Below, piece after piece: positions 1 to 32,024 of a DNA stretch of 32,024 nucleotides. This DNA is from Desulfobacteraceae bacterium. GTDB lineage: Bacteria > Desulfobacterota > Desulfobacteria > Desulfobacterales > JALSRD01. The stretch's first letter is position 1. Every line of letters begins with the position of its first letter. The translations under genes were made by a program, and so were the position numbers. The notes under the pieces are model-generated. The model was not told the origin of the DNA, ran no database searches, and saw only the letters and a program-made list of their open reading frames with translations. Where the stretch lies: contig JAMOVG010000275.1 of the NCBI GenBank assembly GCA_027061725.1, forward strand, positions 1 through 32,024, given 5' to 3'.

Positions 1-597
1 GACGCTGCCGGTTTTCTCGATATCTGAGATATATTCGCCGACATCGATCCCCCTGGCGTGGATGTCGGCGATCAGGTCAAAGGCGGCCTCATAGATAAAT
101 TTTCCTTCTTCGCGCGCCTGGGAGACCATGGCCTGGTCCACTTCCAGCGGGTCTTCGTCGGCCGGAGGGGCGTCTTCATCACTAGCGGCCTCCTCGGCCG
201 GGGCCACCGCCTCCCCTTCATCGATGGCCTTTAGCGCGGATAGCTGCTCGGAAATGTCAACATCGTTGCTGGTAGTGACATCCTGGATCATGTCCCGCAG
301 CACATCGGAAGCCTCCAGCAGCTTGCTGACAATGGCGCTGTTGGGCACCATCTCCCGGCTTCGAATCTTGCCGAGGATGTTCTCCATGGCGTGGGTCAGG
401 TTCTGGATATTGGTCAGCCCCATGAAGCCGGCGCCCCCCTTGATGGAATGCGCCGCCCGGTAGACTTTGTTGATCAGTTCTTCATCGATGTCGGCTCCGG
501 CCTCTTCGATACGCAAGAAATCGTTTTCGATATCGGCCAGATGGTCCATGGACTCTTCGAGAAAGATCTGCATGGTTTCATCAATTTCGATTGTCAT
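1..597 (-). CDS. cheA: CheA-type chemotaxis histidine kinase, N-terminal part (cut by window edge)
   Basis: Only the first 199 codons lie in the window; the gene runs off the left edge. The start ATG is at 597-595. Residues about 1-105 form a P1 Hpt domain with the motif AAHSIKGGAGFMG, in which His50 is the expected phosphorylated histidine. An acidic Ala/Glu/Asp-rich linker (about 121-146) follows, then the beginning of another helical domain. In the CheA family this domain autophosphorylates and passes phosphate to CheY and CheB while bound to transducer arrays at the inner membrane. It lies 101 nt downstream of a transducer gene on the same strand, probably in the same transcript. The kinase core is not visible, so a different Hpt-containing hybrid kinase is possible but less likely. 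Confidence 0.85.
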   Translation of the reverse strand, partial: MTIEIDETMQIFLEESMDHLADIENDFLRIEEAGADIDEELINKVYRAAHSIKGGAGFMGLTNIQNLTHAMENILGKIRSREMVPNSAIVSKLLEASDVLRDMIQDVTTSNDVDISEQLSALKAIDEGEAVAPAEEAASDEDAPPADEDPLEVDQAMVSQAREEGKFIYEAAFDLIADIHARGIDVGEYISDIEKTGSV

Positions 598-698
598 GCT
601 TTCCTCCGGAAAATTCGATACTGTGCTTCCTGTCAGGCTTGACGGTGCAGCAGGTCTCCTGCTTTACATCCGTTTTGCGGCCGTGCCGTCATTGAAAA

Positions 699-2333
699 TC
701 AAAGCTCGAAACGCCCCACCATTTCTTCGAGCTTCTTGGAAAGCTGCTGTAGTTCCTCCACACTGGTGTTCAGCGTGGCGGTGGCATTGGTAATCAGGGT
801 GGAATTCTGGTCCACCAGGGAGATATCCTGGGCGACCTCTCCGGCGACAACCGAGCTTTGAGAAACATTTTCGGTGACTTCCTGAATACCTGTAGAGGCC
901 TGAGCCACGTTCTGGGCGATTTCGCCCGTGGTGGCAGACTGGTCGTCGATGTTCTTGGCGATGCTGTTGACGATCTCGTTGACATCATGAACGACTTCGG
1001 CGATCTGGCTGATTTCCATGACCGCCTCGTCAGTGGAGTTCTGAATGCGGTTGATGCGGTTTTTAATTTCCAGGGTCGCCTCGGCTGTCTGTTTGGCCAG
1101 TTCCTTGATCTCGTTGGCCACCACGGCAAAGCCTTTTCCCGCCTCGCCTGCCCGAGCAGCCTCGATGGTGGCATTGAGCGCCAGCAGGTTGGTCTGTTCC
1201 GAAATCTCGGTGATCGTTTCGGTGACCCGGCCAATGTCCTGGGCGGCGTTGCCCAGTCGGTCCACCCGCTCGGAGGCCGTTTTGGACTGGTTGACGGCGC
1301 TTTCGGTGACGGTACGGGCCTGATCGGTGCTTTTTTGAATGCTCTTGATGGTCTTGGTCATCTCGGAAGCCGCTGAAGACACCATGGAAACATTGGTGGC
1401 GGTTTCCTCTACGGCAGTGGCGACCGAGGCCATGTTAGCGCTCATCTCCTCGGCAGCGGCCGCCACGGTGTTGGATCGCCCGGCAACGTCTTCCGTGCGG
1501 CTGAACACGTCGGCGGAGACCTGCGCCAATACATTGGAAGACTGGCCCAGGGTCGCCGCCGTATGGCCGATATCGGTCACCATTCGATGGAGATTATTTG
1601 CCATTTCGTCAAATTCGCGGGCCATGTCCGCGATTTCGTCTTTACCGGAGATCTCGGAGCGGGCCGTCAGTTTTCCGCTACCGATCTGGCGCGCGAAGCT
1701 TTGCATGGCACCAATGCGCTTGACGAGCCCGTAGAGCATAACCAGGTAGACGGCGAAGAATACCGCCATGGCCACGAAGGTGAGCGCCGCTGTGGTCGCC
1801 AGGACTTTCAGCGCACTGTGCATGGCCTTCTGGGAGCTGGCTTCCATTTCGCTTAGATGCGTGCGGATAACCTTGAAGGCATTAAAGGCGGGCGAGTCAT
1901 CGATTTTCACCACGCGGTCAATTTCAGTCGGTGTTTTGCCGGCGGCCACCAGCTTTGCGGCGGTTTTGATTGCAGCCGCATATTGCCCAGCTACGGATTT
2001 AATGTGTTTGAGCGCTTCTTTTTCGTTGTCGCTCAACGCTATGGTGGAAAGCTTTGCAATGGCGAGATTCATGGTGGCCGCATTTTTCTCGAAACGCTTG
2101 ATGTATTTGTCCTTGCCCCGCAGCACATAATTTTTGAAGTTATGAATGAAGCCGCCATAGCCGAACTGATTCTGAATTTCAGCCAGCAGCCGCTGACGTT
2201 GCAGGGCCTGGTTTTGATAGTTTTCCCAGACCGTGAAAACCCGTTTGATTTTTTGGTATTCAATGGTGCCCAGAACTGAAGCGGCCACGATGAATGCGAT
2301 GGTGATCAGGATTGCCTTGCGTTTGATGCTCAT
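699..2333 (-). CDS. Methyl-accepting chemotaxis protein
   Basis: A 544-aa transducer of usual length. It has TM1 at about 7-24, a periplasmic helical sensor at about 25-176 (with a [16 protein letters not shown] segment near 58-73), TM2 at about 177-203, a HAMP domain to about 255, and a long coiled-coil signalling domain. The hairpin tip is clear at about 376-410 ([20 protein letters not shown] and onward), the part that binds CheA and CheW. The ligand cannot be told from the sequence. It begins with ATG and has AGAGGT about ten bases upstream. It precedes cheA on the same strand and has a sigma28-type promoter about 70 nt before the ATG, which places it in the motility regulon. Confidence 0.93.
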
Positions 2334-2410
2334 GGAGACTGACCTCTTTGTTTGACGACTGAAAATACCTGTTAGCCTGTGAGATTCGGAAATAGACGCC
2401 CCACACGGTG

Positions 2411-2437
2411 CTATCGGCAGAGCCGGTAAAAAGTTGA
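2411..2437 (-). promoter_or_regulatory. sigma28 (FliA) promoter for the transducer/cheA unit
   Basis: Read on the minus strand, TCAACTTT (2437-2430), an 11-nt spacer and GCCGATAG (2418-2411). The sigma28 consensus is TAAAGTTT-N11-GCCGATAA, so 6/8 and 7/8 positions match with exact spacing. Transcription would start near 2404, about 70 nt before the transducer ATG. This is typical control for chemotaxis genes. Confidence 0.65.
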
Positions 2438-2469
2438 GACGAGAATTGGGAGTTTCTTCAATGATGGTA

Positions 2470-2497
2470 TTTAGTCAGGCCGTTTGGCGACCGATAA
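2470..2497 (+). promoter_or_regulatory. Possible weak sigma28-like promoter for the HEAT/receiver gene
   Basis: TTTAGTCA (2470-2477), 12 nt, then ACCGATAA (2490-2497). The -10 is good (7/8), the -35 is poor (4/8) and the spacer is one base too long. It points at the gene starting at 2576 and would give a leader of about 70 nt. The chemotaxis context favours it, but the match alone is weak. Confidence 0.35.
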
Positions 2498-2575
2498 GGT
2501 ATCTGAAAACGAAGCAGTGGGTAAGCGGGTTCCAGGGAATGGGAAACCAATCGGACAATCGAAAGGACACTTCAC

Positions 2576-4204
2576 ATGACAGATATCAAAACGAGCGACA
2601 TGATAGAAGAAATCAAGGCCAATTTTCAGACCGGGGATGCGCTGAAAGCCCGCCTGGTTCTCGATCAGATGGAAAAGATAGACACGCAGGGGCAACGACG
2701 GCTGCTGTACGAATTATCCAAGGGGGATCCCGGCTTCATCGTTCCGCTGCTTTGCCACCTTCTTGCCAGTTTCTCCGCCCTGGCCGAGAGCCAGCCGGCG
2801 ATTCGTGAAATGCTGATTTCGAACCTGATCGCCTATCCGGAGGTGCTGGTAGACTGCCTTCAGAATGCGGATATCAAGGACAAAACCGTTCTGATCGAAA
2901 CTGCCGGTGAGCTACGGCTCGAATCGGCCATACCGGCCCTTTTGGCCTTGCTGGGAGAAACAGAAGACATCCCCACCCTGACCGTCATTCTTGAGACGCT
3001 TGGCCTCATCGGAAGCCCGGAAAGCATCAATGTGATGACCGACTTCCTTTATGCCGCCGATCGGGAAGTGATCATGGCCGCTATACACGCCCTGGGGCAG
3101 GTGGGCACACAAACCGCGATGCACCGGCTATCGGAACGCATGGGAACCGACAATGAACTTGACCTGATTATCCTGGGCATTTTCGCGGAGGTGCAGGACC
3201 AGGTGGCCCTGGAAAAGCTCAATGACACCCTCCGCTCTCATCATGCCCATATGCGTATTTACGCCAAGGAAGCCCTGATTCGCATCGGGGTAAAATGCGT
3301 TCCGATTCTTCTGGAAAACTTGAAGGACGAAGACGACGACCTGGTCATCCATACGCTGAATGTACTGGGTAGCATCGGCGATGAAAGCGCCATCATGCCC
3401 ATCCGAAAGCTGCTGAATACGGAGCCGCCCAACGCCAATGTCCGTTTTTCTGCTTACGAGGCTTTGGCCATGCTGCCCCTTCGCAAAGGCGCCTATGCCC
3501 TGGCGGCCGGACTCACCGATCCCGAAGATTTTGTTTGCATGGCCGCGGCCCGGGCCATTGACCGCAACTACAATGAGGTCCTTGCGGCCGGTATCAAAAA
3601 CCTGGTGCGCGGTGACTCCGAAGAAGCCCGGCAGATTGTGAAGGTCATCGTGGATGCCCAGGTTGACAATATCTTTCTTGGCCTGGCCCCCGAGCCGGAC
3701 TTCCAGGAGATGGCCTTGAAATACTTTCCACGCACGCATCCCGATATCCGTCGATATTACACTGAGTTACTGAAAAAACACGGGTTTGATTCTTTTGCAA
3801 CCCAGGCTGCCGGTGAGGGTGCCGTATTGGAAGAGAGAAAGGCCCGGATATGCGCCGTCGACGATTCCCGCATGATACTCAATGTGTATAAAACCACCCT
3901 CCATCAGCTGGGTTTCGAACCCGTGCTTTTCGAATTTCCGGCCAGCGCCCTTAAGTGGCTTGAGCAGGAAAAACCGTCCTTGTTGCTCACGGATCTCAAT
4001 ATGCCGGAGATATCCGGTATCGAGCTCAGCAAGAAAATCCGGGAAAAATATTCCGCCGAGGAACTGCCGATCATAATGGTCACCACTCAAAGCGATGTTC
4101 AGGATCATGAAGCGGCCAAGGAAGCGGGGGTCAATGCCATCCTGATCAAGCCCTTCAATGCGGAATCTCTCAAGGAGGCCATGAGCCGCTTTATCCAGGT
4201 ATAG
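2576..4204 (+). CDS. HEAT-repeat protein with C-terminal response-regulator receiver domain
   Basis: A 542-aa soluble protein. Residues about 1-410 are tandem helical HEAT-like repeats of roughly 30 residues, seen as recurring patterns such as AIPALLALLGE, AAIHALGQVG and VLGSIGDESAIMPI. Residues 423-542 are a complete CheY-like receiver: acidic pair Asp429-Asp430, phospho-acceptor Asp473 in LTDLNMPE, Thr503, and Lys525 in IKPF. The start ATG follows AAAGGA at good distance. HEAT domains are protein-binding scaffolds, so a phosphorylation-controlled adaptor in the chemotaxis pathway is likely; CheA next door is the obvious phosphodonor (inference). The order is unusual, because the receiver is at the C-terminus with no output domain after it. 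The partner of the HEAT surface is unknown. Confidence 0.88.
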   Translation: MTDIKTSDMIEEIKANFQTGDALKARLVLDQMEKIDTQGQRRLLYELSKGDPGFIVPLLCHLLASFSALAESQPAIREMLISNLIAYPEVLVDCLQNADIKDKTVLIETAGELRLESAIPALLALLGETEDIPTLTVILETLGLIGSPESINVMTDFLYAADREVIMAAIHALGQVGTQTAMHRLSERMGTDNELDLIILGIFAEVQDQVALEKLNDTLRSHHAHMRIYAKEALIRIGVKCVPILLENLKDEDDDLVIHTLNVLGSIGDESAIMPIRKLLNTEPPNANVRFSAYEALAMLPLRKGAYALAAGLTDPEDFVCMAAARAIDRNYNEVLAAGIKNLVRGDSEEARQIVKVIVDAQVDNIFLGLAPEPDFQEMALKYFPRTHPDIRRYYTELLKKHGFDSFATQAAGEGAVLEERKARICAVDDSRMILNVYKTTLHQLGFEPVLFEFPASALKWLEQEKPSLLLTDLNMPEISGIELSKKIREKYSAEELPIIMVTTQSDVQDHEAAKEAGVNAILIKPFNAESLKEAMSRFIQV

Positions 4205-4643
4205 GGTTCTCTCTCTGGCTACCTGCGGATGGCCCACTAGCCCTGGTGGAGACCCCGGGACAGACGAGCGTTTCTCCGCCGTTCCATGACGGTCAGCAGC
4301 GGGGGCGTGTTGCCCTTGCTCCCGGAGGTGATTCGCCGCCGGACCGATATGGCGTGGGCATCTCCCCAATGGTCACCCTCTGAGGCTCTTGGCTTTTTGC
4401 GCGGGACAATTTCCACGTATCGTAGGGAACACATGGAATATCAGGATATTGAAATTTTCGTTAAATACTGGATTGCACACCAGGCGGCGACGTACCGAGA
4501 TTGTGACATAGACAAGGGGACCCACGAGAACCGGGTAACCACCATCCGAAAAATTGACATCATGGCCCTGCGAGGCGGGTCCAGATGACATGGAGCCTTT
4601 GTCTGTATGTTGGGGCGGTGTGCGGAAATCAGACAATCCGTGG
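4205..4643. other. Non-coding stretch between chemotaxis block and sigma54 activator
   Basis: About 440 nt without a convincing gene. Open frames occur (the longest is about 100 codons, 4286-4588), but their translations look random and lack a clear domain. A shorter frame from ATG 4434 has AGGGA in front but no recognisable content. No strong intrinsic terminator was found after 4204; the best hairpin there has only 4-5 pairs. Confidence 0.5.
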
Positions 4644-4672
4644 TTGACAATTCTACCACATTGTAACATAAT
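4644..4672 (+). promoter_or_regulatory. sigma70 promoter for the sigma54 activator gene
   Basis: TTGACA (4644-4649), a 17-nt spacer, and CATAAT (4667-4672). The -35 is perfect, the spacing ideal and the -10 has one mismatch. Transcription would start near 4679, about 48 nt before the preferred ATG at 4727. It implies housekeeping expression of the regulator. Confidence 0.75.
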
Positions 4673-4726
4673 TACCGGGAAAGGAGAGCATTACCTGTAA
4701 GATTGCCTGCTAAAACTGGGGGTTAT

Positions 4727-7639
4727 ATGGGCACCAAGAAAGGCCTGTCAGTGTCCCTCCTGCGGCCGTTATTCATCGCTGCAGTCGCATTGCTGCTGGT
4801 GGTGATTATTCTAATCGTAAGCCACCGCTCGTTCAAAGCCACCGAAACCACCACCATCGCCGAATTCAACAGGCGGCAGCTGACCATGGCGCACGAGGCC
4901 GCCGGCGGGATTGAATTCTATTTCGAAACCTTGGCGACCGCCATGAAGGCCATCGGCAAGACGCTGGAAGTCATTCAGTTCCAGGAGGAGGCGATTCGGC
5001 GGATCCTGTCTTTTACATACGAAGAACTGGCATGGCTAGGCATCAATGACATTGCTGTCATGGACTCCCGGGGCCGGGTGGCGTGCGCCAGCGCATCCCA
5101 CCGGGTGGAGGGAATACACGCCTCCTGGCGGGGTTATCTCCACAGGACCGGACAACGATCCGGGGATCGCAGCTATTTTCTCGACTTCATCACGTTCAGT
5201 GGCAACGGAAAAGAAAAAGAGAAGGGTCTTCTCGTCGGGGTTTCAGTGAACGGCCGGCCTTCACAGGGGGAACAACAGGCCGCCCGATCCGGCAGGATCG
5301 TGTTTTGTGTCCTGAAGCTGGACACCCTGATTGACAAATTCCTGGTTCCCGTTCAGTCTTCCGGAGAAGGATACGTCTTTCTGATCGAGAAGGGCTTTCA
5401 GGTGCTATGGTCCCCCGACCCAACCTACTTCGGAAAAAACCTGCTCGAAGAAGCCGCCGGCTTTCCCGCCATGCAACAGGTACTGCAGCGCATGAACAGC
5501 GGTGTCTCTGGGACCGGGGAGTTCGTTTTCCGGATGTATGACGAGGCCGACAGGAGGTTTACGGAACAGCGGGATACCATGCTGATCGCTTATGTGCCGG
5601 TGCACCTGGGAAGGGAGCAGTGGTCCCTGGGGGTGTGGGCACCCATGGAGCGGGCCAACAAACTCATCCGATCATCCTATCTGCAACAGCTTTTTCTGGT
5701 GGGCCTCATCGTGCTGGCCATTCTGATCGGATCGCTTTTCACCATTGCGCTGGCCAACCGTTACAGCCGGAGCCTGGAAAGGGAAGTTCAGGCAAAGGTC
5801 CGCGAATTCCGAGAGTCGCACCAGCGGTTGTTGACCGTTTTCGACAGCCTGGACGCGTGGGTCTACGTGGCCGACCTGCAGACCTTCGAAATCCTGTACA
5901 TCAACAAGCACATGCGTGATCTTTTTGGAGAGGTGACCGGAAAGAAGTGCTGGCAGGTGCTCCACAAGGGGTTGAGCGGTCCCTGTGAGTTTTGCAGGAG
6001 CATCAAACCGGAGCGCGTTGATGATATTTCCGCGGAAGGCCATGTGCGCAAGCTGCAGAACGCGATAAACGGCCGGTGGTATGAAGCCCGGGATCGTGTC
6101 ATCCGTTGGGTGGACGGTCGTATCGTGAAACTGGAGATCGCCTACGATATCACCGAACGCAAGCAGGTAGAGGACGAACTGCTGCGGGCCCACCATGAAA
6201 TGGGGACCTTCTGCCGCATCATCAGGGAGATCGGCGCCCAGCAGACCCTGGACGGTGTCGGCTCCTTTTTAATCAAGGAGCTGGGCAACATTCTGGAAAC
6301 ACACGACATGCAGCTTATCGTGCTGAGCGGGGAACAGGATGTACTGTTTACCCTCAACGGGGGCCACACCCGGGTCATCCATGACTTTCAACTGGTTTCC
6401 AGAACCGTCGACCTGCTCATGGGTTTGCAGGGCATGACCACGGGTGGCGCCAAGACCGTTTCCCCGCCACTGATTCCGGACAGTTATGCCAACAAAGGGC
6501 GCCAGACGATCATCCCCTTTCAGGTGCAGGGCCAGACGGCGGGAGCTCTGGTTGTCATTTGTGAGCGCGACTGCCGCTGTGAAGAAAAAGAGCTGGATCT
6601 GGTGGGCCTGATTCTGGAACAGGCCTCCGGGGCCATCAAAAGGGCCGCACGCCACGAGGAGGAAATCAGGGCCCTGAGGGGGCAGATAAACCGTAAAACG
6701 GAGTTCAGCGGCATCATCGGCAAAGACCCCAAGATGCAGATGATCTACAAACTGATCGAAGACATCGCCCCCACCGACGCAACGGTTCTGATTCAGGGTG
6801 AGAGCGGCACCGGTAAGGAATTGGTGGCGCGCGCCATTCACGTCAACAGCCCCCGCAGCGACAAACCTTTCGTCGTGATCAATTGCTCTGCATACCCGAC
6901 CTCTCTGCTGGAAAGTGAACTTTTTGGACACGAGAAGGGCGCCTTCACCGGGGCGACACGCCGCAAAGCCGGGCGTTTCGAGCAGGCCGACGGTGGTACC
7001 GTTTTCCTGGACGAGATCGGGGAGATCCCCCTGTCGGCCCAGATCAAGCTGCTGCGGGTACTGCAGTCCCACAAGTTCGAACGCGTCGGCGGCGAAGTAA
7101 CCCTGAGTGTGGATGTGCGTATACTGGCTGCCACCAACAAGAACCTGCTGGAAGAGGTCAAAGCGGGACGATTTCGCGAGGACCTCTTCTACCGGCTGAA
7201 CGTCATTCCGGTTAACCTCCCGCCGCTTCGCGAAAGGCGCAACGACATTCCGCTGATCGCGCGGCACTTCCAGAGGAAATTCGCCAGGGAGCAGGGGTGG
7301 AAGAATCAGGATTTCAGTTCGGAGGCCATGCGCAGCCTCCTGGACTATGCGTGGCCCGGAAATGTCCGCGAACTGGAAAACAGCATCGAGCACGCCGTTG
7401 TTCTGAGCAAGGGAAAACGAATCGATGTGTCGCACCTTCCGACGGCGGTTTGCGAAGCGCAATCCAGCCTAGCCCGCAGATCCCGGAAGACCATTCTGGA
7501 AAACGAAAAGAAGCTCATGATCGAGGTTCTCACGGAGTGCAACTGGAACAAGACCCAGGCGGCCCAGCGACTGGGCATAAGCCGCAGCACTCTTTACGAC
7601 AAGATCAAGAAATACAAGATCGTTCAGCACGCCAATTGA
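4727..7639 (+). CDS. Membrane-bound sensor fused to a sigma54-dependent activator (Cache-like/PAS/GAF/AAA+/Fis)
   Basis: 970 aa from ATG 4727, which has GGGGG six bases upstream; an in-frame TTG at 4703 is possible but its AAGGAG is 16 nt away. Domains: TM1 about 14-33; Cache-like periplasmic sensor about 34-318; TM2 about 321-343; PAS about 365-475 with Cys408 and Cys420-x-x-Cys423; GAF-like about 492-637; AAA+ about 660-892 with Walker A GESGTGKE (691-698), sigma54-contacting GAFTGA (738-743) and Walker B ending in DEIGE; Fis-type helix-turn-helix about 927-967. It therefore senses a periplasmic signal and opens sigma54 promoters by ATP hydrolysis, without a separate kinase. Two sigma54 promoters lie downstream, before both cytochrome operons, making them its likely targets (inference). 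Most activators of this class are soluble, so the membrane tether is uncommon. The ligand is unknown. Confidence 0.93.
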
Positions 7640-7726
7640 CGCTACCCCCGGCTTTCCCCGCAACACCGCCCTTTTCCCTGCTTTGTCCTCTTTCGGCGCG
7701 ACGCGCATGTACTGGAAAGCGGAATT

Positions 7727-7743
7727 TGTTCAGATTTCGGACA
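7727..7743. promoter_or_regulatory. Candidate enhancer (activator-binding dyad), copy 1
   Basis: The 17-bp dyad TGTTCAGATTTCGGACA is flanked by TTTG/CAAA-type symmetry out to 7725-7745. It sits about 260 bp upstream of the predicted start from the sigma54 promoter at 7971-7987. The same dyad, with 13/17 identity and only transitions, recurs upstream of the other sigma54 promoter (20269-20285). The symmetric consensus TGTCYGRAwTCYGRACA suits a dimeric Fis-type helix-turn-helix. Assignment to the adjacent activator is inference. Confidence 0.55.
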
Positions 7744-7751
7744 AAGCTAAT

Positions 7752-7798
7752 ATCCTGTCATTAAAAAGAAAATTTGGTAACAGGATGGTTTCTGTCCA
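7752..7798. promoter_or_regulatory. Further inverted repeats in the activator-operon A leader
   Basis: ATCCTGT (7752-7758) and ACAGGAT (7780-7786) form a perfect 7-bp inverted repeat around an A-rich 21-nt spacer. ACAG-N8-CTGT overlaps its right arm (7780-7795). The 10-mer TTTCTGTCCA (7789-7798) recurs in opposite orientation at 20333-20342, also near an enhancer dyad. They could be extra half-sites for the sigma54 activator or for another protein. The remaining DNA from 7640 to 7970 shows no gene. Confidence 0.3.
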
Positions 7799-7970
7799 TT
7801 AATCAGACGCTGCTTTGCCCCCTTGATGGGTTGCCGTTCCGGATTGCGCCCGCCGTTTTCCAGGGCGCCGATTCCCCATCCCCCGCCCTCGTTTTAAATC
7901 CACCTGTAATTGCAGTGCATTGCACCGGTGATGCGTGACTGTGGATATTTTCGGGCCCCTTTGATCGGTC

Positions 7971-7987
7971 CGGCACACCATTTGCTA
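7971..7987 (+). promoter_or_regulatory. sigma54 (-24/-12) promoter of operon A
   Basis: GGCAC (7972-7976), ACCAT, TTGCT (7982-7986). The invariant GG (7972-7973) and GC (7984-7985) are exactly ten bases apart, and both conserved blocks match the consensus TGGCAC-N5-TTGCW. Transcription should start near 7997, about 58 nt before the first gene's ATG. This start also excludes a GTG at 7992 as the beginning of that gene. Confidence 0.8.
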
Positions 7988-8054
7988 CACTGTGGTACGA
8001 TGCGCTTCGGAATCAGTCGTTAACTGCAACCCACAAGCAGGGGGCCTGCCGGCC

Positions 8055-8420
8055 ATGAATAGGGCTGTTGTCGTGCTAGATGCCGACACACGCCAGTGTC
8101 GTGAAACCTGCACCACCATCGAAGAGTGGGGATTTGTGACGACCGCGCTGCACAGCCTCAGGGAGCTGAACGCGTTCATCGGGAACCAATCGGGTATCGT
8201 GATTGTGATGGACATCGACACGATTCGGATCGACAACCGCACCATCAAGAAAATGGTTCTGGAGAACCCTGGCACCTATTTCCTGTGCCTTTCCCGCAAC
8301 CGTTTCCATCCCGAGCTGAAAGACGCCATCTGCTATCATATATACGCTTGCATCAACAAACCAGTTGATCCGGACGAGCTTTTTTACTGCCTCAACAACA
8401 TTTTCGAAGACCAGGACTGA
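8055..8420 (+). CDS. Stand-alone receiver-domain protein heading the cytochrome operon
   Basis: 121 aa, essentially one CheY-like fold with no output domain. Residues expected at the active site are present: Asp9 and Asp11 after the first strand, Asp53 at the end of the third strand (VIVMDID), Ser80, and Lys102 in NKPVD. ATG 8055 is chosen because the predicted sigma54 transcript begins near 7997 and AGGGG lies ten bases upstream; an in-frame GTG at 7992 would be outside the message. It is Cys-rich for this fold (Cys15, 19, 78, 93, 99, 112). Being first in an electron-transfer operon, it may report phosphorylation or redox state to a partner kinase or diguanylate cyclase, but none is encoded here. 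The role is unproven. Confidence 0.75.
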   Translation: MNRAVVVLDADTRQCRETCTTIEEWGFVTTALHSLRELNAFIGNQSGIVIVMDIDTIRIDNRTIKKMVLENPGTYFLCLSRNRFHPELKDAICYHIYACINKPVDPDELFYCLNNIFEDQD

Positions 8421-8502
8421 GGAGACAGGAGGCCGACGTTACCATCACAGTTGCAACCTGCTTGGCAGACATTCGGAGGTATCGCGGCAGAAGTGCACTT
8501 TC

Positions 8503-9399
8503 ATGAAACGAGCCATACGGTTTCTGGCTGCCCTGGCAGTTGTCGCCGCCTTTTTTGGGGCCGGCGAAAGGCCCTTGACGGCGGAAGTGAAGCCGAATCC
8601 GCCGGCAGGGCAGGCACAGGGCGTCAAGGACACCACCAACATTCACTACACCGGCCGGTATTGCGGGTTGTGCCACGAGGGCACACCTGCCCCGGGTGGC
8701 CCCAAGAAACTGAAATATGGAGGCGACCTGAATCGGCTGTGCCGCTGCCACACCCGATCGGGGCGTGACGCCATTCATCCGGTGGGCGTGCGGCCGTCTG
8801 GGCGAAAGAGCGCCCGGATTCCTGGGGATTTCCCGCTGGCACAGGGCAAATTGTCGTGTCTTACGTGCCACGACATATACGCCCAGTGCCGGTCAAGTGC
8901 GGTCAGGAAGGTTTCCCTGAGGGGGGGACCTTATCCCCGCAGAACCGATTTCTGTTTCAAGTGCCACGACAAGCGCAACTACCGGAAGCTTGACGTGCAT
9001 AACCAGCTGAATGCCAGAAGGAAGATCGTTGCCGAAAAATGCCTCTACTGCCACGTGAAAAAGCCGGATGTGAAAACAGCCACCTTCACCGATCTGAAAT
9101 ACATAACCGATATCGAGACGCTCTGCCGCCGCTGTCACCTGGTGCGTGGCAACCACTCCGGCAATTTCAATCACATGATAAAGCCCTCGGCCAAAAGTCT
9201 GGCCCGGATGAAGCAGATGGAAAAGAAATTCGGCATCATACTTCCGCTGGACAGCAACGGCAAAATGACCTGCATCACTTGCCACAACCCCCACGACAAG
9301 GGGGTCATTCCAGCCAGCAGGCCTTCTGCCAGAGGAGCCGGTTCGAAGTTCAGGCATCGCCTGCCGGGCAGGCTGTGCATCGAGTGCCATCAAATGTAA
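8503..9399 (+). CDS. Periplasmic heptahaem c-type cytochrome (plus one CXCH)
   Basis: 298 aa from ATG 8503; the open frame begins earlier, but only this start gives a signal peptide (MKRAIRF, hydrophobic core, cleavage near residue 27). Seven CXXCH motifs are present: CGLCH, CLTCH, CFKCH, CLYCH, CRRCH, CITCH and CIECH. Near residue 75 is LCRCH, a CXCH that lacks one residue of a haem motif, so an eighth haem is uncertain. The block GKLSCLTCH followed about 40 residues later by FCFKCH resembles the heptahaem protein encoded at 29586-30359. With no membrane anchor it is best seen as a periplasmic carrier between the inner-membrane modules and the outer membrane (inference). The Shine-Dalgarno is weak, with GGAGG too far upstream. 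Confidence 0.85.
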   Translation: MKRAIRFLAALAVVAAFFGAGERPLTAEVKPNPPAGQAQGVKDTTNIHYTGRYCGLCHEGTPAPGGPKKLKYGGDLNRLCRCHTRSGRDAIHPVGVRPSGRKSARIPGDFPLAQGKLSCLTCHDIYAQCRSSAVRKVSLRGGPYPRRTDFCFKCHDKRNYRKLDVHNQLNARRKIVAEKCLYCHVKKPDVKTATFTDLKYITDIETLCRRCHLVRGNHSGNFNHMIKPSAKSLARMKQMEKKFGIILPLDSNGKMTCITCHNPHDKGVIPASRPSARGAGSKFRHRLPGRLCIECHQM

Positions 9400-9447
9400 C
9401 CGGGCCAACAACCGTTCCGGTGTGAGGATTCAAACAGGGGAGCAACC

Positions 9448-10503
9448 GTGTTGAGACTGAATGCGAAAACCATTTTCCGTTGGAGCTTTTCTCTGCTGGC
9501 AATGGTGCTTTTGGCCCCGCCGAGCGTACCCGCCGCCGACATCGGGAACTGTCTTCTGTGTCACAAGTATCCGGGGCTCAGCCGTATCGACGAGGACGGC
9601 CGCCTGCGGCTGCTGTTCATCAACGAGGCGACCATGAACAGCAGCGTGCATGCCCGGGTGAAATGCGAGGACTGCCACACGGACATCAAAAAAATCCCCC
9701 ACGACCCGGCGAAGAAGGTCGACTGCCTGACGCAGTGCCACATCGTCGAACCCACCAGCGAACAGAAATTTTCTCACAAAGAAGTCGCCCGCTTTTTGTC
9801 CAAAAGCGTCCACGGACTGAAAGACAGGGACCAGAAGCCGAAAAAACATCCTGAAGACCTGCCGTCCTGCAAAGACTGCCACGACAATCCGCTCTACCGG
9901 CCGCTTTCGATTTTCAAACAGAAGGTCCATCCCGGAATCTCCAAGGCGGCCCTGGGAAGGTGCCGGGTCTGTCACAAGAAGGACGAGTTCATATACCGGT
10001 TTTACAACCACGTGACGACACGGCTGCACAAAATCCGCAGCCCGAAAAATATCGCCGAGATCTGCGCCCGCTGCCACGACGACGCTCAACTGGCGGCCCG
10101 ACACGGGCTCTCGACCAAAGCGGTCTATTCCTACGGCGAGACTTTTCACGGCAAGGCCGCCCTTTTCCTGGATGAGCGCGTACCCGACTGCCTGGACTGC
10201 CATGTCAATCCGGGCCGTTCGGTGCATCAGATGCTCAGCTACAAAGACTCCAACGCCATCACCAACGAGAACAACAAAGGCCTGATATGCGCGAACATGG
10301 ACTGCCACCCCGGGGCGTCGCCCAAGCTGGCCGAATACCGGGTCCACCCCGAGTTCGACCTGGAGCGCAACCCCTACCAGTTTTACGCCCAGGTGTTTTT
10401 TCTGGGCATGACCGGCAGTGTGCTTCTGCCCATCATGGGCCTCCTGTTCCTCGACTTGTTGAGAAGAATGTTCCCCAATGCCTCGCTGAGACGGAGGAAA
10501 TAG
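9448..10503 (+). CDS. Membrane-anchored octahaem-type cytochrome c, module 1
   Basis: 351 aa from GTG 9448 with AGGGGAG upstream. It has a signal peptide (cleavage near residue 30, PAAD), six CXXCH motifs (CLLCH, CEDCH, CKDCH, CRVCH, CARCH, CLDCH), one CX3CH (CLTQCH) and one CX4CH (CANMDCH). Near the C-terminus is one TM helix (about 315-340) followed by arginines and lysines. The haem domain is therefore periplasmic and tethered to the inner membrane. It ends 4 nt before a cytochrome b gene, and the pair resembles the b/c quinol-oxidising Cbc complexes of Geobacter (such as CbcBA) in composition, not demonstrably in sequence. Its paralogue is at 12354-13559. Likely role: accepts electrons from the b subunit. 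Confidence 0.87.
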   Translation: MLRLNAKTIFRWSFSLLAMVLLAPPSVPAADIGNCLLCHKYPGLSRIDEDGRLRLLFINEATMNSSVHARVKCEDCHTDIKKIPHDPAKKVDCLTQCHIVEPTSEQKFSHKEVARFLSKSVHGLKDRDQKPKKHPEDLPSCKDCHDNPLYRPLSIFKQKVHPGISKAALGRCRVCHKKDEFIYRFYNHVTTRLHKIRSPKNIAEICARCHDDAQLAARHGLSTKAVYSYGETFHGKAALFLDERVPDCLDCHVNPGRSVHQMLSYKDSNAITNENNKGLICANMDCHPGASPKLAEYRVHPEFDLERNPYQFYAQVFFLGMTGSVLLPIMGLLFLDLLRRMFPNASLRRRK

Positions 10504-10507
10504 GTTC

Positions 10508-11389
10508 ATGGCAACGCAGCCCCTCATCAAAATCAAGGACGGCAAAAAATACTTTTACCGTTTTTCCGCCATTCAGCGGGCGCAGCACATCACCATTGCA
10601 TCCAGTGTCATCGTGCTGGCCCTGACCGGCATGCCGCTGAAGTTTCCGGATGCCCCCTGGGCCCCTTCCCTGTATGCCCTTTTCGGCGGCATCAAGATGG
10701 CGCCCATCATCCACAAGACGGCGGGCACGATTCTGTTCCTGCTGTTCGTCTTTCACCTCTTTTATATCGCGCGCAGCATTTACACCGACCTGGTGGTCCC
10801 CCTGCGACGGAAAAATCAGCTGAGCGCGGTGGCCGTCCTGAAGGGTATCCTGACGCACCCCATCATGCCCAGCTTCAGGGATGTCAGGGATTTTGCCGCC
10901 TATTTGAAATACCTTCTTTTTCTGTCCGACAAGCCGCCCGAAGGCGCCAAGTTCACCTGGAAGGAGAAATTCGACTACTGGGCCCCCTTCTGGGGCATCG
11001 TAGTCATGGTGGGTTCCGGCTTCATCATGTGGCACAAGGAACTCGTCACCCGCTATGTCTCCGGCGAAATCATCAATTTCGCCCTGATCGCCCACAGCGA
11101 CGAAGCCCTGCTGGCCACCCTGTTTCTGTTCATCTGGCATTTTTACAATGTGCACTTTTCGACCTCCGTGTTTCCCATGGGAACGGTCTTCATCACGGGC
11201 TACCTGCCGGAGCACCTGATGGTCGAGGAGCACTACGACTATTACCGGCAGGTCATGAAGGAAGCCGGCCTGGAAGACGAGATACTGCCGCCTCCCGGCA
11301 GCCGCAGGGAACCGGTTGCAGCGGAAATGCCAGCGGCCGCCCCTTCCGCTGCCTCCCGGGAGAGTCTTGTGGGAGGGGAAGAAGCATAA
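10508..11389 (+). CDS. Inner-membrane dihaem cytochrome b subunit, module 1
   Basis: 293 aa with four TM helices at about 28-46, 66-88, 160-178 and 195-217, as in the cytochrome b561/formate-dehydrogenase gamma type. Histidines suited to two b haems lie in or beside helices: His27 (RAQHIT), His69 (IHKTAG), His83, His196, His211 and His216 (IWHFYNVHF). These are all conserved in the paralogue at 13586-14344. Residues 240-293 are a cytoplasmic tail, acidic then Pro/Ala-rich. It should oxidise menaquinol and pass electrons to the haem-c partners on either side; the reverse direction is also possible. It lies 4 nt after the octahaem gene, so translation is probably coupled. Confidence 0.87.
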   Translation: MATQPLIKIKDGKKYFYRFSAIQRAQHITIASSVIVLALTGMPLKFPDAPWAPSLYALFGGIKMAPIIHKTAGTILFLLFVFHLFYIARSIYTDLVVPLRRKNQLSAVAVLKGILTHPIMPSFRDVRDFAAYLKYLLFLSDKPPEGAKFTWKEKFDYWAPFWGIVVMVGSGFIMWHKELVTRYVSGEIINFALIAHSDEALLATLFLFIWHFYNVHFSTSVFPMGTVFITGYLPEHLMVEEHYDYYRQVMKEAGLEDEILPPPGSRREPVAAEMPAAAPSAASRESLVGGEEA

Positions 11390-11443
11390 AGGGGCCGCCC
11401 GTTTTCGACTACCGTTCGGTTTATGCGGATTAGGATCTGATTC

Positions 11444-12307
11444 ATGAAAAAACTACTTTCCAAGCTGTATCTGCTCCTGCTGATGGCGTTTACCGTTTTC
11501 ATGATGGTGGTCATCTGGGATGTCACCCTGGGAAAACTGGTGGCCGAATTCCGACACCGCAAGCTGAGCCAGCAGGCCACTGAGATGAAGGCCGGGCAAA
11601 AAGAGGCGTCTGAGACGACCACCTTCAAGCAGGCAATTCTGGAGGGAGAAAAAAGGGTCAAACACTACCTGGGATACCGCGTGCTGGAGCAGCGCTGGCT
11701 GAAGGGCCATTTTCATCACATCGATTTCGATTTCAAGCCGGACAAGCACAATTACTGCATTAACTGCCACGGCGACATGCCCCATGACAAGGTCAAGGAG
11801 CTCAGAGCCTTCGGCAACATGCACGCGTCCTTTATCGGCTGCCAAACCTGTCATGTACGTCTGGAGGGATCGGCCCGTACAGGCGTTTTCAAGTGGTACG
11901 ACCGTACCACCGGAGAGATCGTGGACAGCCCGGTGGAGAAAGGAACCCAGGCGGGCGCATACAACGCCAAGATCATCCCGTTCGAACGAATCGACGGCCG
12001 ACTGCAGCGCGTCGACACACCCGAGAGGGTCGCCTTTGCGCGCGACTACCGCAAAAACGAAAAGACCCTGACGGACATACAAAAATCCAAGGCCAAGAAA
12101 ATCATCCACAAGATTGTCAGCAAGAAACCATACCTCTGTGGGGACTGCCACCGGAAGGAAGGTTCCCTGCTGCCGTTCAAAGAGCTGGGGTATCCTCAGG
12201 AAAGGATAAATGTCATCGTCAGCACGGAGGTCGTCGGCATGATCCACAAGTACACCGAATTTTACATGCCGAGGATTCTTCATCCGGGTGAGAGCGAAGA
12301 GAAATAG
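11444..12307 (+). CDS. Trihaem cytochrome c with N-terminal membrane anchor, module 1
   Basis: 287 aa. One N-terminal TM helix (about 8-27) with no obvious cleavage site probably anchors it to the inner membrane. A charged stalk follows, then three CXXCH motifs (CINCH, CQTCH, CGDCH). A conserved tail, STEVVGMIHKYTEFYMP, recurs in the proteins at 14341 and, in looser form, 15148. Extra histidines such as GHFHHID may provide distal ligands. It completes a c/b/c gene triplet with the two upstream genes, so it probably relays electrons from the cytochrome b complex to soluble periplasmic cytochromes. The family has no name that I recognise. Start ATG 11444 comes 54 nt after the preceding stop. 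Confidence 0.83.
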   Translation: MKKLLSKLYLLLLMAFTVFMMVVIWDVTLGKLVAEFRHRKLSQQATEMKAGQKEASETTTFKQAILEGEKRVKHYLGYRVLEQRWLKGHFHHIDFDFKPDKHNYCINCHGDMPHDKVKELRAFGNMHASFIGCQTCHVRLEGSARTGVFKWYDRTTGEIVDSPVEKGTQAGAYNAKIIPFERIDGRLQRVDTPERVAFARDYRKNEKTLTDIQKSKAKKIIHKIVSKKPYLCGDCHRKEGSLLPFKELGYPQERINVIVSTEVVGMIHKYTEFYMPRILHPGESEEK

Positions 12308-12353
12308 CGAGCCGGTTGCGAGTGATGGCGAGCCGGCAGGAGGAGAAGGCAGC

Positions 12354-13559
12354 GTGCACTTGATCACAAGAAACTGGATACAGGTTCTGTTGTCGGCCGG
12401 CATCTTGCTGTTTTGCGGGGCGGGCACGGCATCCACCGGGAATGGAATCATGCCCGATACGGAAAACTGCCTGTTGTGCCACCGTTATCCCGCCATGGGC
12501 CGTTTCGACAAGACCGGCCGCAAGCGGATTTTCTACATCGCCGACGAACTGTTCGCCCGTTCGGTGCATGGAAAACTGCGGTGCAAGAACTGCCACATCG
12601 GTCTGGACCAGATTCCGCATACCAACGTCCGCAAGGTGGACTGTTCCACCAAGTGCCACATCAAAGAGCCTTCCACGGGGCGGGAATTCTCGCACATCAA
12701 CATGGTCAGGAAATATGAAGCCAGCGTGCATGGGCGGGGTGCGGCGGGCGGCTCCAAACCGTTTCCCGAGGACCTGCCGACCTGCAAGTACTGCCACAGC
12801 AATCGCATGTACAATTCGCTGGATGGCCTGTGGGGCAAAAGCGAGGCGTTGTCCAACGAGACATTGGCGAGGTGCGTCGGCTGCCACACCAGGAAGGAGT
12901 GGGCCCGGAATTTTTATTCCCACTTCACCCACCGCATGCGGCGGCGCAGAACGCAGGATGAAGTGGTCAAACTGTGCACCAGCTGCCATGAGGATCAGAA
13001 GAAAATGGCCCGCCACGGCCTGGAGAGCATTTCCACCTACAAGGACACTTTCCACTGGGTGCAGGTAAAATACGGGGTACGCAATGCCCCTGACTGTTTG
13101 AGCTGCCATGTGCCGGTGGGCTATTCCACCCACGACATTCGTCCCCGCACGGATCCGGTTTCGCCCATTCACCTTTCGAACCGTGTCCGCACCTGCAGCA
13201 ACCAGGGCGGCGTCCAGGTGTGCCACCCCGGCGCCACGGCGCAGTTTGCCTCAGGAAGGGTGCATGCATATGGGGTAAAGGCGCAGATACTGGCCGGCGA
13301 AAAAGTGCCGGATGAACAGGAGCCGGAAATGTCGGCCGTCATAAAGCGCGCCGGTATGGACATTTCGGAAAAGGAAGTTTTCCACTACCGGGTGCTGAAG
13401 CTGCTTAAACTCTTCTACAAACTGCTCATCGGCGGGGTGATCTCTTTCATGCTGCTGCACCAGAGTATGCATTTTCTGCGCAGCAGGCGAAAGCCGCACG
13501 GTACGGGCCAGGCATTCAGCGGCAAGCAGGGAGGCAACGACCAGGGGCGTTGCGGATAA
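12354..13559 (+). CDS. Membrane-anchored octahaem-type cytochrome c, module 2
   Basis: 401 aa from GTG 12354, chosen because AGGAGG lies ten bases upstream; the frame is open further up and would overlap the previous gene. It has a signal peptide and six CXXCH (CLLCH, CKNCH, CKYCH, CVGCH, CTSCH, CLSCH). A CX3CH (CSTKCH) sits at the same place as in the module-1 paralogue. A C-terminal CX8CH (C-SNQGGVQV-CH) replaces its CX4CH. One TM helix (about residues 348-365 of the mature part) and a basic tail follow. Alignable blocks with 9448-10503 include C(L)LCH-YP, SVHGRVKC-type and FPEDLP-CK-CH. It precedes a second cytochrome b gene by 26 nt. Same role as module 1, perhaps at another redox potential (inference). 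Confidence 0.87.
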   Translation: MHLITRNWIQVLLSAGILLFCGAGTASTGNGIMPDTENCLLCHRYPAMGRFDKTGRKRIFYIADELFARSVHGKLRCKNCHIGLDQIPHTNVRKVDCSTKCHIKEPSTGREFSHINMVRKYEASVHGRGAAGGSKPFPEDLPTCKYCHSNRMYNSLDGLWGKSEALSNETLARCVGCHTRKEWARNFYSHFTHRMRRRRTQDEVVKLCTSCHEDQKKMARHGLESISTYKDTFHWVQVKYGVRNAPDCLSCHVPVGYSTHDIRPRTDPVSPIHLSNRVRTCSNQGGVQVCHPGATAQFASGRVHAYGVKAQILAGEKVPDEQEPEMSAVIKRAGMDISEKEVFHYRVLKLLKLFYKLLIGGVISFMLLHQSMHFLRSRRKPHGTGQAFSGKQGGNDQGRCG

Positions 13560-13585
13560 CGTCACCACCCTGAGGAGGAACGGAT

Positions 13586-14344
13586 ATGGACAATTCGATT
13601 ACCGCGGTCTCCGGCCGCGATGTGGCGCGGGAAGCGGAGGCGGCCGTGGAGAAACGTTTTTTTGTACGTCTCAACACCGCCGAGAGGGTTCAGCACATGA
13701 CGCTGGTGGTTTGTTTCGTGCTACTGGTCGTCACGGGCTTCATGCTCAAGATTCCGGAAAACCTGGTCAAACCCTTTGGACAGGCCGCCGAAAGCGTGTT
13801 TTATTACCGGAGCCTCCTGCACCGCACGGCCGGGGTCGTGCTGATACTGCTCAGTTTCTGCCACGTCGGTTATCTGCTCCTGACCAGTGCCGGGCGGCGG
13901 TGGCTGCGGGACATGATTCCCGGAAAAAAAGACCTTTTGGACATGCGGGATAACTTCCTCTACTTCACCGGTGCCCGAAGGGAACCGCCTGAGTTCGACC
14001 GCTTCACCTATCAGCAGAAAATGGAATACGGTGCCCTGCTGATGGGCAACACCCTCATGTCCATCACCGGAGTGCTGCTGTGGACCGAGTACCTGTGGAG
14101 CAAATTCCTGGTGGACGTCGCCACTGTCATTCACGGGATGGAGGCTATTCTGGCCTGCCTGGCGATCATCATCTGGCACATGTACGAAATCCATTTCCGG
14201 CCCGGCAGGAGCCCATTGAATCAAATGTGGCTGACCGGCCTGATGGATGAAGAGGAATTCAGGGAAGATCACGCATTGCACTACAAAAAGATCATGTCCG
14301 ACCCGGAACTGAAGAAAATCTACCTGCGAAAAGAGGCGCCATGA
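13586..14344 (+). CDS. Inner-membrane dihaem cytochrome b subunit, module 2
   Basis: 252 aa, four TM helices (about 38-54, 77-99, 148-166, 181-201). His37, His79, His93, His183, His198 and His203 match the six histidines of the module-1 subunit (QHMT, LHRTAG, IWHMYEIHF). It is shorter than the paralogue because it lacks the long C-terminal tail, and it has an extended N-terminus. A strong Shine-Dalgarno (GAGGAGG) precedes the ATG. Its last codons overlap the next start by 4 nt (ATGA), a sign of coupled translation. Function as for module 1: quinol-linked transmembrane electron transfer. Confidence 0.87.
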   Translation: MDNSITAVSGRDVAREAEAAVEKRFFVRLNTAERVQHMTLVVCFVLLVVTGFMLKIPENLVKPFGQAAESVFYYRSLLHRTAGVVLILLSFCHVGYLLLTSAGRRWLRDMIPGKKDLLDMRDNFLYFTGARREPPEFDRFTYQQKMEYGALLMGNTLMSITGVLLWTEYLWSKFLVDVATVIHGMEAILACLAIIIWHMYEIHFRPGRSPLNQMWLTGLMDEEEFREDHALHYKKIMSDPELKKIYLRKEAP

Positions 14345-15132
14345 AAAACCGTTTTTTGCTTCTGGTGGTGAAAGGTCTGCTGGTTTTTCCGCTCCTGCTC
14401 TTCGGGCTGTGGCTTTTGAAGCTGGTCTATTTCCCCGGCTTCGAAGCCAAGAAGGCCGTGGCCATCATCGAGGCCGCCGAGGAGAATATCTTCGACACCA
14501 TCCTGAAAGACAGGCAACCCGTGCCCCGCGGCCATTTTCACCTGGTCGATGAGTTCGTTTCACAACCCGAAGTCAATCCGCCTCTCTGCCTGACGTGTCA
14601 CGGGACGTTTCCCCACAGCAAGGAGAAGAAGGTCCGCTCGCTGCTGAACTTTCACACCGGATTCATCTCCTGTTCCGTCTGCCACGCCCGTCAGAAGCCC
14701 GGCCAAACCGGGGTGACTTTTATGTGGGTCGACCGCCGAACCGGGCAGGTCGTCTCTAAAGTCAAAGGGCAATACGGCAAGTACACCGCCAAGATATTTC
14801 CCATCCGCATTTCCGACTCCGGCGAGCCCCAACGCATATTCCGGCCCATCAGCGACAAGGCCGCCCGGCAGTTCCTGAAACTCAAAGACCAGTTTACCCA
14901 TGACCAGGTCGCCCGGGCCAAGATCAAACTGCACGCCAACATATCGGAAAAACCGGTGTTCTGTTCGGACTGCCACCGCAAAGACGGCTACCTCGACTTT
15001 GCGGCCCTCGGCTTCCCGAAGATGCGCGTGGCGCACCTGGTCTCCACCGAAGTGGTGGGGCTGGTTAACAAATACAGAACGTTCTACATGCCCTCGAAGA
15101 TCGACTTCGGTGCCGAGGGCAGCGTCGAGTAG
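14341..15132 (+). CDS. Trihaem cytochrome c with N-terminal membrane anchor, module 2
   Basis: 263 aa, paralogous to 11444-12307. N-terminal TM helix about 5-27, then a short stalk and three CXXCH motifs (CLTCH, CSVCH, CSDCH). Shared sequence includes GHFHLVD versus GHFHHID, FMWVDRRTG versus FKWYDRTTG, and the tail STEVVGLVNKYRTFYMP. Presumably held on the periplasmic face of the inner membrane as the outlet of module 2. The overlap of 4 nt with the cytochrome b gene supports a stable complex. Confidence 0.83.
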   Translation: MKNRFLLLVVKGLLVFPLLLFGLWLLKLVYFPGFEAKKAVAIIEAAEENIFDTILKDRQPVPRGHFHLVDEFVSQPEVNPPLCLTCHGTFPHSKEKKVRSLLNFHTGFISCSVCHARQKPGQTGVTFMWVDRRTGQVVSKVKGQYGKYTAKIFPIRISDSGEPQRIFRPISDKAARQFLKLKDQFTHDQVARAKIKLHANISEKPVFCSDCHRKDGYLDFAALGFPKMRVAHLVSTEVVGLVNKYRTFYMPSKIDFGAEGSVE

Positions 15133-15147
15133 CCACTGCCTGCAGCC

Positions 15148-16089
15148 ATGAAAATAACAGCGCTTGCCATTCTGCTGACAGTCACAAGTTTCCTGCCGGG
15201 ACTGGTCATCCCGGCGGTTCTGGCTGTGGATGAGGACGGTTGCCTCACCTGCCACCAGTATCCGGGACTGGTTCGCCATGAGCCACAGGACGGCTTCAAG
15301 GTGCTGCACATCGACGAGGCCGCGTACATGCGCTCCGCCCACGGCAGGGTCCGCTGCCGCAAATGCCATGTGGCGGTCGTCAAGGTGCCCCACACGGGCG
15401 CCACCGGCGTCAACTGCAACAGCGGCTGCCACGCCAAGACGGAAAACCCGCAAAAGGTGAAGAACTTCCCCCTGAAGGGTTTCCACAGGAAGGAGCAGTC
15501 GTTTATCACCCGTCTGGACGATGACACCTCCTGCCGCGTCTGTCACCCGCTTTATCCCCACAGCAAGAACAATCGGGTCCGTGCACTGGTCAACATGCAC
15601 ACCGGTTTCATGCTGTGTGAAGTATGCCATCTCAAGCGGGAAAAATTGCCGCATGTCTCCTACGACTGGATTGACTCCGAAAACGTGCAGTTCAGTGGAA
15701 CGCCTTTTGGATCCTATTTCAACCCGCATACGGGGACCGCCCATAAAACCCGGAACTACATCTCCCGCATCGGCCTCTTCATAGAGGCCGGCGGCACCCG
15801 GCAGCTGGTGACGGAGTCGGCCGACACCCGCAAGGCCAGGGAATTTCAGCAGCGGGAAAAGGATTTGAATGACCACCAGCGGAGAGAACAGTTGAAATAT
15901 TTCCACCGGCACATCGAGAAGAAGGAAATCAGCGTGGCCTGCAATGAATGCCACACCGCCAACGGGATGCTCGATTTTCGGCAGCTCGGTTTCGACGACA
16001 AGAAGGCCAATCAGCTGATCAATCTGAACGTAAAAGGCCTGGTGACGAAGTACAAGGTGTTTTACTTTCCCAACCTGTTCGGCAACTGA
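15148..16089 (+). CDS. Chimeric hexahaem-type cytochrome c (octahaem N-half joined to trihaem C-half)
   Basis: 313 aa with a cleavable signal peptide (to about 26) and no TM anchor. The first half matches the start of the octahaem proteins: CLTCHQYPGL, a CRKCH, and then CX3CH (CNSGCH) at the same place. The second half matches the trihaem proteins: PHSKNNRVRALVNMHTGF, then CEVCH, a linker, CNECH, and a tail like VKGLVTKYKVFYFP. In total there are five CXXCH (CLTCH, CRKCH, CRVCH, CEVCH, CNECH) plus one CX3CH. Loss of both anchors suggests a soluble periplasmic shuttle that can dock where the membrane versions interact. Start ATG 15148 lies 15 nt after the module-2 trihaem gene. The fusion interpretation is from direct reading of both halves. 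Confidence 0.83.
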   Translation: MKITALAILLTVTSFLPGLVIPAVLAVDEDGCLTCHQYPGLVRHEPQDGFKVLHIDEAAYMRSAHGRVRCRKCHVAVVKVPHTGATGVNCNSGCHAKTENPQKVKNFPLKGFHRKEQSFITRLDDDTSCRVCHPLYPHSKNNRVRALVNMHTGFMLCEVCHLKREKLPHVSYDWIDSENVQFSGTPFGSYFNPHTGTAHKTRNYISRIGLFIEAGGTRQLVTESADTRKAREFQQREKDLNDHQRREQLKYFHRHIEKKEISVACNECHTANGMLDFRQLGFDDKKANQLINLNVKGLVTKYKVFYFPNLFGN

Positions 16090-16107
16090 GTGCCGCCGGA
16101 ACCCGTT

Positions 16108-17076
16108 ATGAACCTGTCTCTGTCCATCTGCCGCCGTTTTTGTGCCCTGTCGCTGCTCCTGCTCCTGCTGCTGTTCGGCATGGCCCCACCCGCCACCGCC
16201 ATTCGGCTGGTAACGGTGAAGCACCTGTTTGACCTGGCGGACCAGCTCCGGCAGCCCAGCGACGTGGCCGTGTCCGCCGACGGGCGCATTTACGTGGTCG
16301 ACGGCGTAAACAACCGCATCCGCATGTTCGACGCCCAGGGCCGCCCGGCGGGCTCCTTCGGCAAGACCGGTTCCGGACGGGGCGCTTTCGCGTTTCCCCT
16401 GGGGATCGCCCTGGACGGCGCGGGCAGGGTCTACGTGGCCGATTCCGGAAACCACCGCATCCAGATTTTCACCCCCCGCGGCGGCTTCGTAGCGGCCATC
16501 GATGCACCCCCTTCCGAAAAAGGCAAACCCGCAGACCCCACTGACGTGGCGGTCGACGACCGCCGCCGGCGCTGTTACGTGGTGGACAACGACAATCACC
16601 GCATTCTGGTCTACGACCTGAACACGCGCAGGCTGAAAACCACCTATGGAAAGCCGGGTACGGGCAAGCGCAATTTCCGCTATCCTTTTCTCATGGCCCT
16701 GGACCGGGAGCAGTACCTCTACATCGTGGACGTCATCAATACCCGGGTGCAGGTCCTGAATCCGAAAGGGCTCTTCGTCTCCTTTATCGGTGGATGGGGG
16801 GTCGAGAAAGGGGAATTCTTCCGGCCCAAGGGGGTGGCCATCGACAGAGACAACCGCGTCTACGTGAGCGACAGCTACATGGGCGTCATACAGGTTTTCG
16901 ATTCTGCTACTTCCGAGTTCTACGCCGCTGTTGGTGACGCGGAAAAAACCGCGGTGAAAAAATTCAAGACCCCGGTGGGACTGTTCATCGACCACCGCAA
17001 CCGTCTCTATGTGGTCGAGATGTTCGCCGACAGGGTGGGTGTCTACCAGATAGAGGATACGCCCGGGCGGAATTGA
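16108..17076 (+). CDS. Exported NHL-repeat beta-propeller protein
   Basis: 322 aa from ATG 16108; an in-frame GTG at 16090 directly after the previous stop is the alternative. It has a signal peptide with a leucine-rich core ending near PATA and no lipobox cysteine. The rest is about six NHL blades, each with a pattern like QPSDVAVSADGRIYVVDGVNNRI...FDAQG and a Gly-rich turn (GKTGSGRGAF). There are no haem motifs. NHL propellers serve as binding platforms. It sits between cytochrome genes and has lipoprotein relatives at 22180 and 26108, so it probably scaffolds cytochromes in the periplasm or beyond the outer membrane (inference). A catalytic role cannot be excluded. Confidence 0.85.
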   Translation: MNLSLSICRRFCALSLLLLLLLFGMAPPATAIRLVTVKHLFDLADQLRQPSDVAVSADGRIYVVDGVNNRIRMFDAQGRPAGSFGKTGSGRGAFAFPLGIALDGAGRVYVADSGNHRIQIFTPRGGFVAAIDAPPSEKGKPADPTDVAVDDRRRRCYVVDNDNHRILVYDLNTRRLKTTYGKPGTGKRNFRYPFLMALDREQYLYIVDVINTRVQVLNPKGLFVSFIGGWGVEKGEFFRPKGVAIDRDNRVYVSDSYMGVIQVFDSATSEFYAAVGDAEKTAVKKFKTPVGLFIDHRNRLYVVEMFADRVGVYQIEDTPGRN

Positions 17077-17135
17077 GCGTGTTGATTCCCGCTGGCGACA
17101 TCATCACGGCGCAGACCGGCCCATTGCTGCGGCCG

Positions 17136-20100
17136 ATGACTCCAGGTCTTCACGACGGGCGGGCCTCCCGGGGAAAAGCGCTGGCATTCGTTTTTCTGCT
17201 GGTGCTGCTGTCGTTGCTGCTCCCGTCCGGCGCCCCGGCCACGGTGCCTCCCCCCCGGAACCCCAATTCCGCCAAGTCCTGCGCTATCTGCCACTACCGC
17301 TGGATCGACACCTTTTTTACCGAGGGTCGCGGGACCGAGCTGGTGGCCTACCATGCCGAGAAAGTCGCGGCTACGCCAGAGATGTGCATGTCCTGTCACG
17401 ACGGCAGCGTCGTGGATTCCCGCAAACGAATGGGCAGCGGCGCAGGGCACAAGACCAACGTGTCCCCGCCGGCCGGCATGAAGATACCGGATATTTTTCC
17501 GCTGGACGAAAACGGCCGGGTGCAATGCGCCACCTGCCACACGGCCCACGGGGTGCCCAGCGGGCCGGATTCCCACGAGACCATCTTCATGCGGACCTCC
17601 AACCGGGATTCGAACATGTGCCGCATGTGCCATGCGGACAAGACCGGCGGCCCGTCGGCCGGCAACCACTCCATGGGTAGCGTCGAAAAGGGCTTTCCCC
17701 GGCAGCTTGCCGCCGGTTACGGCAAGCCCGGTGTACAGAAAAACCAGGTGATCTGCGAGAGCTGCCACACGGCCCACGGGTCTTCTCAAAAAAGCTTTCT
17801 GGTGAACCCCACGGGTCGCTCCCAGCTGTGTCTGGCCTGTCACCGCGACAAGCGCAGCTTTACGGCCGACGGACGCAAAACCCCTGCGCATATAGTGAAC
17901 GTGGTCCCCGTCAAGGCCAGGATCCCGGCGGCGGTGATTGAACGCGGGGCCCGGCTGGGGGACGCGGGTGCGCTGATCTGCCAGACCTGCCACAAGGTCC
18001 ACGACAACGATATTGAAAAGCCGTTGCTGGTGATCGCCAGGGACCGCAAGTCCGGTTTCTGCCTCACCTGTCACCCCGACAAGCAGTCCATTGCCGACAC
18101 CCGGCACAACCTGGCGCACTCGGCACCGGACGAAAAAAACCTGGCGGGCCAGACCGTGGCCCAGGCCGGTGTGTGCTCGGCATGTCATCTGCCCCACAAA
18201 GCCGCCCGCAAGCTGGCCGGGAAAAAAAAGGACTACACCAGTCGGCTGTGCCTCAGTTGCCACGCCAAGGGACGGGTGGCCGGAAAGGTCAACCTGAGCG
18301 GCGAAACCCACCCCCTGGACGTTGATCCTTTTAAAAAAGGAGGGACGCCCGGCAGGCCCACGGCGGTGGACACCACCCGCAATGAGCTGAAGCTTCCGCT
18401 TTTCGACCGCTCGGGAGTGCAGGACAAGAATGGCAAAATGACCTGCGCCACCTGCCACGACACCCACCGCCCGGCAACCGCCCCGGCCGAGAAAACCGGC
18501 CCCGGGGGGGCCATGCGGTCGACGTTTTTTCTCAGGAAACCCCAACCCGGGATCTGCCGGCAGTGCCACCGGAGCAAATTCAACATCGCAGGCTCGCGGC
18601 ACGATCTGGCCAAAAGCGCCCCAAACGCCCGCAACATCCTCAACCAGCAACCGGCCCAGGCGGGGCTATGCGGCAGCTGCCACCTGGTGCACGGATCCCG
18701 CAGGGGGTTTCTGTGGGCACGGCGTACGGGGGGCGGGGGCGGTGTCGTGCAGAGCCTGTGTTTTTCCTGCCACAACGAAAAGGGCATTGCCCGCAAAAAG
18801 GTTCACCACGGCTATTCCCACCCCATGAACATCCGGCCGGCCGGCACGGGGATTAAGGTTCGCGGCCTGCCCCTGTTCGACAAGAAGGGCAAATTCCGGC
18901 CCAACGGGCGCATCACCTGTCCCACCTGCCATGACCCCCACCAGTGGCGGCCGCCCGCCGAACGTACCCAAAGCGGTCGGCGGGCCGGCAAGAGCCACGT
19001 GGCCTTTACCTCCTTCCTGCGCCGACAGTCGCCGGATATCTGTCGGGCCTGCCATGCCGACAAGTTCTTCATCAAAGGGTCCAAACACGACCTGGGCTGC
19101 GTGGCCCCCGGCTCCCGCAACATCGCCGGACAGACACCGGCGGAGTCGGGGGTGTGCGCCGCCTGCCACCTGGTGCACAACGCCCAGAGAGATTTTCTAT
19201 GGGCCCGCAGGATCGAACCCGGTCGCGCCACGGCCGGGGAAGCGCTGTGCGTTGGCTGCCATCGGCCGCAGGGCCTGGCCTCCGACAAGGTTATCGGCGG
19301 CCGATCCCACCCCCTGAATGTTTCTCCCGCCGGCAGGGGATTGGACACCACACTGCCCCTTTACGGTGAACACGGCGGTCCGATTCAAAACGGGGTCGTG
19401 TCCTGTCCCACCTGCCACGACCCCCATCGCTGGACCCCCCGCCGGCGGGCGGGAAAAAACCTCCTGAAAACCGAAGGCGATGCGCGCAACAGTTTCCTGC
19501 GGCTGGAAAACGCCCCGGTCCCACTGCTGTGCACCAATTGCCACCGGCGGCAGGCCGTGGTGCAAAAGACCGACCACGACCTGCTGGCCGCGGGCGCAAC
19601 GGCCACCAACGATGCCGGCCAGACACCGGTGCAGTCCGGCACCTGTGGGGTGTGCCATCTGGTCCACAACGGCCGACAGCCGGTCCGTCTCTGGGCCCGG
19701 GAGCTGACCGGGCAAGGGCCCGTAATGGACCGTCTGTGCAACTCCTGCCACACGAAGGGCGGTCCGGCCGGGAAAAAGATCCCCGCCATCGCCTCCCACC
19801 CGTCAACCGCCATCGTCGACGTGGGCAAAGGCTTGCGCGCCCAGGCCGGGCACCTGCCGCTCTTCGACGGGGCTTCCGGAAAACCGGTGCGCGTCGGGAA
19901 CCTTTCGTGCCCCTCCTGCCACAATGCGCACCGGTGGAAACAGGGGGCACCCGCGGCCGCTGCGGGACAAGAGGTCGAGGGCGACGCCACCAACAGTTTT
20001 CTCAGAAGCCGGGCCCGCGACACCCTTTGCAAGGACTGCCACGGCCCGGACGCCCTCTTTCGCTACAAGTTTTTTCACAAACCCGGTGCGCGCCTGGCCC

Positions 20101-20159
20101 GGCAGAACCGCCCGAGGGAGCCTTCTTTCAGGACATTCCGGCCCGCCCGCAAACCGTAG
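17136..20159 (+). CDS. Giant 24-haem c-type cytochrome of repeated tetrahaem modules
   Basis: 1,007 aa from ATG 17136, which gives a normal signal peptide (basic region then ALAFVFLLVLL). TTG 17073 or GTG 17079, overlapping the previous stop, are alternatives. I count 24 CXXCH motifs and none with odd spacing. They fall into six groups of four. The last four groups are clear repeats of about 163 residues with the order: AQAG(x)C..CHLVH, C..CH, SHP, LPLFD, CPTCHDPHxW, FLR, IC..CH and HDLA. There is no TM helix or lipobox after the signal peptide, and the tail is basic. A string of regularly spaced haems suits a long molecular wire bridging periplasm and outer membrane or lying outside the cell; location is not decided by the sequence. 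It ends operon A. Confidence 0.88.
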   Translation: MTPGLHDGRASRGKALAFVFLLVLLSLLLPSGAPATVPPPRNPNSAKSCAICHYRWIDTFFTEGRGTELVAYHAEKVAATPEMCMSCHDGSVVDSRKRMGSGAGHKTNVSPPAGMKIPDIFPLDENGRVQCATCHTAHGVPSGPDSHETIFMRTSNRDSNMCRMCHADKTGGPSAGNHSMGSVEKGFPRQLAAGYGKPGVQKNQVICESCHTAHGSSQKSFLVNPTGRSQLCLACHRDKRSFTADGRKTPAHIVNVVPVKARIPAAVIERGARLGDAGALICQTCHKVHDNDIEKPLLVIARDRKSGFCLTCHPDKQSIADTRHNLAHSAPDEKNLAGQTVAQAGVCSACHLPHKAARKLAGKKKDYTSRLCLSCHAKGRVAGKVNLSGETHPLDVDPFKKGGTPGRPTAVDTTRNELKLPLFDRSGVQDKNGKMTCATCHDTHRPATAPAEKTGPGGAMRSTFFLRKPQPGICRQCHRSKFNIAGSRHDLAKSAPNARNILNQQPAQAGLCGSCHLVHGSRRGFLWARRTGGGGGVVQSLCFSCHNEKGIARKKVHHGYSHPMNIRPAGTGIKVRGLPLFDKKGKFRPNGRITCPTCHDPHQWRPPAERTQSGRRAGKSHVAFTSFLRRQSPDICRACHADKFFIKGSKHDLGCVAPGSRNIAGQTPAESGVCAACHLVHNAQRDFLWARRIEPGRATAGEALCVGCHRPQGLASDKVIGGRSHPLNVSPAGRGLDTTLPLYGEHGGPIQNGVVSCPTCHDPHRWTPRRRAGKNLLKTEGDARNSFLRLENAPVPLLCTNCHRRQAVVQKTDHDLLAAGATATNDAGQTPVQSGTCGVCHLVHNGRQPVRLWARELTGQGPVMDRLCNSCHTKGGPAGKKIPAIASHPSTAIVDVGKGLRAQAGHLPLFDGASGKPVRVGNLSCPSCHNAHRWKQGAPAAAAGQEVEGDATNSFLRSRARDTLCKDCHGPDALFRYKFFHKPGARLARQNRPREPSFRTFRPARKP
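18174..20159 (+). repeat. Four tandem coding repeats (~163 codons each) in the 24-haem cytochrome
   Basis: The first cysteine codon of the motif C..CHL(V/P)H recurs at 18174, 18669, 19155 and 19644, spacings of 495, 486 and 489 nt. Each unit carries four haem motifs in constant order. The two units upstream (17278-18173) are more diverged. Growth by unequal crossover of a tetrahaem unit is the simplest reading. Confidence 0.75.
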
Positions 20160-20222
20160 GAGACCGTCTGTTTTTGCCGGCTGTCGTTTCAGTCAGTATC
20201 GACGTCCATTTTTTTTACGAAC

Positions 20223-20250
20223 TTAACTTGTTGTAAAATAAGGGTATTAT
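20223..20250 (+). promoter_or_regulatory. Possible secondary sigma70 promoter
   Basis: TTAACT (20223-20228), 16 nt, TATTAT (20245-20250). The -10 is good and the -35 moderate. A transcript from here would also have to pass the riboswitch and terminator downstream. Much weaker support than the sigma54 site at 20459. Confidence 0.3.
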
Positions 20251-20268
20251 GCGGTTCTGCCATTCGGG

Positions 20269-20285
20269 TGTCCGGATTCCAGACA
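20269..20285. promoter_or_regulatory. Candidate enhancer (activator-binding dyad), copy 2
   Basis: TGTCCGGATTCCAGACA is a 17-bp dyad matching the copy at 7727-7743 at 13 of 17 positions. The four differences are all transitions that keep the symmetry as Y/R pairs. Its centre is about 208 bp upstream of the predicted sigma54 start (near 20485), a suitable distance for a looping activator. Confidence 0.55.
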
Positions 20286-20458
20286 ATCGAACGCGTTTTT
20301 GGGGCCGGCGGTTATCGGGAAGCCCTTGGCTTTGGACAGAAAATCGGCGCTAAAAAGACTTTTCAGAAACAATTAAATAAAGTTATTCCACCGTATTAGG
20401 ATCAGAGCCAGGCCTGGGAGCCGCTTCCCGCCGTCCGGCGCTGGATTGAGCCACTATG

Positions 20459-20474
20459 TGGCATAAGTGTTGCA
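20459..20474 (+). promoter_or_regulatory. sigma54 (-24/-12) promoter of operon B
   Basis: TGGCAT (20459-20464), AAGTG, TTGCA (20470-20474). GG (20460-20461) and GC (20472-20473) are exactly ten bases apart, and only the last base of the -24 block departs from TGGCAC-N5-TTGCA. Transcription should start near 20485, a few bases before the riboswitch's first helix at 20491. That agreement of two independent signals strengthens both. Confidence 0.8.
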
Positions 20475-20490
20475 TTTTCAATAACCGCTA

Positions 20491-20597
20491 TCGAGGCGAT
20501 ATCCAGCGCCAAAGCCAAACCCCGGGCGACCGGGGGACGGAAAGCCACGGGTCTTCCGACGTGACTGCGTTCACAGAAGACAGCCGGGTTGCCGCGA
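20491..20597 (+). promoter_or_regulatory. GEMM-I cyclic dinucleotide riboswitch aptamer
   Basis: Elements of the GEMM-I aptamer appear in order. P1 is 20491-20499 paired with 20589-20597 (eight pairs including one G-U, with one A/G mismatch). The junction AAAGCCAAACC follows. P2 is CCCCGG-GCGA-CCGGGG (20520-20535) with a GNRA tetraloop. Next is the conserved GGACGGAAAGCC. P3 is closed by GTCTTC (20551-20556) and GAAGAC (20576-20581), with the receptor-like CCACGGG and CAGCCGGGTTGCC. By alignment to the Vc2 aptamer, the ligand-contacting position 20 is G (20514), which favours c-di-GMP; the 3',3'-cGAMP class (GEMM-Ib) usually has A there. Some G20 variants are promiscuous, so specificity is provisional. 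It controls the small cytochrome operon. Confidence 0.85.
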
Positions 20598-20623
20598 AAA
20601 CAGGAGGGCGACCCGGCTTTTTT
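20582..20623 (+). terminator. Riboswitch-controlled intrinsic terminator
   Basis: AGCCGGGTTGCC (20582-20593) pairs with GGGCGACCCGGCT (20606-20618), a 12-bp stem with one G-U, followed by six T (20618-20623). Its left arm is also the 3' strand of the aptamer. Ligand binding should hold that strand in the aptamer and prevent the terminator, so the switch is predicted to be ON with ligand. The next gene starts 145 nt downstream. Confidence 0.85.
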
Positions 20624-20768
20624 CGTTCTCCTTGCATAACCGATTCCGAAGAGACAAAGCGCCGACTACGAAATTTCAGGGAAAGGGGGGGAGATCAGCA
20701 GCGGAAATCATCTGGTTTCGAGCGGTTAAAAATTCTTGTCAAACCCGGTATGAAAAGGAGAAAGACAC

Positions 20769-21386
20769 ATGAAAAAGGTATCCATTGTACTGATGATCCT
20801 GGCCCTGACGGCCCTGTTGTCCGGCGTCTCCATGGCGGAGATCACCGGCAGCGACCACGATTTCAGCGGCAGTGGCTGGTCCGGCGGAGAAATCTGCAAG
20901 CCCTGCCATACGCCGCACCATGCGGACACCACGGTGGCCGGCGCCCCTCTGTGGAACCACGAGGTGACCACATCCACGTTTACCCTCTACAGCAGTTTGA
21001 CCCTGGATGCCACTGACCTGGGACAGCCCGACGGCGTGTCCAAGCTGTGTCTTTCCTGCCACGACGGTACGGTGGCTATTGATTCCTTCGGCGGTGCCAC
21101 GGGTTCCACGATGATCTCCGGCGACGCGCTTATCGGCACGGACCTGTCGGACGACCACCCGATCTCGTTCACCTACGACGATGCACTGGCAACCACCGAC
21201 GGCGGACTGCACCCGCCCTCAACGGCGACGACTTCCCTGGGCGGCACCATCCAGGATGACCTCCTTTTCGGCAACAAGGTGGAGTGCTCGTCCTGCCACG
21301 ACGTGCACAATTCGCACAACAACGAAAAGCTTTTGAATATCGCCAATGCTTCTTCGGCGCTGTGCCTGACCTGTCACAACAAGTAA
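20769..21386 (+). CDS. Small exported tetrahaem cytochrome c, possible filament subunit
   Basis: 205 aa with a signal peptide (cleaved near residue 23, SMA) and four CXXCH: CKPCH, CLSCH, CSSCH, CLTCH. AAGGAG lies eight bases before the ATG. Haem-poor, Gly/Ser/Thr/Asp-rich stretches separate the motifs, and the DLSDDHP segment carries a free histidine. Size, haem number and layout (C..CHTPHHAD, then CLSCHDGTVAIDSFGG) recall the OmcE-type tetrahaem cytochromes that polymerise into extracellular nanowires in Geobacter; I recall this from memory and cannot align it here. First gene after the riboswitch, so it should be the product most tightly tied to second-messenger level. A paralogue follows at 21465. 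Confidence 0.85.
   Translation: MKKVSIVLMILALTALLSGVSMAEITGSDHDFSGSGWSGGEICKPCHTPHHADTTVAGAPLWNHEVTTSTFTLYSSLTLDATDLGQPDGVSKLCLSCHDGTVAIDSFGGATGSTMISGDALIGTDLSDDHPISFTYDDALATTDGGLHPPSTATTSLGGTIQDDLLFGNKVECSSCHDVHNSHNNEKLLNIANASSALCLTCHNK
20874..20930 (+). repeat. Near-identical 57-bp coding block shared by the two small cytochrome genes (copy 1)
   Basis: Positions 20874-20930 and 21633-21689 match at 55 of 57 bases. Both cover the codons from GWSGGEICKPCH to HHAD. The identity extends to synonymous sites, which indicates recent duplication or gene conversion. Confidence 0.7.
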
Positions 21387-21411
21387 AACGCACAATCCAG
21401 TCGTTCACCAG

Positions 21412-21433
21412 AAGGGGGCCCAGCCCCCTTTTT
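21412..21433 (+). terminator. Intrinsic terminator/attenuator between the two small cytochrome genes
   Basis: AAGGGGGC (21412-21419), loop CCA, GCCCCCTT (21423-21430), then T to 21433. A perfect 8-bp stem with a three-base loop and U tail. It lies 25 nt after the first gene's stop and 31 nt before the next start. It should release much of the transcript after the first cytochrome, raising its dose over the downstream secretion genes. Confidence 0.8.
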
Positions 21434-21464
21434 CGTGGACAGTCGCCGCAGTAAGGAGGACGAT

Positions 21465-22139
21465 ATGGCTGCGATAAAAACAGACGCTTCCAGCCGGCGC
21501 ATGCGGGTCGGCGGCCTGCCGTCGATCGTGCCCGGGTGGGCGCTGATCCTGATGATCGCCTGCTGGTTGATCGTAACGGCACCCCCTGTCCAGGCGCAGA
21601 TTGCAGGCAGCCCCCACGATTTTTCCAGCCAGGGCTGGTCCGGCGGAGAAATCTGCAAGCCCTGCCATACCCCGCACCATGCCGACACCGCGGTGGCCGC
21701 AGCGCCCCTGTGGAACCACGAGGTGACCACGGCCACCTACACCCTTTACAGCAGTCCCACCATGGACGTGAACGTGGAGCAGCCCGGAGAAATCTCCAAG
21801 CTGTGCCTGTCCTGTCACGACGGCACGGTGGCCATGGACTCTTTCGGCGGCAGCACCGGCAGCATGTTCATGACGGGCCCAGCCGTGGTCGGCGAGGGGC
21901 TGGATCTGTCCGACGATCACCCCGTGGGCATTTACTGGAACCACCAGACCGTGTCCGGGTGCGGAACCTGCCACTACACGCACGGCGATCCCTACTCGTA
22001 CAGGGTGCGCTTCTACGAGCGCCGGGTGGAGTGTGCATCCTGCCACGATCCCCACAACAACGGTGCCGAGGAGAGCGGGATGCTGCGGGTCAGTATGGCC
22101 GGCTCTGAGCTCTGCCTGGAGTGCCATACCGATAAATAG
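21465..22139 (+). CDS. Small exported pentahaem cytochrome c, paralogue of the preceding gene
   Basis: 224 aa from ATG 21465, preceded by AAGGAGG; the frame is open upstream, but the Shine-Dalgarno decides the start. A long N-region leads to a signal peptide ending PVQA. Five CXXCH: CKPCH, CLSCH, CGTCH, CASCH, CLECH. The N-terminal half is almost the same as in the previous protein (GWSGGEICKPCHTPHHAD, APLWNHEVTT, CLSCHDGTVAMDSFGG). The extra CGTCH replaces the Gly/Ser-rich loop before the third motif. Downstream of a terminator, it is probably made in smaller amounts, which would suit a cap, initiator or linker for the tetrahaem protein (inference). Confidence 0.85.
   Translation: MAAIKTDASSRRMRVGGLPSIVPGWALILMIACWLIVTAPPVQAQIAGSPHDFSSQGWSGGEICKPCHTPHHADTAVAAAPLWNHEVTTATYTLYSSPTMDVNVEQPGEISKLCLSCHDGTVAMDSFGGSTGSMFMTGPAVVGEGLDLSDDHPVGIYWNHQTVSGCGTCHYTHGDPYSYRVRFYERRVECASCHDPHNNGAEESGMLRVSMAGSELCLECHTDK
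21633..21689 (+). repeat. Near-identical 57-bp coding block (copy 2)
   Basis: The second copy of the block at 20874-20930, differing at only two positions. It spans the first haem motif of the pentahaem protein. Confidence 0.7.
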
Positions 22140-22179
22140 GGGATGGCGTGTTGCGGAACGACAATCGGAAAGGGCCTCT

Positions 22180-23304
22180 ATGAAAAAATGCGCTATTCTG
22201 CTCCTGTGTCTGCTGCTCCTGTCCGGCTGTGCCAGCGCCCCTTCTGAGAAGAGAAAAACCGTCCTGTTTTACCCGCCCCTGCCCCAATCGCCGCGGCTGC
22301 AGTTTCTCACCACCATTACCGGCGAGGCGGATCTGGGCCGCGAACAGAGCGCTTTGGAGACGTTTCTTCTGGGGCCCCCCGAATCCCTGAAAACCATCGG
22401 CAAGGCCTATGACATCGCTGCGGTCAAGGGCCGCATCTACGTACTGGACCGAACCGCCCGCAAACTGCTCATTCTGAACCTGGCGGAGCGTCGTTTCGAC
22501 TACCTCAGGGACGAGCGCCTGGGGACCCTCAGCGACCCTTCGGGCATCTGGGTGTCGGACGATGACGTCAAGTACATCGCCGACATGCAGCGCAAACAGG
22601 TGGTGGTCTTCGGCCGCGACAACCGTTTCGTGCGGGCATACGGGGGCAAAGATCTCTTCGACAAGCCGGTGGACGTGGCGGTCTTCGGGGACACCGTCTA
22701 CGTGTGCGACATGAACAAGCACCAGGTGCTGGCCCTGGACCGCGGGAGCGGGCGGCTCAAGCGGACCATCGGTGAACTGGGCAGCGGCAAGGGCCAGTTT
22801 TACCGGCCCTCCCATGTGACCGTGGACCGCGACGGCAACCTTTTCGTCAACGATGCCTTTAATTTTCGCATCCAGAAGTTCGACCCGCAGGGCACGCTGG
22901 TGCGCACTTTCGGCCGGATAGGGGACAACCTGGGGGCCTTCGCCCGACCCAAGGGCATTGCCGTGGATCGCCAGGGTTACCTTTACGTGGTGGACGCCGC
23001 CTTTGAAAACGTCCAGATTTTCGACAGCCGCTCCGGGCAGTTGATGCTCTTTTTCGGAGGTGCCGGAACTACCCCCGGGAGCATGTACCTGCCCGCCGGC
23101 ATCCACATCGATTACGACAACGTGGATTTTTTCCGGCGCTTTGCCGACAAGGACTTCCGGCTGGAATACGTCCTCTACGTGGGGAATTATTTCGGACCCA
23201 ACAGGCTGAACGTTTACGGGTTCGGAAAATGGGTGGGTCAGCCGCTGCCCGCCACCCCAAACGCCGCAGGTGAGCCGCAACGTGAAGCCCCCAAGGCGGA
23301 ATAG
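22180..23304 (+). CDS. NHL-repeat beta-propeller lipoprotein 1
   Basis: 374 aa from ATG 22180 (GGAAAGGG upstream). Lipoprotein signal with lipobox LLSGC, so Cys17 is the likely lipidated residue. A Pro-rich linker (PPLPQSP) is followed by about six NHL blades with repeated motifs such as KGIAVDRQGYLYVVDAAFENVQIF, and a Pro/Glu-rich tail. The order of features matches the lipoprotein at 26108 (PPLP, R(L/I)(Q/R)F, a hydrophobic helix, then blades). Ser at +2 is compatible with outer-membrane sorting. In the Geobacter osc cluster a beta-propeller protein (OscD) is reported to maintain OmcS nanowire morphology. A similar role here, holding the small cytochromes at the surface, is inference. Confidence 0.87.
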   Translation: MKKCAILLLCLLLLSGCASAPSEKRKTVLFYPPLPQSPRLQFLTTITGEADLGREQSALETFLLGPPESLKTIGKAYDIAAVKGRIYVLDRTARKLLILNLAERRFDYLRDERLGTLSDPSGIWVSDDDVKYIADMQRKQVVVFGRDNRFVRAYGGKDLFDKPVDVAVFGDTVYVCDMNKHQVLALDRGSGRLKRTIGELGSGKGQFYRPSHVTVDRDGNLFVNDAFNFRIQKFDPQGTLVRTFGRIGDNLGAFARPKGIAVDRQGYLYVVDAAFENVQIFDSRSGQLMLFFGGAGTTPGSMYLPAGIHIDYDNVDFFRRFADKDFRLEYVLYVGNYFGPNRLNVYGFGKWVGQPLPATPNAAGEPQREAPKAE

Positions 23305-24106
23305 GATTCTGCCCGTGCTGGCGGCCGTGTCGGTCGTACTCATCTGCGGGTGCGATCGCCAAGCCCGGCACCGGTGGCTGACGTTTTTTTTCACCGGCGT
23401 GCCGCCCCTGGAAGCGTCCAGGGCCAGCGGGACGGACGGGAAAAAAGAGGACTCCAACCGGCCGGGAACACAGCCCGCGGGAGGGGCGGTCCCTGCAGTG
23501 GTGTTATACGCCCATCCCCTGTACGCGGCCCGGAGGTGCGAGGCCTGTCACGCCACATCGGCCGCTCTCGGCCCCCAGGCCTCCAGCGGCAGGGGCTCTT
23601 CCCGCATCTTGGGCGGCACTTCGGCCGCCTCGCCGGCCAGGCTGCGAATGCCCGTCCGAAAATTGTGCGCCGGTTGCCATGAGGACAAATCCGAGGCCGC
23701 GGCCTCCGCCAGGGGATTGTGGCTGCACACCCCGGCGGCCAAGGGCAAGTGCCTGGCCTGCCACGCTCCCCATCAGAGCCGATATCCCCATGTCCTGACC
23801 AAACCGCCGGAGCGGCAGTGTGCCGTGTGCCACATGAAAGACGTTGTGGCCAACCCCGCTTCCCATAAGGCGGTCAAGCGAATGTCGAACAATTGCCTGC
23901 AGTGCCACAACCCCCATGCGGGACGCGACAGGAAAATGCTGACGGCCGATTACCGGGAGGCGCTTCGGCCCGTGGGGACTACACCGGCTGCCGTTCGGCA
24001 GGGGCTTCGCCGGCAGAGCGGCAGCCAGGGCAAGGATGTCTGTTATCCGCTGGAATCCCCAGGCGATCCGTCTGACAAAGGGTGGGGGAACATGGTTGAA
24101 GATTGA
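23282..24106 (+). CDS. Pentahaem cytochrome c, probable outer-membrane lipoprotein
   Basis: 274 aa from GTG 23282, chosen for AGGTGA eight bases before it; GTG 23270 is the alternative. It overlaps the preceding gene by 23 nt. The N-terminal hydrophobic stretch ends VVLICGC, an imperfect lipobox (Cys at -2). A Ser/Gly/Pro-rich linker follows, then five CXXCH in doubled pairs: CEACH, CAGCH, CLACH, CAVCH, CLQCH, several followed by PH. The C-terminal about 45 residues have no haem. Its position directly before the beta-barrel gene, with a TGATG overlap, suggests it is the cytochrome partner of that barrel, like OmaB/MtrA-type conduit subunits in function though not evidently in sequence. If lipidated it may face either side of the outer membrane. 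Confidence 0.8.
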   Translation: MKPPRRNRILPVLAAVSVVLICGCDRQARHRWLTFFFTGVPPLEASRASGTDGKKEDSNRPGTQPAGGAVPAVVLYAHPLYAARRCEACHATSAALGPQASSGRGSSRILGGTSAASPARLRMPVRKLCAGCHEDKSEAAASARGLWLHTPAAKGKCLACHAPHQSRYPHVLTKPPERQCAVCHMKDVVANPASHKAVKRMSNNCLQCHNPHAGRDRKMLTADYREALRPVGTTPAAVRQGLRRQSGSQGKDVCYPLESPGDPSDKGWGNMVED

Positions 24107-26073
24107 TGGCTTGCAAGAGGAAATGCGTGAAAGATCCCGGCCTCCTGTTGATGTGCGCCCTGATTTTCGCCCTCATGACACCGGAGCATGCCTGGGCGGC
24201 CCGGTTTTTCATGGAGCGGCCCAAGCTGGGGCTGGGCATTTCCTACGAATTCTGGTCCGAAACGATCACGGGGCCGGATATCCGAACCGACAACACCTCC
24301 CAGGAGCTGCGCCCGGTGCTCGATATCCGCACCAGGGGGTGGGTCTATCACCCGGCTTTCATGCAGTACAAGCTCGGCTTCCAGCCCGCCTTGAGCTGGC
24401 ACGACGAAAGCTATAACCAGACCACCGGTTCCGACCTGAATCCCTTTCTGCCGGCTTATTTTGCGGATTTCACCTTTCTGCCCGTAAAGCCTTACACCCT
24501 GCACCTCTACGGCAAGCGATACGACGACATCGTCACCAGCGCCTTTGCCGCCCAGACTGAAACCACCACCGAGAGCTACGGCGGCGACCTGTACCTGAAA
24601 TACCGGGTGCTGCCCACCACCTTCAGCTACAGCCGCACGCGCATCGACCAGACGGGTTTTTTCGATTCCGTCGAGGATCGCGACGATTTCCGCATCACCA
24701 CGCGCCACCATAAGGGCCGCAGTGACACGCAGGCCTATACGATTTACAGCGACTCCGACCGCGTCAGCAACAGCATTCCCACGCGGGTGAAAACGTCCAA
24801 CTCCGAGATTCGCAACTTCTTCGATTTCACCGGCAAAAGGCAGGTCATGCTCAACTCTTTTCTGACCTACCGCTGGTCGCAGCAGAACGGCCTGGACACG
24901 TCCGGCTTGAGGTGGCTGGAGCAGCTCAACTGGCGGCACAGGAAGAATTTCTGGTCCAACTACCGGTTGGGCTACAACCAGCAGAGCTCCGGCGACTTCG
25001 ACCGCCGCACGCTTTTTGCCAATGCCGGCCTGGAGCATCTGCTTTATGAGAATCTGACCACCCGGCTCAACGGGGGGGCCGAGCTGAGCGATTTTACCGG
25101 GGGCGGTGAGGATGTTTACGACGCCAACCTCGATTTCCGGTACCGGCGCCCGATTCCCTGGGGCTGGTTCAACCTGCACGCGGGCTGGACCAACACCGCC
25201 ACCTTCCGCAGCGGCGGCGGCCAGGTTCCCGTCCAGGTCGTGGACGAGCCGCACGTGCTGTCCACCGGCGTTGTCACCTTCCTGGACCACAACAACGTGG
25301 CGACCGACTCCATCGTGGTCACCAACGTGGCCGGGTCGGTGGTGTATGTCGAGAATGTCGACTACACCATCACCCGCGTGGATTATTCCGTGCAGATCAG
25401 CCGCACCATCGTCGGCGACATCACCGACGGCCAGACGGTGCTGGTCAGCTACCGCTACCTCAGTGATTCCGACTTCAATGACAATATTTTCGGCCAGACT
25501 TACGGCATCGATTTTATGCTGTGGTCCTCCCTGCGCCTTTATTACAGCTACAGCCGGGCCAGCCAGCAGATTCTGTCGGGCACGGTTCTCACGGCCAACC
25601 GGGTGAACGACTCGCGCCACCGGGCCGAAGTGCGCTACGATCTGGGGTGGACCGACACCCAGCTGACATTCGACGACACCAGTCGCGAATCCGGAGCTTC
25701 CACCCGCGCCTGGCGGGCCAAGCAGACTTTTGTGGTCCGGCCGTTTCGGCGCATGTACTGCAGGCTGTCGGGATATTACGGTCAGACGGCTTTCGACGAC
25801 CGTGACGATACCCAGCAGCTTTACGGTATGCGGACCGACCTGACCCTGGCGCTGACGCGCTGGAGCCGCCTGCGCATGGAGGCCTACCGGGACACCATCA
25901 CGGGCGCCGGCCAGGACACCGTCAACACGGTATTTACCGCTTCAGTGGACCTTTCCTACCGCATCTGGCGGGGTACCATCTTTTATCAGTACACGGATGT
26001 GGACAACCAGTTCGTCGAGCAGCGGCGCACGACCCACAACCTGTTTGTGGAGATCATACGGTTGCGCTGGTGA
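24106..26073 (+). CDS. Outer-membrane beta-barrel, likely porin of a porin-cytochrome conduit
   Basis: 655 aa from ATG 24106, which overlaps the previous stop by one base (TGATG). The signal peptide ends near HAWA. The mature protein is made of alternating hydrophobic/polar strands rich in Tyr, Trp, Arg and Asp, without haem motifs, and ends LRW with an aromatic C-terminus typical of BAM substrates. I estimate about 20 or more strands but cannot count them exactly. A low-aromatic segment near residues 370-450 (PVQVVDEPHVLSTGVVTFLD and onward) reads as an inserted beta-sandwich. It probably sheaths a haem chain through the outer membrane or acts as the exit channel for the small cytochromes, comparable to OmbB/MtrB or the channel-like OscEFG. 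Which of the two cannot be decided here. Confidence 0.83.
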   Translation: MACKRKCVKDPGLLLMCALIFALMTPEHAWAARFFMERPKLGLGISYEFWSETITGPDIRTDNTSQELRPVLDIRTRGWVYHPAFMQYKLGFQPALSWHDESYNQTTGSDLNPFLPAYFADFTFLPVKPYTLHLYGKRYDDIVTSAFAAQTETTTESYGGDLYLKYRVLPTTFSYSRTRIDQTGFFDSVEDRDDFRITTRHHKGRSDTQAYTIYSDSDRVSNSIPTRVKTSNSEIRNFFDFTGKRQVMLNSFLTYRWSQQNGLDTSGLRWLEQLNWRHRKNFWSNYRLGYNQQSSGDFDRRTLFANAGLEHLLYENLTTRLNGGAELSDFTGGGEDVYDANLDFRYRRPIPWGWFNLHAGWTNTATFRSGGGQVPVQVVDEPHVLSTGVVTFLDHNNVATDSIVVTNVAGSVVYVENVDYTITRVDYSVQISRTIVGDITDGQTVLVSYRYLSDSDFNDNIFGQTYGIDFMLWSSLRLYYSYSRASQQILSGTVLTANRVNDSRHRAEVRYDLGWTDTQLTFDDTSRESGASTRAWRAKQTFVVRPFRRMYCRLSGYYGQTAFDDRDDTQQLYGMRTDLTLALTRWSRLRMEAYRDTITGAGQDTVNTVFTASVDLSYRIWRGTIFYQYTDVDNQFVEQRRTTHNLFVEIIRLRW

Positions 26074-26107
26074 GTTACCGTCATGAAAAAAAGAGGTATG
26101 GCATCCA

Positions 26108-27148
26108 ATGAGAGCCGCAAAATGCATTAACCTGGCCTTGTTGGCGGTGATGCTGCTGACGGCCGGCTGCATCGGGGGCGGGGATGCGGTGCGGCCCCCG
26201 CTGCCGGAAATCGCCTGGCCGCCGCCGCCGGAGACGGCCCGCATTCGCTTTGTCAACGCCGTGACCCGGCCCCGGGATCTCGATATCGCTGAGGGGGCCC
26301 TGCGGAAATTCGTCCGTTACTTTCTCGGGGAATCCGAAAAACGTCTTGTGGCGCCTTACGGTGTGGCCGCCGATGCGGCGGGAAGGCTTTACGTGGTGGA
26401 CACTTATCTGAAAACGGTGCACGTGTTCGACAGCCAGGCCGGCGAACATTACACCTTTGTCCCCCCCAAACGGGCTTTCCAATCACCGGTGGGCATCGCC
26501 GTCGACGGCCGGCGCGGTTTCATCTATGTGACCGACTCCCAGCAGGGCGTGGTCAAGATTTTCACCCGCAGGGGCAGGGCGTATGTCGGGGAGATCGGTG
26601 AAGGGTTTCTGGAAAGGCCCACGGGCATTGCGGTCAGCCAGGCCGCCTCTGAACTTCTGGTGGTGGACACACTGAGCGCCAACGTCGTGCGGTACGCCCT
26701 GGGCGACCACCGTCTCAAAGGGGGCTTCGGCGGCACGGGTTCCGGGAAGGGCCGCTTCCGCTATCCCACCAATATCTGGGTAACCCCCGAAGGCCGTATA
26801 ATCGTCAGCGACTCGCTCAATTTCCGGGTACAGATTTTTTCCCCCAGTGGAAGCTATCTCAACAGCTTCGGAAGCCTGGGCAACGCGCCGGGCTACTTTT
26901 CGCGGCCCAAGGGGGTCGCCGCGGACAGCGACGGCAATATTTACGTGGTCGATGCCCTGTTCGACAACATTCAGGTTTTCGACCGAAATGGCCGATTGCT
27001 CATGGCATGGGGCGGCCCCGGGCACGGCTATGGGCGTTTTTGGCTGCCCAGCGGGATATTCATCGACAGCCGCGACCGCATCTATGTGGCGGACACCTAC
27101 AACAGGCGGGTGCAAGTATTTCAGTATCTCAAGGGAGAATCGAGATGA
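26108..27148 (+). CDS. NHL-repeat beta-propeller lipoprotein 2
   Basis: 346 aa. Lipobox LLTAGC (lipidated Cys21), a Gly- and Pro-rich linker, a short conserved region, then about six NHL blades (for example KGVAADSDGNIYVVDALFDNIQVFD). It is a close paralogue of 22180-23304: a nearly identical blade near the C-terminus (RPKG(I/V)A, YVVDA, NIQ/NVQ) and the shared SGKGxFxxP turn. It lies 34 nt after the barrel gene and shares a 4-nt ATGA overlap with the dodecahaem gene, so all four products are probably made together. Probably an outer-membrane scaffold. Two lipidated propellers flanking one barrel suggest a layered complex (inference). Confidence 0.87.
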   Translation: MRAAKCINLALLAVMLLTAGCIGGGDAVRPPLPEIAWPPPPETARIRFVNAVTRPRDLDIAEGALRKFVRYFLGESEKRLVAPYGVAADAAGRLYVVDTYLKTVHVFDSQAGEHYTFVPPKRAFQSPVGIAVDGRRGFIYVTDSQQGVVKIFTRRGRAYVGEIGEGFLERPTGIAVSQAASELLVVDTLSANVVRYALGDHRLKGGFGGTGSGKGRFRYPTNIWVTPEGRIIVSDSLNFRVQIFSPSGSYLNSFGSLGNAPGYFSRPKGVAADSDGNIYVVDALFDNIQVFDRNGRLLMAWGGPGHGYGRFWLPSGIFIDSRDRIYVADTYNRRVQVFQYLKGESR

Positions 27149-28875
27149 AGAACGCATTCAAGCCGCTGTTGCCGCTGTTGCTGGTGGTGTGCCTGGGCGC
27201 ACCACCGGTGTACGGGGGCAGTATTTTCACCACCCGGCACAACCTTTCGACCAGCGGCCCGGGTGAAATAAAAGCCTCCGGAGAGGACCGGGTCTGTATT
27301 TTCTGCCACACGCCCCACAGGGCGGTCAAGCGGATCCCCTACCTGTGGAATCGCAGCGATTCAACCGCGCGCTACACGCCTTATCAGAGTTCGACGCTTT
27401 TTGCCGCGGTGGGGCAGCCCACGGGCGCATCCAAGATGTGCCTGAGCTGCCACGACGGAACCATCGCCCTCGGGGCGGTGGTCTCCGAACCGCGGGAAAT
27501 TGCCTTCATCGGCGGAATCCGGTTCCTGCCGGCCGACCGTCCCAGTTACCTGGGCACCGACCTTACCAACGACCACCCCGTATCGTTCGTGTACGACACC
27601 AGCCTGGCACAGCGCAGGGGAGAGCTGGCAGACCCGGGGCAGCTGCCCTCGCAAATAAGGCTGGACGCCGGCCAGCAACTCCAATGCACGGCCTGCCACG
27701 ACCCACACGATGACACGTACGGCAAATTTCTGGTCATGTCCAACAAGTACTCGGACCTTTGTACTTCCTGCCACGAGCGCATCGGCTGGGCCGCCAGCAG
27801 CCACGCCACCTCCAGTGCCGGATGGAACGGCCAGGGGCCGGACCCCTGGCCGAACACCGACTACGCCACAGTGGCCGAGAACGGCTGCCAGAACTGCCAC
27901 AGGTCCCACGGGGGAGACAGTCCCCAGTGGCTTTTGAAACACCGGTTCGAGGAGGACAACTGCCTGGTATGCCACAACGGAAACGTCTCTTCGCGCAATA
28001 TCGAGGCGGAACTTCTCAAGGCCTATGTCCATCCGGTGCAGGAAAGTGTCGGGGTGCACGACCCGACCGAAGACTATCAGCTGGGAAGCGTGCCCAAACA
28101 CGTGGAGTGCACCGACTGCCACAACGCACACCGTATCGGGGACGATGCTTCCACCGGTGCACCGGCGGTGTCCGGGGCCAACCGGGGTGTCTCCGGCATC
28201 GATATCGCCGGGCAGCAGGTGGCGCAGTCACAGAATCTGTACCAGATCTGCTTCAAGTGCCATGCCGACAACAACGTGGTTACTTCCTTTGACATCACCC
28301 GGCAGATCGACCAGCTCAACACCCGCCTGGAGTTCGACCCGGGCAATCCCTCCTTTCACCCGGTGGCCGCCCCCGGCGTGAATCCGGATGTGCCCAGCCT
28401 GATATCCCCGCTGACCACCAACAGCATGATCTACTGCACCGACTGCCACAACAGCGACGACCCGGCAGGGCCGCAGGGACCGCACGGATCGAATTTCAAA
28501 CCCCTGCTCTCGGACAACTACGACACCACCGATTACGCCAATGAAAGCGCGTTCAACTACGCCCTGTGCTACAAGTGCCACAGCCGCGACAGCATCTTGG
28601 GCGACGAGAGCTTTTCGGAACACCGTCGGCACATCGTCAAGGAGAGGGCGCCCTGCTCCGCCTGCCATGATGCCCACGGCATCAGCCAGACCCAGGGCAA
28701 TGCCACCAACAACAGCCACCTCATCAACTTCGATCTGACCATCGTTTCCAGGGGGCCGATGGGCCGACTGGAATTTGTCGACACCGGCAGGTTCAGCGGG
28801 CAGTGTTTCCTGTCCTGCCACCGCAAAGGCCACGGCGGCAACAGTACTTACCCGCGCGGCGGGGGAGGCATGTAA
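27145..28875 (+). CDS. Exported dodecahaem-type cytochrome c
   Basis: 576 aa from ATG 27145 (AAGGGA upstream, overlap of 4 nt with the previous gene). The signal peptide ends near VYG. Eleven CXXCH (CIFCH, CLSCH, CTACH, CTSCH, CQNCH, CLVCH, CTDCH, CFKCH, CTDCH, CYKCH, CSACH) plus a final CX3CH (CFLSCH). The first third resembles the small cytochromes at 20769 and 21465: CHTPH, PYLWNRS, YxxYxSS, SKMCLSCHDGTIAL, TNDHPVSF, CHDPHDD. It therefore looks like an enlarged member of the same family, and could be a base, cap or surface terminal reductase for a filament. The C-terminus is Gly-rich, with no lipobox or TM helix. Confidence 0.87.
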   Translation: MKNAFKPLLPLLLVVCLGAPPVYGGSIFTTRHNLSTSGPGEIKASGEDRVCIFCHTPHRAVKRIPYLWNRSDSTARYTPYQSSTLFAAVGQPTGASKMCLSCHDGTIALGAVVSEPREIAFIGGIRFLPADRPSYLGTDLTNDHPVSFVYDTSLAQRRGELADPGQLPSQIRLDAGQQLQCTACHDPHDDTYGKFLVMSNKYSDLCTSCHERIGWAASSHATSSAGWNGQGPDPWPNTDYATVAENGCQNCHRSHGGDSPQWLLKHRFEEDNCLVCHNGNVSSRNIEAELLKAYVHPVQESVGVHDPTEDYQLGSVPKHVECTDCHNAHRIGDDASTGAPAVSGANRGVSGIDIAGQQVAQSQNLYQICFKCHADNNVVTSFDITRQIDQLNTRLEFDPGNPSFHPVAAPGVNPDVPSLISPLTTNSMIYCTDCHNSDDPAGPQGPHGSNFKPLLSDNYDTTDYANESAFNYALCYKCHSRDSILGDESFSEHRRHIVKERAPCSACHDAHGISQTQGNATNNSHLINFDLTIVSRGPMGRLEFVDTGRFSGQCFLSCHRKGHGGNSTYPRGGGGM

Positions 28876-28936
28876 GGGCGGCATTCAGCAGGATGCGGGA
28901 GGCCGGACAAATCACGAGAACACTTCGGGGGGAAAC

Positions 28937-29029
28937 ATGAAAAAGCGCAGGAAACACTCGTTTGCCCCAGGCGCAGCCCACGCTGTTTTCGGGCGAAGCG
29001 GTGCCAGGGGCAGGTGCACACCATGTTGA
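28937..29029 (+). CDS. Possible 30-residue leader peptide or gene remnant
   Basis: ATG AAA AAG start with a G-rich Shine-Dalgarno (GGGGGG) just upstream, and a stop overlapping the start of the next gene. The product is basic, unrelated to anything I recognise, and ends CTPC. It may only serve to couple translation to the HAMP gene, or be the decayed start of a lost gene. The rest of 28876-29022 contains nothing else I can identify. Confidence 0.25.
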   Translation: MKKRRKHSFAPGAAHAVFGRSGARGRCTPC

Positions 29030-29589
29030 AGGGGGGGATGGCCACCGCCGGATTCAGGCGACTGCTGCCGGTTCTGCTGGCGATGTACGTTTTTTTCAGC
29101 CTGGGCACTGCGGCGGTTCTCTACTTCCGGCTTCGGGTTCCACTGAGTCCCCACTACGGGGCGGCCGTAACCATCATCACCCGCGTCAGAGATGCGCTGG
29201 CCCGGGATGTCATACTCATAGATCTGGTCTTTTTCGTGGCGGCGGCGGCAGGGGTGCTGGTGTTGGGGGTTCTGTACTCCCATCGCGTGGCCGGCCCCCT
29301 TTTCAAGGTCAAACGGCATGCCGCGGAGATGGCCGAGGGCCGCTTCGACGCGCGCATCCGGTTCCGCAGGAAAGACGCCGTACACGACCTGGCCGACGCC
29401 TTGAACCGGGTGGCCGCCTCCTGCGCGGAAAGAAGCGGCCGCCTGGATGCCGGCCTGCGGGCCCTGGAGGAAAACCTCCAGATGCTGGAGCAGGTGCCGG
29501 AACACTCGCCGGACAGATCCCGGATCATGAAGCAGATCGGATTGCTGGATGCCGAAATTCGTGCGACATGTCCACGGGTGAAACGATGA
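29023..29589 (+). CDS. Small membrane protein with HAMP domain and no output domain (1)
   Basis: 188 aa from ATG 29023; GTG 29014 is also possible. Two TM helices (about 14-36 and 63-85) enclose a short periplasmic loop. A HAMP domain (about 86-140, SHRVAGPLFKVKRHAAEMAEGRFDARI) and a short coiled coil follow, then the protein ends. There is no kinase, cyclase or methyl-accepting module. HAMP domains transmit periplasmic conformational change, so it needs a partner protein. A paralogue of the same design is at 30374, and the pair brackets a heptahaem cytochrome gene. Possible roles: a redox-responsive adaptor or an assembly factor. No target is evident. Confidence 0.75.
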   Translation: MLKGGMATAGFRRLLPVLLAMYVFFSLGTAAVLYFRLRVPLSPHYGAAVTIITRVRDALARDVILIDLVFFVAAAAGVLVLGVLYSHRVAGPLFKVKRHAAEMAEGRFDARIRFRRKDAVHDLADALNRVAASCAERSGRLDAGLRALEENLQMLEQVPEHSPDRSRIMKQIGLLDAEIRATCPRVKR

Positions 29590-30359
29590 AGCACGCCTGG
29601 ATGGTTCTGCTGCTGGTATCGCTGGCGTTCGCCTTGGCGGCCTCCGATCCCATAAAAGCCGTGCACGATTTTTCCGCCGATCAGTGCCGCCGCTGCCACC
29701 GGGATGCCAAAAACAGGCCCGGAGATCTCAAACCCGTGCCGAGTTCCCTGTGCACCGACTGCCACGCCGAGGCCGGGCGGGACCTGTCGCACCCCGTCGA
29801 TGTGGTTCCGGAAAAAAAGATTCCGGGGGACATGCCGCTGGTGGGGGGACGGGTGGTCTGCATCACCTGTCACGTCGTGCACCCCGTCACGATCCGGAAC
29901 CGGTACCTGAACGATTTTCTCCTGCGTCGGCCCGGCAGGGGTGCGGCATTTTGCGCATCCTGCCACGGGATCGATGAAAAAGGGCATATCGTATTTGAAC
30001 GCATTCACAGCGGATCGTACAAGGTCACCGATCGTGGTACATCACTGGATTCCTATACCCTGCAGTGCATCGAATGTCATGACAGCCGCATCAACGACCC
30101 GGCCGACACACTGGGGGCCGGCAGGTGGCGGCATGGCGGCGCATCCCACCTGAATCACCCGGTGGGGATCTCGCTGGACAGGGTCGCCGGGCAAAACCCC
30201 CGGCAGTACAGAAGAGCCGCAACTCTGCCGCCGGAAATCCGGCTGTTTGACGGAAAAATCGGCTGCGGCACCTGTCACAACGCCTATTCCAGGGAGAAGA
30301 ACCTGCTGGTGATGCGCAACACCAGGAGCCGGCTGTGCCTGGCGTGCCACATCAAATAA
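29586..30359 (+). CDS. Exported heptahaem c-type cytochrome
   Basis: 257 aa from ATG 29586, which overlaps the previous stop by 4 nt; ATG 29568 is a weaker alternative. Signal peptide (MKHAWMVLLLVSLAFALA) and seven CXXCH: CRRCH, CTDCH, CITCH, CASCH, CIECH, CGTCH, CLACH. Several histidines lie between them (SHP, HVVHP, SHLNHPVG) to act as distal ligands. The block DMPLVGGRVVCITCH followed by FCASCH resembles FPLAQGKLSCLTCH followed by FCFKCH in the protein at 8503, so the first cytochrome of operon A and the last of operon B belong to one family. No anchor is visible, so it is probably periplasmic, passing electrons to the conduit. Confidence 0.85.
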   Translation: MKHAWMVLLLVSLAFALAASDPIKAVHDFSADQCRRCHRDAKNRPGDLKPVPSSLCTDCHAEAGRDLSHPVDVVPEKKIPGDMPLVGGRVVCITCHVVHPVTIRNRYLNDFLLRRPGRGAAFCASCHGIDEKGHIVFERIHSGSYKVTDRGTSLDSYTLQCIECHDSRINDPADTLGAGRWRHGGASHLNHPVGISLDRVAGQNPRQYRRAATLPPEIRLFDGKIGCGTCHNAYSREKNLLVMRNTRSRLCLACHIK

Positions 30360-30373
30360 CGGAGGTGAGGAGA

Positions 30374-30964
30374 GTGAAATCCAGAAGGCGTCGCTATGTC
30401 GTCGATATCGGTTTCCAGGGCCGCTTCGTGCTGGGCTTCGTGCTGGCCACGCTGGTCGGCAGCATAGCGGCCGCCGCCCTCTTCTATTTCCCGGCGCAGA
30501 GCAGGCTCGAGCAGCTGCAGTGGAGCGTGTTTCTCAGGGGCCGTACCATCGTCGAGGCGGTACAGCCGCTTTTCCTCCGGGTCAGCCTGGCCTCCGTCAT
30601 TTTCGTCGGGCTCCTGCTGCTGCTGACCTGGGTGCGCATGATGAACCGCATAAACGGGCCCCTTGCCGGTATGATCCGACCGCTCGAACGAATGGCGGCC
30701 GGGGACTTTCGTGTCGGCATCACCCTCCGGCGCAGGGATGAATTCGGCGAGACGGCACGGGTGCTCAACGAGATGATGAGCAGGATCGCGGGCCGTTGCC
30801 GGGAATTCGAAGACAGCTACGAGGAAATTCCCCGTGCGCTTGGAGATCTGGAGGCCTATGCTGAGGGGCCGATTTGTGACCGGGCGGCCCGGGCCCGGCG
30901 GCTGGTGCGGCGGTTGCGCGATACACTCGAGCCAGCTGTGGCGGTATCCGCTGAACAGCGTTAG
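30374..30964 (+). CDS. Small membrane protein with HAMP domain and no output domain (2)
   Basis: 196 aa from GTG 30374; GGAGGTGA ends five bases before it and decides the start. A basic N-terminus (KSRRRR) is followed by TM1 (about 19-38), a periplasmic loop, TM2 (about 68-88), a HAMP domain (about 90-145: NRINGPLAGMIRPLERMAAGDFRVGI) and a coiled-coil tail. It shares the GPL...MAxGxFxxxIxxRRxDxxxxxAxxLN pattern with 29023-29589. Two such proteins could form a heterodimer. It is the last gene of operon B. Function unknown. Confidence 0.75.
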   Translation: MKSRRRRYVVDIGFQGRFVLGFVLATLVGSIAAAALFYFPAQSRLEQLQWSVFLRGRTIVEAVQPLFLRVSLASVIFVGLLLLLTWVRMMNRINGPLAGMIRPLERMAAGDFRVGITLRRRDEFGETARVLNEMMSRIAGRCREFEDSYEEIPRALGDLEAYAEGPICDRAARARRLVRRLRDTLEPAVAVSAEQR

Positions 30965-31041
30965 ACCGATTTGGCATTTTTTCAAGGCGGTGAGCCTTCC
31001 GGGAAACGCAACGCGTCGGCACCCGAAAGGCAAAGGGTCGG

Positions 31042-32024
31042 CTAGTACACGACGATTTGGGCCGTCTTTTTCAGCCGTGCCACCAGTGCGGCACGCAGCT
31101 GCTTTTCTTTTTTCCGGGACAGCTCTTTCCTGAGCCTGTCGGAAACCTCGCGCAGGCTCAGTTGGGTCGGCGGCTCGACGGCCTCCACGCGTATGATGTG
31201 GTAACCATAAATCGTCTCGATGATGTCGCTGAGCTTGCCGGGTTCCAGTGCGAACACCGTTTTCTCCAGCTCGGGGTCCAGGCGGCCCCGGTGCACCAGG
31301 CCCATATCACCACCCTTGACACGGTAGGGGCCATCCGAATAATCCCAGGCCACGGCAGAGATGTCTTCTCCGGAGCGGATCTTTTCAATGGCCTCCTGGG
31401 CCCTCTGTTTCCTTTTCCGGCGCTCCTGGGAACCGGCCTCGGGCTTGACGGAAATCAGGATGTGGGTGATGCGGCGGGCCTCTGGCCGCATGAACTTGCT
31501 TCTGTTGGCCTCGTAGTAGGCGCGGATTTCTTCATCGGTGGGGACCGCCCTTTGCGTGATGTCCTCGGCGATCAGACGCTTTACCAGAAATTTTTTTCTC
31601 AGCTTTTCCCGGTACTGTCGGTCGCTGAGACCGGCCCGTTTCAGGGCGGCCCTGAATTTACTATCCCCGCCCAGCCGCCGGATGGTGCGTTGGCGCTGCG
31701 CGGCGATCATTTCTTCATCGACGGTCAGCCCTTTTTTGACGGCCTCCTGGTAAAAGAGCTCTTTTTCGATCATCTTTTCAAGGGCCTGAGGCCGGTACTT
31801 GTTCCTTTTTGCAGAAGAAAAACCGCCGTGGAAAACGCCGGCCGGCATGATTTCGTTGAGGGCCGCCTGCAGGTCCGCTTCCGTCAAAACGGTTCCGTTC
31901 ACCTTGGCCACTGGCCGCGTGGGTGTTTGCGCCGCAGACGGTAAGGCGATCCCCATGGCGAGCATCAGCGCCAAGAAGGGGCACCACAGGCGTCTTTTTT
32001 GTATTTTGGCTTTGGTTGAAATAG
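31042..32024 (-). CDS. SurA/PrsA-like periplasmic prolyl isomerase (parvulin type), 5' end outside window
   Basis: The frame is open from the right edge to TAG at 31044-31042. TTG 31974 is the only recognised start codon I see in frame, but it would give a signal peptide without a basic region. Upstream codons read KIQKRRLWCPFLALMLAMGI, so the true start is probably beyond 32024. A SurA_N-like helical chaperone region spans about 35-165 (counted from TTG 31974) and a PPIC rotamase domain about 165-270 (ITHILISVKPEA, GGDMGLVHRGRLDPELE, YGYHIIRVEA), with a basic C-terminal helix. Such proteins fold exported and outer-membrane proteins. In the Geobacter osc cluster a prolyl-isomerase chaperone (OscH) is reported to be needed for OmcS nanowires, which suggests this one folds the small cytochromes or the barrel. 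It converges on operon B. Confidence 0.85.
   Translation of the reverse strand, partial: ISTKAKIQKRRLWCPFLALMLAMGIALPSAAQTPTRPVAKVNGTVLTEADLQAALNEIMPAGVFHGGFSSAKRNKYRPQALEKMIEKELFYQEAVKKGLTVDEEMIAAQRQRTIRRLGGDSKFRAALKRAGLSDRQYREKLRKKFLVKRLIAEDITQRAVPTDEEIRAYYEANRSKFMRPEARRITHILISVKPEAGSQERRKRKQRAQEAIEKIRSGEDISAVAWDYSDGPYRVKGGDMGLVHRGRLDPELEKTVFALEPGKLSDIIETIYGYHIIRVEAVEPPTQLSLREVSDRLRKELSRKKEKQLRAALVARLKKTAQIVVY

Follow-up and report, generated by a model that had tools for sequence, protein, structure and literature searches.

Promoters that depend on sigma54 are tight because an activated ATPase is required, and in Geobacter sulfurreducens the RpoN regulon links sigma54 promoters to pili and extracellular electron transfer. 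The RpoN consensus of this species is TTGGCACGGTTTTTGCT, and no mention of GEMM riboswitches was found in the paper on its RpoN regulon (PMC2725144). The c-di-GMP-I riboswitches (Rfam RF01051 and RF03167) are 5′ leader elements with overlapping terminators, and in Geobacter the GEMM-Ib riboswitches of the pgcA, pilM and omcAHG leaders control extracellular cytochromes. Among the cytochrome systems closest to the one described below are the OmcE nanowires (PDB 7tfs), the OetABI conduits, and the ANME-partner operon of syntrophic sulfate reducers, which comprises a propeller, large cytochromes and a peptidyl-prolyl isomerase (PMC10553843, PMC5539420); the terms riboswitch and sigma-54 are absent from PMC10553843, which does not describe regulation.

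Here we analysed a 32,024-nucleotide stretch of DNA (hereafter the window) from the order Desulfobacterales and found a sigma54 box, a c-di-GMP-I aptamer and an overlapping terminator in front of operon B, an eight-gene cytochrome, propeller and barrel operon with an OmcE-type gene first (Table 1). The order was assigned through a locus of a genome belonging to it, which matches Desulfatitalea sp. BRH_c12 identically over 3,049 bp; this record came from a pattern scan of genome contigs whose listed hits were mostly due to chance. Judging from the sequence, the region quite probably controls, in two stages, an OmcE-led operon for outer-membrane electron transfer, with sigma54 initiation followed by a c-di-GMP ON riboswitch. 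The region resembles the c-di-GMP-I riboswitches in aptamer sequence and structure, 5′ leader position and overlapping terminator; unlike them, it would be transcribed from a sigma54 promoter. With the Geobacter GEMM-Ib leaders it shares the GEMM-I fold, the ON layout and the predicted control of extracellular cytochromes, whereas it differs from them in its G, not A, at the specificity position, its sigma54 promoter, and a host from a different order. Each element is already known; their combination, sigma54 initiation followed by c-di-GMP attenuation, is apparently undescribed, and no published description of sigma54 promoters coupled to riboswitches was found in the openly accessible literature that was searched.

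Table 1. Positions of the regulatory elements and genes within the window
Feature	Position	Strand	Basis or description
Membrane-bound sigma54 activator	4703..7639	+	two TM segments, PAS, AAA+ with GAFTGA, Fis-type HTH
Second sigma54 element, before operon A, without riboswitch	7971..7986	+	CGGCACACCATTTGCT; orthologous operon A has one too
Operon A	8055..20159	+	receiver-like protein, multihaem cytochromes, cytochrome b561 proteins, NHL propeller, 24-haem cytochrome
Sigma54 -24/-12 element of operon B	20459..20474	+	sequence; TGGCATAAGTGTTGCA; near-consensus
c-di-GMP-I (GEMM-I) riboswitch aptamer	20505..20597	+	RF03167, RF01051; core G20, C21-G46 pair, A47, C92
Intrinsic terminator	20582..20623	+	12-bp stem (5′ arm is the aptamer 3′ strand), then T6
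B1, OmcE-type tetrahaem cytochrome, putative filament subunit	20769..21386	+	phmmer, 4 CXXCH
B2, second OmcE-like multihaem cytochrome	21465..22139	+	5 CXXCH
B3, NHL beta-propeller lipoprotein	22180..23304	+	
B4, pentahaem cytochrome lipoprotein	23270..24106	+	
B5, putative outer-membrane beta-barrel	24103..26073	+	porin of porin-cytochrome conduit
B6, NHL beta-propeller lipoprotein	26108..27148	+	
B7, undecahaem cytochrome	27145..28875	+	OmcE-like N-terminal part
B8, heptahaem cytochrome	28962..30359	+	start codon uncertain

An earlier note on this DNA had read the region as a -24/-12 promoter with exact GG-N10-GC spacing, a GEMM-I aptamer, and a 12-bp terminator stem plus T6 that shares the last aptamer strand, all in front of a putative nanowire operon. 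This reading held up. The box TGGCATAAGTGTTGCA has its GG at 20460-20461 and its GC at 20472-20473, a spacing of exactly GG-N10-GC, and agrees with the sigma54 consensus context TGGCAC-N5-TTGCW at 10 of 12 positions. By cmscan, the aptamer scored 62.6 bits against the classical c-di-GMP-I model RF01051 (gathering 35; clan CL00126). The terminator arms at 20582-20593 (AGCCGGGTTGCC) and 20607-20618 (GGCGACCCGGCT) form 12 pairs, one of them G-U, and the best solved match of B1 was OmcE 7tfs_A (phmmer, E 4.4e-25, full length).

The aptamer and its ligand

The window aptamer, the sole GEMM-I aptamer found in the host genome (4.07 Mb, 97.6% complete), scored higher with RF03167 (c-di-GMP-I-GGC; 68.6 bits, gathering 59, E 2.1e-14); it carries A47 against G47 in the RF03167 consensus, so the higher score does not imply a typical member of that subtype. 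Its core was assigned manually from the cmscan alignment in the numbering of Vibrio Vc2, and G20, A47 and C92 are the core nucleotides of c-di-GMP binders; the C21-G46 pair is also a feature of the Geobacter GEMM-Ib structure. The window aptamer has G at position 20, as does every one of the 112 Desulfobacterales aptamers that were parsed, whereas GEMM-Ib (cGAMP) aptamers, including those of Geobacter, are defined by A at this position. The hint in the earlier note at a GEMM-Ib riboswitch was therefore not borne out, cGAMP was set aside as first-choice ligand on G20, and because of this nucleotide, here and in the relatives, the ligand is most likely c-di-GMP.

It is unlikely, in our judgement, that the same architecture senses 3′,3′-cGAMP instead, as GEMM-Ib riboswitches do at many Geobacter cytochrome genes. 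Extracellular cytochromes of Geobacter are indeed controlled by cGAMP riboswitches (PMC6456294), the study of the pilM and Cd1 riboswitches treats G20 as a selectivity factor, not as a hard filter (PMC9262584), and a single GGDEF protein of the host carries Ser at the Hypr position (GGDEF, not GGEEF). Against this stand the uniform G20 and the remaining GGDEF repertoire, in which four of six matches are canonical and one was not parsed, while the single Hypr-like protein lacks the conserved nearby Asn. This protein (L290; G000:C274:2036-2506, + strand) has a PAS-like N-terminal part, Ser replacing the canonical Asp (GHLEGS), and Val where the conserved Asn is expected; as Ser and GGDEF are the Hypr signature pair, it may be a cGAMP synthase or else a degenerate enzyme. 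We take its Ser, in the canonical Asp position, to be the counterpart of S347 of the Geobacter cGAMP synthase GacA. S347 is among the GacA residues that have been mutated (PMC6456294).

The sigma54 box and its coupling to c-di-GMP-I aptamers

The box TGGCATAAGTGTTGCA is one of five sites in the window that score 10/12 (both strands) and the only one of them directly upstream of a riboswitch. It predicts a transcription start at about 20484-20485, and the Rfam aptamer begins about 20 nt past this point, not six bases as had been claimed for the first helix; a GGCG/CGCC helix near 20495-20510 in the MFE fold, which is outside the Rfam model, is probably what the earlier note took as the first aptamer helix. 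RpoN is encoded in the host genome (C248), as is the GAFTGA activator. A shared-word search upstream of the sigma54 boxes found no activator binding site; it returned one common 10-mer, TGGACAGAAA, and otherwise short words at chance level.

A competing explanation is that the box matches by chance and that operon B owes its expression to read-through out of operon A or to an unrecognised sigma70 promoter, with the riboswitch as its sole regulator. The bare GG-N10-GC motif occurs 504 times within the window, and operon A ends 300 bp upstream of the operon B control region in the same direction, with no + strand terminator between the two operons in a simple scan. However, sigma70-type matches within 100 bp before the aptamer reached 5/12 at best, the orthologous locus has kept the box, and sigma54 boxes are strongly enriched at this position throughout the order. 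This explanation is therefore very unlikely, and read-through, which may contribute, would still cross the riboswitch.

The enrichment was measured on 113 c-di-GMP-I aptamers sampled in Desulfobacterales by covariance score alone, with the promoter ignored. A sigma54 box of at least 10/12 lies within 75 bp upstream of 27 of the 113, which are not independent since some share one genome or genus, against 0.04 expected per shuffle set; about a quarter of the sampled c-di-GMP-I leaders of the order thus carry one. No box was found at -300 to -225 (0/111), on the reverse strand (0), or before the cobalamin riboswitches of the order (0/30). The boxes carry a wider sigma54 signature, with C and A after GG, TT before GC, and A/T after GC, which is partly a product of the scoring used for selection. 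A strict promoter-plus-core pattern gave 57 matches in 49 of 389 genomes of the order (32 genera), a raw count that includes false positives, as 14 of 30 among the matches listed were above Rfam gathering; the reversed pattern gave 5 matches and a scrambled box 0. Phylum-wide, a longer pattern gave at least 23 matches in 15 of 297 genomes (control 0), and the loci of both patterns are phylogenetically non-independent, which leaves the Fisher values as rough guidance. Collectively, these comparisons argue that the stack of sigma54 box and aptamer is not a matter of chance. The earlier note knew of no locus with exactly this stack; we found it at tens of loci at least, in the order and beyond.

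The other genes behind the stack mostly encode secreted FN3, PKD and FG-GAP proteins, a PEP-CTERM protein, and PocR-type sensors, and among the loci examined, cytochromes follow it only in the window and in one genome of another family (G127). A GEMM riboswitch is known to control an FN3 gene in Geobacter (PMC2996986). In Desulfatitalea and relatives (L169-L174), PocR-domain sensor proteins are encoded behind the stack, so the regulator gene may itself be under two-key control. Outside the order, genomes of family f80 (L296-L301, L311-L315; G617, G596, G524, G432, G637, G574) contain up to four stacks of sigma54 box and c-di-GMP-I aptamer each.

Terminator overlap and the proposed two-stage control

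The terminator has a G+C-rich stem followed by a U tract and folds at -25.6 kcal/mol (z -5.1 versus shuffles). The 3′ strand of the aptamer doubles as the 5′ arm of this stem, so aptamer and terminator are mutually exclusive and overlap in the manner of an ON switch. The pilM riboswitch of Geobacter follows the same strand logic; there, the ligand favours read-through and the switch is ON (PMC9262584). An OFF switch, or a riboswitch acting on translation instead of termination, is highly improbable here, given that the terminator uses the aptamer's own strand and is excluded by the bound aptamer and that the B1 start codon lies 171 nt past the aptamer, even though Cd1 and some other c-di-GMP-I riboswitches are OFF switches (PMC9262584) and 12 of 30 sigma54-linked aptamers came without a terminator in a simple scan.

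From the observed elements, their overlap, their conserved arrangement and the statistical coupling, we infer how an ON switch behind a sigma54 promoter would work. In the first stage, sigma54 RNA polymerase would start near 20485 only once a signal had activated an enhancer-binding protein, for which the linked membrane sensor at 4703-7639 is the most likely candidate; in the second, the nascent leader would fold the c-di-GMP-I aptamer. With c-di-GMP bound, the aptamer 3′ strand would be held, the terminator blocked and operon B read, whereas without ligand this strand would pair downstream and transcription would stop near 20623. Operon B would depend on an external cue coinciding with high c-di-GMP, and operon A on the sigma54 cue alone; any read-through from operon A would also cross the riboswitch, which would place the c-di-GMP key on every operon B transcript. 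The promoter, aptamer, overlapping terminator, conservation, RpoN and linked GAFTGA activator make a two-key AND gate the natural and well-supported reading. The activator has its GAFTGA motif at residue 746 and a weak dCache match between its two TM segments; since it appears to be membrane-bound with an extracytoplasmic dCache-like sensor, it may sense the external cue directly, without a separate kinase.

It seems fairly likely that joining a sigma54 promoter to a c-di-GMP-I riboswitch, an external-signal key followed by a lifestyle key, is a design without a name so far that is widespread in Desulfobacterota and that serves in this locus as an AND gate on electron export. Attenuation by the riboswitch would be a second, chemically independent test on top of the sigma54 promoter, and the order-wide coupling would bring external sensing and c-di-GMP together in the control of surface proteins. 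Here, the coupling would reach wires and conduits that conduct electrons, of the sort suggested to let sulfate reducers and methane-oxidising archaea exchange electrons, and it yields an easily tested prediction of when cells build wires. The stack would also be a ready two-input engineering part.

Orthologous clusters and operon gene content

In G127, the same cluster is present in nearly identical order, including the stack and the OmcE gene: a receiver-like protein, cytochromes and the 24-haem protein are followed by the box TGGCATATTAGTTGCT and an RF03167 aptamer (62.8 bits), then B1 to B8 (33-56% identity), a HAMP protein, the isomerase, and at the end of the cluster a homologue of the activator (59% identical), while gene A9 has been moved and inverted. 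Alignment with the window showed that box and aptamer are conserved and that the linker length differs. Separate sigma54 boxes precede operon A and the isomerase in G127, and the riboswitch is found at operon B only. The terminator stem is present there with a poor U tract (TTCCATTT), so the switch mechanism of G127 may differ from that of the window. Another genome, G028, contains the cluster with neither an aptamer nor a strong sigma54 box before the OmcE gene, and the stack is thus a regulatory option, not a requirement; the contigs of G091 and G136 start inside the operon. Operon A of the window opens, directly behind its sigma54 box, with a diverged receiver-domain protein (8055-8420) that has 57% identity in G127.

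B1 is assigned to the OmcE type by its full-length homology and four CXXCH motifs, and its filament formation is putative; unlike OmcE, it shares one operon with propellers and a barrel. The window resembles the OetABI conduits and the ANME-partner operon in its clustering of cytochromes, beta-propeller, predicted barrel, isomerase and nanowire-type cytochrome, a likeness at the level of gene content. The predicted barrel, B5, had no Pfam match; orthologues occur in four other genomes of the order, and a search for further copies in the family of G127 added none. Its structure model is all-beta at low confidence (mean pLDDT 52), and the PDB matches of this model (MtrB at rank 43, 27 Å rmsd) were discounted at that pLDDT. 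On the - strand at 31042-31974, a gene for a SurA-type peptidyl-prolyl isomerase adjoins the cytochromes, as in the ANME-partner operon of sulfate reducers.

Follow-up and report, generated by a model that had tools for sequence, protein, structure and literature searches.

The operon described here probably makes an OmcE-type cytochrome filament together with its outer-membrane base, a reading in which we place moderate confidence. It lies in a stretch of 32,024 nucleotides (henceforth referred to as the window), in which the genes between positions 20769 and 30964 share a single strand, with short gaps or overlaps between them, and follow a riboswitch and an intrinsic terminator. The locus extends upstream (9448-20159) into cytochrome b/multihaem modules, a third propeller gene and a 24-haem cytochrome gene. 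Its features are as follows.

9448-16089, + strand: two sets of 6-haem cytochrome, cytochrome b and 3-haem cytochrome, plus a 5-haem cytochrome
16090-17076, + strand: third NHL propeller, secreted, no lipobox found
17073-20159, + strand: 24-haem cytochrome (24 CXXCH)
20505-20597, + strand: c-di-GMP-I-type riboswitch aptamer (Rfam RF03167, c-di-GMP-I-GGC, by cmscan)
20582-20623, + strand: intrinsic terminator, 12-bp stem and U6 (fold -30.5 kcal/mol, z -4.55)
20769-21386, + strand: OmcE-type tetrahaem cytochrome, probable filament subunit, 205 aa (7tfs match, ligand histidines, fold)
21465-22139, + strand: second OmcE-type cytochrome, with a fifth haem motif (similarity to the first, same ligand pattern)
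22180-23304, + strand: NHL beta-propeller lipoprotein 1, core (Pfam NHL 1e-14; lipobox LSGC)
23270-24106, + strand: pentahaem probable lipoprotein (Paired_CXXCH 3e-21; lipobox ICGC)
24106-26073, + strand: large outer-membrane beta-barrel, predicted (AlphaFold2 model; MtrB fold match)
26108-27148, + strand: NHL beta-propeller lipoprotein 2, core (Pfam NHL 5e-30; lipobox TAGC)
27145-28875, + strand: 12-haem cytochrome, apparent OmcE module plus 8 further haems (profile match to 7tfs)
29023-29589, + strand: membrane HAMP protein 1 (Pfam HAMP 6.5e-7)
29586-30359, + strand: 7-haem cytochrome between the two HAMP genes (7 CXXCH; homologues in other loci)
30374-30964, + strand: membrane HAMP-like protein 2 (similar genes in loci L038, L039 and L041)
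31042-31974, - strand: SurA/PpiC-type prolyl isomerase (Rotamase 5e-23, SurA_N_3 8e-15)

Every part named in the initial annotation (the tetra- and pentahaem cytochromes, two propeller lipoproteins, the barrel, the 12-haem relative and the isomerase) was located, with corrections of detail, and the additional parts it had listed (lipidated propellers, a pentahaem probable lipoprotein and HAMP proteins) are present as judged by lipoboxes and Pfam. It did not contain the 7-haem cytochrome, the riboswitch or the upstream block.

The tetrahaem protein is truly related to OmcE. Among solved structures it matches only the OmcE filament 7TFS (E 4e-25, residues 9-205) and 9YUQ (E 7e-25), and the sole PDB fold match of its AlphaFold model is again 7tfs (E 7e-8, TM 0.53). 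In an alignment of 20 proteins that includes 7tfs and 9yuq, the four CXXCH motifs and the distal ligands H30, H50, H130 and H180 are invariant; in a wider set of 55 proteins H30, H130 and H180 remain invariant and H50 is kept in more than 90%. As in OmcE, the distal ligands include an N-terminal histidine. The pentahaem paralogue (53% identity to the tetrahaem protein) keeps the same ligand pattern. Sequence, ligand pattern and fold thus bear out the earlier proposal that the small cytochrome is OmcE-like, and it is probably a filament subunit, with the proviso that a protein homologous to a filament former need not itself polymerise. The small cytochromes are not of the hexahaem OmcS type: they have four and five haems, and the tetrahaem one matches OmcE-type structures only. 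Our searches did not find the source of structure 9YUQ (best match 49%). Since the gene tree of the subunit is poorly resolved, we make no claim of subunit exchange.

The genes around the subunit form a recurring cassette. Among 80 loci chosen by the small cytochrome alone, propeller 1 is present in 72, the barrel in 66, the 12-haem gene in 56 and propeller 2 in 53; 35 of these loci are untruncated, and 28 of the 35 hold all five genes (small cytochrome, two NHL propellers, barrel and 12-haem gene). Order is kept as well: the 80 loci show 70 instances of propeller 1 immediately behind an OmcE gene and 48 of propeller 2 immediately preceding the 12-haem gene. At least eight phyla have members with the complete set (Pseudomonadota, Bacteroidota, Calditrichota, Thermodesulfobacteriota, Chlorobiota, Ignavibacteriota, Verrucomicrobiota and KSB1), and two named strains, Aestuariivivens marinum MT3-5-12 and Carboxylicivirga marina N1Y132, are among the carriers, with the whole core present at their loci (L122 and L131). 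The association runs both ways, barrel-selected loci carrying an OmcE gene and OmcE-selected loci carrying the barrel, which rules out chance co-location, as does the recurrence of the set, in order, in so many phyla. The initial annotation had made its reading depend on these genes occurring together in related genomes, and together they are found across phyla. The partner set recurs so widely that it is probably a standard kit with which bacteria build and connect an electrical wire.

Of the proteins of the locus, the 12-haem protein gives the most specific hint at a mechanism. It carries 11 CXXCH motifs and one C-terminal CX3CH motif, matches OmcE (7tfs, profile search, E 1e-47) over its N-terminal third only (about 200-210 aa) and retains the OmcE-type N-terminal histidine; judged by its sequence, it consists of an OmcE module to which a part with eight further haems is fused. 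With 45-57% identity across phyla it is the best conserved of the partner proteins compared, and in gene trees the window's 12-haem protein and propeller 1 both cluster with Desulfobacterota. The 12-haem protein may anchor the filament to the barrel, which is predicted to be a large pore: its AlphaFold2 model (pLDDT 89.6) has about 28 long strands, with an inserted beta domain at about residues 373-450. The model resembles MtrB (6r2q_B) in fold only, with Z 20.2 over 454 residues (model 29-652), and MtrB is the only full-length match among the barrels listed, the others aligning over about 335-391 residues. The Foldseek matches of the barrel, however, are dominated by TonB-dependent receptors, LptD and the FimD usher, all with low TM-scores, and its rmsd to MtrB is large (7.1 A), so that the barrel may be either a conduit or a secretion channel. 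As expected, the viral contigs searched held no match to the barrel.

The remaining genes vary more between lineages or lie beside the cassette. The pentahaem probable lipoprotein is replaced by a 9-haem version in some Bacteroidota, and in proteobacterial cassettes no such gene separates propeller and barrel. The HAMP/7-haem pairing adjoins the barrel or 12-haem gene in other Desulfobacterota also. Upstream, the cytochrome b genes match a model of formate dehydrogenase gamma, though below the cut-off set for it (4e-14 and 1e-19), and the order of the module is the same in G028; these modules probably oxidise quinol or reduce quinone at the inner membrane, and the 24-haem cytochrome is probably the link from them. 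Homologues of the 24-haem gene occur with the upstream block in G028/L007, L104 and L121, and the third propeller is paired with it in L007, L035, L104 and L121.

The aptamer (cmscan 68.6 bits against a gathering threshold of 59, E 2e-14) lies some 170 nt ahead of the first cytochrome gene, and its 3' strand is at the same time the 5' arm of the terminator (20582-20593), so that a ligand-ON switch is implied. The aligned position that we take to be G20 is a G, which favours c-di-GMP over cGAMP (GEMM-I); the ligand would be a cyclic dinucleotide, probably c-di-GMP. A locus of a second family (L035) has the same riboswitch/terminator arrangement. It was the only one of 14 other loci in which an Rfam scan found the riboswitch, which gives no support to the idea that the cassette generally carries a riboswitch; a strict sequence pattern found none outside the window and is insensitive, having missed L035. 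Precedents from Geobacter are an anti-terminator ON switch and the control of the omcST operon by GEMM-I (PMC6456294).

Taken together, these parts suggest the following mechanism. The tetrahaem protein, with its pentahaem paralogue, would be exported and then polymerise, the N-terminal histidine of each subunit completing, in the manner of OmcE, a haem in the adjacent subunit. The barrel would form an MtrB-like pore around a haem wire, and the 12-haem protein would connect that wire, inside the pore or beneath it, with the first subunit of the filament. Both lipidated propellers would sit on the outer membrane, where they may hold the filament or guide it, and the pentahaem lipoprotein could add a haem link in some lineages. 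Electrons would be exchanged with the quinone pool by the 24-haem protein and the cytochrome b modules encoded upstream, and binding of the cyclic dinucleotide to the leader would turn on transcription past the terminator.

A rival reading, along the lines of the initial annotation, is a secretion and assembly machine like Osc for OmcS, in which the barrel would be the cytochrome export channel, the propellers would shape the filament, the isomerase would fold it and the 12-haem protein would act as a cap or nucleator. We consider this unlikely but deserving of weight, as it can draw on the roles published for OscH, OscE-G and OscD (summarised in PMC13194489), on the FimD usher among the barrel's matches, and on the isomerase itself, whose best Geobacter-family match (37%, E 5e-61) adjoins propeller 2 and a split 12-haem homologue, alongside type II secretion-like genes, and which lies inside the cassette in two barrel-selected loci (L053 and L054). 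However, the barrel is encoded by a single gene and has a conduit sheath as its sole match over the full length, and a 12-haem wire, often accompanied by a 5- to 9-haem lipoprotein, suits a conduit. In the window the isomerase gene is on the opposite strand, convergent with the operon; it was found in none of the 35 untruncated OmcE loci, and none was seen to follow the 12-haem gene of G028 or L104, on which grounds we rejected it as a core part. It is accessory at most.

To an ordinary porin-cytochrome conduit, with the tetrahaem proteins as soluble or surface-bound shuttles that do not polymerise, we give little credence. The MtrB-like barrel, the multihaem lipoprotein and the inner-membrane quinone modules would all fit it, but shuttles would hardly lead one to expect that every OmcE haem-ligand position is kept, N-terminal histidine included, that the tetrahaem fold matches OmcE only and that an OmcE module is also fused into the 12-haem protein. 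A filament with its outer-membrane base is the account we favour, and it allows a broader proposal that we put forward tentatively, as one that may well be wrong: the 12-haem protein could be a universal OmcE-nanowire base, its OmcE module joined to an eight-haem wire that is seated in an MtrB-like barrel and offers a filament-compatible end, and the five-gene kit (subunit, two propellers, barrel and base) could wire cells in at least eight phyla. If true, this would show how cytochrome filaments connect to the cell envelope. The mechanism by which filaments attach to the cell and exchange electrons with it in Geobacter is described as not well understood (PMC10553843), and the physiological role of the filaments there is disputed (PMC13194489). 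The cassette names specific candidates for the filament-cell junction, kept together across these phyla, and offers a regulatory handle; with it, the anchoring question becomes directly testable outside Geobacter.

Among known systems, the osc operon for OmcS nanowires (OscC, OscD, OscE-G and OscH; Shen et al. 2025, as described in PMC13194489) has, by that description, the same kinds of parts, namely a filament cytochrome, a cytochrome paralogue, a propeller, a channel-like protein and a prolyl isomerase. It differs in its hexahaem OmcS, where the window has an OmcE-type tetrahaem protein, and in its isomerase, which is no part of the core of the cassette described here; the other parts are compared by kind only. 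The OmcS operon was not located in the Geobacter-family genomes examined, where the isomerase-propeller pairs found belong to the split 12-haem locus and an OmcZ-like locus. The Oet/DIET clusters of syntrophic sulfate reducers, compared here by description (PMC10553843; PMC12246660 citing Skennerton 2017), likewise combine a porin, large multihaem and extracellular cytochromes, a prolyl isomerase and a propeller, but the candidates reported to form their filaments are OmcX, OmcS-like and Apc2a, and the cytochromes with them carry 26 and 16 haems. The gene list given for Geoalkalibacter ferrihydriticus (Ga0056053_02426-02431; PMC12016550) has an OmcE homologue, two NHL proteins, an MtoA homologue and a quinol-linked cytochrome, and the passage concerned does not describe a barrel or a 12-haem OmcE fusion. 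The Mtr/Pcc conduits share with the window a large barrel and multihaem partners; unlike them, the window has no identified decahaem MtrA, the partner being the 12-haem protein with its OmcE module, plus two NHL lipoproteins; candidates for a cytochrome threaded through the barrel are the 12-haem and pentahaem proteins. In Geobacter relatives the OmcE locus also has a propeller lipoprotein and a large barrel-like gene beside OmcE, but it differs in having 8- and 10-haem cytochromes and cytochrome c biogenesis genes, and the 12-haem homologue is split and lies elsewhere in the genome, with an isomerase. Their barrel-like protein is not detectably of the same family as that of the window (hhalign probability 61 in profile comparison), and a barrel profile search of Geobacter-family genomes, run without a positive control, gave no match. 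As Geobacter nonetheless makes OmcE filaments, these points on the barrel and the 12-haem protein weigh against the account we favour. The subunit of the OmcE nanowire of Geobacter sulfurreducens (7TFS) is itself homologous over its full length to that of the window, with an identical haem-ligand pattern.

The genes at 20769–30964 form a real, conserved and probably complete operon for a putative OmcE-type nanowire. Only two solved structures are related to its small tetrahaem cytochrome (20769–21386): the OmcE filament 7TFS (E 4e-25) and the 16-chain entry 9YUQ (E 7e-25), described as a putative multihaem cytochrome. The AlphaFold2 model of the small cytochrome (pLDDT 80.8) matched one fold in the PDB, that of 7TFS (E 7e-8), which bears out its expected similarity to a filament-forming fold. 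Four CXXCH motifs and H30, H50, H130 and H180 are invariant in an alignment that includes 7TFS and 9YUQ, and this is the exact count for four bis-histidine haems. A haem in both OmcE and OmcS is ligated by a histidine of the adjacent subunit (PMC9473688), and H30, because of its N-terminal position, would be the residue supplied to the neighbour's haem. The central idea of the initial annotation, an OmcE-like tetrahaem nanowire locus in another lineage, holds; the equivalence it drew to the Osc parts is still a proposal.

All genes listed in that annotation were present where it placed them, but a 7-haem cytochrome between two HAMP genes had been omitted, and the isomerase, although located next to the operon, is encoded on the opposite strand. 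The window is an entire contig of a 4.07 Mb assembly that is 98% complete. All genes at 20769–30964 run in one direction, either overlapping or separated by short gaps, consistent with a single operon, and a riboswitch precedes them:

20505–20623, plus strand: c-di-GMP-I-GGC riboswitch that overlaps a terminator, ahead of the operon
L035 16242–16319, minus strand: c-di-GMP-I aptamer with the same terminator overlap, upstream of the OmcE gene in G408, a genome of a different family

The 5' arm of the strong terminator in the window is the 3' strand of the aptamer (20582–20593), and ligand binding is therefore predicted to prevent termination and should let transcription proceed. Cyclic-dinucleotide riboswitches with overlapping terminators thus precede the OmcE gene in two families; among the 14 loci scanned besides the window, no aptamer was found except in L035. 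Geobacter omcST and pgcA are under GEMM-I switches, whose ligand has been suggested to stabilise an anti-terminator (PMC6456294).

Two further cytochrome-rich regions were observed. At 29023–30964 the 7-haem cytochrome lies next to the cassette together with short HAMP proteins that lack an output domain; such a pairing also adjoins the cassette in L038, L039, L041, L042, L043 and L051, and may be a redox sensor or membrane electron gate. A 6-haem/cytochrome b/3-haem module occurs twice at 9448–17076, accompanied by one 5-haem cytochrome and the third propeller; G028 (L007) keeps this gene order, and L104, L121, L094 and L115 keep it in part.

The barrel was present in 26 of 395 genomes of the phylum, and most of the barrel-selected neighbourhoods fetched carry the same gene set; in G028, of the same order and a different family, ~20 kb are kept with gene order nearly unchanged. 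With only the small cytochrome as query, a scan of 84,980 species genomes yielded at least 577 relatives. Even with many truncated contigs, the best 80 of these loci include 72 with propeller 1, 66 with the barrel, 56 with the 12-haem gene and 53 with propeller 2. The co-occurrence expected in related genomes was found, with all five cassette genes in 28 of the 35 untruncated loci selected by the small cytochrome. Complete sets occur, by the titles of records that are mostly metagenome bins, in Pseudomonadota, Bacteroidota, Calditrichota, Thermodesulfobacteriota, Chlorobiota, Ignavibacteriota, Verrucomicrobiota and KSB1. Both the barrel and the OmcE gene are missing from the sister species G001, the one congeneric species searched, so the operon varies within a genus. 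The complete core also occurs in the named Bacteroidota strains Aestuariivivens marinum MT3-5-12 and Carboxylicivirga marina N1Y132 (L122, L131), a convenient experimental system for the cassette.

The barrel, modelled with high confidence (pLDDT 89.6), is predicted to have ~28 long strands and one inserted beta domain, and matched many barrels partially; among the matches listed, MtrB of the Mtr complex alone extends over the full length of the model (Z 20.2; 454 residues aligned; rmsd 7.1). For the inserted domain (residues 373–450), Ig-like domains of phage tail tubes are weak matches (NF052337, 9e-6; phrog_807, 4e-4). The 12-haem protein, with 11 CXXCH motifs and one CX3CH at its C-terminal end, has its nearest relative in a Desulfobacteraceae bacterium and retains 45–57% identity to the window's across phyla, far above the barrel's 13–37%. 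Its residues 1–200 resemble OmcE (E 1e-47), with weak, partial matches beyond. As beta- and gammaproteobacterial cassettes have no pentahaem lipoprotein between propeller and barrel, the 12-haem protein is the sole cytochrome common to cassettes besides the subunit, and so the most probable connection from the barrel to the filament. A conduit with an anchor accounts for the findings somewhat better than a machine for secretion alone.

Isomerases recur next to filament cytochromes, for example beside a probable protease and a cytochrome with 6–7 CXXCH motifs that we take to be OmcZ-like (L204 14933–19003; L206 9489–13580). The OmcE locus of G. sulfurreducens relatives also encodes a propeller lipoprotein, 8- and 10-haem cytochromes, a barrel-like protein of ~750 residues and what are probably cytochrome c biogenesis proteins; the window barrel profile found no match in these genomes in a search run without a positive control. 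At a second locus (L199, L200, L201, L202), between clpX/lon-like and type II secretion-like genes, an isomerase, propeller 2 and a probable glycosyltransferase are encoded together with a split 12-haem protein, whose two genes carry 4 and 7 haems. The window isomerase is by far best matched by the isomerase of this locus, and propeller 2 has its best or near-best match there, so there is some support for a link between the isomerase and the OmcE-type kit. Compared with Geobacter, the ingredients are common and the packaging is different.
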